From positions 1 through 41,518 of IMG/VR virus record IMGVR_UViG_3300007533_000006: a DNA stretch of 41,518 nucleotides. One strand, 5' to 3'. Positions 1 to 41,518 of this stretch are shown here, one piece after another. Source of the stretch: a virus. The notes under the pieces are model-generated. The model was not told the DNA's origin and made no database searches. It was given only the letters and a program-made list of their open reading frames with translations. Numbering within the stretch: the first letter of the stretch is position 1; each line of letters begins with the position of its first letter. A program made the position numbers and the translations under genes.

Positions 1-184
1 CGTATTCCTTCAGTCGCGTCAGGTCAGTCTGTACGTCCCGCAGGGCATCGTCGGCGTGGGCACTGGCACCGTGGGCCTTGCCGAAGGCGTGCAGGTCCTC
101 CGCCCGCTTGACGGCGCGCTCCGCCGTCCGCAGGATCTGCCAATACCGTTTCTCCTTCATGGGGTCCACCTTGATGACGTTCAT
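1..184 (-). CDS. Small charged hypothetical protein, 3' end cut by window edge
   Basis: The reading frame opens with ATG at 184 (residues MNVIKVDPMKEK) and runs off the left edge after 61 codons. Its ATG overlaps the stop of the upstream membrane-protein gene as ATGA, the coupling style seen through this whole arm. The visible part is hydrophilic and predicted helical, rich in Ala, Lys, Arg and Asp, with no recognised motif. If the window ends are joined as a circle, the frame continues for seven more codons and stops just inside the SNase-like gene at the right end, giving about 68 residues. The function is unknown. Confidence 0.6.
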   Translation of the reverse strand, partial: MNVIKVDPMKEKRYWQILRTAERAVKRAEDLHAFGKAHGASAHADDALRDVQTDLTRLKEY

Positions 185-720
185 GACAATACCCATGCCA
201 TCATTACGACAAGATAGGCCCCTGCCGCGAACCGCTCACCCATGGCGACCATGGTATAGACGTGCGGACGGGTGCTGTAAAATGCGTAGGCCAGCAGTAG
301 AGCCAGTACGATACTCCCGAAGACCACCATTTTCAGCCACGGGTCCACCGGCAGGAACACCAGTCCCAACCCGGTAGCAACATATGCCGCAGTGGCTCCC
401 CGCAAGTGCCATACTCGATCATAATAGAAGTATGCTGTGGCCCCGGCGATGATGGTGCCCAGCCCACCCACGGCCAACAGCAGGGGTGGCCAGAAACGGC
501 CGGCCCCCATACCAAGGGCGGTGGCCATCGAGATGAGCGCGATGCCCAGCGCGATGAAGCCGCTGTTAAGCCGCCGCCCCTTGGGGCCGTGCAGATACGC
601 GCTAATCTCATCGCGGCGCCAGTTTAACCGCCGGTTATGCCCCTGCGACCACCACAGGGAGACCACGAAATAGGCCGACAGCACGGCCGTCACCAGTTTG
701 TAGACAGAGATTCCGTCCAT
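181..720 (-). CDS. Multi-pass membrane protein of unknown function
   Basis: This protein of about 179 residues has five or six hydrophobic stretches. One is near residues 8-25, followed by a basic cytoplasm-like segment with RRLNWRRDE, then closely spaced membrane segments from about residue 55 to the C terminus. An AGGAGG ribosome-binding site lies over the stop of the upstream gene. Two adjacent ATG codons are possible (723 and 720), and 720 has the better spacing of 8 bases. No family is recognised. Lying at the end of the early arm, it could be an accessory or superinfection-related protein, but nothing in the sequence proves this. Confidence 0.7.
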   Translation of the reverse strand: MDGISVYKLVTAVLSAYFVVSLWWSQGHNRRLNWRRDEISAYLHGPKGRRLNSGFIALGIALISMATALGMGAGRFWPPLLLAVGGLGTIIAGATAYFYYDRVWHLRGATAAYVATGLGLVFLPVDPWLKMVVFGSIVLALLLAYAFYSTRPHVYTMVAMGERFAAGAYLVVMMAWVLS

Positions 721-732
721 CATCGCATCCTC

Positions 733-999
733 CTAGAGCGTTATGCCGTAGTGCTTGGAGCACCACTCAAGGTCTTCACGAACCCAGTTGAGACGAGCGT
801 GATTGTTGTACACGCCTATGAGCGTAGCGCGCTCTCCACAACGATCCAACATTACTCTAAAATCCCTTCTGTCCTCCACGAAGGCCCGGAAGTCGCCACC
901 TATCCGGTAGACAACCACCCGCCCATGATGCTTCGCAGCTTGGTAGATGCTGCGAGTCCTCCGTTCCAGCCCTGTCTGAACCACCGTTGCTGCCGCCAT
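733..999 (-). CDS. Small basic hypothetical protein (88 aa)
   Basis: The frame is open further upstream to 1167, but that part lies inside the neighbouring gene in another frame. The ATG at 999 (MAAATVVQTGLERR) is preceded by AAAGGGGAT, so it is taken as the start. The protein is basic and mixed alpha/beta in character, with the segment HGRVVVYRIGGDFRAFVED, and ends in WCSKHYGITL. It resembles many short phage early proteins, but no family is recognised. Confidence 0.55.
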   Translation of the reverse strand: MAAATVVQTGLERRTRSIYQAAKHHGRVVVYRIGGDFRAFVEDRRDFRVMLDRCGERATLIGVYNNHARLNWVREDLEWCSKHYGITL

Positions 1000-1012
1000 G
1001 ACCCATCCCCTT

Positions 1013-1420
1013 TCAGTCTTGATCCACGTAGTTCCTGTCCGCCCCGCAGCCATCGTCGCTGTCAGAGAGCGGGTTGCTAGTTTGCCCCTCCTCTTGCTGT
1101 TGTACATACCGGCGCAGGTAGTGTTCCTCCACGAGGAGCAGGTACCGGCGCAAGTCCCGAATGTCATCTAGCGGACCATCCTTTACCCCAGACCCATCCC
1201 GGTCCACAAGAAGGTCAATAATGTCGTAGTCGTAGGGCTCCACTTGGTTTTCCAAGCGGTCCCACTTGCGAGCCAGCATCATGAAGGCCCCGACACCACC
1301 ACGCTTTATCCAGCTAGATCCGTAGGTAAGGTTCTTTTCGTACACCACGCCAGCATCCGCAGCAGCTAAGTAGCGCAGCAGGTTGAAATCCGCAACATCA
1401 TCAAGAACCTTGACAGACAT
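1013..1420 (-). CDS. DUF1599 / Nmad1-like nucleotide-modification-associated protein
   Basis: This 135-residue protein starts at ATG 1420 behind a clear GAGGAG. The features seen are YGSSW at residues 33-37, the basic helix LARKWDRLEN around 49-58, and the acidic helix DDIRDLRRYLLL at 85-96. This order (YG.SW, then K/R-rich helix with RL, then D..D..RY) matches the DUF1599 family, named nucleotide modification associated domain 1. Members are found near DNA base-modification genes in phages, and their biochemical role is unsettled. The start overlaps the end of the HD nucleotidase gene by 20 bases. The family call comes from pattern recognition alone. The polar C-terminal tail has no recognised motif. 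Confidence 0.6.
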   Translation of the reverse strand: MSVKVLDDVADFNLLRYLAAADAGVVYEKNLTYGSSWIKRGGVGAFMMLARKWDRLENQVEPYDYDIIDLLVDRDGSGVKDGPLDDIRDLRRYLLLVEEHYLRRYVQQQEEGQTSNPLSDSDDGCGADRNYVDQD

Positions 1421-1937
1421 GGTACTGCTCCTCATAGTAACTGGCGATCTGATCCACCCCGGGCACGGTATACCGGAGCCCGGAGTTGATGTAGCTGCGG
1501 ATGTTGCGATACACCTCCTGCATGTGCTGGTTACCCAGTTGGATCTCAAAGATGGCGAACCCCATCAAGTCCAGCCAGTCAGCCGCCTTGGCTATTGCGG
1601 TTTCCTCGGGGGTTAGCTGCTCCGCTGCTGGGTAGCTGTGAATATGGTTTTCCTCGGCCCATTTACGCTCCACTGCTCTCAGAGCGATAGCCAATTCCGC
1701 GTTCTCCACTTTGGCTGGTGCCGGTACGTCTCCAGTGTAGATCTCCGCTGCGTCGTGCTCCAGAAGGTGAGTCACGATGGCCAGCTTGTTCACATCTACA
1801 GAGCTGTAGCCTGCGATGGTCAGAGCGATAGCGATAGCATTGGCAGTGTGCTCCCCGATGGTCTGGCCAGTGATTGTAGGGACCGTGTGCAGGCGATCTA
1901 CGTGCATGGCCCGGCGGAAGGTGTCGAGTTCGCGCAT
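1401..1937 (-). CDS. HD-domain 5'-deoxynucleotidase, YfbR-like
   Basis: This 178-residue protein has the metal-binding pattern of the HD phosphohydrolases: H30 in GEHT, H61-D62 in EHDAAEIYTGDVPAP, and D120 in KAADWLDL. The stretch after the HD pair (AAEIYTGDVPAP) is typical of YfbR, which removes the phosphate from deoxynucleoside 5'-monophosphates. Next to a thymidylate synthase-like gene, such an enzyme would plausibly lower normal dTMP or dCMP pools so that a modified precursor is used instead. That role is inferred from context. The start at 1937 has GAGGAG 8 bases upstream. The gene lies 4 bases after the synthase stop. Confidence 0.8.
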   Translation of the reverse strand: MRELDTFRRAMHVDRLHTVPTITGQTIGEHTANAIAIALTIAGYSSVDVNKLAIVTHLLEHDAAEIYTGDVPAPAKVENAELAIALRAVERKWAEENHIHSYPAAEQLTPEETAIAKAADWLDLMGFAIFEIQLGNQHMQEVYRNIRSYINSGLRYTVPGVDQIASYYEEQYHVCQGS

Positions 1938-1941
1938 TAGT

Positions 1942-2982
1942 TCATCTCCTCATCATGAGCCAGCGCCGGCCGGCTTCCACCCAATCTGGCGAATGAGCTT
2001 GGTACTGGATAGCTTCGTCCAGCACCTGTATTGCAAGCGCAGGATCATGAGTATATTTCCACTGCCCCCATGCTAGATACATGGGGAGCACCACCTCATT
2101 GAAAAATCGGCTACGATATGCACCAGACTCTACTGGAATGCCATGATCCCAGTGATAAAAGAAAGTGGAGCGGTCTCCATCAAACATTGTGATGTCGCCA
2201 TCATCGGCAAGAGGAACCCTGGGATGCAGGTGCACATCCTGCTCGGCTGCTGTAATCAACTTGGAAGCTGTATAATCCGCTTCCCTATAAACCCGAGACA
2301 GGCGTCTCCATACCTCTCCGCCCGGACCCTCAGTGTAGACATGGAAGCTGTCGGAGATCTGGGTATAGGTGCCGATTTCGTAGCCGGTATGCGCCGCCAA
2401 CCATTCCAGCAGCATGGAGAACTGGACAGCATTGGCACCATAAGCTCCCCAGATCATATCGTTGGAGCGGCAGCACACCCGCATGTGTAGAAAGCCATGG
2501 CGTATCTTCAGGAAGATCAGATCGTTGCAGGGCAGATCCAGCCCATCATGCTCCAGATCCAGCTCATGGTCCCATATCTGCAGCACCGCCCTACGTGTGC
2601 CGGGATCCTCACGCAACAGGTTAATGACCTGATAGAGTTGCCGGCCCATGCGGGCACCATAAGCCCCATGGAAGCTGGTGCCGTCGTCGCTGTAGTCCGC
2701 CATCCTTTGATTGAAGTATGACAGGAATGCAACATCCTGCCGGCACGCTAATATCCAGAGAGACTCCATCAGATGGAAAAAGGGGTTTGCATCCCGGCAA
2801 GCGGAGAACAAAACTCTTTCCGCTGGACGTCGGTACGTGGTGGCTACGGGGTGCATGTATTCCAACGTCGGACCACCACGTGAATCCTGCGCATTGACGT
2901 GACCCATTTCCTTCCCCTCCAGCATCAGCTCTACGCCGCGCCAAAGGGCTTCATTAACATTACGGACGGTTAGAACTTTCAT
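1942..2982 (-). CDS. Thymidylate synthase / deoxyuridylate hydroxymethylase family protein
   Basis: This 346-residue protein has the thymidylate synthase fold signatures. The catalytic Cys152 lies in LPCND, where classical enzymes have PCH. The phosphate-binding RSND (R172, S173, D175) is present, Asn184 sits in GAYGAN at the place of the uracil-reading Asn, and H214-x-Y216 lies in SFHVY. The retained Asn points to dUMP rather than dCMP as substrate. Phage members make either dTMP or 5-hydroxymethyl-dUMP, and sequence alone does not separate the two. Beside the pyrophosphorylase-like and glycosyltransferase genes, hydroxymethylation is the more likely role. The ATG at 2982 is chosen because of the AAGGCGT upstream. 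An ATG at 3009 is also possible. The gene overlaps the end of the glycosyltransferase gene by 23 bases. Confidence 0.85.
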   Translation of the reverse strand: MKVLTVRNVNEALWRGVELMLEGKEMGHVNAQDSRGGPTLEYMHPVATTYRRPAERVLFSACRDANPFFHLMESLWILACRQDVAFLSYFNQRMADYSDDGTSFHGAYGARMGRQLYQVINLLREDPGTRRAVLQIWDHELDLEHDGLDLPCNDLIFLKIRHGFLHMRVCCRSNDMIWGAYGANAVQFSMLLEWLAAHTGYEIGTYTQISDSFHVYTEGPGGEVWRRLSRVYREADYTASKLITAAEQDVHLHPRVPLADDGDITMFDGDRSTFFYHWDHGIPVESGAYRSRFFNEVVLPMYLAWGQWKYTHDPALAIQVLDEAIQYQAHSPDWVEAGRRWLMMRR

Positions 2983-3736
2983 ACGCCTTCTTCCAGTAGA
3001 CAGTGACATCAAGAGAATCCCCGAGCCCGCCTCTGGTGTGCTTCTCGCGTATCTTTACGAACTCCGGGAATTTCTCCGCCAGTGCCCGGGCCGCCTTGGC
3101 CTGAGCTTCGAGCGATCGGTACCTGCTGCATCCTCCCTGGAGGTTGGTACCCCTTTGATTTTGAGCGTAAAGCGTCCAGACCTTGAACGCGTGACCTTGG
3201 GTAAGCAGTTGCAGAGCAACATCGAAGTCCTCCATGATTCCCAGGGTCGGCCGGTTCTCTAAATAAGCATCCCGGCGGAACGCCACCGCTCGAGTGCATC
3301 GCACGTTGTACACGTGGGGGAGAGGCATATGGTTGTTACCCTCTCGGTGGCTTATGCCGACGTGCGAGTGCTTGTCCAAGTCCTTGGCGACCCGGTTGAA
3401 CATACCATCCAATTCTCTATCAGACATGTCACGCAAACGTGGCTTGATAGAGCCCCTATCTCGGATGTAGAAGCTCAGGTCATCATCCAACATCATAAAC
3501 TTGTCTGTCGCGAACCGAGCGATGTTGATGCGAGTCCGGCTGATGCTCCTACCCCCGCACCTGTCCGCCAGCACCCCAGCGATGCCCGCCTGCGCAGCGA
3601 GCCGGCGGTAGTGGGGCATTTCATCCGAGGGGCAGAAGATAAAGGTGCTCTCTCTCCAGCGCTTGGGGATGGTAAAGGCAGTGTGTTTACTCCCTCGTAG
3701 ATGGTGCCGGCCGGCACTGGGTATTGCGATGATCAT
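2960..3736 (-). CDS. GT-A fold glycosyltransferase, TET-associated (TAGT) type
   Basis: This 258-residue protein begins with a strand-plus-loop typical of nucleotide-sugar binding (MIIAIPSAGR). It carries a DDD metal/nucleotide motif at residues 84-86 in MLDDDLSF and an acidic MEDFDVALQLL segment around 168-178 that could hold the catalytic residue. This order matches TET-associated glycosyltransferases, which are predicted to add sugars to hydroxymethylated pyrimidines in phage DNA. The start overlaps the stop of the upstream pyrophosphorylase-like gene as TGATG, so the two are translationally coupled. The sugar and acceptor are not readable from the sequence. The frame is open upstream to 3817, but that part lies inside the neighbouring gene. 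Confidence 0.75.
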   Translation of the reverse strand: MIIAIPSAGRHHLRGSKHTAFTIPKRWRESTFIFCPSDEMPHYRRLAAQAGIAGVLADRCGGRSISRTRINIARFATDKFMMLDDDLSFYIRDRGSIKPRLRDMSDRELDGMFNRVAKDLDKHSHVGISHREGNNHMPLPHVYNVRCTRAVAFRRDAYLENRPTLGIMEDFDVALQLLTQGHAFKVWTLYAQNQRGTNLQGGCSRYRSLEAQAKAARALAEKFPEFVKIREKHTRGGLGDSLDVTVYWKKAYESSNRP

Positions 3737-4578
3737 CAGAAATACTCCGAAGGCGTGAACTTGGCTCGGACGGAGCCCTCGCCCAGCCGCAGCCGCTCGT
3801 ACTTGTCGTATTCGCATAGACTATGTTCGATGTCTCGCATCTCCAGACCGACATTGCTGAAGTACTTGGGTAGCTTGTGCCGCGCCATCTTCAGCAGCTC
3901 GTGCATCTCCACGACAGCTTGGTGGTCCTTGACTGGAGCGCGTACTGGGCGCCCCCAGAATCGATTAAGGCCCCGCTTAGCCCCGGGGCCGGCATGAGCC
4001 CACGTACAGGCGTCCTCCACCTGCCCCCGCATGGGCGGCAGGTGCCGCAGATCGCTCACAACTTCATAGGCCATGAACCCACCGAACCCTGGGATGGTCC
4101 GCACCTTGCGCCACGTTTCTTCTAGGGAATGGGGCACCACGCAAATGCGGGCACGATGCAGGGGGTCCAGCATCTTGTAGACCACTTGATCAATCTTGTC
4201 CCCGCCCAGTGTCCCAGTAATGATATAAGCTCCTGTGAACACTTTCTCGCCCCGGGCTCGACGCTGCTTCATAACCTTAGCTACCCGGTCCGGGTTCCAC
4301 CGCTTGGGAAAGCCGATCTCGGCCAGAGTAGGGGGCCAGTTAATCTGACGAGCAAGGGCCATAGCGAGAACCATGTTGCGGTGCCCCTCGTAGGGCTGGC
4401 CCCAGTTATGCGTGATCCATTGAGAGACCTTGTCTTGCCAGCGGAACACATTACAGAATCGGTACTGTTGCAAGATGGGATCGTCAGTCCATGGTTGGGG
4501 TAGCCCGCGCGCTCGTCTGAGGAATACCTCCTCCCGCTCCTGCATCCAGTACCAGAGATTATCGGGGTTGCTGCTCAT
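3736..4578 (-). CDS. Alpha-glutamyl/putrescinyl-thymine pyrophosphorylase-like (HhH, HMUDK-helical family)
   Basis: This protein of about 280 residues carries the N-terminal signature WYWMQERE followed by PWTDDPIL (29-36) and YRFCNVFRWQDKV (39-51). In its second half it has a helix-hairpin-helix segment, IPGFGGFMAYEVVSDL (162-177), and then AHAGPGAKRGLNR (194-206). This arrangement belongs to the DNA-glycosylase-like superfamily that includes the phage alpha-glutamyl/putrescinyl-thymine pyrophosphorylases and the helical domain of 5-hydroxymethyluridine DNA kinases. In characterised phages the pyrophosphorylases replace the pyrophosphate on activated 5-hydroxymethyluracil in DNA with an amine or amino acid. 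No kinase P-loop is present in this protein. The start could be GTG 4584, ATG 4581 or ATG 4578. The last is best spaced from GGGAG. Confidence 0.75.
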   Translation of the reverse strand: MSSNPDNLWYWMQEREEVFLRRARGLPQPWTDDPILQQYRFCNVFRWQDKVSQWITHNWGQPYEGHRNMVLAMALARQINWPPTLAEIGFPKRWNPDRVAKVMKQRRARGEKVFTGAYIITGTLGGDKIDQVVYKMLDPLHRARICVVPHSLEETWRKVRTIPGFGGFMAYEVVSDLRHLPPMRGQVEDACTWAHAGPGAKRGLNRFWGRPVRAPVKDHQAVVEMHELLKMARHKLPKYFSNVGLEMRDIEHSLCEYDKYERLRLGEGSVRAKFTPSEYF

Positions 4579-4596
4579 CATCACTCTCCCGCAAAG

Positions 4597-4626
4597 GCGG
4601 GCGGGGCTACCTCCTACCCCGCCCGC
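4597..4626 (-). terminator. GC-rich hairpin, possible attenuator
   Basis: A perfect 10-bp inverted repeat (GCGGGCGGGG and CCCCGCCCGC) with a 10-base loop lies between the gene ending at 4637 and the pyrophosphorylase-like gene. On the minus strand it is followed by CTTTGC, so the U tract is poor. It may slow or partly stop transcription into the modification block, or protect RNA ends. A full terminator is less certain. Confidence 0.45.
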
Positions 4627-4636
4627 TTGCTGGGCA

Positions 4637-5527
4637 TCAGCTCACCTCAATGAAGCCCTTGCGCAGATCCCAGTTGATGTCGCCCCGGGTTCCACCAGCT
4701 TCGATGAAGTCACCGACTGTCTTCACATCCTTGCGGAAGTACAGGTCGAAGCGGTCGGCACTGGCGGTACCGGCGCGCTTGGGGTTCTCCCCGACCAGGA
4801 CCTTGATCTTGGACCTGTCGGATACTTCAGGAGCCCGGCCCTTGCCCATGTTCGCAGGCGGGTAGGGGAGATTGCCCTTGGCAGGCGCCTTACCCTTGGC
4901 GGAGGACGCCTTGGGGGCCTTGGGGGCCTTGGGGGCCTTGGGGGCCTTGGGGCTGGTAGTTCCCTTGGCCATCTTAGCAGTGGCCTTGCGGCTGGGCTTT
5001 GCCGTGCGCTTGGTGCTGTTCATCTTTTCCTCCTTCGTCTCCGAGGTATCGTCGGTCGTCTTGCTCCGGCTGCCGCCGGCTTTGATGGTCGTACCCATGT
5101 CGTCGCTCTCCGAGTTGCGGTTTACTGGAAAAATCTTCTTCCAGATACTGGGGTCATTGTAGAACGTGATCATGATACCCCATACCAACGTCGCCCCCTG
5201 CTGTGGTGAAGTGATCTCCTCCACCGGCTGGCCACCGCATATGTTGACGTGCAGTTTGGCCAGCTCTTCCTCCGAGAACACCTTCAGATCAGATGCCTCG
5301 GTGGCTATGAAATAGGGTTTGCCCTGCTCCGCATATTTATCCGACTCCTGGATTGCCTGCACATGGTCTGTGTAGGCTCCGATGACTCGGGGACCATAGT
5401 CATCATCGTTGCTGATGTCGATGATAAAGGAAGTGCCCACCGGAGCCATCGCCCCGCTCCACTGGAACGGCAGCTCATCTTGACGCTGCTCTTCCGTCTG
5501 CTCCTGCTTCTTTGCTTTGCGTGCCAT
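4637..5527 (-). CDS. Hypothetical protein with a Lys/Ala/Pro-rich histone-H1-like linker
   Basis: This 296-residue protein has an N-terminal globular part (residues 1-130) without a recognised family. A very basic linker follows (about 165-225), rich in Lys, Ala, Thr and Ser, with PKA units repeated in tandem. The C-terminal part contains KVLVGENPKRAGTASADRF and ends GDINWDLRKGFIEVS. The linker resembles histone H1 or bacterial H1-like tails, so nucleic acid binding is plausible. The start at 5527 has AGGAG 9 bases upstream. It is the first gene downstream of the short 5538-5822 gene and sits just before the modification block. Confidence 0.7.
   Translation of the reverse strand: MARKAKKQEQTEEQRQDELPFQWSGAMAPVGTSFIIDISNDDDYGPRVIGAYTDHVQAIQESDKYAEQGKPYFIATEASDLKVFSEEELAKLHVNICGGQPVEEITSPQQGATLVWGIMITFYNDPSIWKKIFPVNRNSESDDMGTTIKAGGSRSKTTDDTSETKEEKMNSTKRTAKPSRKATAKMAKGTTSPKAPKAPKAPKAPKASSAKGKAPAKGNLPYPPANMGKGRAPEVSDRSKIKVLVGENPKRAGTASADRFDLYFRKDVKTVGDFIEAGGTRGDINWDLRKGFIEVS
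4908..4952. repeat. Five tandem 9-bp units encoding Pro-Lys-Ala
   Basis: The unit GCCTTGGGG is repeated five times without gaps on the plus strand. On the coding minus strand it gives repeated Pro-Lys-Ala. The near-identity of the DNA suggests recent copy-number change by slippage. Confidence 0.9.
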
Positions 5528-5537
5528 TGCTGCTCTC

Positions 5538-5822
5538 CTAGAACTGGGCTGTGAAGAGGCGGGCTGCCGCCCCCTTGGTTATGCCGTGGGTCTTGGCAGC
5601 CTGCCGGAAGCGATAGACTGCCAGAGCCCGCTTGTCCTCGTCATCCACGTAGCGCAGGTATTTCTCGTTCTGCTTATGGATGCGAATGAGTCTGATCGGG
5701 AAGTCCATCAGGACCGCGTGCAAATACTTGGTCCCGTTGACCACCACCAGCACCGGGCGAATGCCCCGCAAGTCGGACTTCTTATTCATGAGTCCGTCGC
5801 AATGGTACATGGCGAGCTTCAT
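5538..5822 (-). CDS. Small basic hypothetical protein (94 aa)
   Basis: The frame is open to 5969, but ATG 5822 (MKLAMYHCDGLMNKKS) has a strong GGAGG 8 bases upstream and a promoter just before it, so the shorter form is taken. The protein is basic, with a beta-rich middle (RPVLVVVNGTKYLHAVLMDF) and a helical C terminus (YRFRQAAKTHGITKGAAARLF) that could bind nucleic acid. No family is recognised. It is the first gene of the transcription unit driven from 5876-5904, which leads into the modification block. Confidence 0.6.
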   Translation of the reverse strand: MKLAMYHCDGLMNKKSDLRGIRPVLVVVNGTKYLHAVLMDFPIRLIRIHKQNEKYLRYVDDEDKRALAVYRFRQAAKTHGITKGAAARLFTAQF

Positions 5823-5875
5823 CTTTGATTCCTCCATTCCCGTTCTCCGCTTGACCCTAACTTTCCTGTAAACTG

Positions 5876-5904
5876 AGTATAGCGCAAGTGGGACCAATGT
5901 GCAA
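5876..5904 (-). promoter_or_regulatory. Sigma-70-type promoter reading leftward
   Basis: On the minus strand there is TTGCAC at 5904-5899 (-35), a 17-base spacer, and TATACT at 5881-5876 (-10). It lies in the 109-base gap between the helicase gene and the start of the 94-residue gene, about 55 bases before that start. It would give the host RNA polymerase a separate entry into the genes from 5822 leftward, including the modification block. Confidence 0.75.
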
Positions 5905-5931
5905 GAATCCTGTACCATCCCCGTAGATCGA

Positions 5932-7386
5932 TCAACGTCGCGACTTCCGGTAGTCCTTGAGTGCGTCAAACATGCTCTGCTGCCCCCTGTTCTTCTTGCC
6001 GAGTCCTCTGTACATGGCCTCCTCTATAGTGCCCGACATTATTAAGCGGTGGTTGACCACTCGGTGTTGCTGCCCCTTGCGCCATAGCCGATGGATGAGC
6101 TGTATGTAGTGCTCAAGGTCCCACGTGGGACTGTGCCAGATAATGGCCCTGCCGGTTTCCTGCAGATTCAACCCGTGGGCAGCACTGCCGGGCTGCACCA
6201 TCAGCGCCGGCAGGTCCCCCGCATTCCATGCGTTCTCTATCATGGCCGCCTGCTGCTTGCTCACACCCCCGCCCAAGTGGGGGACATCCTTGCCCAATAC
6301 CTTGCGCAACCGTTCTAGGTCGTGCTCAAAGTAGTAGGCGATGAGCGCCGGCTGTCCTTGCAGCTCTTCCAGAATTTCCAGCGTAGCTTCCGCTTTCACT
6401 AAGTGGAGCTGCTCCCACCGCTCCCGCTGCCGAGACTCCGTATAGAACACCCCGCCTGCTGCTATCTGCCGGCACTTCATGGAGGCTACCCCGGCAGTGG
6501 AAGCGACTACATTGCCCTCATCCAGATCTACGAACAAGTCCTTCTCCACCTGCTCGTATACGGGCTTAACATCGTCCGGCAGTTCCAACCATACTTCATT
6601 CTCTATAAGCGGCGGCAGGGTTTGATAGTCTTCGCTGGCCATGCGCAGCACCAGTGGCCGCAGCTTCTCGTAGATCGCGTCCTCAGCCCAGTCGAACGGC
6701 ATGTAGGTATAACCACCGTAACCAGTGGGATAGAAGTAGTAGTTGCGATAATGGGTGATGTATCTACCTAGAGCTTTTCCTTCATCCAGGATGTAGATCT
6801 GCCCGAACAGGTCCTCCAGCCCCTGCGGCCGGGGTGTGCCCGTCAGTATCCAGCGTCGCGGTATGGTTCCCAGGAGCTGCCGCAACAGTTTAAACCGCTT
6901 GGTGTTGCTGCGCTTGAACTTGGTAGACTCGTCTACAATGAGCAGGTCCCACCGGCGCTTAACGCGCTTACGGGCGGCGACCAGCCATTGCAACCCCTCC
7001 GGGTTTATTACGTACAGGTCTGCTTCTCGCTCCAGAGCTGCATCTTTGTCCGGTCCGTGCAGCATCTCCACCCGCAGGTTGCGGAACTCATGCCACTTGT
7101 TAGACTCGGACCGGGGCATTTCCTTGGACCATACGGAGAACGCTGGCCGCAGTGGCGCCACTACCAGCGCGCTCTTGACCTTGCCCTTGGAGCGCAGCAC
7201 CATAAACGTCTTAAGCGCAATGGCGGTTTTCCCCATCCCAGGGTCCAGCAGTAGCCCTCCGGACATGCGGGACACCAAGAATTCCGCTGCGCGCTGCTGG
7301 TACCCTTCCCAGACATCGGCGAGTTTGGGCTTACCTGTAGCGGTATTCTTCGGATTCGATGGACGCTTCAACTTGGTCGGCGGCAT
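5932..7386 (-). CDS. SNF2-type DEAD/DEAH-box helicase / translocase
   Basis: This 484-residue superfamily 2 ATPase has Walker A DPGMGKT at residues 48-54 (motif I), VDEST in motif II with the upstream LLI strand, LTGTPRP (motif III), and GLNLQETGRAIIWHSPTWD plus QLIHRLWRKGQ (motifs V and VI) near residues 400-445. The wide QxxxRxxRxGQ-type motif VI is typical of the SNF2 branch, whose members move along double-stranded DNA. In phages such proteins often take part in replication or recombination. ATG 7386 is preferred, with GAGG 9 bases upstream. ATG 7395 directly touches the GAGG. The start region overlaps the end of the VRR-NUC gene by 56 bases. Confidence 0.88.
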   Translation of the reverse strand: MPPTKLKRPSNPKNTATGKPKLADVWEGYQQRAAEFLVSRMSGGLLLDPGMGKTAIALKTFMVLRSKGKVKSALVVAPLRPAFSVWSKEMPRSESNKWHEFRNLRVEMLHGPDKDAALEREADLYVINPEGLQWLVAARKRVKRRWDLLIVDESTKFKRSNTKRFKLLRQLLGTIPRRWILTGTPRPQGLEDLFGQIYILDEGKALGRYITHYRNYYFYPTGYGGYTYMPFDWAEDAIYEKLRPLVLRMASEDYQTLPPLIENEVWLELPDDVKPVYEQVEKDLFVDLDEGNVVASTAGVASMKCRQIAAGGVFYTESRQRERWEQLHLVKAEATLEILEELQGQPALIAYYFEHDLERLRKVLGKDVPHLGGGVSKQQAAMIENAWNAGDLPALMVQPGSAAHGLNLQETGRAIIWHSPTWDLEHYIQLIHRLWRKGQQHRVVNHRLIMSGTIEEAMYRGLGKKNRGQQSMFDALKDYRKSRR

Positions 7387-7645
7387 GCTGCGCATCCTCG
7401 CACACAAATACGGTAAATCCCAGCCGGCGGAGCCGGTCGTGGACCCACCCCTGCAACTTGTACACCTTGGCTCCGGGGCGCTTGAATTCAATGAACACCA
7501 CGTGCTTGCCGGGGGTCAACACCATCCGGTCTGGCATGCCACGGGTGCTCGGGGAGGCCAGCTTAACAGCCCACCACCCCCGTTCCTCCGCCATGCGCAC
7601 AAAACGGTCTTCTATCTGCTTTTCAGTAATCACAAGGACCCCCAT
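7331..7645 (-). CDS. VRR-NUC family nuclease
   Basis: This protein of about 104 residues has the small stand-alone VRR-NUC pattern: TEKQIEDRFVRMAEERGW at the start, then GMPDRMVL with the catalytic Asp, VVFIEFKRP with the E-x-K pair, and a C-terminal LRRLGFTVFVCEDAQHA. These are the PD-(D/E)XK residues of a Holliday-junction-type or structure-specific nuclease. Pairing with an SNF2-type helicase gene is a repeated arrangement in phages. The start is uncertain. ATG 7645 overlaps the end of the upstream gene and lacks a strong ribosome site, and GTG 7633 is an alternative. Confidence 0.85.
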   Translation of the reverse strand: MGVLVITEKQIEDRFVRMAEERGWWAVKLASPSTRGMPDRMVLTPGKHVVFIEFKRPGAKVYKLQGWVHDRLRRLGFTVFVCEDAQHAADQVEASIESEEYRYR

Positions 7646-8324
7646 TGGAACGGCTAAAGTGGCACCACCGGCAGTGGTAACCCGGGTTTGGTTTGTAGTG
7701 CCTATCCGCCAGCATGGGCGCGACCTTGTCATCCCACTCCTGTCGGAGCTTCTCGGCGTCCTCCACTTTGTATACCCCGTCTGGATCTTCTCTGCCGCCC
7801 ACCACTTCCCCAGTGTCTAGGTAGGCCAGCTCCGTTTCTACCTCTTCTACATCCGCAATGGCGTAGAAGGCCCCAGTCGCGTAAAGACGTAGCTGCTCCC
7901 CATATCCGTCCCGGGGTTTTCCTGTCTTCCAATCAGTAACCTTCACCACGCCGGGGCGCAGCACTTCCCAGACGTCAGTCTTAATACGGCACCACGCGTT
8001 CGGTGCGAAGTACTCCGTCTCTTCCCACCGGCTGTTGAAAGCCCAGCTATCCTCTACATGCGCTGTCCCATCCTTGTACATTTCGCGCAGCTTTTCCACT
8101 CTGGTTTTGAACCGGAGCAGGTCCACGGGCATACCCATCAGCTCGCCCTTGATGTACCTCTCGGCCATGTCGTGCACCTGTAGGCCCCGCTCCATCGCTT
8201 TATTCTTGGGTTCCGGCAGCTTCTTGACAAATTTGTAGTACGCCAGCCGGGGGCACTTGCTCCACGTGCCGTAGCGGCTGTAAGACCATGCAGTCATCGC
8301 CGGGGGTAGCTTGCTCTTAGACAT
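7623..8324 (-). CDS. PD-(D/E)XK exonuclease, RecB/Cas4-like
   Basis: This 233-residue protein begins with SYSRYGTWSKCPRLAYYKFV, the opening of RecB-type nuclease domains in which the first Cys can bind an iron-sulfur cluster. GLQVHDMAERYI gives the active-site His, and VVKVTDWKTGKP gives the D-x-K catalytic pair, followed by EQLRLYATGAF. The C terminus has CRWCHF and GPC, completing a likely four-cysteine Fe-S cluster as in Cas4 and AddB. It probably processes DNA ends in replication or recombination. ATG 8324 is preferred, with GGGAG six bases upstream. ATG 8330 overlaps that site. Confidence 0.85.
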   Translation of the reverse strand: MSKSKLPPAMTAWSYSRYGTWSKCPRLAYYKFVKKLPEPKNKAMERGLQVHDMAERYIKGELMGMPVDLLRFKTRVEKLREMYKDGTAHVEDSWAFNSRWEETEYFAPNAWCRIKTDVWEVLRPGVVKVTDWKTGKPRDGYGEQLRLYATGAFYAIADVEEVETELAYLDTGEVVGGREDPDGVYKVEDAEKLRQEWDDKVAPMLADRHYKPNPGYHCRWCHFSRSNGGPCDY

Positions 8325-8326
8325 GA

Positions 8327-8566
8327 TCATCTCCCAACATTGTAAACGGTGCCCAGCTCGGCCACCTCTACGGACAGTATCTCCATACGGGGGAGCTTAC
8401 CTCCCTCGCGCATATGCTCCACCGCCTGCTCCACCCGTGCACGGCTGGGCTTGAACCGCCCGGACCCAGCCAGCCAGATTTCCGCCTGCTGTGGTTCCAG
8501 CACCTGTTTACGGGCGCCTCCAACTCTGGGCGCTGCTACATAATGTACAGTGACACGCCAGAGCAT
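8327..8566 (-). CDS. Small hypothetical protein (79 aa)
   Basis: The ATG at 8566 overlaps the polymerase stop codon as TAATG, which suggests coupled translation. An upstream ATG at 8587 would add seven residues (MARFKKL) and cannot be excluded. The protein has a beta-rich start (WRVTVHYVAAP) and a basic middle (RFKPSRARVEQAVEHMR). No family is recognised. It lies between the DNA polymerase and the RecB-like nuclease, so a replication accessory role is possible but unproven. Confidence 0.6.
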   Translation of the reverse strand: MLWRVTVHYVAAPRVGGARKQVLEPQQAEIWLAGSGRFKPSRARVEQAVEHMREGGKLPRMEILSVEVAELGTVYNVGR

Positions 8567-10425
8567 TAATTTCTTGAATCGCGCCATGATTTGAGTCTTG
8601 CCCAACTGGTGCGGGACCACTTCCCGTCGGAGAGCATGGGTACGTCAAATTCTATGGACTCCATAGCCTGCCGCAGTAGCTCCATCTCTCCGCCGTCTGC
8701 TGGACCTGTTATGACGATTTCGTCATGAACGGTGAGCAGCACCCGCCCATCCCGGGACAGACTGTCGTAGCGGAGGAGAGCTTCCTTAGTGCAGTCCGCT
8801 GCGCTGCCCTGAATTAAGTAGTTGAGTAGCTTATACTCAAAGGTTTGCAGCCGGCCCCTGATCTTCATGGGTGGCTCGCAGTAGTACAGGCGCCCGCCCC
8901 ACGTACGGATTGGCTCGCCCGAACGGCCCATTTTATTCAGGTTCTTAACGAGTACCCGCAACCCCGGGAACTGCCCCAGATACTCATTCTTCAGCCGGCG
9001 GAACGTTTCCACGTCTGTCCCCGCAGCGTCGGCACCTTTGCCGGCGCCCATCCCGTAGATCAAACCGAACCCCGTATTCTTCACAGGCTTTCGACTGAAG
9101 CTGGTACCGAGCCGTTTGTTAATGAGGTACTGGGCTTTCTCGTGCACGTCCATAAAGGGGTCTTCCTTATAGGCATGCATGAGAGCGCCATCCTCAAAGT
9201 GCCCCAGTATGCGGAATTCCTGCTGGCTGTAGTCCCGGACGTATATGCGCCGGTCCTTGCTATCCGGCACTATATAGTCCCGCATCGAGGGAATGGGGGA
9301 CAGCTTTTCGCGCAGGGCCTTGGGCAGCTTGGTTTCCTTGGGGGTGGGGATGTTCTGGAAATTGGGATTACTACTGAGCCGGCCGGTGCGCGTACCTTTG
9401 CTGCCGTTGTTGCTGCGCTCGTCCGCTTGCCGCACTTGGTTCCAACTGGTGTGCATCCACCCGCCCGTGTGCAATGCCTGCTCCAGCCATGGCCGACCAA
9501 AGGTCCGCAGACACACTGTCAGCAGCCCCCGGTACGCCAGCACTTCCACTATTTGTGGGTCCTCTATGGCAAGTGGTAGGTTCTCTTTTGACAAGCTGCG
9601 GTTACCCTTGTCCGTCAGCACCCAGCTCGTGACTTTGCCGGAACGCTCCAGTGCGTCCGCCAGCTCATTAGCGCTGTCTACATCCAGTTCTCGGGCCTTG
9701 AGCCGGCGCCGTAACCAGTTGTCCACCTCCTCCACGGAACGTTCCCACTTATGGACATCACGCCGCAGGCGGTTGGTGGCCAGCGGTACGCCTTGTTTCT
9801 CCTGCCGCAGCAGCAGGGGCATGAGGTTCAGCTCTCGTTGATAGGCTTCCTCCATGTCGTCTTCTAGAATCCGGGGGTAGAACAAGTCATGCAGCTTGCG
9901 GGTACGTATAACGTCCCCCTTGGCGTAGCGTCCTACGAGCCTGCCCGGTGCCCTGCTTATGTAGGCGCCCCAACCGCGCCATGTTTTCGATTTGCCCCGG
10001 CACTCTGGCACATTGGCCATGATCCAATCACGGAGCTCCTCCTGTTCCTCCGGCGGCAGGTCCAACCAGCGCTCCGCCATCGGCTTCAGGGAGAGGCTCT
10101 GGGCGTGCGGGTCCACGAGGAAGGCCTCGAACATGGTATCGTGAAATCCGGCGGTGGGCACCAGTGGCAGGCCGAGGTGCTCGTGGGCGACCTCCAGATC
10201 GAACTTAGCGTTGTGCATCAGGATGGGCCGGCTGCTGTAGGCGGCTCGTAGGCGCTTGACGGCGTCCTCTCGGGTGCAGTTGTTTTCCGTCGGGTGCCCC
10301 CATGCCAGATAAGCAGGGCTCCGCCCGGGCTCCCACAATGCCACCCCCACCGGGCGAGGCGGATAGAAGTCCGGGCGGGGTCCAATGCCCTCTGTCTCAA
10401 AGTCCATGGTTATTGGGGCACGCAT
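8566..10425 (-). CDS. Family A DNA polymerase with 3'-5' exonuclease
   Basis: This 619-residue protein starts at ATG 10425. The exonuclease domain shows DFETEG (residues 7-12), HNAKFDLEV and YAKGD, the three metal-binding motifs. The polymerase domain has motif A DYSQQEFRILGHF, motif B RKPVKNTGFGLIYGMG and motif C VHDEI. The length fits phage enzymes that lack the 5'-3' exonuclease domain. The motif B residue equivalent to Phe762 of E. coli Pol I is Phe. Motif A has QQEFR in place of the usual QIELR, so its fingers-side contacts may be slightly altered. It replicates the phage genome and, if the modification block works before replication, must accept modified dNTPs. Confidence 0.95.
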   Translation of the reverse strand: MRAPITMDFETEGIGPRPDFYPPRPVGVALWEPGRSPAYLAWGHPTENNCTREDAVKRLRAAYSSRPILMHNAKFDLEVAHEHLGLPLVPTAGFHDTMFEAFLVDPHAQSLSLKPMAERWLDLPPEEQEELRDWIMANVPECRGKSKTWRGWGAYISRAPGRLVGRYAKGDVIRTRKLHDLFYPRILEDDMEEAYQRELNLMPLLLRQEKQGVPLATNRLRRDVHKWERSVEEVDNWLRRRLKARELDVDSANELADALERSGKVTSWVLTDKGNRSLSKENLPLAIEDPQIVEVLAYRGLLTVCLRTFGRPWLEQALHTGGWMHTSWNQVRQADERSNNGSKGTRTGRLSSNPNFQNIPTPKETKLPKALREKLSPIPSMRDYIVPDSKDRRIYVRDYSQQEFRILGHFEDGALMHAYKEDPFMDVHEKAQYLINKRLGTSFSRKPVKNTGFGLIYGMGAGKGADAAGTDVETFRRLKNEYLGQFPGLRVLVKNLNKMGRSGEPIRTWGGRLYYCEPPMKIRGRLQTFEYKLLNYLIQGSAADCTKEALLRYDSLSRDGRVLLTVHDEIVITGPADGGEMELLRQAMESIEFDVPMLSDGKWSRTSWARLKSWRDSRN

Positions 10426-10426
10426 T

Positions 10427-10816
10427 TTAGTGGTACCCCTGCTGCGCCAGCCCGGTAAACTCTGCCACCAGCTCTCCATCCGCCGCCAGATTAGCCTCAC
10501 TGAACAGGTGCCATGCTTCCTCAGCATCGTGGTAGCATCGGCCCTGCGTCCAGAGTATGTAGGCCATCAGCCGGGGCCGTTCTTCGGGTGGCGCGCGCAG
10601 CACCCGCGCGGTCACGGCCCGGTGCCAGCTCTGCTTGTCAGCCCCCAGCACGGGGCAGTTGCAGTGCGGGCAGGTGACCAGCACCGGGGCCACGGTGCCA
10701 ATAGGCAGCTCCACGAGCTCATGCTTCTGTGTCTCCTCAAATATGCCCCACCACGTGCAGCCCATAGAAAAGAAAATCAGCTCTCCTATCTGTTGCTGTG
10801 CGTCAATGCTGTCCAT
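10427..10816 (-). CDS. Hypothetical protein with a small Cys cluster (129 aa)
   Basis: The protein starts at ATG 10816 behind GAGGAGG. The middle contains CPHCNCP, which could form part of a zinc site, although a second Cys pair is not clear. The rest is mostly helical and acidic at the end (EEAWHLFSEANLAADGELVAEF). Its stop lies two bases before the polymerase ATG, so the two are probably co-translated. No family is recognised. Confidence 0.65.
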   Translation of the reverse strand: MDSIDAQQQIGELIFFSMGCTWWGIFEETQKHELVELPIGTVAPVLVTCPHCNCPVLGADKQSWHRAVTARVLRAPPEERPRLMAYILWTQGRCYHDAEEAWHLFSEANLAADGELVAEFTGLAQQGYH

Positions 10817-11042
10817 CGTATTCCTCCTCAGGCACGATCTTAGCCCGCTTAACCGTCAGCTCTTCTTCCTTGCGGCGCTTCTCCCACTTGTCCTCAATCT
10901 TCCCAGTTACGTCCTTTTTCCGCCCGTCCTTCGGGGGTGGGTCCATGCTGACACAGCGAAAGATTGAACCAAACGGAGTAGGACTGAACGTGCTGGGCTT
11001 GGCCCGGCCGTGCTTGTCGAATACCGCGTAATATTCACCCAT
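10803..11042 (-). CDS. Small charged hypothetical protein (79 aa)
   Basis: It starts at ATG 11042 with GGGG upstream and overlaps both neighbours (8 bases with the gene before, 14 with the gene after). The N-terminal half (MGEYYAVFDKHGRAKP) may be folded. The C-terminal half is strongly charged (KIEDKWEKRRKEEELTVKRA) and likely a single helix. No family is recognised. Confidence 0.65.
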   Translation of the reverse strand: MGEYYAVFDKHGRAKPSTFSPTPFGSIFRCVSMDPPPKDGRKKDVTGKIEDKWEKRRKEEELTVKRAKIVPEEEYDGQH

Positions 11043-11292
11043 CGGAATCCCCTACATACATATCACGCTTCGTAGCAACGTAAGGTAGAACATGGAATCG
11101 TAGCAGGGCTTCTCGCTCCCTCTGCGCCCGCAGTTTATTCAGCCGATTGTAGAGGCGCTCCAAGTGCCGAGGACGCTTCGGTCCCTGCCACTCCAGCACG
11201 AGGAGCGCCGCTACCTGTTCCTCGGTCAGCCCGTGGAGGTGTCGGTTAAGCAGCCTCCACGTTCTGCCGTACTGCCATACCTCATGGTCCAT
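11035..11292 (-). CDS. Small basic hypothetical protein (85 aa)
   Basis: The protein starts at ATG 11292. No strong ribosome site is seen, and coupling to the gene ending at 11298 is likely. The sequence is helical and basic (LERLYNRLNKLRAQREREALLR), with a segment GLTEEQVAALLVLEW that could be a short helix-turn-helix-like or coiled region. The function is unknown. Confidence 0.6.
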   Translation of the reverse strand: MDHEVWQYGRTWRLLNRHLHGLTEEQVAALLVLEWQGPKRPRHLERLYNRLNKLRAQREREALLRFHVLPYVATKRDMYVGDSDG

Positions 11293-11297
11293 GTAGG

Positions 11298-12101
11298 TTA
11301 TCGTGCGCTACGCCGGGCCTTGCCCCCAGCGCTGCGAGCTTTGTTTGCCGGCCCCCGGCGCTTGGGCTTGTTACGCTCCTCCGGCGGGATGTAGTTGGTG
11401 AGATCGTAGGGCATGGTCAGATCCTCGATGATCTCATCCCGCTTGGCTAGCAGCGCCGCGATCTGTTCCTTGCCCTCCACAGCTCCCACGAAGGAGAACT
11501 TGATCTCCGGATATTCGGAGTCCATGACCAGCTCCATCTCCGTAACCACGGCCAGCGGCGGCAGCTTCATGGTGCGGGTGAGCTTCTTGACATAGCTTGC
11601 CCAGTACTTGAGCGATGTTGGAGGCACGCGCAACATGGCGACTTCAGCTTCTTCCACCCCTCCATTCTCCAGATCATCCATGTGTAGCAGGGCCAACCGG
11701 CGCCCGTTCTTGCAGGCTTTGCCGCGTCCGGTGTCCGCAGTACCCCATTCGTTCTGTGGGCAATCAATGCAGAGCTCCGACTGCGGCTCCGGTGCATCCT
11801 CATGCGGTGCCAGATCCTCCTCTGCGCCCCGGGCCACGGCAAAGCAGACCGGGCTGGAAGGATTGTCTGGGTCGAAGCCGCCGACATAGTAGGCGTTATC
11901 CAGACAGTGCTCCAGCACCACGCACTGGAATGGGTTGCCCAGAATCTCCTCGCGGAACGTAAAGTTTCCTCCTCGGATGGAAATATAGCTGCCGCCGCCG
12001 CCGACCCGGGCCTCCATCCCGGCGGATTCCTCCGCCAGTGCTGCCAGCCGTTCGTCGTAGTTGATGACTTCCTTACCCGTAGTACCTTTTCTCGTTGCCA
12101 T
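11298..12101 (-). CDS. Zinc-ribbon replication-associated protein, possibly ssDNA-binding
   Basis: This 267-residue protein has a middle segment with CIDCPQNEWG and GRGKACKNGRRLALL, a Cys-rich loop followed by a conserved basic patch found in many phage early proteins. Upstream is a beta-rich region (YISIRGGNFTFREEIL) with another Cys pair. The C-terminal third has an acidic stretch and ends with a basic Lys/Arg-rich tail (KPKRRGPANKARS). The genomic place, just upstream of the polymerase in a replication operon, fits a single-stranded DNA-binding or primase-loading protein. The sequence does not prove this. ATG 12101 overlaps the upstream stop as TAATG. Confidence 0.6.
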   Translation of the reverse strand: MATRKGTTGKEVINYDERLAALAEESAGMEARVGGGGSYISIRGGNFTFREEILGNPFQCVVLEHCLDNAYYVGGFDPDNPSSPVCFAVARGAEEDLAPHEDAPEPQSELCIDCPQNEWGTADTGRGKACKNGRRLALLHMDDLENGGVEEAEVAMLRVPPTSLKYWASYVKKLTRTMKLPPLAVVTEMELVMDSEYPEIKFSFVGAVEGKEQIAALLAKRDEIIEDLTMPYDLTNYIPPEERNKPKRRGPANKARSAGGKARRSAR

Positions 12102-12334
12102 TACTGCTCTCCGTCGTCTTCTGCCTGTCGTGGCAGGCTGGAAAAATCCCGCGCCCGTGCCGCGAACCGTTCCAGCAGGTCCGCGACATTTTCGGCACAG
12201 TCTTTGCAGGCCCGGAACCCGAGGCTCGGGGCCATGGTAATTTCAATCACAAAGCGGTTGGAACGCTTACAGTAGTTGCAGGAGCCGAGCGCCCGGCTCG
12301 GCCCCACCGTGATGCTGTGGTTGATCCTTGTCAC
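12101..12334 (-). CDS. Small zinc-finger-like protein (77 aa)
   Basis: Two Cys pairs, CNYC around residue 19 and CKDC around 43, can form a treble-clef or zinc-ribbon site. The start is GTG 12334 with AAGGAG about 9 bases upstream. No ATG in this frame lies nearer. The remainder is helical (ENVADLLERFAARARDF). It probably binds nucleic acid or protein. No specific function is recognised. Confidence 0.65.
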   Translation of the reverse strand: MTRINHSITVGPSRALGSCNYCKRSNRFVIEITMAPSLGFRACKDCAENVADLLERFAARARDFSSLPRQAEDDGEQ

Positions 12335-12340
12335 AGCATG

Positions 12341-12556
12341 TCACTCCTTAATAAGGATCTTCAGGCGTGCCCGTAGGTTGCTAGCTAACCAGAGGCGCCG
12401 ATTCCAAAATACGCGCAGCTCCCGGACCTCACCATCATCACAGGGCTCCTCCATCACCGACTCCAGCCGGTCTGTCGATTCTTCCACCTCCGTCACTACC
12501 GCCTCCAGCAGCAGCCGCGCCTCCTCGTCGGTCATCTCCAGTCGCACGGTACTCAT
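12341..12556 (-). CDS. Small acidic helical protein (71 aa)
   Basis: The protein starts at ATG 12556, which overlaps the previous stop as ATGA. It is acidic in the first half (MTDEEARLLLEAVVTEVEE) and basic in the second (FWNRRLWLASNLRARLKILI), and is likely a helical hairpin. No family is recognised. Confidence 0.6.
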   Translation of the reverse strand: MSTVRLEMTDEEARLLLEAVVTEVEESTDRLESVMEEPCDDGEVRELRVFWNRRLWLASNLRARLKILIKE

Positions 12557-12951
12557 GTCCGCCGCACCTGCAAGCTCACCCGGGTGAACGACTCCACGCC
12601 GGGCACCTGTTTCTTATCGGCCCACCGTTCACGCACTGCGGTGATGGAAACCCGGCGCTGGAGCAGATCATAACTCTTAGTGCGGGCGATGTACTTGTAC
12701 AGCGCGTCCCAGTCGTTGACGTTGGCTACCTCATCACGCTTTAGGTAGATCAGTTTGTCACCCTTGCGAACTTGGCTCAGCTCATCCTTGGTGAAGTTCT
12801 GCAATAAATGCTCTTCCGCTTGGTCCCGGTATTGCTTGGCTTCCTTGGCAATGGCGGCGAGTTCCTTGGACTGCTCGTCCAGTGTTAGGAACTCATCAAT
12901 TGCATTGGCCAGCCGCGCATAACCGTTCTTCTTCGGTTTAATGAGCTTCAT
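12553..12951 (-). CDS. Hypothetical early protein with coiled coil (132 aa)
   Basis: ATG 12951 (MKLIKPKKNG) is chosen because GGAGG lies 8 bases upstream. An in-frame ATG at 12966 lacks this spacing. Residues 20-60 form a likely coiled coil (SKELAAIAKEAKQYRDQAEE). The C-terminal half has VNDWDALYKYIARTKSYDLL and a basic end. Similar layouts occur in phage early regions without known function. A terminator lies immediately upstream, so the gene needs readthrough or an unseen promoter. Confidence 0.65.
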   Translation of the reverse strand: MKLIKPKKNGYARLANAIDEFLTLDEQSKELAAIAKEAKQYRDQAEEHLLQNFTKDELSQVRKGDKLIYLKRDEVANVNDWDALYKYIARTKSYDLLQRRVSITAVRERWADKKQVPGVESFTRVSLQVRRT

Positions 12952-12970
12952 GGTCTGTTCCTCCATTCAA

Positions 12971-13021
12971 AAGAAAAAAGGCCCGTGGCTGCTCAAGGGG
13001 GCGAGAGGTTAGCCACGGGCC
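12971..13021 (-). terminator. Rho-independent terminator
   Basis: A perfect 11-bp stem (GGCCCGTGGCT and AGCCACGGGCC) with a 20-base loop is followed on the minus strand by TTTTTTCTTTT. It sits just after the 94-residue gene at 13028. It would reduce transcription from the primase side into the polymerase and helicase genes, a likely early-control point. Confidence 0.85.
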
Positions 13022-13027
13022 AAGGGG

Positions 13028-13312
13028 TCATTCCGCGTCCAGTGGGGGAACCCCGGGGGACGTGGTGAACTCATAATCTTCCTTGCACTTGCGCAAGTCA
13101 GTCACGGGGTCATCCTTCAGGACGTCGTCGTCAAGGAGCAGCTCATCCACCACAAGGTACACTCCGTCGTAGATAGTGAATTCAACCTGACTGGTTGCGT
13201 AGCGCAGCTCCATCACCTTCACTACCTCGTGAGTCCGAGCGTCGTGCATGGTTACCCGCACACTGATGTCGTCCCCTGCGTCGGCATTTTCGATGCGAAC
13301 CTGCTTGGTCAT
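13028..13312 (-). CDS. Small acidic hypothetical protein (94 aa)
   Basis: ATG 13312 (MTKQVRIENADAGDD) has GGAGG five bases upstream. The protein is acidic and beta-rich (SVRVTMHDARTHEVVKVMEL, then VYLVVDELLLDDDVLKDD). Acidic early proteins of this size may mimic DNA or bind host proteins, but no such family is recognised here. It is flanked by a promoter-like sequence upstream and a strong terminator downstream, so it could be expressed as a single-gene unit. Confidence 0.65.
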   Translation of the reverse strand: MTKQVRIENADAGDDISVRVTMHDARTHEVVKVMELRYATSQVEFTIYDGVYLVVDELLLDDDVLKDDPVTDLRKCKEDYEFTTSPGVPPLDAE

Positions 13313-13333
13313 TGAGGCCTCCATTTAGCCGCT

Positions 13334-13363
13334 TGTATAACCCTAGCACCCATAGTACAGCAA
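13334..13363 (-). promoter_or_regulatory. Weak promoter candidate before the 94-residue gene
   Basis: On the minus strand TTGCTG (13363-13358) and TATACA (13339-13334) are separated by 18 bases, in the short gap between the primase gene stop and the next start. Both boxes are imperfect. Support comes mainly from the position before an apparently self-contained gene with its own terminator. Confidence 0.35.
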
Positions 13364-13386
13364 AACCTTACGGACCCAAACAAACC

Positions 13387-15387
13387 TTAGTATTTCTGGC
13401 GTGGGGGCTTGGGCACACGCTCCTCGACATGAGCCACCCAAGCGGCTGACTCTTGCCGCGCCCAATGGTCCGCGTTGCGCACGGCGTACAGGCGCGTGGC
13501 GGCACCTTCCATCTTGACCACCCGCTGCAATATGCCTTGCCGCTTGAGCTCCCGACCGAGCCCTGTCGTAGTCACTCTGGTGCGACCGTCGGGATCATAG
13601 AAGTTACGGAGCTGATGGTTGGTAAACAGGTCGCCCGGGGCGGGGGTACCGTCGAGCTGCACGGCGCTATCGGGGTCCTGCTTCAGCAGTGCCACCCATG
13701 CAGAAAGGTCACTGCGGCTGTGGTACACCATCTCCTCTTTTGCCGTGGTCAACGGTGGGCGGGCTTTGGGATTGAATCCGGTGATGTCATAGTGGAGCAG
13801 GTAGTCAAAGAGGTGTTCCGGGCCGGTGGTGCGCATCCAGTGGTCGTAATAATCGTAGAAGCTGTCCTCCAGTGGTTGCTGGTTAAGCTCCCAGACGAAC
13901 AAGCGCCGGTCCTGATCGTCGATGAAGAAGGCATCGGGGTGGTTGCTGGTGAAGTAGTAGTTAATGACGTCCGGCAATGTGTACTCGTGCAGGTACTTCT
14001 CTTTTATGCGTATGCGCTCACGGGTGATAAGATTCTTGATTGTGTCCGCTTCCTTACGCTGGTCTGTTCCTACGATTTCGCTGCCCATAATAAACTGCTT
14101 ATTCACCGCCCACTCGTTGAACTGACTCAGCAGGTCCGCTTGCTGTATCTCTTCGAAGTTCTGGCCGAAGATGCGCCCCAGCGTTTCCCCAATAAGGGTC
14201 TTGCCGGTGCCGGTGGTGCGCCCCCATATCAGCACGGCGCTATAGAGCTTGACACCCGGACACTGGAATTGATAGGCACACCACTGCTCAAACCAGTGGC
14301 GCTCTTTGGGTGCGCCTTTAAACACGTAGCTCAGCAGCTCGTCCCAGGGTTCTATGTCCCCGGGCACGGGTTGGCACCCCCAACCGTTCCAGAGATTGTA
14401 TTTGTCGTCCTCTAGGATCTTCTCCTCTCCGGGGCGATAGGTAATGCTGTCCAATTCAAAGCGGTGCTCCCATGCGAGCCACGCCTTGGCCGCAGGCTTT
14501 TTCTTTATCTTGCCGTCCGCCAGCTCCTCATAGTAATGTCGGTTGGCGTAGGCGTGTTCTACAAAAGCACTAGCGGATAACCTGCGGCCGTCCCCCAAAC
14601 TCACAATGATGCCCGGGCTGCGGATATACACCACCTCCGTATTGAGCTGCCACAGCTCCTCCGCGAGGGAAAAGGGGTCAGCTTCCTGCGTCAACGCTAT
14701 AAAGTCCTCCGGCCCCGTGGCTACCAGATAGTCGTCCAACCCTGTTTTCTCCATTCCCTCCAGCGTTGGAAGCTTGACCACGTAGGGCCTAGCGCCCCGG
14801 GCCATGAGCTCGCGGGCCAAGCGGACTAGTGCTATACGCACCTGTTCGTTACGGTCGGAATCAGAGTCGAACACTAGGAACACCTGCCGATCCTTCCATT
14901 GGATGCCTTGCAGGTCGGGGATCCACGGTTGGCTCGCGCTGGCACTACGCCAGTTGTATACGCCACCGAGCCCAATGGTGGCAAAGCCGTGTCGCACTCC
15001 GCAGGCAGCTTTGAGCTCTCCTTCCGTAAGGTAGAGAGGGACGTCCTTGTCCTTTATCACCTCGCACCAATTAAAGTTGAGTGGGGGGAAATATACCTGC
15101 GGTCCTTCATTCGGCGGTTGGGTGTACTTATGCCACCGCTTGGTCCCGGCGCCTCCAAAGCCCTTGGGCTTTTGCAGATAGCGTATCCGGTAGAACGGGC
15201 GGGGCTTGCCGTCCGTCTCAAAATAAGGGATTTGTAAAGCGGGGAGTTTTGCGTGGCCTAGCGCTGCTGTCTGCTCTGGCCTTAATGGTTTAAGGCCCAG
15301 CGCTTTAGCGTCACGTTGTGTAAGCCCCGATTCCTGGATCTTGCGCTTGGCGAGCTGCGCCTCTGTGATCTTATAAACTGCTGCCAT
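13387..15387 (-). CDS. Primase-helicase: TOPRIM-like (DUF3854) plus SF3/DUF5906-type helicase
   Basis: This 666-residue protein has an N-terminal TOPRIM-like domain with LTEGELKAAC (the acidic E) and VFLVFDSDSD (the DxD), then VVKLPTLEGMEKTGLDDYL, as in DUF3854. The C-terminal half is a superfamily 3-type AAA+ helicase with Walker A GRTTGTGKT near residue 388, QFIMGSEIVGTDQRK as Walker B/sensor region, and YYFTSNHPDAFFIDDQDRR as the sensor and arginine-finger region. This resembles the D5/DUF5906 helicase used with NrS-1-type and other phage primases. It probably opens the origin and primes synthesis for the family A polymerase. ATG 15387 has GGAGAG upstream. It is the first gene next to the repeat-rich intergenic region. 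Confidence 0.85.
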   Translation of the reverse strand: MAAVYKITEAQLAKRKIQESGLTQRDAKALGLKPLRPEQTAALGHAKLPALQIPYFETDGKPRPFYRIRYLQKPKGFGGAGTKRWHKYTQPPNEGPQVYFPPLNFNWCEVIKDKDVPLYLTEGELKAACGVRHGFATIGLGGVYNWRSASASQPWIPDLQGIQWKDRQVFLVFDSDSDRNEQVRIALVRLARELMARGARPYVVKLPTLEGMEKTGLDDYLVATGPEDFIALTQEADPFSLAEELWQLNTEVVYIRSPGIIVSLGDGRRLSASAFVEHAYANRHYYEELADGKIKKKPAAKAWLAWEHRFELDSITYRPGEEKILEDDKYNLWNGWGCQPVPGDIEPWDELLSYVFKGAPKERHWFEQWCAYQFQCPGVKLYSAVLIWGRTTGTGKTLIGETLGRIFGQNFEEIQQADLLSQFNEWAVNKQFIMGSEIVGTDQRKEADTIKNLITRERIRIKEKYLHEYTLPDVINYYFTSNHPDAFFIDDQDRRLFVWELNQQPLEDSFYDYYDHWMRTTGPEHLFDYLLHYDITGFNPKARPPLTTAKEEMVYHSRSDLSAWVALLKQDPDSAVQLDGTPAPGDLFTNHQLRNFYDPDGRTRVTTTGLGRELKRQGILQRVVKMEGAATRLYAVRNADHWARQESAAWVAHVEERVPKPPRQKY

Positions 15388-15499
15388 TTGTCTCTCCGCG
15401 TTGCCCGCTGGGAACCCAATCCCAGAGGTTAAAAGTAGGCGCCAACCCCCGGTCCAGAGTGCGCGGAACACCCTGCGCCGGAATGGAGGTAACGGCTAG

Positions 15500-15575
15500 G
15501 TGGGTCAGACCTTACCGGGGGCCGGCCCCTACCCCGACAACGTATGTCGGTCTGCACACCTTAATAGGTGCCCAC
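15500..15575. other. Structured inverted-repeat element
   Basis: Several complementary segments nest here. GTGGG (15500-15504) pairs with CCCAC (15571-15575), CAGACC (15506-15511) pairs with GGTCTG (15549-15554), and three local hairpins lie inside: GGGGCCGGCCCC (15518-15529), CCGACA/TGTCGG (15534-15550) and CACCT/AGGTG (15557-15570). The outer parts can form a branched fold on either strand. On the minus strand it would be in the 5' leader of the primase-helicase mRNA. It has no tRNA features (no T loop or anticodon arm of the right length). A leader RNA, or part of the origin, is possible. Confidence 0.4.
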
Positions 15576-15616
15576 GGTGGAGGCAAACCAACCGCGTAAG
15601 TTGTTGTTTCCAGCTC

Positions 15617-16014
15617 GGTTACAGGTTTTATTCAAGAAAGTCCATTTTTAAAACACGTCAAAAGTTGGAGGATATTAGGCTTCTGAGAGGACTTGTTAAG
15701 GCATCACTTTAACTTCAGTGCTTCAAATAAGTATCAAAACGGGCGCCGGTTACAGTAACTAAATCAACCTGTAACCGGATCTATTTGTTGGGGGGACAAC
15801 ATCTTACGAACAAAAAATTGTCCCGGTTACAGGTTACAGACATTTGAAAACCTTTTATATATAAACCCTTTTTACTATTTTTCCCTTTAGTTTTTTATAA
15901 TCCGTAACTACTGTAACTACTGTAACCGACATGTCCTCAGGTCCCTCCATTAGACCTTTTTGATCGGTTACAAATAGAAGTCTCCCCCCACAAAAACCTG
16001 TAACCACTGTAACC
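15617..16014. promoter_or_regulatory. Iteron-like repeat cluster, probable origin and/or operator
   Basis: The 8-bp motif CTGTAACC or its complement GGTTACAG occurs at 15617, 15748, 15769, 15825, 15832, 15920, 15998 and 16007. One-base variants are at 15902 (CCGTAACT differs by two), 15911 and 15966. The copies at 15902-15928 and 15998-16014 run with a 9-base period. Those at 15825-15839 overlap with a 7-base period. The pair at 15746-15778 is an inverted repeat with arms CCGGTTACAG and CTGTAACCGG. An AT-rich stretch (15841-15900) lies in the middle. This fits an initiator-bound origin beside the primase-helicase gene. The same motif could also be a repressor operator between the divergent arms. 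Confidence 0.7.
15872..15901 (+). promoter_or_regulatory. Promoter candidate with perfect -10 inside the repeat cluster
   Basis: TATAAT lies at 15896-15901 with a weak TTACTA 18 bases upstream (15872-15877). The predicted start point would fall in the tandem repeats at 15902-15928, so a protein binding the repeats would block it. The -35 box is poor and the region is AT-rich, so a chance match is possible. Confidence 0.35.
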
Positions 16015-16102
16015 GTCCCTACACTAGGACATCCGTGATTCTGCTAGACGTGTTTTGCTCCTCCAATAATGGCTGCTGATCCCTCCGCTAGGACGTTTGG
16101 AT

Positions 16103-16124
16103 CCATTTTGCCCCTCCAAAATGG
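16103..16124. promoter_or_regulatory. Palindrome upstream of the late arm
   Basis: A perfect 8-bp inverted repeat, CCATTTTG and CAAAATGG, has a six-base spacer. It sits about 10 bases upstream of the candidate late promoter. A partly similar segment (CTAGACG, then TTTTGCTCCTCCAATAATGG) occurs at about 16043-16072, so the two may be related operator-like or recognition elements. Confidence 0.4.
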
Positions 16125-16134
16125 GTATATTTGT

Positions 16135-16162
16135 TTGCCTCACAGAATTGTTGTGCTATACG
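16135..16162 (+). promoter_or_regulatory. Candidate late promoter
   Basis: TTGCCT (16135-16140) and TATACG (16157-16162) are 16 bases apart, about 60 bases before the first late gene. Both boxes match four of six consensus positions. The place, just before a long rightward gene series with no other obvious entry, supports it. Confidence 0.45.
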
Positions 16163-16224
16163 TGCGCGTATGTGCTGGCGTGGGCCGGCGGACAACACGA
16201 TCGATTTCTTTGAAGAGGGATCAG

Positions 16225-16650
16225 ATGTCGGATCAAGATAAAGCAAAGAAGGGAGGTAACCCGCATCCGGCGACGACACCTGCTGCGTACCGGCGCCGGC
16301 AGCTCCAGGAGGAACTTCGCCTCAAGATTCAGGGATCGCAGCACCTCTCAAAGCTGCGCGTCATTGTTGAAGATCTTGATGATGTTCAACGAGAGCTGCA
16401 CAAGTTCCGTCACGTGTACAAGCAGACGGAAGTCAGCAATGCCCGGGCCAGGATTGAGGCGCTGCGTGTGAAGAGCGACATCACGTTCCGCCTGCTGGCC
16501 AAGGTGCTCCCAGATCTCCGAGCCATAGAACTGGAGGCGGGAGAAGGGTCTGACCTGCTGTCGATGCTGGTCAATGCGGTGCGCTCAGCTCACGAGGATG
16601 CACCTGCTCCCGCTCCATCCCAGGGCCCAGATGAAGGGCAGCTCCATTGA
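16225..16650 (+). CDS. Putative terminase small subunit
   Basis: This 141-residue protein starts at ATG 16225 with GAGGG upstream. The longer open frame from 16069 lacks a ribosome site and runs through the palindrome. The sequence is basic at the N terminus (AAYRRRQLQEELRLKIQG), helical in the middle (VIVEDLDDVQRELHKFRHVYK), and ends in a Pro/Ala-rich tail. No known terminase signature is visible. The call rests on size, charge and position directly before the large subunit, with which it overlaps by four bases. The expected role is recognition of phage DNA for packaging. Confidence 0.6.
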   Translation: MSDQDKAKKGGNPHPATTPAAYRRRQLQEELRLKIQGSQHLSKLRVIVEDLDDVQRELHKFRHVYKQTEVSNARARIEALRVKSDITFRLLAKVLPDLRAIELEAGEGSDLLSMLVNAVRSAHEDAPAPAPSQGPDEGQLH

Positions 16651-18176
16651 GCTCCGTAATGCTGGACCTCGGCCAGCTCAGCCAGTTTGTGCAGCGGTGC
16701 TTGATGGATCCGGAGTTCTTCTGCTGCGAAGTATTGCATGCTCCGTCCGACGACTGGCAGCGCGAGGGTATGGAAGCGATCGCAGATTTGGAGCGGCTAC
16801 GTCGGGGCCTGCCCACTGCTTACAACCATGCAGGGCTGAACCGGGTGTCGGTGCGCTCCGGGCACGGTACCGGCAAGACCAACTGGCTAGCCCGGTTGAT
16901 CCACTGGTGGCAGTTTACCCACTATCAGGGCCTCGTGCCCTGCACCGCTCCGAAGGAGCAGCAGCTCCTCACTCGGTTGTGGCCAGAAATGCGCCGAGTG
17001 GTTTCCAAGGCAGAGCCGTGGTATCGGGAGTTCGTGAAGGTCCGTGATGGTGGAACGGCTATCTGGGGCAATGACTCCATCTGGAAGTCTATCGTGGAAA
17101 CAGCCAGCGAGCCCGAAAACCTTGCCGGCTACCACGCGCCTTTTCTTCTATTCGTGGTTGATGAGGCAAGCGCCGAGCGGCTGGACGCCATGTTCCCAGT
17201 CATAGAGGGCGCGCTCACCACGGAGAACGCAGTGCTCGCTATCATCGGTAACCCCACTCGTAACCGGGGGGAGTTCTGGGCCAGCCACCAGAAGCGGGGC
17301 GTTCGGGAAATGTATTACCGGATGCACATCAGTCCGGACCGAGTGCAGCGCCCCGGGGTGGCTGAGTGGGCGGAACGTATGGTCGCTAAGTACGGCCGCA
17401 ACTCCGCCGTGGTCAAAGTTCGGGTGATGGGAGAGTTTGCCGAGCTCGCCGAGAATCAGCTTATACCGCTTGACTGGATTGTTCAGGCTCGTGAGAACAC
17501 CTTTAGCGACGATGGTTCTATTCCGCGCCTGCGCGTGGCGGTGGACGTGGCCGACGGCGGGGACGACGAGACGGTGGTCACCGTTGCCAAGCTCTACGAG
17601 ACCCATACCCACTATATAAGGCAAATGCGGTACTCCTTCCCTCCCAGCGAGGCGCCACTGGCAGCAGGCGACGCAGCGATTGCAATGTACGCAGCTTATG
17701 GCGGGGATCGCACCCGGGGCGACGATATCGTGGTGGACGCCATCGGTGTAGGTGCCGGCACGGCTGGGCATATCATGCGTAGGAACTTCCCGGTCGTACA
17801 GTATCGCGGCGGCGCCGCCAGCGATGACGTTAAGCGGTGGCGCAACCGGCGAACGCAGACGTACCTTGTTTATAGAGACGCACTGCGTGATGGGCGCATA
17901 ACCTACAGCCCCGAATATTATGAGGATGACTCCGACTGGGACGACCACGACGCACAAGCGACGTCCATCCGTACGAAGCCCGGGGCAGACCGAGTGGAGG
18001 ATCTAGAGACTAAGGCGGACATGGGTAGACGTGGGGTTAAGAGCCCTGACATGATTGATTCCGAGGTAATGGTCCACGCCGGTATGGTGCCCGTTATCGG
18101 AGCGACTCCCGGTGCGGATGTAGAGATCATGGAAGGCAGCGCATTAACCTCGGATATCGGAGCCTGGGAGGGATAG
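16647..18176 (+). CDS. Terminase large subunit
   Basis: This protein of about 509 residues is a packaging motor. Walker A is SGHGTGKT (near residue 71), Walker B with catalytic Glu is LLFVVDEAS (near 170), and LAIIGNPTRNRGEFW matches the coupling motif. The RNase H-like nuclease domain follows, with VDVADGGDDETV (first Asp), IVVDAIGVGAG (second) and a late acidic region near DMIDSEVM. The start could be TTG 16647, which overlaps the small-subunit stop and has GAAGGG 8 bases upstream, or ATG 16659, which has no clear ribosome site. It cuts and pumps DNA into the prohead through the portal encoded next. Confidence 0.93.
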   Translation: MSSVMLDLGQLSQFVQRCLMDPEFFCCEVLHAPSDDWQREGMEAIADLERLRRGLPTAYNHAGLNRVSVRSGHGTGKTNWLARLIHWWQFTHYQGLVPCTAPKEQQLLTRLWPEMRRVVSKAEPWYREFVKVRDGGTAIWGNDSIWKSIVETASEPENLAGYHAPFLLFVVDEASAERLDAMFPVIEGALTTENAVLAIIGNPTRNRGEFWASHQKRGVREMYYRMHISPDRVQRPGVAEWAERMVAKYGRNSAVVKVRVMGEFAELAENQLIPLDWIVQARENTFSDDGSIPRLRVAVDVADGGDDETVVTVAKLYETHTHYIRQMRYSFPPSEAPLAAGDAAIAMYAAYGGDRTRGDDIVVDAIGVGAGTAGHIMRRNFPVVQYRGGAASDDVKRWRNRRTQTYLVYRDALRDGRITYSPEYYEDDSDWDDHDAQATSIRTKPGADRVEDLETKADMGRRGVKSPDMIDSEVMVHAGMVPVIGATPGADVEIMEGSALTSDIGAWEG

Positions 18177-20434
18177 TGGTGCTGGAGCGCATCAAGCAAG
18201 TTTTCGCGCCTAGGGCGCAGCAGCCAGAAGCGCCGACCAGTCCAATCGCGTGGACGGATTCTCTGATCTACGGACAGACATGGCCCCGGTACAATCCGGA
18301 CACTCTTATCGGCCGGCAGGGGTACCGCGTCTATAAGCGGATGATGCTGGACGAGCAGGTTAAGGCAGTGGTCCGGTTCAAGAGAGATGCCGTCACTGCT
18401 CGCAACTGGGAGTTCGAGGTAGAGGACGAGCAAGGCCAGCTCAGTGATCAGGAGAAGGAAGACCGAGTTAGCCTGTACAAGCACATCCTGACGGAGATGC
18501 CGGGCCAGTTTAGCGACGTGCTGAACGGAATCATGTCTGCCATGTACAACGGATTCAGCATGACGGAGAAAGTGTTCTCTCAGACCGAATGGCAGGGCAA
18601 AACGTGGTGGGGGCTGCGCAGCCTGCGCGTCAAACCATTTGAGACCTTCATCTTCGACGTAGACCAGCACGGGGACCGGACCAAGGTATACCAAGAGGTC
18701 AATGGCCGGCGCCAGCAGCTAGACCCCGAGCGGTTCATTCACTACGCATGCAATCCCGACGTTGACCCTTACTACGGGCAGTCTGAGCTCCGGGAAGCGT
18801 ACCGCAGCTATTTTTCCAAGGACATCATCATCCGCTTCTGGAACATTTTCATGGAGCGCGCCGCTTCAGGGTTTGTGGCGTTGCAGCAGACGTCCGATAG
18901 CAACATCGTTACAGGTAGCGCGGATTATGCCAAGCTCCAGAACATCCTCAACAGCATTCAAACACGCACCGGCATCCTGCTGCCCAAGGGTATAGAAGCC
19001 AATGTCTTCCACCCGGAAAGCAACAACGCCTATCGCGAGGCGGTGGGGTACCACGATGCCGGCATCGCTAAAGCATTGCTGGTGCCAAACCTACTCGGTA
19101 TCTCGGAGCAGGGGGATACCGGTAGCTATAGTCAGAGCCAGACGCAGCTAGAGGCTTTCCTGTGGACGCTGGACGCCGAGGCGGCGCGGCTGCAGGAGGT
19201 GCTGAACGAGCAGTTATTCAAGCATCTGGGTCAGCTGAATTTTGGAGACAACCTGTACCCGCGCCTCTGCTTCCGTCCAATTTCTATGCAGATGCGGTTG
19301 GAGATCGCGAAGACATGGTCGCAGCTTGTGCAGGGCGCGGCCGTGGACGCCACAGACACCGATGATGAATGGCTGCGCGATCTGCTGGAGGCGCCTCCGG
19401 CCGGTGATCCCAAGAAACGGCCGGTGCCGCCGGGGCAGCAACCGGGGCAGCAGCCGGGACAGCAGCCGGGGCAGCAACCGGGGCAGCAGCCACCCGGACC
19501 AGACCAACCCGGCCAGTCACCCAGCCCAGCCGGAGTATCGGGGGCAGAGGAGACGATCCTGCCCGGTGATGGGCGCACCGTTACTACGGCGGCATATACT
19601 CGGGCGCTGCGCCGGGTAGACTTCTCTGTCATCGATCGCAAGTCCCAGGGTGTAGAGCAGCAGCACGCCGGAGCTCTGGCCAACACGTTGTCCGATGCCG
19701 TTATCGAGATGACGGACCGCATCAAGGCAAAGGACAAGGTGACGCCGGAGTTCGTGCAGGGGCTCAAGATGGATGGCACCAAGATGGCAGCGGTGCGCCG
19801 TACCTGCCGTAGTCTGCTTCAAGATGGTTACGCTCTGGGCGGTAAGCATGCCCGGGGCGAGCTTGCCAAGGCAGGGGGCAGCTTTACCCGTCATGACTTC
19901 GCTGGATTGGCGGACATGGCGGAGGAATACTTTAAAGCCAAGTCGTTCTGGATGACTGGGGTATTGCAGGACGACATCCTGAGCCGCGTCAAGCAGATTC
20001 TCCTACACGGGATGCGTAATGATAAGACTACGCAAGCCATGATCGATGAGCTGTATAACCAGCTTGAGTCCGACGGAGTTATCAAAGCCGGCATAGGACC
20101 GGGCACGGTGAAGAACCCGCAGGCCCGGCTGGAGACGGTGGTACGTACGAACTTGTTCGATGCTCTCAACGAAGGTCGCTACGACATGTTCCAGAGCGCT
20201 GGTAGCTTCGTGTCGGCGCTTGAATATAGTGCCATCCTGGATGGCCGCACTACCGAGATCTGTCGAGAGCTGGACGGGGATGTGTATGCCAGCGATTGGA
20301 GTGGGTGGAGCAAGTACCGCCCGCCCAACCATTACAACTGTCGCTCTCTACTAGTGGCGGTGACGACTACGGATACCGGGGTGAGCATCTCAGAGAAACC
20401 GCCATCCGTGGAACCGCAACAGGGCTTCGGCTGA
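18176..20434 (+). CDS. Portal protein (DUF935/Mu gp29 type) fused to a Mu gpF-like head domain
   Basis: This 752-residue protein starts at GTG 18176, overlapping the terminase stop as TAGTG with GGAGGG upstream. Residues 1-405 carry the DUF935 portal pattern: FKRDAVTARNWEF, MSAMYNGFSMTEKVF, KGIEANVFHPESNN and PNLLGISEQGDTGSYSQSQTQ. A Pro/Gly/Gln linker (about 419-445) has five PGQQ units. The C-terminal part (about 480-752) matches the gpF/SPP1 gp7 minor head family, with RTNLFDALNEGRYDMF, LEYSAILDGRTTEIC and PPNHYNCRSLL. In Mu and many phages these are two proteins (gp29 and gp30). Here they form one chain with no visible stop between. The portal is the head vertex for DNA entry. The gpF-like part sits inside the head near it. 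Confidence 0.88.
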   Translation: MVLERIKQVFAPRAQQPEAPTSPIAWTDSLIYGQTWPRYNPDTLIGRQGYRVYKRMMLDEQVKAVVRFKRDAVTARNWEFEVEDEQGQLSDQEKEDRVSLYKHILTEMPGQFSDVLNGIMSAMYNGFSMTEKVFSQTEWQGKTWWGLRSLRVKPFETFIFDVDQHGDRTKVYQEVNGRRQQLDPERFIHYACNPDVDPYYGQSELREAYRSYFSKDIIIRFWNIFMERAASGFVALQQTSDSNIVTGSADYAKLQNILNSIQTRTGILLPKGIEANVFHPESNNAYREAVGYHDAGIAKALLVPNLLGISEQGDTGSYSQSQTQLEAFLWTLDAEAARLQEVLNEQLFKHLGQLNFGDNLYPRLCFRPISMQMRLEIAKTWSQLVQGAAVDATDTDDEWLRDLLEAPPAGDPKKRPVPPGQQPGQQPGQQPGQQPGQQPPGPDQPGQSPSPAGVSGAEETILPGDGRTVTTAAYTRALRRVDFSVIDRKSQGVEQQHAGALANTLSDAVIEMTDRIKAKDKVTPEFVQGLKMDGTKMAAVRRTCRSLLQDGYALGGKHARGELAKAGGSFTRHDFAGLADMAEEYFKAKSFWMTGVLQDDILSRVKQILLHGMRNDKTTQAMIDELYNQLESDGVIKAGIGPGTVKNPQARLETVVRTNLFDALNEGRYDMFQSAGSFVSALEYSAILDGRTTEICRELDGDVYASDWSGWSKYRPPNHYNCRSLLVAVTTTDTGVSISEKPPSVEPQQGFG
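19430..19489 (+). repeat. Five 12-bp tandem units encoding Pro-Gly-Gln-Gln
   Basis: Units of CCGGGGCAGCAA with small third-position changes are repeated five times in frame within the portal-gpF fusion. They form a flexible linker between the two domains. Copy number could vary between related phages. Confidence 0.9.
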
Positions 20435-20447
20435 GGAGGACTGACAC

Positions 20448-21731
20448 ATGCCGTGGACGAAGGACAACCCGCCGGCGGTTGCCAAGAACTGGACACCGGA
20501 GCAGCAGGCCCGGTGCGTGTCGGCTGCCAATGCGGCACTGGAGAATGACGCTACGGACCAGCAGGCTATTCTTGCCTGCATCTCCGCAGCGGGGGTTAAG
20601 CACAGCGTGGAGCAGGAGCCCGACGGCTCTGTGCGCATCAGCTTCGACGGGGCCGGCAGCGTCACGGCGGAGATCTTCGCCGCCGGCCGCTGGAATGGGA
20701 CCAGCTACTCGGAGGCAGACCTGCACGAGATCGCAGCTACCTTTGAGAAGTTGAAGTCGGTACACAAGGTACCCTTGAAGCTGGGCCACAATGACATGCA
20801 GCCGCTCACGGACGGCGCTCCGGCCCTTGGCTGGGTAGAGCAGGTGTGGGTGGCACCGGGGGCAGACGGCACACCGAAGCTGTTTGCCAAGTTCACGGAT
20901 GTGCCGCCGGTGGTCATGCAGGCCATCAAGGCACGCAAATACCGCAAGGTTAGCATTGAGCTCGACCTTGGTGTGAAGTACAAGGGCGACAGGTATCCCT
21001 TCGTGCTGAGTGGCGTAGCGCTGCTCGGGGCAGACCTGCCGGCCGTCAATACGCTCGCGGACCTGACGCACTATCTCGACCGGAGCAATGCCCGGCTAAG
21101 CCGGGAGGATCGGGCCGAGTTCTCGGCGATCAGTGGCGAGCTGGACAGCAACCACGAGGATGATGACATGGGTATGGAAGAACAGCTTTCCAAGCTGACT
21201 GAGCGCTTCGAGCGCTTGGAGAAGGAGACTGGAGACATCAAGGAGGAGAACCACAAGCTCAAGGAGGAGAATGCCAAGCTGGCGCAGGAGAAGGCGGAGT
21301 TCCAGCGGAAGGAGGAGGAGCGCGCCAAGGCCGAGAAGGAGGCCTCCGTCAAGCACGCACGCGAGCAGGTTACCTCCATCCTGGAAGACGGCGTCAAGGC
21401 GGGTAAGATCCTGCCGGCGCAGCGCGAAAAGGCCCTGAAGCTGTTCCGCGTGGACGATGATGACGCAGTCGTCAACATCGACGTGAAGGAGTTGAAGGAG
21501 TTCGTCGGCATCTCCAAACAGGAGAAGCCCGGTACCAGCCCCACGGGTGCTGCGGGTGACGGTACGGATTCCGATGCCGGCAAGGACCCTGGGACCGTCG
21601 TGCATGACCGGACGACGGAGCTGATGGGCAAGGATCCGAAGATTACCTACAGCGACGCGATGAAGCGCGTTCTGTCGGCGGACCCTGAACTGGCTAGCCG
21701 GTATGCCACCGGCGAAACCGAGGAGGCTTAA
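20448..21731 (+). CDS. Prohead protease and scaffold (Mu gpI-like) with ChaB-like N terminus
   Basis: This 427-residue protein has three parts. Residues 1-50 (MPWTKDNPPAVAKNWTPEQQ) look like a ChaB-type small domain seen at the start of some phage head proteins. Residues 60-210 match the gpI-like protease: VTAEIFAAGRWNG, KVPLKLGHND, LGWVEQVWV, YRKVSIEL and LSGVALLGADLPAV. From about 235 there is a long Glu/Lys-rich coiled coil (LKEENAKLAQEKAEFQRKEE) typical of scaffolds, followed by an acidic tail. GAGGA precedes ATG 20448. It would help assemble the prohead and then cleave the scaffold. Confidence 0.85.
   Translation: MPWTKDNPPAVAKNWTPEQQARCVSAANAALENDATDQQAILACISAAGVKHSVEQEPDGSVRISFDGAGSVTAEIFAAGRWNGTSYSEADLHEIAATFEKLKSVHKVPLKLGHNDMQPLTDGAPALGWVEQVWVAPGADGTPKLFAKFTDVPPVVMQAIKARKYRKVSIELDLGVKYKGDRYPFVLSGVALLGADLPAVNTLADLTHYLDRSNARLSREDRAEFSAISGELDSNHEDDDMGMEEQLSKLTERFERLEKETGDIKEENHKLKEENAKLAQEKAEFQRKEEERAKAEKEASVKHAREQVTSILEDGVKAGKILPAQREKALKLFRVDDDDAVVNIDVKELKEFVGISKQEKPGTSPTGAAGDGTDSDAGKDPGTVVHDRTTELMGKDPKITYSDAMKRVLSADPELASRYATGETEEA
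21168..21731 (+). CDS. Nested scaffold protein from an internal start
   Basis: Inside the protease gene, in the same frame, GAGGA at 21156-21160 lies 7 bases before ATG 21168 (and a second ATG at 21174). The product would be the 187-residue coiled-coil part alone (MGMEEQLSKLTERFERL onward). Such nested scaffolds are known in lambda (Nu3 in C) and Mu. The evidence is the ribosome-site spacing at the domain border, so this is a prediction. Confidence 0.5.
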   Translation: MGMEEQLSKLTERFERLEKETGDIKEENHKLKEENAKLAQEKAEFQRKEEERAKAEKEASVKHAREQVTSILEDGVKAGKILPAQREKALKLFRVDDDDAVVNIDVKELKEFVGISKQEKPGTSPTGAAGDGTDSDAGKDPGTVVHDRTTELMGKDPKITYSDAMKRVLSADPELASRYATGETEEA

Positions 21732-21733
21732 CC

Positions 21734-22108
21734 ATGGCCGTGGAAGGTGAGAAGGACATCATCGCGATCCGCGCGGGAGCGGACCTTTCGGGGTCTCAGT
21801 ACCTCGCGGTAACGGTGGGCGGTACCATCGCGGCGGAGAATAACACTGCGGTGGGTATCCTGCAGAACAAGCCGGCGGCTGCCGGGCGCGACGCGGCCGT
21901 GGCCTACGAGGGCCATATGAAGGCCAAGGTCACCGGTGCCGTCTCGGCGGGTGACCGCCTGAAGGTGACGACCGGCGGCTACCTGACTGCCAGTGGCTCC
22001 GGTGACGGGCCACAGGTGGCACGGGCACTGGCGGACGCCAGCTCCGGGGCGGTGTGTGAGGTCCTTGCGGACTTCGTAACCGCCATGACTAACTACAACG
22101 GCGCATAA
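21734..22108 (+). CDS. Head decoration protein, DUF2190-like
   Basis: This 124-residue protein has a beta-rich, Gly/Ala-rich pattern: GSQYLAVTVGGTIAAENN, AVGILQNKPAAAGRDAAVAYEG and VSAGDRLKVTTGGYLTA. It matches small capsid decoration or stabilisation proteins that sit on the outside of HK97-type heads. GGAGG lies 8 bases before ATG 21734. It lies between scaffold and major capsid genes, as usual. It should be present in hundreds of copies in the virion. Confidence 0.8.
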   Translation: MAVEGEKDIIAIRAGADLSGSQYLAVTVGGTIAAENNTAVGILQNKPAAAGRDAAVAYEGHMKAKVTGAVSAGDRLKVTTGGYLTASGSGDGPQVARALADASSGAVCEVLADFVTAMTNYNGA

Positions 22109-22121
22109 GGGAGGGACTGTC

Positions 22122-23090
22122 ATGCGACGGAACTTTGCCGCCACGGGACCGGGCGACCTGCACATCGACGTCCCCCTGTCCAACGTGGCCATCAACCACC
22201 GGCCCACGGGGATGATCGCGGATATGATCGCACCCATGGTTCCGGTAACCAAGCAGAGCGACGGCTTTGTGGAGTTCTCCCGGGCCGACGCGCTGCGCAT
22301 CGAGGACGACCGCCGGGCGCCCGGGGCCGAGGCGCGGGTGGTGACGCGGGACATCAGCTCGCACACCTACTTCGCTAACGACCATGCGCTCAAGGACCGG
22401 GTGACGGTCGAGGATCGGGCCAACATGGACCCCATTCTCCTGCAAGAGCTTTACAACAACCGGGTGACTTACATCACCGGGAAGTTGATGCTCGGCTGGG
22501 AGCATCGGGTGTCCGCGCAGGTTACCAGCGGCAGCAACGTGGGTTCGTACAGCGCCGTCAGTTCGGCGTGGACGGACGAGGCCAACAGCGACCCGATCGG
22601 GGACCTGCACACCGCCATCGACAATGTCCATGACAGCGTCGGGCTCCGGCCCAACCGCATCGTCATCGGGGACAAGGCGTGGCGGTCGCTGCGGCGTCAT
22701 ACTGACATCCTCAACCGCATCTTCGGTACCAACAACGGGGGCGGCTATCCGTCTACCGCGCAGGTGGCGAACCTGCTCGAGATTGATCAGATCCTGGTCG
22801 GCCGGGCTTATTACAATGCGGGTGAGGAAGGCGACGCTGAGAGCCTGACTCCGGTCTGGGGTGACGACGTGCTGGTGTACTACGCACCCAGCGCGCCGAG
22901 CCGCGAGGAGCCGAGCTTCATGTACTCGTTCCGCTGGAACGTGCCGGGGGTGCCGTCGATGCAGGCGGAGCGCCACGGGTACGACTCCAAGACGAAGAGC
23001 GAGGAGGTGGAGGTCGGCTACTATCAGGACGAGAAGGTCGTGGGCTCTGCCTACGGCTACCTCCTGACGGCGGTCAACTCCAGCACCTGA
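22122..23090 (+). CDS. Major capsid protein
   Basis: This 322-residue protein shows a typical N-terminal arm (VPLSNVAINHRPTGMIADMIAPMVPV) and then a spine-helix region (LLQELYNNRVTYITGKLML). P-domain-like strands follow (DSVGLRPNRIVIGDKAWRSLRRH), and a late beta-rich part (VYYAPSAPSREEPSFMYSF) ends in GYLLTAVNSST. This pattern is of HK97-fold capsids found with gpI-like proteases. GGGAGG precedes ATG 22122. The long open frame on the other strand here is only a shadow of strong codon bias. Confidence 0.88.
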   Translation: MRRNFAATGPGDLHIDVPLSNVAINHRPTGMIADMIAPMVPVTKQSDGFVEFSRADALRIEDDRRAPGAEARVVTRDISSHTYFANDHALKDRVTVEDRANMDPILLQELYNNRVTYITGKLMLGWEHRVSAQVTSGSNVGSYSAVSSAWTDEANSDPIGDLHTAIDNVHDSVGLRPNRIVIGDKAWRSLRRHTDILNRIFGTNNGGGYPSTAQVANLLEIDQILVGRAYYNAGEEGDAESLTPVWGDDVLVYYAPSAPSREEPSFMYSFRWNVPGVPSMQAERHGYDSKTKSEEVEVGYYQDEKVVGSAYGYLLTAVNSST

Positions 23091-23139
23091 CGGATCGACT
23101 GACGGGCCAAGGACGGCCCCCTTTACAGGAGAGACAGAC

Positions 23140-23274
23140 ATGGCACTTTCACCGGCAAGCACAGACCCGCGGCGTGGCGCCGCGACCAAGGAGAAGCAGA
23201 CCGACCCGAGGTCCTTCAATGAGACCGGCGGCGACCGAGGTCCCAAGAAAACCGAGCCGAAGGACAAGGGCTGA
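23140..23274 (+). CDS. Short polar protein after the capsid gene (44 aa)
   Basis: ATG 23140 has AGGAGAG seven bases upstream, one of the better ribosome sites in the region. The 44-residue product (MALSPASTDPRRGAATK, ending EPKDKG) is highly charged and probably disordered. The position between capsid gene and terminator suggests a small structural or assembly protein. No family is recognised. Confidence 0.55.
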   Translation: MALSPASTDPRRGAATKEKQTDPRSFNETGGDRGPKKTEPKDKG

Positions 23275-23313
23275 CGATGGACGGACGGTGGCTCGCTACT
23301 GGCGGGCCCGGTT

Positions 23314-23343
23314 GGGCCGGGCGCCTTTGCCCGGCCCCATTTT
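23314..23343 (+). terminator. Hairpin terminator after the capsid genes
   Basis: GGGCCGGGC (23314-23322) and GCCCGGCCC (23329-23337) form a 9-bp GC stem with a six-base loop, followed by CATTTT. The U tract is short, so termination is likely partial. This would keep capsid and decoration transcripts high relative to the glycosyltransferase gene that follows. Confidence 0.6.
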
Positions 23344-23364
23344 GACGGAGAGCAGGAGCGGGAC

Positions 23365-26334
23365 ATGTTTATCGTGATGCACATCGGCGGGATGCCCTTC
23401 CGGGGCAGCGACGGTCGTCAGCAGCCGGGCGGGCTGGGCGGCAGCGAGACAAGTGCGCTGGAGCTGGCGGAGGCGCTGGCGGCACGGGGGCACACCCTCA
23501 TGGTCTTTACCAACATCCGAGAGGAGGATGAGGAGGTACACCACGGGGTGCGCTACCTTGCCGCGGGCCGGCCCAGTGAGCAGGCCCCGCTCGGTGAGCG
23601 GTTTGACTTTTTTGCCCGGCAGACCCCGCACGATGTGCTGGTGGTGCAGCGCACGCCGGTGGGCGTTATCGGGCGCTACGCGGCCAAGCGGGTGGTGCTG
23701 TGGTTGCACGACCTCGCGCTGGTACGGTCACGCCGGGCGGCACAGGAGGCGCAGGCGTGGGTCAGTCAGGTGTGGGCGCCCTCCGACTGGCACCGCCGAC
23801 AGGTGCTAGAGACGTGGGAGCTGGCCCCGGACCTTGTGCGGGTGGTACCCAACCCGGTGGCCCTGCCCGACCCGATGGAGACCGCACCGCCTCCCACCTG
23901 CTACCCTGAGCCCCCCGAGGAGCCCCTGCTGGTGTACGCCAGCCGGCCGGAGCGCGGGCTCAAGGAGCTGGTGGCGGAGAACGGCGTGATGGAACGCCTA
24001 CAGGAGCATGGTGTGCCGGGGCACCTCGTGGTGGTGGGCTACGACAACACCACCGACAAGATGCGCGGCTACTACGAGGCGCTCTGGGACCGCTGCCGGG
24101 AACTGCCGAACGTGACCCTGCTCGGGCCCCTGAATAAGCGGGACCTGCACGCGCTGCTCCGCCGCACCGCCGCGCTGGTCTACCCCACGGGCTTCGAGGA
24201 GACCTTCTGCATTGTGATGGCGGAGGCCCTGCGCTGCGGGGCGCAGGTCATCGGCAGCCAGACCGGCGCCCCGCCGGAGCTGTACGGCAGGGTGGAGGCT
24301 GCTACGTTCCTGAAGGGTAGTTCGGAGAACCAGCGCGTCGCCCGGTTCGTCCAGCAGGTCCGTAAGCTGGGCCGGCGCGAGGACACGGCGCTGCCTGCGG
24401 AGGACCCGGTGCCGTGGTGTGCCCCGGACGCAGTGGCTGAGACCGTGGAGGAGCTCCTGCTGACTGGGCTGCTGGACGGGCGGGGCTACCGTCCGGCAAC
24501 GGTGGCCCGGCACCTGCTGCGGCACAGCGACATCATGATGCTGCGCTGGTACCTGCGGGACCACGCCGACGACGAGGACCCGCTGCTGGACACGGTGCGC
24601 GAGGAGCTCCGGCTCTACGAGTTCACCGATGAGCCGCTGGCGGAGCACTACCGCGGCAGGTATCAGACCCTCGTGGAACAGGGGCGTGCCCCGGGCCGGG
24701 TGGACCTGACCGGCAACCTGCGGTACCAGACGGTGGAGCGCTGCCTGCGGGAGTGGCTGGCGCGGCAGGAGGAGCAGAACGTGGTGGTGCTAGACTACGG
24801 CTGCGGGCAGGGGCACCACACGGTCCACCTCGCCCGGGCCTTCCCAGAGGTGCGGTTCATTGGGCATGACGTGGTGCCGGGGCTACTGGAGACCGGCCGG
24901 CGCTGGGCTGAGGAGGAGGGGCTGGGCAACGTGCGGTTCGTGGATAACCTGCAGGACCTGCAGGACGGGGAGGCCCCGCACGCGGTGCTGGCCGCTGAGG
25001 TGCTGGAGCACGTGCCGGACCCGGTGCGGTTACTGGACGACCTGAACAGCCTCTGTCGCTCGGGCGGGCTGCTGCTGCTGACCACGCCGTACGGGCCGGT
25101 GGAGGCGGAGACCTACGAGGAGGAATATCCGCACCGGGAACACCTGCACCACTTTGAACGGGCAGACCTGCATGAGCTGCTCTCTGAATTTGGCGGTGTG
25201 CGGCTGCTGGCGGTTCACTGGCGGATGGGGGCGCAGGGGGACCCGCTGGGTTCCTATGTGGTGCGGGCCACCGCCAACCCCGATCGCCGGGCATGTCCAG
25301 TGGACTACGCGCGCAAGCTACGGGAGCTCGGCCCTCGCGAAACGGTGGGCGGGCTGATGTTGCTCAAGGACTGCACCGCCTCACTGGAACGGGCGGTGCG
25401 CTCGCTGGCCCCGGTCGTGGACCAGCTCGTGCTACAGGTGGACGCCACCAGCGACGAGGCCACGTACGAGCTGGCCGACGACCTCGCCCACGAGCTGCGC
25501 CGCACCGGGCGGGACGTCTACGTGCGGCGGGGGCCCAGCGCGTTAGAGGTAGGCTTTGATGAGGCGCGGAACCGGGCCCTTGAGGATATCACCGCGGACT
25601 GGGTGCTGTGGCTCGACACTGACGAGCAGCTCTACTACCCTGACCACGTCTTTAGCTACCTGCATCCCTCTGGCATTAACGGGCTGGCGGTGCCGCAGCA
25701 CCACATGTCGGTCGAGCCGCTCGGGGTACTCAAGACGGACCTGCCGGTACGTCTGTTTCGCCACCACCACGGGGTCCGGTTCTTCGGGGTGGTGCATGAG
25801 CACCCCGAGCGGGAGCTGAATGCCGGGGTGACCCCGGTGGTGCACATCCGTGAGACGCAGATCATCCACCACGGCTATGACCTTGAGGCCACCCGGCGGG
25901 GCAGGTTCCAGCGCAACCTTGAGCTGCTGGTGCGGGACCGGGAGAAGTATCCGTCCCGCCGGTTGGGCAAGTTCCTGTGGCTGCGGGACCTCGCCCAGAT
26001 GTGCCAGTACGAGCTTGAGCACAATGGCGGGCACGTGACCCGGGCCATGCGGGAGCGGGCAGATGACGGTGTGGCCCTGTGGGAGGAGCTGCTGGAAGCG
26101 GGGCAGACGCGCATGGCCATTGATGCCCTGCCTTTTTACTCCACGCTGGTAAAGGTGCTTGATCGCGGGTTTGATGCCGCCTTCAAGCTATCGGCCAGCA
26201 AGCTGAACGGTGGTCCGCGGCTCGAGCGGGCGCCGGAGATTGCGGGGACATTCCTGAGTGAGGACCACCTGCGGCGCCTGCATGGTGCCGTGCTACACGA
26301 GAGGGTACAGGATTATGAGCAAGCGTATTTCTGA
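23365..26334 (+). CDS. Three-domain GT4 glycosyltransferase / SAM methyltransferase / GT2 glycosyltransferase
   Basis: This 989-residue protein is a fusion. Residues 1-390 form a GT-B (GT4-type) transferase, with GGSETSALELAEALAARGH near 25 and YPTGFEETFCIVMAEALRCG near 273. Residues about 470-640 form a class I methyltransferase: VVLDYGCGQGHHTVHLA (motif I, near 474), EVRFIGHDV and EVLEHVPDP. Residues about 655-850 form a GT-A (GT2-type) transferase, with MLLKDCTASLERAVRSL and WVLWLDTDEQ (acidic DxD, near 746-752). The C terminus is helical. GGAG sites precede ATG 23365. The gene lies between capsid and connector genes, so it may decorate virion proteins with methylated sugars. Cell-surface glycan or DNA are other possible targets. 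Confidence 0.85.
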   Translation: MFIVMHIGGMPFRGSDGRQQPGGLGGSETSALELAEALAARGHTLMVFTNIREEDEEVHHGVRYLAAGRPSEQAPLGERFDFFARQTPHDVLVVQRTPVGVIGRYAAKRVVLWLHDLALVRSRRAAQEAQAWVSQVWAPSDWHRRQVLETWELAPDLVRVVPNPVALPDPMETAPPPTCYPEPPEEPLLVYASRPERGLKELVAENGVMERLQEHGVPGHLVVVGYDNTTDKMRGYYEALWDRCRELPNVTLLGPLNKRDLHALLRRTAALVYPTGFEETFCIVMAEALRCGAQVIGSQTGAPPELYGRVEAATFLKGSSENQRVARFVQQVRKLGRREDTALPAEDPVPWCAPDAVAETVEELLLTGLLDGRGYRPATVARHLLRHSDIMMLRWYLRDHADDEDPLLDTVREELRLYEFTDEPLAEHYRGRYQTLVEQGRAPGRVDLTGNLRYQTVERCLREWLARQEEQNVVVLDYGCGQGHHTVHLARAFPEVRFIGHDVVPGLLETGRRWAEEEGLGNVRFVDNLQDLQDGEAPHAVLAAEVLEHVPDPVRLLDDLNSLCRSGGLLLLTTPYGPVEAETYEEEYPHREHLHHFERADLHELLSEFGGVRLLAVHWRMGAQGDPLGSYVVRATANPDRRACPVDYARKLRELGPRETVGGLMLLKDCTASLERAVRSLAPVVDQLVLQVDATSDEATYELADDLAHELRRTGRDVYVRRGPSALEVGFDEARNRALEDITADWVLWLDTDEQLYYPDHVFSYLHPSGINGLAVPQHHMSVEPLGVLKTDLPVRLFRHHHGVRFFGVVHEHPERELNAGVTPVVHIRETQIIHHGYDLEATRRGRFQRNLELLVRDREKYPSRRLGKFLWLRDLAQMCQYELEHNGGHVTRAMRERADDGVALWEELLEAGQTRMAIDALPFYSTLVKVLDRGFDAAFKLSASKLNGGPRLERAPEIAGTFLSEDHLRRLHGAVLHERVQDYEQAYF

Positions 26335-26812
26335 GGAGCGCCGGCTGGCCGGCGAGTTCGCCGAGGCGGTGGGGCTGACGGTCCGGCACCGGGTGCGGAA
26401 GACCTTCGCCGACGGCCGGGTGGAGGAGTACGAGGTGGGCAACCTCGTGGTGGGCGCCGGCCGGGATGAGCTGGCCCTGCGGGCCACCGTTACCTCACAC
26501 GCCCCCTTCGGCTACCTCGCCGCTGGCAGCGGCACCAATGCTGCCTCGCTGGGGTCCACCGGGCTGACCTATGAGACCGTGCGCAAGGCGGCGACCATGG
26601 CAGCCTCGCATGAGGTCATCATCGGGGTCTGCTCGCTGGGCGGCAGTGCCGACGGGGTGACGAGCCAGTATCTGGACGAGGCGGGCCTATTCAATGACGC
26701 CTCCAGTGGGCAGGGCACGATGCTGAATCTGCTCACCGGCATCAACCACACGTTCGCTGACTCGGACGTGGTGGAGGTCCACATGGAGGTCGCGGTAGGG
26801 AGCTATGCCTGA
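26315..26812 (+). CDS. Putative virion protein (165 aa)
   Basis: ATG 26315 (MSKRISEERRLAGEF) lies inside the last 20 bases of the glycosyltransferase gene. The frame is open further upstream, but without a ribosome site. The central part (FGYLAAGSGTNAASLGSTGLTYE, seen as a Gly/Ala/Ser-rich strand pattern) is common in phage structural proteins found near tail or head-fibre genes. A hydrophobic beta-rich segment follows (ASHEVIIGVCSLGG). It precedes two genes of likely appendage type. The exact place in the virion is unknown. Confidence 0.55.
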   Translation: MSKRISEERRLAGEFAEAVGLTVRHRVRKTFADGRVEEYEVGNLVVGAGRDELALRATVTSHAPFGYLAAGSGTNAASLGSTGLTYETVRKAATMAASHEVIIGVCSLGGSADGVTSQYLDEAGLFNDASSGQGTMLNLLTGINHTFADSDVVEVHMEVAVGSYA

Positions 26813-27270
26813 TGACATGGCGGGCGGTGCAGCACAACCGGAAGGACATTCCGTACAAGGCCCTGCGGGAGCGTATTGATACCGCTTACGAGGCCCTGCA
26901 CGACGGGCTCAGTGACGCCTATTACAACCACTGGTCCCAGGGGCAGAGCTACCCGTGGTTCCTCTGGGACGTGCGGCCGTCCGCCGCTGCCACCGAGACG
27001 CAGTACAGGCTACTGCAAGGGTTCCTCTCGGACCTCTATACGGTTATCTTCCACCGCTGCAACATGGCGCTGCCTCAGCCGTGGCCTCGGGAGGAATACG
27101 ACGCCATCTACGATCGCAGCGGGGTGGTCACGGGGTACAGGTCTGATGCCGCCTTGGCCAAGTTACAGGCCACGGCCCAGCAGTACCTGACCACGGAGGA
27201 GCGGCAAGCGATTCACAACTGGCTGGATACCAAGCTGACGGCTGCCGGGTTTCCCGGGGTGGTGCCCTGA
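26812..27270 (+). CDS. Hypothetical protein in the appendage cluster (152 aa)
   Basis: The ATG overlaps the previous stop as TGATG. The protein is rich in aromatic residues (YYNHWSQGQSYPWFLWDV) and helical in the second half (AALAKLQATAQQYLTTEERQAIHNWL). No family is recognised. Since it is coupled to the repeat-rich protein downstream, it may be a partner or assembly factor of that appendage. Confidence 0.6.
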   Translation: MTWRAVQHNRKDIPYKALRERIDTAYEALHDGLSDAYYNHWSQGQSYPWFLWDVRPSAAATETQYRLLQGFLSDLYTVIFHRCNMALPQPWPREEYDAIYDRSGVVTGYRSDAALAKLQATAQQYLTTEERQAIHNWLDTKLTAAGFPGVVP

Positions 27271-29084
27271 TGGCTGCCATCTGGCAGGACAAGCACCCAC
27301 TGACCCTCACAACCGGGTGGCAGACCTACAGCCTGACCGGGGAAGCAGGCTACACCGCTGCCTGCGCCGGTGGGCTGGCGCTGCTGGAGGTGCAGAACCC
27401 GACGGGTGGTTACCGCACGATCGGGTTCCGTCACCCGAGCAGCACCGACACGGACACGGTGCAGCTCTACAGCAACGGCACCTCGCTGGTGCCGGCGCCC
27501 ATCAATGGGTCCGGGCAGACCGACGTCTATGTGGACTCCACCAGTGTCGTGGTCAACGTGGTGGGGTTCCTGCCGGCTGCTGATGTCTACGTGAACACCA
27601 GTAAGGAAGTCATCAACATGGCGGGGGCCAGCGGCTGGACCGACTATGCCCCCACCGTGCAGGCGGGCGATGCTCCCGTCGCGTTCTTCGGTTACATGAC
27701 TTCCGTGTCCGGCGGGAACGACCTGCAATACGGCATCCGTATGAAAGGGTCCACAGACAATCGCACCTATTACTGGGATTATCTGGGTGGCTTCATCATC
27801 GGGTGCGATGCCTCCGGGCTGGTGCAGGCGTGGTCTGACAACTACCCGGGGGACACGGATATCCGGGTGGTGGGCTACATCAAGAACAGTACCGACTACA
27901 GCTTCAGCGCCAATGCCACCGTCGTGACCCCAGCTACAACGGGCTCATGGCAGGATCTGGCAGCGGTGACCGGGGCTAACGGTATCTTCTGCGAAGCGGC
28001 TGACACCTCCGGCAACAACAATGCCGGGCTGCGCGCCAAGGGGGACACCGCCACCACGCGCGGTGTGCCGGGCGGCTGGCAGCACGCATGGTTGTGGTCT
28101 GGAGCAGATGCCTCCGGTGTGGCGCAGGGGTTCCGTGGAGCGTCCTCCGTTGGGCTGTTCCGAGTGGGCTATTCTAAGCCCGCCAGTGGCGGCGGGGGTG
28201 GCAGTACCATCACACGCACCCTGACGGACAGCGTGGACACGGGGGACGGAGAAGCGGCTCCCCGGAGCCTGCCCCGCACGGTGACGGACAGCGTGTATGC
28301 AGGGGACAGTGAGGCGGCAGCCCGGCGCCTGCCCCGCACGATAACAGAGCTCTTGGGAGTAGGCGACGCCAGCTCTGACGTGGCTCGGCTGCTGCACCGG
28401 CTGGCGCGGGATGGGGTGCAGGTGGGGTCGCGCCTCACCGCCAGCCGGCAACTGGGCCGGGCGCTGGTGGAGGTGCTCGGCGTAGATGACGTGGTGGAGG
28501 TGGTGCTCACTCGGCTGGCGGCCCTGCGGGAGACCGTGGCGCTGGCGGATTACGGCACCTTTACGCTCCCCGGTCAGGCGCTGCTGCGGACGCTGACGGA
28601 CGCCCTGTCACTGGAGGACCGCCGTGCCATCACGCTCCGGTATCGGACCCTGCTGCGCGAGGGGCTGCACTTAGACGACACCATTGACGTCTTGTTGCTG
28701 GGCGGCGCTGTACGCCGGACGCTGGAAGACATGGTGGCGCTCTCGGACAGCTTTGCCGGCATCGACCGTTACCTGCGCCGGCTGGATGAGGCGCTGACGG
28801 TGGGGGACCAGCAGAGCGCTCGGCGGGCCCTGCTGCGCGGGATGACCGAGGCCCTGCTCGTGGAGGACGGCGAGCACTTCATCCGGGCCGTGCGGGTACG
28901 GCTGGCGGAGCTCGTCTTTCTCACGGATGACGTGGAGGTACAGCTCCGGGCGGTCAATGAGCTCGTGGGGGCGATCCTCGTGGCGCTGGTGGCCGAGGAG
29001 GTGGAGCTCGGGCTGCGGGAGCGGGGCGTGGTAGCGGTGACGGCAGAGCACATCAAGGTGGAGGTGCGCAAGCATGACATCTGA
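27270..29084 (+). CDS. Putative virion appendage with about twelve short repeats
   Basis: This 604-residue protein has an N-terminal beta-rich part (1-310), with YRTIGFRHPSSTDTDTVQLY, aromatic residues and many Gly/Ser, that could be a jelly-roll or similar binding domain. A SGGGGGS linker comes near 307-313. From there to about 590 there are around twelve units of 22-30 residues with the loose form R.L.[DE].[LV].[LV].D, such as RTLTDSVDTGD, RTVTDSVYAGD and RTLTDALSLED. The repeats are probably a stalk or solenoid. Position between head genes and connectors suggests a head fibre or surface protein, but a tail part is possible. Confidence 0.6.
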   Translation: MAAIWQDKHPLTLTTGWQTYSLTGEAGYTAACAGGLALLEVQNPTGGYRTIGFRHPSSTDTDTVQLYSNGTSLVPAPINGSGQTDVYVDSTSVVVNVVGFLPAADVYVNTSKEVINMAGASGWTDYAPTVQAGDAPVAFFGYMTSVSGGNDLQYGIRMKGSTDNRTYYWDYLGGFIIGCDASGLVQAWSDNYPGDTDIRVVGYIKNSTDYSFSANATVVTPATTGSWQDLAAVTGANGIFCEAADTSGNNNAGLRAKGDTATTRGVPGGWQHAWLWSGADASGVAQGFRGASSVGLFRVGYSKPASGGGGGSTITRTLTDSVDTGDGEAAPRSLPRTVTDSVYAGDSEAAARRLPRTITELLGVGDASSDVARLLHRLARDGVQVGSRLTASRQLGRALVEVLGVDDVVEVVLTRLAALRETVALADYGTFTLPGQALLRTLTDALSLEDRRAITLRYRTLLREGLHLDDTIDVLLLGGAVRRTLEDMVALSDSFAGIDRYLRRLDEALTVGDQQSARRALLRGMTEALLVEDGEHFIRAVRVRLAELVFLTDDVEVQLRAVNELVGAILVALVAEEVELGLRERGVVAVTAEHIKVEVRKHDI

Positions 29085-29352
29085 CATCAGCGAGTTCTTG
29101 GTGGGTGATACCCTGCGGGCCACGTGGATCGACAGCGGGACCTCCCCCAGCCCGATCAGCGCGGCCTTGATCGCCGACAGTGAGACGCTGGTGAGCTCAG
29201 CCACCATGACCGATTCGGGCAACGGGCACTACTACGTAGACCTGACGCTGCCGGGCACGCCCGGGTACTACGTGGTGGAGTACAAGGCAGAGCTCAATGG
29301 CAACCCGTATGTGCGCCGGCGCCGGGTGCGCGCCGTGACGGTGGAGGTCTGA
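29074..29352 (+). CDS. Small beta-sandwich-like structural protein (92 aa)
   Basis: ATG 29074 has GGAGG nine bases upstream and overlaps the previous gene by 11 bases. The alternation in TLRATWIDSG, ALIADSETLVSSATMTDSG and YYVVEYKAELNGNPYVRRR looks like an Ig-like or similar beta sandwich. Small domains of this kind serve as virion decoration or spacer parts. No specific family is recognised. Confidence 0.55.
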   Translation: MTSDISEFLVGDTLRATWIDSGTSPSPISAALIADSETLVSSATMTDSGNGHYYVDLTLPGTPGYYVVEYKAELNGNPYVRRRRVRAVTVEV

Positions 29353-29353
29353 C

Positions 29354-29806
29354 ATGGGACGCTACGTGAACTGGGATGATGTGGTGGGGCGCTACCCGGA
29401 GCTCGGGCCCTACGGGGATGCCGCGGCGGTGGAGTCCTCCTACATTCACTACGCGGAGACCGAGGTAGACGCCCGGCTGGGTGGTTTTTACACGACACCC
29501 TTCTCGAGTGACAACCTCACCGCGCAGGACCTGACCATTGACCTCGTCTATACGCGCATGTACGGCCGGCAGGACCCGGACAAGGTCAAGCTGGTACGTA
29601 AGGACATCGATGACCGGGTGCGGGACCTGCGTGACGGGGTGCGGGCCATGGTGACCACCTCGGGGACGCTGCTCACGGCCGGGGGTGGCTCCGAGCCGTG
29701 GTCCACCACCGATGGCTATACGCCGGTGTTCGGGGTGGGGGACATCCGGAACTTTCACCCGGACAGCAGTCAGCTCTACGATGAGGAGCTGAATCGTGAG
29801 TATTAA
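29354..29806 (+). CDS. Head-tail connector, Mu gp36-like (DUF1320)
   Basis: This 150-residue protein begins YVNWDDVVGRYPEL, then has helices (AAAVESSYIHYAETEVDARLGG) and a basic segment (DPDKVKLVRKDIDDRVRDL). The early Trp/Tyr-rich start, a middle DARL and the last acidic Asn/Asp-rich turn fit DUF1320, the Mu gp36 family of connector proteins at the head completion point. It precedes gpG- and gp37-like genes in the Mu order. Confidence 0.75.
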   Translation: MGRYVNWDDVVGRYPELGPYGDAAAVESSYIHYAETEVDARLGGFYTTPFSSDNLTAQDLTIDLVYTRMYGRQDPDKVKLVRKDIDDRVRDLRDGVRAMVTTSGTLLTAGGGSEPWSTTDGYTPVFGVGDIRNFHPDSSQLYDEELNREY

Positions 29807-30302
29807 TGCCACCTCACGCAAGTCTGTTGCCTTCCACGGCAAGGCCTCATTGGAGGCGGCACGTCGGAAGATGACACGCGTGCAGAAAAAGGTGGCTAAG
29901 CTGGAGCAGGCGCACCACGAGATTGCGGTGAAACTGGACCAGTGGGTGCAGCAGAATTTCCGCAGTGAGGGTGGCAAGGTGGGTGGCTGGCAGCCGTTCG
30001 CTCCGAGCACCCTGCGAAGGATGTTGCACCGTACCAAGCGGGCACCCCGGACCAGCCCGAAGCTGTTGCAGGACACGGGCCGGCTGCGGGCCTCATTCAA
30101 GCCCTTCTGGACGAACCAGACGGCGGGCATTGGGACCACCATCTACTATGCCCGGTTCCATGACCCGAAGCATGTCATCGGGCATGTGCCCCGGGGGAAG
30201 GGGGTCATCCCGGAGCGGCGGATGCTGCCGGATGAGGAGGACGCAGTGCCGCTGGCGACAGAAGTTTACAAGGACCACGTGAGGAGGGCTCTGCATGATT
30301 GA
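29796..30302 (+). CDS. Virion morphogenesis / tail completion protein, Mu gpG-like
   Basis: The start is GTG 29796 with GAGGAG seven bases upstream, 11 bases inside the connector gene. The protein is basic (168 residues), with a coiled region (KMTRVQKKVAKLEQAHHE) and then KVGGWQPFAPSTLRRM, LLQDTGRLRASF, YYARFHDPKHVIG and VIPERRMLPDEED. The W.P..P.T...R, L..TG.L..S and PqR..l patterns match the Mu gpG / P2 gpS family. It helps join head and tail. Confidence 0.82.
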   Translation: MSINATSRKSVAFHGKASLEAARRKMTRVQKKVAKLEQAHHEIAVKLDQWVQQNFRSEGGKVGGWQPFAPSTLRRMLHRTKRAPRTSPKLLQDTGRLRASFKPFWTNQTAGIGTTIYYARFHDPKHVIGHVPRGKGVIPERRMLPDEEDAVPLATEVYKDHVRRALHD

Positions 30303-30744
30303 TGCCAGCAAGGTGACCGGGGCCCTCGAGGCGTTGTTCGGCGCGGACCTGCCGTTGCGGCAGGCGGTGCCTAACCTGACCATCAGCCGGGCGGCACCGC
30401 TCAACGCCGACCCGGGGCTGGCCCCGTGGCTCGGAATTTACCGCCGCGGTGTGGTCTATGAACCACGGCAGCTGGGCAACGGGCTCACCGCCCGTAACTG
30501 GCGGGCTGTCATCACGGCTGATGTGGCGCTGCAGGTGGTGGGCAAGGACGGGCCCTCGGCGGAGGCCTCACTGGAGGTCTTCGTACAGGCGGCGTTGGCC
30601 GCGGTGGAACGGGACAGGACGCTAGGTGGCATGGTGCTGACGATTGACTCCTACGAGGTGGGCTACGCCTATCAGGAGGATCAGACCAGCACGCTCGCCT
30701 TCCAGATGGCAACCATCACGCTCAAGGCGGAGATACGGGCATGA
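30295..30744 (+). CDS. Tail terminator-like, Mu gp37-like (DUF1834)
   Basis: This 149-residue protein starts at ATG 30295 behind GAGGAGGG. It shows an alpha/beta pattern with VITADVALQVVGKD and LEVFVQAALAAVERD and ends TSTLAFQMATITLKAEI, as in small tail-terminator proteins. The order after a gpG-like gene and before a short gp38-like gene is the Mu arrangement. It would cap the tail tube at the head end. Confidence 0.65.
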   Translation: MIDASKVTGALEALFGADLPLRQAVPNLTISRAAPLNADPGLAPWLGIYRRGVVYEPRQLGNGLTARNWRAVITADVALQVVGKDGPSAEASLEVFVQAALAAVERDRTLGGMVLTIDSYEVGYAYQEDQTSTLAFQMATITLKAEIRA

Positions 30745-30926
30745 GTACGAGATACGTGTGGACCGGGGAGACCCGGGTGGTGCCCAAGGTCGGCCGGCGG
30801 CTGGCTGAGGGCGACGAGTTTGAGGCAGAGGACTGGGTAGGGGCGTCACTGGTGGCGCAGGGTCTGGCCAAGCGGGCCCCCGCCCGGACGAAGCCCACCA
30901 AGCAGCTTGAGGGAGGTGACGAATAA
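30741..30926 (+). CDS. Short Mu gp38-like protein (61 aa)
   Basis: The ATG overlaps the preceding stop as ATGA and the gene's stop overlaps the next start (TAATG), so it is locked in the tail operon. The product (YVWTGETRVVPKVGRRLAEG) has a beta-hairpin-like first half and a Lys/Pro-rich end. DUF2635-like proteins have the same place and length in Mu-like phages. Function is unknown. Confidence 0.6.
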   Translation: MSTRYVWTGETRVVPKVGRRLAEGDEFEAEDWVGASLVAQGLAKRAPARTKPTKQLEGGDE

Positions 30927-31894
30927 TGTACGGCAAGGACACCACGCTGGCCCTGTGCTTTCAGGACAGCTACGGCACGGCACAGGTAGACTCCCCCTAT
31001 TTCCTGTCGTTCCTCTCGGAAGGCCTCTGGCCTGCCAAGGAGCAGCTCATCGAGCAGGGGATGCAGGGGCGCTTCGATGAGGGGGCCCACCACGAGGGCA
31101 TCAACAGCATTGAGGGTGACCTGCAGGTGGAGGCCAACCCCATCTCACTCGGCGCCCTGCTCGCGGCGTTCTTTGACGTGTCCACGGTGGAGACGCTGGC
31201 CACCGGGGTCTACAAGCACCACTTTGTGCCGCGGACGAGTGACTTTGACGCCAGCGCGGCGGCGAATCCGGTGACGCTGGTCAAGGACTTCTCGGATGGC
31301 TCCAGTGCCCACCTGCTTTACGACATGGTCGCTTCCAAGCTGGCGCTGGCGGTCAGCAATGGGGAGTTCCTCACCGCCACCCTGTCCCTGATGGGCGGGA
31401 AGTACAGCCGGCAGGCCCCGCTCTCCGCAGCCTATCCGGACGCGGCACCGTGGGCATGGGACGTGACCTCAGTGCAGGTTGGCGGCGCCGCCAAGGACGG
31501 CTTCGGCAGTGCCACCATCACGCTAGATGAGTCCATGGCGGCGAAGCACACGCTGTCCACCCAGAAGACCCCGAACCGCATCAAGCGGGACGGGTTCCGC
31601 ACGTTGGAGGTGGATGGCAACTACCTGTTCGACGACGAGACGGAGCTCCAGCAGTTTATGGACCAGACCGAGCAGGCTCTGATCCTGAACTTCAAGGGGA
31701 CTTCTGAGATTTCGTCTGGCTACTACGAGGAGCTGACCATTGATGTGCCGGCCCTGCGCTACACCGAGTTCCCGGTGCAGGTCGGCGGGCCCGGGGAGAT
31801 CGAGGTCAGCGTGAAAGGCAAGGGGGTCTACGACGTCGGCAGCGGCCGCTCGGTTGAGATCACCCTCGTCAACACGCAGGCTGCATACCGTTAA
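30926..31894 (+). CDS. Tail tube protein
   Basis: This 322-residue protein shows YGKDTTLALCFQDSYGTA at the start, and a middle with SIEGDLQVEANPISLGALLAAFF, typical of long tail tube proteins. VDSPYFLSFLSEGLWPAKEQL, strands around AKHTLSTQKTPNRIKRDGF, and a last beta-rich part (VSVKGKGVYDVGSGRSVEITL) complete the pattern. It lies just before the chaperone frameshift pair and the tape measure, as expected. It stacks as rings to form the long non-contractile tube. Confidence 0.8.
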   Translation: MYGKDTTLALCFQDSYGTAQVDSPYFLSFLSEGLWPAKEQLIEQGMQGRFDEGAHHEGINSIEGDLQVEANPISLGALLAAFFDVSTVETLATGVYKHHFVPRTSDFDASAAANPVTLVKDFSDGSSAHLLYDMVASKLALAVSNGEFLTATLSLMGGKYSRQAPLSAAYPDAAPWAWDVTSVQVGGAAKDGFGSATITLDESMAAKHTLSTQKTPNRIKRDGFRTLEVDGNYLFDDETELQQFMDQTEQALILNFKGTSEISSGYYEELTIDVPALRYTEFPVQVGGPGEIEVSVKGKGVYDVGSGRSVEITLVNTQAAYR

Positions 31895-31938
31895 GGATAA
31901 GGATCGGTAACAGGGGATGCCACCCACAGGAGGGCAAG

Positions 31939-32406
31939 ATGAGCAAGTTCAGCAGGCGGAACATCACGGGTTCCTTCAGCTTTGATGGGGACACCGTGAC
32001 CGTACAGGCCCAGCGGCTAAAGCAGCAGGACATGGCAGAGCTGGCGGGGTTTCTCGACTACGCCGCCAAGCAGGCGGAGGCCCTCGGCCCAGAGGAGCGG
32101 GCCAAGGGTACGGTGACCCTCAGCGTGCGGGACATGTTCGGCTCAGATCAGGGGTTCATGAACGCGGCCCGGGATGTGCTCCCCCGGCGGGTGACCCAGC
32201 TGACCGGGCTCACCGATGAGGAGGGGCAGCCGCTGACATTGGAGGACATCATCGAGGAGGTCTACTTCATGCCCCTGCTATCTGAGGTGCTCGGCTGGCT
32301 GGTATCGAGCTCTTTCATAGAGCCGACGGAGGGAAAAGCCTCGCCCGGTCAGCCGGCCGCCTCGTCCGGGGCATCAGCCCCCGGCCCGGGGACGAGCGCA
32401 GGCTGA
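31939..32406 (+). CDS. Tail assembly chaperone, gpG-type short form
   Basis: This 155-residue protein lies between the tail tube and tape measure genes, the usual place. It begins with RRNITGSFSFDGDTVTVQ and is acidic and helical after that (DMAELAGFLDYAAKQAEA, then LEDIIEEVYFMPLLSEVLGWL). The last part (ASPGQPAASSGASAPGPG) is disordered and is where the frameshift site is placed. GGAGGG precedes ATG 31939. It would hold the tape measure protein during tail growth. Confidence 0.8.
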   Translation: MSKFSRRNITGSFSFDGDTVTVQAQRLKQQDMAELAGFLDYAAKQAEALGPEERAKGTVTLSVRDMFGSDQGFMNAARDVLPRRVTQLTGLTDEEGQPLTLEDIIEEVYFMPLLSEVLGWLVSSSFIEPTEGKASPGQPAASSGASAPGPGTSAG

Positions 32407-32609
32407 TCGGGGGCTACCCATTGACATGGTGGTTTCGCGCATGGCGCACGGGATGCCAACATGACGGGGTCGGTTACCGGGTACAGGCATGGCCCGATGG
32501 TCGGCCCTTCATGGAACAGGAGGGGCTGACGGTGGACCTGTTTGACATCTTTTCAGACGAGGCGCAGCGCTACCTCGAGGAGCAGCAGAGAGGACAGGGC
32601 CGTGGCTGA
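31939..32609 (+). CDS. Tail assembly chaperone, gpGT-type -1 frameshift product
   Basis: The first 133 residues are those of the short form. At GGGAAAA (32331-32337) the ribosome can shift back one base, and the -1 frame is then open to 32609. It adds about 90 residues (starting SLARSAGRL and including WWFRAWRTGCQHDGVGYRVQ), for 223 in all. The T-like part has no good start of its own (only a TTG at 32421). Lambda and many siphoviruses make G and GT in a fixed ratio at an equivalent site. The stop is 8 bases into the tape measure gene. Confidence 0.82.
32331..32337 (+). promoter_or_regulatory. -1 ribosomal frameshift slippery heptamer
   Basis: G GGA AAA is in the exact zero-frame phase of the X XXY YYZ rule. 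The GGA and AAA codons slip to GGG and AAA. It is close to lambda's G GGA AAG. Downstream GC-rich sequence could form a stimulating structure, but no clear stem was proven. Confidence 0.85.
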
Positions 32610-34872
32610 CAACGTCATCCAGTTCAGCATCGAGGCTGTGGACCACTATACCAAGACCTTCAAGAAGGTCACCACCGTTACCAAGGAGGTGGTCAAGAAA
32701 GTGGGCGAGCTGGGGGTGGCCGTGACCGGGGCGGCCACCGCCTTCGTCTACTTCATGAATCGGGTCAACGAGGCCATGGACGAGCAGGTGAAGTTCGCCC
32801 AGCGGCTCGGGGTCAGCGTGCAGCAGCTCACCGCCCTGCAGCACGCCGCCCGGCTCTCGGGGGTGGACGTAAATGCTATGAACCTCGCCCTCCAGCGCAT
32901 GACCCGCCGGGTGGGCGAGGCAGCGCAGGGCACCGGCGAGGCCAAGCTGGCCATCGCGCAGCTCGGACTGGATGCCCGGGAGTTCGGCAAGCTGCCGCTG
33001 GGCCAGCAGATGACCATCCTCGCCGACAAGTTCAGCCACATGACTGACCGCTCCCAGAAGCTGCGGCTCGCCTTCAAGCTGTTCGATTCTGAAGGTGTGT
33101 CCATGCTGCAGATCTTGCAGCAGGGTGGGCCAGCAATGCAGTCCATGATCGACGATGCTGAGCGGCTGGGGGTGACCATCGACAAAAAGACGGCTGCGCA
33201 GGTCGCGGCGTTCACCTCCCAGTGGGACCGGCTGAAGGGGGCAATGACCGGGGTGACCAGATCCTTCACGAACGAGGTCACCCCAGTCATGACCGGGGTC
33301 TTTAAGGAAGTCACAGATCAGCTTGCCAACTTGCGGCAGGGTGCTGCGGCTCTGGGGGATCAGGCGGTGCGGACTTTCTTGACCATGTTCGTCTATGCCC
33401 GCCAGATCTTCAAGCGGCTCGGCGAGATGTGGAGCAACACGTTCAATGGCAACCTGTTCGCTGATAGCCTGCTCACGCTCTGGGCCACCGTGGCCAAGAA
33501 GATCCTACAGGGGGCAGCGGTGCTTGCCACGGGTTCCGCCAAGATCCTGACAGCCGGGTTTCAAGTGGGTATGGAGAGCCTCGTGTCTCTCGGGGTCTGG
33601 GCCTTCGTCCAGCTACAACACCTCGTGCCGCAGGCGATGCACAATGTCCTCATCGCGATGGGCGGTTATTTCCAGCTCGTCTGGGAGGGCTTCGTAGACT
33701 TGGCAAAGGCGGCATGGCACAACGTCATCGCCTTTTTCAAGCATGGCCAGATGGTGAACCTCGGCGACGTGCTGTTCAAGGACATCCCGGAGCGGGCAAA
33801 GGAAGTCCAGCAGCAGATCAACGATGCCTTTCTGGGCATCGAGGACACCGCGCCGGACCTCGGCCGCTGGGTCACCGAGCAGATGGCCCCCGCCACCGAG
33901 GCGGCGAGAAAGCGGCTGGCTGACACATTCCATGAGGCCCTCGGGGCAGGCAAAGCCTTCGCGTTGGACTTCGGCGACAGCATGGGTGAGGTGCTGGGCA
34001 TCAATACGGACACGATGCAGAAGCAGGTGGACGACCTCATGAAGCACCTGCAGACAATGGGCGCCGGGGTGCAGCAGCAGCAGAAGCAGGTGGTGGAGGG
34101 GGCCAAGGGCTATTGGGCTGAGCTCGCCGATGTGACTCAGCAGTACATGGGGCAGATGCGGACCGCTGCTCACGACCTCGCGCAGGGCACGCTTGACGTC
34201 ATGATGAACATGGTGGACAGCGTCTCGCAGGGGGTCGCGCAGGCTATCATGACTGGGGCTAGCTTTGCCGAGACGTTCAAGCAGATCCTCAACGCGGTCC
34301 TGCAGCAGACCATCGCCCTGCTCATCAAGGTGGGTCTGCAGCGGTTGGTCCTTTCGCTCATCAACAAGACGGCACTGGCGGCGGAGGCCTCTGGTGAGAT
34401 GGCACAGGGACTGGCGCAAACCTATGTCAATGCCTTCAAGTCCACGGCCGCCATCCCCATCATCGGGCCGGAGCTCGCGCCGGGCGTCGCCGCGGCCTCG
34501 GTGGCCACCGCCGCGGCGGGGGCCCAGACCTCTGGCGCCGTCGGCTCGGCACTGGGGGCGCAGATCGCCGGGGTGGGGCACGCGGGCCTGACGGATGTGC
34601 CGCGGGAGGGCACCTACCTGCTCAACAAGGGTGAGCGGGTGGTGGCACCCCGGCAGAATGAGGACCTGACGCGGTTCCTGCGAGATGGCGGGGCTGGGTA
34701 TCACGTGACGATGCCCGGTATGCAGCTCCACGTGAACATCACCGGGCGGGACCTTGAGTCCATGTCCCCCTCGGAGGTGCGGGACCTCGTGGCGAAGAAA
34801 CTCATCCCGGCGCTGGACCAGCTGGACCGCAGCGGCATCCGGCCCCGGGCTATCGAGAGGACAGGGCGATGA
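32602..34872 (+). CDS. Tape measure protein
   Basis: The start is GTG 32602 (residues MADNVIQFSIEAVDHYTKT) behind GAGAGGACAG. The same frame is open upstream to 32542, without such a site. The 756 residues are mostly helical, with a hydrophobic segment near 36-50 (LGVAVTGAATAFVYFM), TLWATVAKKILQGAAVLATG and VWAFVQLQHLVPQAM in the middle, and LLIKVGLQRLVLSLI near 575. A C-terminal PREGTYLLNKGERVVAPRQN is common in tape measures. Length fits a tail of roughly 110 nm by the usual 1.5 angstrom per residue rule, which is an estimate only. It sets tail length and may pass the host membrane. Confidence 0.9.
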   Translation: MADNVIQFSIEAVDHYTKTFKKVTTVTKEVVKKVGELGVAVTGAATAFVYFMNRVNEAMDEQVKFAQRLGVSVQQLTALQHAARLSGVDVNAMNLALQRMTRRVGEAAQGTGEAKLAIAQLGLDAREFGKLPLGQQMTILADKFSHMTDRSQKLRLAFKLFDSEGVSMLQILQQGGPAMQSMIDDAERLGVTIDKKTAAQVAAFTSQWDRLKGAMTGVTRSFTNEVTPVMTGVFKEVTDQLANLRQGAAALGDQAVRTFLTMFVYARQIFKRLGEMWSNTFNGNLFADSLLTLWATVAKKILQGAAVLATGSAKILTAGFQVGMESLVSLGVWAFVQLQHLVPQAMHNVLIAMGGYFQLVWEGFVDLAKAAWHNVIAFFKHGQMVNLGDVLFKDIPERAKEVQQQINDAFLGIEDTAPDLGRWVTEQMAPATEAARKRLADTFHEALGAGKAFALDFGDSMGEVLGINTDTMQKQVDDLMKHLQTMGAGVQQQQKQVVEGAKGYWAELADVTQQYMGQMRTAAHDLAQGTLDVMMNMVDSVSQGVAQAIMTGASFAETFKQILNAVLQQTIALLIKVGLQRLVLSLINKTALAAEASGEMAQGLAQTYVNAFKSTAAIPIIGPELAPGVAAASVATAAAGAQTSGAVGSALGAQIAGVGHAGLTDVPREGTYLLNKGERVVAPRQNEDLTRFLRDGGAGYHVTMPGMQLHVNITGRDLESMSPSEVRDLVAKKLIPALDQLDRSGIRPRAIERTGR

Positions 34873-35225
34873 CCGGCTGGGTTCTCATGGTAGACAGCAG
34901 CGACGGGGTGGTGGTGCAGCCCGAGTGGGACTTCAAGCGCGCTGGGCAGAAGATCGAGGACAGCCACCGGGCCCGCTCTGGTAAGAGGTACGTGTACAAG
35001 TGGGGCAGCTATGACCGTTTTGAATTCAGTCTGGAGTTTGTGAGCAGCGCCGACGCCTGCAAGGTCAATTCGTGGTGGGGCGGCAACACGGACCTGCTGT
35101 TCGTACAGGAGGGGCAGACCGATGTCTCTTCGGTGCGGCTGGTTAATGATAGCCGGCCGCTGGAATCCTACGTGCGTCCCTACATGGACTATTACAGTGG
35201 CAAGCTGGAGCTGGAGACCTACTGA
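34869..35225 (+). CDS. Minor tail protein, distal-tail position
   Basis: This 118-residue protein overlaps the tape measure stop as ATGA and the next start as TGATGG. It has a beta-rich pattern (GWVLMVDSSDGVVVQPEWDF, then YDRFEFSLEFVSS), a Trp-rich SWWGGNTDLLFVQ and YVRPYMDYYSGKLELE at the end. Place and size fit a small protein at the tail tip, between tape measure and hub. No family is clearly recognised. Confidence 0.65.
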   Translation: MTGWVLMVDSSDGVVVQPEWDFKRAGQKIEDSHRARSGKRYVYKWGSYDRFEFSLEFVSSADACKVNSWWGGNTDLLFVQEGQTDVSSVRLVNDSRPLESYVRPYMDYYSGKLELETY

Positions 35226-37717
35226 TGGGCTACGACGTCTCCAGCTGGTTCAAGGCCGAGGCGGTCAAGACTCGCCCGCAGGTGCGGCGCCGGTACACGC
35301 TGGGTGGCAGCGACTACTCGGAGCGGGTGCTCAAGTGGCCCTCAGTGGCCCGGGCATGGGACGACGTGCGGCCGCTGTCCATCAATCTGGACCTCGCCAA
35401 CGAGGACGGCGAGCTCAACCTGTTCCACGAGGAGAAGTCCCAGCTCGAGACCCGGGGTACCGTGGAGGTGGGGTTCGCCGATCCCTTCTGGGAGGGCCGA
35501 CACTTTTTGCTGGCGGCGGAGAGCTCCTACTTCGCGCCAGCAGGTGCTGAGCCGGGCTGGCCCTCGGCCTCCCTGCCTACCACGGCGATGGCGCTGGAAT
35601 TCTGGTTGGATGCGCCCTACCCGGGGCCCGTCTATCGGGAGAGTGGGGGCATCGGTGCCGGCATCTATAACGACTGGGGCATGAACACTGCCGGGTATCT
35701 TACGCTGATTGACAGCAGCGCCTCTCAGTCGGTCCTGCATGTTGCGAGCGCCACCCTGCTGAATGGCTACGTGGAGACGCGGACCGACCACGTGGGGGAC
35801 GGCGGGCTGGTGCTGCGCTACGTGGACGACAGCAACTACTACCTCGCCACGATCCAACCAAGCACAGGGGCGGACGCGGTTAGATTCTACAAGCGCGTCG
35901 GCGGGGCGTTTACCCTCATCTCGTCGCACGCTCTCGGCTGGACAGATGGCGACATGAAGGACTTCCGGTTCGAAGTCAGCTCAAACCAGCTTGTCTTTTA
36001 CATGGATAGCGCCGGGCAACTGTCGTCGTCCTCAGTGGTCTGCACCGCCAGTGATGATGCCCTCCTGCAGGGTGGTGCCGTGGGACTGCGCGCTAATAAG
36101 GGGTCGAATGACTACCGCTATTACCGGCTCGCCTACCATGATAGCGACGTGGGCTCCGGCGCGCTGGATGACTTCCACTGGGCCTCCATTCAGACCTCAT
36201 ATCCGGTGTTGACGCTGCTGCCCCTTGCCATGTCTGTCCGGGGCAGCTTCGGTGGGCTTTGGCAGAATCCGTCGCTCGAATGGGTCAACAGCTACAACGT
36301 CAACAGTGACACCCTCGCGGGCCACCTCGGGGCGGCACGTCCATATACCATCAGCACGGGCTCCTACCCCTACCTCGGGGGTACCACTAACCCTGTCAAC
36401 GACCATGGACAGTACCGGCATCATGTCGCCGCCATGGTAAGCGCCGACAGCGGTCCTGCGATCTACATCGACGGGGTCGAGATGTACGTTTCCGCGTATG
36501 GCGGCTACTACCAGACGGGCTCCTACGCGGGATACTTGATGGTGGACAGCAGCTTGATCTATTCCGGCAGCGCGTTTCTGGGCGGCGGAAACGGGATGTT
36601 CGGGCTGCATGATGTGCGCCTCTACAACCAGACCCTCTCCGCTGACGAGGTGGCCGCGCACATGGTGGGGTCCTACACCGGGCCGGCTCCAGTGGTCCAC
36701 TGGCCCATGAGTGAGACGGTGGGCGCCGTCTCCTCCGTCGCGGATGTTGGCAGTTATGGGCTGCACCTCGAGCTAGCGGCTGGCTCGGCCGAAGCTTACT
36801 CCGGGGCCTACGAGGAGTACGTGCAGCTCTTCCGGGGACGCACCAGTCGGGTCCAGTACCGGCAGGGCAAGGTCACACTATCTCACGTGGACAAGTTGGC
36901 GACGCTGTCCGATCGGGTGGTGGGGACCAGCGAGCAGCCCGTGACCTATACAGGCTCCAACTACAACCCGGCCCACCTGATCTGGTGGCTAGCGACCAGC
37001 TACGGTGGGCTCAGTACCGCCTATCCGGGGTACAACCCGGACATCGATACTGATGCTTACAATGCGCTGGCCACCTATTTCTCAGACAACGGCGTTACCA
37101 TGCGGGCGCACTTCGAGAACATCAAAGTGATGGAGGCCCTGCGGAAGATCGGAGCTCTCACCCGGACGGCGCTGCTGGTGGAGGGGGATCGTCTGTATAT
37201 GGCACGGTGGCTGACCGTGAACTCCGCCGAGACAAATCTTGATGGAGACAGCATTATTGATGTAGAGGTCTCTATTGACGAGCAAGACATGGCGAACCGC
37301 CAGTATGTGCTCGGGCAGTACAACACTTCCTCGCGAGATTGGGGTATCACCGTCTATGCTGAAGACGCTGCCAGTGTCAACAGCTTTGGGCTGCGTGAGG
37401 AGGTGGAGAAGGACGAGTCCGTATGGTACGTGGACAGCGCCAGCGCGCTGGACCTTGCGCAGCGGATTGAACTTATCCGGGGCACACCCTACGACAAGGT
37501 AAACGTCACCACTGTCCTCGCTCCCCTGCCCCGGCAGATCGGAGAAACCGTGGTCGTTGAGGACCTGTTTCTGGGCCTGTCCGGCGGTTATCGGTTGATG
37601 GGGTACAAGTTGAATCTTGACGACGGGACGGTAGAGCTGGACGTGGACGCCTCACAAATCTCTAACGGCTTCCAGTTGGACGTGTCCACCCTCGGTGGCG
37701 GGGAGGTACTGCTGTGA
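35225..37717 (+). CDS. Tail hub protein with two inserted lectin-like domains
   Basis: This 830-residue protein has an N-terminal part (1-90), with RRRYTLGGSDYSERVLKWP and LSINLDLANEDGELN, that matches baseplate-hub-type openings. Residues about 95-310 look like a jelly-roll (GLVLRYVDDSNYYLATI, FRFEVSSNQLVFYMDSAG). Residues about 330-530 look like a second, LamG/concanavalin-type domain (GPAIYIDGVEMYV, GLHDVRLYNQTLSADEVAAH). The hub-type sequence then resumes (IKVMEALRKIGALTRTALLVEGDRLYMARW) and ends in a beta-rich part (LGLSGGYRLMGYKLNLDDG). It probably binds cell-surface glycans and forms the tail tip. Confidence 0.75.
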   Translation: MGYDVSSWFKAEAVKTRPQVRRRYTLGGSDYSERVLKWPSVARAWDDVRPLSINLDLANEDGELNLFHEEKSQLETRGTVEVGFADPFWEGRHFLLAAESSYFAPAGAEPGWPSASLPTTAMALEFWLDAPYPGPVYRESGGIGAGIYNDWGMNTAGYLTLIDSSASQSVLHVASATLLNGYVETRTDHVGDGGLVLRYVDDSNYYLATIQPSTGADAVRFYKRVGGAFTLISSHALGWTDGDMKDFRFEVSSNQLVFYMDSAGQLSSSSVVCTASDDALLQGGAVGLRANKGSNDYRYYRLAYHDSDVGSGALDDFHWASIQTSYPVLTLLPLAMSVRGSFGGLWQNPSLEWVNSYNVNSDTLAGHLGAARPYTISTGSYPYLGGTTNPVNDHGQYRHHVAAMVSADSGPAIYIDGVEMYVSAYGGYYQTGSYAGYLMVDSSLIYSGSAFLGGGNGMFGLHDVRLYNQTLSADEVAAHMVGSYTGPAPVVHWPMSETVGAVSSVADVGSYGLHLELAAGSAEAYSGAYEEYVQLFRGRTSRVQYRQGKVTLSHVDKLATLSDRVVGTSEQPVTYTGSNYNPAHLIWWLATSYGGLSTAYPGYNPDIDTDAYNALATYFSDNGVTMRAHFENIKVMEALRKIGALTRTALLVEGDRLYMARWLTVNSAETNLDGDSIIDVEVSIDEQDMANRQYVLGQYNTSSRDWGITVYAEDAASVNSFGLREEVEKDESVWYVDSASALDLAQRIELIRGTPYDKVNVTTVLAPLPRQIGETVVVEDLFLGLSGGYRLMGYKLNLDDGTVELDVDASQISNGFQLDVSTLGGGEVLL

Positions 37718-38814
37718 CGTGGACGAGCGGGTTAAGCTGGGCGACAGGGGACAAGGTACTCTACACAGATCTGAATAAGCTGGTGGACAACCTCACAGCA
37801 GTAGCCCACGGAGACAGCGGGGCGCCGAAGTGGGACCGGGCCGGTTGGAACTACGCCAGCCAGTCGGTCTCGGGGTCGATTGGTGCTGCCAGTTACGTGA
37901 GGGTCACGCTGCATGACTACAGCTTCACCCCGATGGTGTACGTTGACGCCTCCAGCGGGGTGACGGGGCGGCTGCTGCCCAGCGACCAGAACCTGAACGC
38001 GGACCAGCCCGGGTTCATCATCAACAACATTGACACGAACTTCTCTCATGCTTACGCTGTGGCCACCCGTTACATTGCTGCCGGCAGCAACCCGGTGGGG
38101 AGCTGGCCTGCACTCAGCTTTAGCTATCAGGCGTTCCTGACGGCTCTCAAGCTGAACAGGGTACATGACAGCCTCGGAGCTATTGCCGGTGGTGCCGGTG
38201 GTGCGCCCCGGGTACGGCTGGCGGGGCTGTCTAAGAGCTCTGCCTCGGTGGCGGGGAACATCACCGGTGGCGTTGCTAATATCACCTTGAATGATTATGC
38301 GCTCTGGCCCCGTATCTACTGTGCCAACAGCTACGCCACTATTGCGGGGCACTCCTCCTCGGGTAGCTATACCTCCCCCCGGTTCGCGCTGTTGTACTCC
38401 GGCAGCAGCCCCGCCTACAGCATTGACTATTACTATCTGAGCACCGTGGCGGACACCACGTGGACTAACCACCTGTTTTCTGTTGGAGCTGAGCCCACGG
38501 CTGCGGGGCTGAATGCGCTAGTGCAGGATGTGGCTGCCTTTCCCACGGGGGCGGCTGGCACCGGAAAGAACAACAGGGGCTCACTGGACTGGCAGACGGG
38601 GAGCGTAGCTGGCACCTCGTCCGAAGCGTTCGTAACCATGCATGCCGGGGCCTTGGCACCTCATATCTACCATTCGCAGGCTCTGGGCGGTGGCTACTTC
38701 TACGGCTGTCATCTGGCTCCGAGCACTGGGGGCAGCGGGGCTAGTACGCCGACGGTGGGGATCAGGGCACCATCATCTGGAAACTACGCTGTGAAGTACA
38801 GGTACATCAACTGA
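37714..38814 (+). CDS. Tail fibre / receptor-binding protein
   Basis: This 366-residue protein starts at GTG 37714, overlapping the hub stop as GTGA, with GGGGAGG upstream. The first residues (SWATGDKVLYTDLNKLVDNL) form the small hinge pattern often at the start of tail-tip fibres. The rest is Ser/Gly/Tyr-rich and repeats a module. In both, a strand with AGWNYASQSVSGSIGAAS or AGLSKSSASVAGNITGG leads to NDYA or HDYS, and YVRVTLHDYSFTPMVYV resembles NITLNDYALWPRIYC. This internal duplication suggests two or three copies of one beta domain. It likely binds the host receptor. Confidence 0.65.
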   Translation: MTWTSGLSWATGDKVLYTDLNKLVDNLTAVAHGDSGAPKWDRAGWNYASQSVSGSIGAASYVRVTLHDYSFTPMVYVDASSGVTGRLLPSDQNLNADQPGFIINNIDTNFSHAYAVATRYIAAGSNPVGSWPALSFSYQAFLTALKLNRVHDSLGAIAGGAGGAPRVRLAGLSKSSASVAGNITGGVANITLNDYALWPRIYCANSYATIAGHSSSGSYTSPRFALLYSGSSPAYSIDYYYLSTVADTTWTNHLFSVGAEPTAAGLNALVQDVAAFPTGAAGTGKNNRGSLDWQTGSVAGTSSEAFVTMHAGALAPHIYHSQALGGGYFYGCHLAPSTGGSGASTPTVGIRAPSSGNYAVKYRYIN

Positions 38815-38824
38815 GGAGAGCATC

Positions 38825-39241
38825 ATGAAGCAGTGGGTGCGGGTGTATTACAGGAGCAGCGACGGGGTAGTGGGGCACGTAGCCACGCAGACGACCCCGT
38901 TTGAGACAGCAGGGGCAGAGCCGGTGGAGGAGCCCGGGCAGGTGCTGGAAGCGGAGGACCTCGTGCTGGAGGACGATGGCACCCCGGCGGTGGTCCACGC
39001 TAATGACATCTATCAGCACATCCAGCGCCGGGCAGGGATGGCAGATATCAAGGTACCTGCCGACGCACAAGCACGAGTAGCCACTAGGGTACGGCTGGCC
39101 GACGGGACCGAGGCGGCTACCGAGGGCGCAGTGGTTCACCGGCCCCGGGATGAGGCTGGGCCGGCCCATGAGTGGAAACGAGGTGCCCCGGAGGAGCTGA
39201 CCAAGCGGGTGCTGAGAAAACCGAAACCAGATGGCACCTGA
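38825..39241 (+). CDS. Hypothetical protein downstream of the fibre gene (138 aa)
   Basis: ATG 38825 has GAGGAGAG upstream. The protein begins with strands (KQWVRVYYRSSDGVVGHVA) and then an acidic stretch (AGAEPVEEPGQVLEAEDLVLEDD). A basic end follows (ELTKRVLRKPKPDG). It may be a fibre assembly chaperone or small virion protein. The sequence shows no proof of this. Confidence 0.6.
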   Translation: MKQWVRVYYRSSDGVVGHVATQTTPFETAGAEPVEEPGQVLEAEDLVLEDDGTPAVVHANDIYQHIQRRAGMADIKVPADAQARVATRVRLADGTEAATEGAVVHRPRDEAGPAHEWKRGAPEELTKRVLRKPKPDGT

Positions 39242-39273
39242 CCATGCACGGAGACGGGACAGGGGAAGGGGCG

Positions 39274-39564
39274 ATGGCACTGACCGAGAAGGACATCGAG
39301 GTCATCAGGGAGCTGTTGGACACGCGGCTGCAGGACCAGCACAAGTTGACGGCCGACGTCCACCGGGTTCATCACGAGGCAGTGGACCGGTGGCTGGCGC
39401 AGGAGGAGCAGAGACAGCAGCAGTGGCGCAAGCTACGCAACGGGCTTATCGGGGCTGTGGTCGTGGGGTCGGCCACGGCGCTGGTGGGCTTATTTATCGG
39501 CATCGGCGGCAAGGTTGTCAAAGCCATGGTGTTCATTTTCAGTCACGGGAGCCATGAACCATGA
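39274..39564 (+). CDS. Coiled-coil membrane protein, XhlA-like lysis accessory
   Basis: ATG 39274 is chosen because GGGGAAGGGG lies just before it. An ATG at 39244 is possible. The 96 residues have a long amphipathic helix (VIRELLDTRLQDQHKLTADV), a basic stretch (QQQWRKLRNG) and a single C-terminal transmembrane segment (LIGAVVVGSATALVGLFIGI). This layout is that of XhlA-type proteins in phage lysis cassettes. The gene overlaps the endolysin start by four bases. Confidence 0.65.
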   Translation: MALTEKDIEVIRELLDTRLQDQHKLTADVHRVHHEAVDRWLAQEEQRQQQWRKLRNGLIGAVVVGSATALVGLFIGIGGKVVKAMVFIFSHGSHEP

Positions 39565-39971
39565 GTGAGCCAGACTGGGGCGACTACCCCAACTTCTCGC
39601 GGGCGGAGTTTGTGTGCCACTGCGGGTGCGGCAGGGCAGACATGGATGCCGTCTTTATGGAGCGGCTGCAGGCCATCCGGACGGCGCTGGGCAAGCCGCT
39701 CGTCATCAATTCCGGGTTCCGCTGCCCCGAGTATAACATGCGGGTGTCCCACTCCGGGCGGGATGGCCCACACACCCACGGGCAGGCGGCGGACGTGCAC
39801 TGCTATGGGTCCCTCGCGCACCAGCTCACGGGGCTGGCGCTGGAGCATGGCATGACAGGGCTGGGATTTGCCCAGCTCCTCGGTAGCCCCCATGAGCGAC
39901 GCTATATCCACATGGATGACCTAACGCCGGAACAGGCGGCGACCCGGCCATGGGTCTGGAGCTACAAATGA
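39561..39971 (+). CDS. Endolysin, M15 family peptidase
   Basis: This 136-residue protein has the M15 zinc pattern. H71 and D78 lie in PHTHGQAADVH, and H117 lies in RRYIHMDD. A strand with VINSGFRCPEYN precedes them. CHCGCG at residues 20-24 is near the start and typical of related phage peptidases. These enzymes cut peptide bridges in the cell wall. No signal peptide is visible, so release depends on the holin-like neighbour. The start overlaps the previous gene as ATGA. Confidence 0.88.
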   Translation: MSEPDWGDYPNFSRAEFVCHCGCGRADMDAVFMERLQAIRTALGKPLVINSGFRCPEYNMRVSHSGRDGPHTHGQAADVHCYGSLAHQLTGLALEHGMTGLGFAQLLGSPHERRYIHMDDLTPEQAATRPWVWSYK

Positions 39972-40258
39972 TGGAACCGACCTCGAAGCAATGGTGGCTG
40001 GACGTGGCTGAGGTGATGGACGCGCTGCGCCTTATCCCCCGGTTGGTGCTGGCCATCACGATTATGAGTTATCTGACCTACTGCTACTGGATCACCATGT
40101 GGTGGACGGAGTTGCTCAACCCCTCCAACGTCCAGACGGCGCTCCCCGCGATCACCGTGCCGGCGCTGGGCGGAGTGGTGACGGCCGTCATCAATCGTTA
40201 CATGGTCACTGGGAGGAAGTGGGGCAATGGGAGCAATACTGGGCCTGCTCAAGAGTAG
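39968..40258 (+). CDS. Holin-like two-helix membrane protein
   Basis: ATG 39968 lies over the endolysin stop, with GGAG six bases upstream. The 96 residues contain two hydrophobic segments (LIPRLVLAITIMSYLTYCYW and ITVPALGGVVTAVINRYMV) and a short polar tail. This resembles holins that follow the tail genes in many gammaproteobacterial phages. It would open the membrane to release the endolysin at lysis time. Confidence 0.7.
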   Translation: MMEPTSKQWWLDVAEVMDALRLIPRLVLAITIMSYLTYCYWITMWWTELLNPSNVQTALPAITVPALGGVVTAVINRYMVTGRKWGNGSNTGPAQE

Positions 40259-40682
40259 GGTGTTCCGCTACGCCGCCACCGCGGCCATGGTGGCCGTGGC
40301 GCTCTGGTTCGCGCACCACCTCGGCTATACGGCCGGCGCCGCCGTGGGGGAGGCCCGGCTGCAACAGGCCAAGAGCGCCGCGGCTGAGGCCGCGGTGGCA
40401 GAATATCAGCGACGACAGGCCGGCGTGGCGGAGGCCGCCCGACGATACCAGCATGAGGCCGCGGCGGCGAGGGAACGCGCCCGCGGACTGGAGGACCGTC
40501 TTCATGCACTGGAGACCTCTGATGGTGGCGCTGCCCCTTGCCTTCCTGCTCGCTGGGTGCGCCTCTGGAACGCGGCTAACGCCGGCACCGGTCCCGTGTC
40601 CTTACCCGCCGGCGGCAACGGAGCGGTGCCTGACGGTGTACCCGCCCCTGCCGGCGGGCACCCGGGCGGCGGTGACCCGTAA
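40227..40682 (+). CDS. Spanin inner-membrane subunit, Rz-like
   Basis: ATG 40227 has GGGAGG upstream and overlaps the holin gene by 32 bases. Residues 13-32 (FRYAATAAMVAVALWFAHHL) form a single membrane anchor. A long Ala/Glu/Arg-rich coiled coil follows (LQQAKSAAAEAAVAEYQRRQ and further), typical of Rz. The C terminus is Gly/Pro-rich and encoded in the zone shared with Rz1. It joins with the outer-membrane Rz1 to fuse the membranes in the last lysis step. Confidence 0.82.
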   Translation: MGAILGLLKSRVFRYAATAAMVAVALWFAHHLGYTAGAAVGEARLQQAKSAAAEAAVAEYQRRQAGVAEAARRYQHEAAAARERARGLEDRLHALETSDGGAAPCLPARWVRLWNAANAGTGPVSLPAGGNGAVPDGVPAPAGGHPGGGDP

Positions 40683-40845
40683 CCACCTGCGGACGGTGGA
40701 GCAGGCCCGGGGCTGTGCCCAGCGGCACAACCTGATGGTGGAGGCGTGGCGGATCTGCGAACAACGGCGCTCGGGAACCCCTCCGGCGGCTGGTACGGCT
40801 GGCGAGGCGGGGGTGCCGTCGTCCTTTCGTGGTGGGGGTCCGTAG
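40504..40845 (+). CDS. Spanin outer-membrane lipoprotein, Rz1-like
   Basis: The gene begins inside Rz in another frame, with ATG 40504 8 bases after GGAGGA. The first 19 residues are a lipoprotein signal: MHWRP, a hydrophobic run, and lipobox LLAGC with Cys19. The mature part has the Pro-rich stretch PAPVPCPYPPAATERC, as usual in Rz1, and is longer than most (about 95 residues). Nested Rz/Rz1 genes point to a Gram-negative host. Confidence 0.85.
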   Translation: MHWRPLMVALPLAFLLAGCASGTRLTPAPVPCPYPPAATERCLTVYPPLPAGTRAAVTRNHLRTVEQARGCAQRHNLMVEAWRICEQRRSGTPPAAGTAGEAGVPSSFRGGGP

Positions 40846-40920
40846 GTTACATACGGCAGAATGAGAGGCGGCCTCTCTGGAGACCGCATCAAGCAGGGTG
40901 GGGGTGGCATCCCCCTCATT

Positions 40921-40959
40921 GGGCCGGCCCGGAGCTCTCCGCGGGCCGGCCCCTTTCTT
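40921..40959 (+). terminator. Strong late-arm terminator
   Basis: GGGCCGGCCCG (40921-40931) and CGGGCCGGCCC (40942-40952) form an 11-bp GC stem with a 10-base loop and a tail CTTTCTT. It lies after the spanin genes and just before the convergent Pmp3-like gene, so it separates the two arms. Confidence 0.85.
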
Positions 40960-40965
40960 CCGGCC

Positions 40966-41154
40966 TCAGCCGGCCCGGAGCTGGCGCAGGGCCTTGCTCC
41001 GATTGGCATCATGTACCACCAGCAGCGCGACGAGCGCCGCCGGCACCCAGCCGAGCACGGTGAGCTGCAGCAGGAGCAACACCAGCCCGAGGCCGATGCG
41101 CCCCTTGATGACCACCGCCAGTGGCGGCAGCAGCAGTGCGATCAGGTATGCCAT
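40966..41154 (-). CDS. Pmp3/YqaE-family small membrane protein
   Basis: This 62-residue protein has two hydrophobic helices separated by a short basic turn: MAYLIALLLPPLAVVIKGR and GLGLVLLLLQLTVLGWVP. LLPPLAV in the first helix and the LxxLGWVPAxxxAL pattern in the second match Pmp3/YqaE proteins, which are stress-related small membrane proteins of bacteria, plants and fungi. The family is usually cellular, so its presence here is notable. It lies directly after the SNase-like gene. Confidence 0.78.
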   Translation of the reverse strand: MAYLIALLLPPLAVVIKGRIGLGLVLLLLQLTVLGWVPAALVALLVVHDANRSKALRQLRAG

Positions 41155-41155
41155 C

Positions 41156-41518
41156 TCATGATCCTCCGTTCTTGGCGCAGGCGGGCCAGAGGTGCCGCGC
41201 CTGCCCCGGTTCGTAGTGGACCGCCAGCCCGGCGGCCACCTCCTGTTCCCCGACGTCCTTGCCGTTGACCAGCACCCGGCCGATCACGCGCCCGGCAAAG
41301 CTGCCCAGCCCGAGCTCGTCCACCCGGACCTGCGCCCCGCTGGGCAGGCGGCGCCGCAGCCAGTCCCGGGCCTTGGTACCCCAGTGGCGTTCGCAGGCAT
41401 CCGTGCTGTGCACCTCCGGGGCATCGATGCCCCGTAGGCGGACGCTGACCCCATGCACCTCATCGGGGAACACCATCAGCCGGGTGACCACCGTGTCACC
41501 ATCGATGACCCGGACCAC
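41156..41518 (-). CDS. SNase-like nuclease (thermonuclease fold), start at window edge
   Basis: The first codons in the window read VVRVIDGDTVV, followed by VRLRGIDAPEV, a CERHWGTKARDWL segment, GSFAGRVIGRVLVNGKDVG and VAAGLAVHYEPG. This is the staphylococcal-nuclease pattern: DGDT, RLRGIDAPE, GR in the third part, and the last GLA..Y. The 120 visible residues cover nearly the whole fold. A GTG at 41518 could be the real start if the window ends join, because AAGGA would then lie five bases upstream. No signal peptide is visible. It cuts DNA or RNA with calcium. Confidence 0.85.
   Translation of the reverse strand: MVRVIDGDTVVTRLMVFPDEVHGVSVRLRGIDAPEVHSTDACERHWGTKARDWLRRRLPSGAQVRVDELGLGSFAGRVIGRVLVNGKDVGEQEVAAGLAVHYEPGQARHLWPACAKNGGS

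Follow-up and report, generated by a model that had tools for sequence, protein, structure and literature searches.

Pseudomonas phage M6, Salmonella phage ViI and Delftia phage PhiW-14 carry the modified bases 5-NedU, 5-NeOmdU and alpha-putrescinyl-T, respectively. In kinetoplastids, the glucosylated 5-hydroxymethyluracil (5-hmU) known as base J is synthesized by JBP hydroxylases and JGT, acting on DNA. The background on thymidine hypermodification used here was drawn from PMC6449724, PMC5977210 and the names of Pfam families. Thymine-derived, sugar-bearing bases occur in Bacillus phage SP-15, as a glycosylated dihydroxypentyluracil, and in Yersinia phage YerA41, whose glycosylated thymine bears a group of about 1 kDa made by an undefined pathway (PMC5977210, PMC9023294); those papers link neither base to HMUDK_hel plus TAGT, the pair of proteins described below. 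According to a 2019 study, glucosylated 5-hmdU was unreported in phages (PMC6449724). TAGT of phage T6 is a DNA glycosyltransferase, and a 2026 study recorded solitary TAGT genes, with function unassigned, in 288 of 753 phage genomes (PMC13216743). Pelagiphages of the HTVC023P type possess a TS and aGPT-PPlase1 pair, a 5'-deoxynucleotidase and a 'beta-glucosyl-HMC-alpha-glucosyltransferase'; the parts of PMC9599517 concerned with these genes frame them as M6-like thymidine hypermodification and give no base, missing kinase or partner swap.

A five-gene operon next to the phage replication genes

The window, i.e. the whole stretch of viral DNA analysed (41,518 nucleotides, IMG/VR record IMGVR_UViG_3300007533_000006), has no close relative at the DNA level among the phage records searched. 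Its minus strand carries, from 4584 to 1013, an operon of five co-directional genes, whose neighbouring starts and stops overlap (by 1, 23 and 20 nt) or almost touch. These genes and the phage polymerase are as follows.

3736..4584, minus strand: HMUDK_hel protein (HEL; PF18723, formerly aGPT-PPlase1), 282 aa, GTG start at 4584
2960..3736, minus strand: TAGT glycosyltransferase (PF20691), 258 aa
1942..2982, minus strand: thymidylate-synthase-type (TS-type) enzyme of 346 aa, ATG start at 2982, a predicted dUMP hydroxymethylase
1401..1937, minus strand: HD-domain 5'-deoxynucleotidase, YfbR-like (PF12917), 178 aa
1013..1420, minus strand: conserved protein of an unnamed family, 135 aa from the ATG at 1420
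8566..10527, minus strand: phage DNA polymerase, family A (PF00476, E 2.9e-44)

The HEL gene has alternative ATG starts at 4581 and 4578, and its stop overlaps the start of TAGT as TGATG. Promoters and terminators of the early region did not rise above chance. The initial annotation had placed a five-gene block at this position and had suggested a profile search of its products; run with Pfam, this search confirmed four of the five identities above the cut-offs, but not the assignment of the last protein to DUF1599/Nmad1. Indeed, neither this protein nor eight homologues matched DUF1599/Nmad1 (9 members, E 1) or another Pfam family, and no NCBIfam model was found for it. Its family is nevertheless strongly conserved, with 31 invariant columns in 9 sequences and the core YGxSWxxRGGxGAFxxxARKWDRxEN...DLRRYL, and is present at 61 of the 92 TAGT loci surveyed below.

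The TS-type enzyme matches PF00303 (E 1.4e-13) and phrog_5131 (E 2.3e-90) and possesses the catalytic Cys162 and, as had been claimed from the sequence alone, the uracil-type Asn, at residue 194 within 'YGANAVQFS' (numbering of the 356-aa ORF). The corresponding position is Asn in B. subtilis TS and Asp in the CMP hydroxymethylase MilA. A cytosine-type hydroxymethylase (the T-even dCMP type, with Asp) is thus ruled out by Asn194. The HD protein, likewise identified correctly as a 5'-nucleotidase, scores 59.1 bits against PF12917 (YfbR-like; cut-off 25.9, E 6e-16). Since its score with the NCBIfam equivalog NF003009 (35.6) lies under the cut-off of 122, the exact enzyme was left unassigned.

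HEL and TAGT are found without a kinase

HEL matches PF18723 with 172.8 bits (cut-off 25, E 1.3e-50) and phrog_2396 with E 5.9e-62. To judge from these matches, it is the helical domain of the 5-hmdU DNA kinase with no kinase domain attached; a natural fusion of the two parts, PF18748 and PF18723 within a single ORF, exists in Bacillus phage Goe26. The AlphaFold2 model of HEL is all-helical (pLDDT 94). Seven of its eight best matches in the PDB are the glycosylases AlkA, EndoIII, MagIII and NTHL1 or PUGT, the 5-PmdU glycinyltransferase of PaMx11, with TM-scores (query length) of 0.27-0.45, though the best E of 1.0 is not significant. A profile comparison of HEL with the amino-acid:DNA transferase ADDT (E 0.018, probability 2.5%) gave a signal too weak to claim homology, and neither the HEL nor the TAGT profile meaningfully matched solved structures by sequence.

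The glycosyltransferase had been described as TET-associated-type, and this holds: the protein scores 55.4 bits with PF20691 (curated cut-off 27.5, E 1e-14) and also matches phrog_842 (E 7.7e-34). The acidic metal-binding motif DDD (D111-D113 of the ORF) is invariant in 44 sequences. Its model (pLDDT 90) adopts a GT-A-like fold, with a Foldseek probability of 1.00 to glycosyltransferases and other sugar-nucleotide enzymes. A second glycosyltransferase protein is encoded among the late genes of the same phage (23365-26334); no relatives of the 989-aa glycosyltransferase-methyltransferase protein were found in IMG/VR.

Even with the HMMER filters off, the 41.5 kb window yielded neither the kinase domain PF18748 nor ADDT (PF18724), and no enzyme of the PLP or radical-SAM kind; its sole P-loop-like ORF encodes 122 aa on the minus strand (39543-39911). 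The Pfam scan matched PF18724 to HEL itself, but at E 0.068, below the cut-off. The kinase gene of M6 belongs to PF18748 (7.7e-18) and its transferase to PF18724.

The catalytic partner of HEL is exchanged among relatives

The survey was sampled by similarity to the window, so its frequencies are not prevalences. Among 129 HEL loci, the partner was TAGT in 92, the kinase in 23, a GT-B-type glycosyltransferase in 5 and none of these in 9; TAGT and the kinase were never found together (0/129). HEL and TAGT thus recur at 91 loci besides the window, with a TS gene at nearly all of them, and TAGT is kept with HEL and TS in 89 of 117 surveyed contigs. This gene block is far beyond chance. The uracil-type Asn is present in 89 of 91 TS genes at HEL and TAGT loci and in 22 of 23 from kinase phages, including M6, while two HEL and TAGT loci carry an Asp-type (cytosine) enzyme. 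Both gene orders, HEL>TAGT and TAGT>HEL, were seen.

Among 62 dereplicated HEL proteins, co-occurrence of TAGT and kinase was 0 against 8.3 expected under independence (Fisher 2e-8, uncorrected for kinship). Eight partner changes map on the HEL tree, and a single kinase clade is rejected (AU p 6e-4), which indicates that partners were swapped repeatedly. Four kinship-corrected pairs lie on well-supported branches; TAGT and kinase move in the same direction in none of them, but four pairs are too few for a sign test to reach significance. Since HEL accompanies TAGT or the kinase but never both, phages seem to exchange the catalytic chemistry and to retain one DNA-handling part.

Within the survey, PLP and radical-SAM enzymes were found at kinase loci only, and ADDT at 14 of the 23 kinase loci but at none of the 92 TAGT loci. 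Given that the window also has neither PF18748 nor PF18724, the glycosyltransferase appears, from gene content, to substitute for the amination branch and not to be an addition to it. The initial prediction of a hypermodified thymine is therefore retained in part: a 5-hmdU-derived base with a sugar is supported, whereas addition of an amine or amino acid by a pyrophosphorylase-like HhH protein is not, as this protein is the PF18723 helical half and the 41.5 kb lack the kinase, the transferase and the amine enzymes.

A proposed pathway and its alternatives

The operon probably directs the synthesis of glycosylated 5-hmU in phage DNA, bypassing the kinase and amine route. The analysis shows the gene identities, the operon structure, the absence of kinase and ADDT and, among relatives, partners that exclude each other and were swapped repeatedly; the structure of the base, the identity of the sugar and the base-presenting role of HEL are inferred. 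To begin with, the TS-type enzyme would convert dUMP to 5-hydroxymethyl-dUMP, as its family, Cys and Asn suggest, and the HD nucleotidase could clear competing dNMPs such as dTMP. The phage polymerase A would then insert 5-hmdU where thymine would go. HEL may bind the DNA and offer the 5-hmdU base to TAGT rather than to a kinase, and TAGT is predicted to use a nucleotide-sugar as donor and to glycosylate the hydroxymethyl group. In duplex DNA, 5hmU is glucosylated by T4 beta-GT only if mispaired (PMC4111573), which would fit a requirement for a base-exposing helper.

It is also conceivable, if unlikely, that TAGT glycosylates 5-hmdU alone and that HEL acts separately, for instance by protecting 5-hmdU against the DNA glycosylases of the host or by marking modification sites. 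Nine TAGT loci lack HEL; most are contig fragments but one is a complete 40.4-kb phage (MW202897), so HEL is not always needed by TAGT. The faint resemblance of HEL to DNA glycosylases would suit such a role, as would the preference of M6 modified sites for TG/TC, which was attributed to the 5hmdU kinase (PMC6449724). On the other hand, HEL is elsewhere linked to a catalytic partner whose substrate is 5-hmdU, even by fusion to the kinase, and its partners are mutually exclusive.

That TAGT targets the virion or cell surface, leaving plain 5-hmdU in the DNA, is very improbable: this phage does encode another glycosyltransferase among its late genes, but TAGT lies in the early operon, adjoining TS and overlapping HEL, is widely kept with both, and has its place beside HEL taken by the kinase in other phages. 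A cytosine-derived base like the glycosylated 5-hmC of T-even phages is also very improbable. The best-known TAGT enzymes come from phages with 5-hmC and the nearest solved structure to the TS-type enzyme is MilA (E 2e-19), yet the window enzyme reads PCN...Asn194 where MilA and the enzymes of the Microbacterium phages Neferthena (HEL with TAGT) and Guetzie (HEL with kinase) read CT...Asp; moreover, HEL is named after 5-hmdU and the TS type is shared with the thymine-modifying phage M6. Finally, that the HhH protein pyrophosphorylates 5-hmdU and attaches an amine or amino acid, with a sugar added too, is hardly tenable despite the old family name, the M6/ViI precedent and the presence of HEL, given the genes missing from the window, the lack of ADDT at TAGT loci and the separation of kinase from TAGT.

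Returning to glycosylation with the help of HEL, we tentatively suggest a broader view, in which HEL, instead of belonging to the kinase as such, is an interchangeable module that presents DNA bases. It could have been re-paired many times, each time with one of at least three unrelated enzymes (a P-loop kinase, a GT-A TAGT or a GT-B glycosyltransferase), yielding a class of glycosylated 5-hmU (in a few phages, cytosine) DNAs undescribed in phages. HMUDK_hel, long annotated as 'pyrophosphorylase', is by itself no predictor of amine-bearing thymine; the adjoining catalytic gene is. The partner pattern also gives many solitary TAGT genes a testable role, namely glycosylation of 5-hmdU (or 5-hmC) with HMUDK_hel. 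If correct, the pathway would present type IV restriction and DNA-glycosylase defences with a new substrate, and its two-part enzyme could serve to tag 5-hmU in DNA.

Comparison with known systems

The window shares with the M6 pathway the Asn TS-type enzyme, the HD nucleotidase, HMUDK_hel and a location beside helicase and DNA polymerase, but differs from M6, ViI and PhiW-14 in having TAGT instead of the 5-hmdU kinase domain, ADDT, PLP and radical-SAM enzymes. The partner swap and the missing kinase appear to be new, whereas co-location of HEL and TAGT had already been noted in pelagiphages, where the same four gene families stand near the polymerase (PMC9599517). The window phage is of a different lineage, and no phage record matches it at the DNA level. 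A cultured example is Brevibacterium phage LuckyBarnes (NC_047851), which encodes an Asn-type TS, TAGT twice and HMUDK_hel in the order TS-TAGT-TAGT-HEL, and no kinase within the 50.0 of 50.8 kb searched; its TS has a C-terminal extension resembling, by eye, the fifth protein of the window.

TAGT of T2/T6 adds a second glucose onto glucosyl-5-hmC (PMC13216743) and has the family PF20691 and the GT-A-like fold in common with the window enzyme. The window differs in its uracil-type, not dCMP-type, hydroxymethylase and in the pairing of TAGT with HMUDK_hel; since neither an alpha-GT nor a beta-GT was found for the window, TAGT would attach the first sugar. Compared with base J, 5-hmdU would arise in the window as a nucleotide via the TS-type enzyme, no TET/JBP dioxygenase being detected among the ORFs scanned with Pfam. 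The predicted product is nonetheless of the same kind as base J, and would, if true, be its bacteriophage counterpart.

Organization of the gene block

The 41,518-base IMG/VR virus record combines an early minus-strand block (~180-15,500) with late structural genes on the plus strand. Inside the early block, five genes follow one another almost without gaps:

4584-3736, minus strand: HMUDK_hel protein (HEL; PF18723, E 1.3e-50)
3736-2960, minus strand: TAGT-family glycosyltransferase (PF20691, E 1e-14); its ATG and the HEL stop have one base in common (TGATG)
2982-1942, minus strand: thymidylate-synthase (TS)-type enzyme (PF00303, E 1.4e-13), overlapping the TAGT gene by 23 nt
1937-1401, minus strand: HD nucleotidase (PF12917, E 6e-16)
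1420-1013, minus strand: 135-aa protein, overlapping the HD gene by 20 nt

These overlaps and near-zero gaps suggest that 4584-1013 is a single translationally coupled operon. Directly upstream of HEL, 4637-5527 (minus strand) encodes a histone-H1-like protein with Lys/Ala/Pro repeats (KAPKAPKAPKAP); its profile finds matches at the corresponding position of many TAGT loci, but these may be inflated by low complexity.

The HMUDK_hel, TAGT, PF00303 and PF12917 matches all exceed the curated Pfam cut-offs and PHROGs concurs, which bears out the aGPT-Pplase (now HMUDK_hel), TAGT, TS and HD families named in the initial annotation. The uracil-type Asn assigned to the TS-type enzyme is likewise present: the protein retains Cys162 and Asn194, and in alignments to solved structures Asn194 lines up with the Asn in thymidylate synthase from B. 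subtilis and with the Asp in MilA, a CMP hydroxymethylase. In the survey described below, Asn occupies this position in 89/91 TS genes of loci with HEL and TAGT and in 22/23 of those with HEL and kinase. Together, these residues support a predicted uracil-based, hence thymine-type, product.

The fifth protein had been labelled DUF1599/Nmad1-like, but neither alone nor with its homologues does it give a meaningful Pfam match, and NCBIfam yields none. Its family is strongly conserved among homologues. The TS proteins of Brevibacterium phage LuckyBarnes (L003, 3436-4989) and Glutamicibacter phage Montesquieu (L193, 11379-13022) carry a C-terminal extension, and that of Montesquieu matches the profile built on the window protein at 1013-1420 (E 3.6e-5), which hints that this family and the hydroxymethylase are functionally linked.

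HEL associates with a kinase or a glycosyltransferase

In Pseudomonas phage M6, a gene for the 5-hmdU DNA kinase domain (PF18748) adjoins HEL and an amino-acid:DNA transferase gene (ADDT, PF18724) lies close by, whereas the window has neither. In Bacillus phage Goe26, a single ORF fuses the kinase and helical domains. Kinase, ADDT, PLP and radical-SAM profiles, run with filters off, gave no match among the window ORFs, whose sole P-loop motif belongs to a 122-aa minus-strand ORF within the late gene block. Judged by its sequence, the presumed HhH pyrophosphorylase of the window corresponds to a kinase's helical half, with the kinase half missing. Since this HEL comes without a kinase, the amine or amino-acid addition proposed initially cannot be inferred.

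IMG/VR was scanned with HEL and TAGT alignments and GTDB genomes with HEL, and cultured phages were added. After removal of overlapping loci, 129 HEL loci, from partial contigs and a sampling biased towards window-like sequences, were classified by partner: TAGT in 92, kinase in 23, a GT-B-type glycosyltransferase in 5 and none found in 9. TAGT and kinase occurred together in 0/129. ADDT is present in 14/23 kinase loci versus 0/92 TAGT loci, and M6-type PLP and radical-SAM amine enzymes are confined to kinase loci. HEL and TAGT are separated by a median of 10 bp, with either gene order found. The GT-B-type partners are putative, given their weak or absent profile matches: the L096 protein matches PF00534 weakly (1.9e-5, slightly under cut-off), that of L185 is apparently similar, and those of L022, L027 and L093 form a separate family without Pfam match, GT-B-like by eye only.

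Among HEL proteins below 75% identity (n=62), 8.3 co-occurrences of TAGT and kinase were expected by chance against 0 observed (Fisher 2e-8, without correction for kinship). The HEL tree shows 8 changes of the kinase/TAGT label, and a single clade of kinase rows was rejected (AU p 6e-4); thus, repeated swapping of HEL partners is well supported. A strict independent-pair test gave 4 pairs on well-supported branches, too few for significance, in which TAGT never went in the same direction as kinase. The exclusion is therefore strong, but falls short of formal proof once kinship is corrected.

The cultured phages present several arrangements. LuckyBarnes carries an Asn-type TS, HEL and two TAGT genes, each scoring above its Pfam cut-off; the search for a kinase covered 50.0 of its 50.8 kb and found none. 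HEL and TAGT also occur in Microbacterium phage Neferthena. In Microbacterium phage Guetzie, HEL is adjoined by a P-loop nucleotide kinase (PF18751), and TAGT is absent from the 22.8 kb that were read. The TS-type enzymes of Neferthena (L192, 5426-6292), Guetzie (L203, 5077-5883) and contig L029 (10964-11857) are of the CMP/dCMP type (Cys-Thr...Asp), so HEL may also act on cytosine (hydroxymethylcytosine).

In L032 (9066-10873), HEL is unusually duplicated: two copies lie in tandem, and a kinase gene comes after them. In L021 (3324-5063), TAGT is fused with a radical-SAM/SPASM enzyme (579 aa), and a radical-SAM gene of this kind follows the GT-B-like gene adjoining HEL in L022 (7311-9352), suggesting that the sugar or base is processed further. 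Two contigs of Erythrobacteraceae and Sphingomonadaceae (L181, 898-3077; L188, 9854-12109) carry HEL without TS, TAGT or kinase, adjoined by a dCTP-deaminase-like gene (PF22769 in L181) and a 181-aa gene; they resemble the aGPT-Pplase defence candidates of PMC13092281.

Predicted folds and proposed mechanism

Foldseek matches the TAGT model (pLDDT 90) to GT-A sugar-nucleotide enzymes, glycosyltransferases among them (probability 1.00). For HEL, the model is entirely helical and of high confidence (pLDDT 94), with no significant match in the PDB; of its best 8 matches, none significant, seven fall on HhH DNA glycosylases or on PUGT, the 5-PmdU glycinyltransferase of PaMx11, which is consistent with a base-flipping DNA binder.

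In the proposed pathway, the TS-type enzyme would produce 5-hm-dUMP, the HD enzyme would cut back competing dNMPs and the phage polymerase (PF00476) would incorporate 5-hmdU in DNA; HEL would present the base and TAGT would then add a sugar. According to PMC4111573, T4 beta-glucosyltransferase can glucosylate 5-hmU in duplex DNA only if mispaired, so a helper exposing properly paired 5-hmU would make sense. Nine TAGT loci without HEL, mostly contig fragments but including a complete 40.4-kb phage (MW202897), count against a strict HEL requirement.

In the structural gene block, 23365-26334 (plus strand) encodes a 989-aa protein that combines GT4/GT1 glycosyltransferase, methyltransferase and GT2 domains and for which a close-relative scan of IMG/VR found no relative. 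It could serve glycan building or methylation on the virion or DNA.

Comparison with known systems

Base J is the glucosylated 5-hmU of kinetoplastids. Thymines carrying sugars are known in SP-15 and YerA41 (PMC5977210, PMC9023294), and a 2019 paper stated that direct glycosylation of 5-hmdU had not been reported in phages (PMC6449724). What appears new is that the partner of HMUDK_hel can be a kinase or else a glycosyltransferase, from which direct glycosylation of 5-hmdU is predicted for the window block. This pairing suggests what solitary TAGT genes may do, a question that a 2026 study had left open (PMC13216743). The same gene families as in the window, namely TS, aGPT-PPlase1 (HEL), 5'-deoxynucleotidase and a putative glucosyltransferase, are co-located in pelagiphages and were interpreted in 2022 as M6-like hypermodification (PMC9599517).
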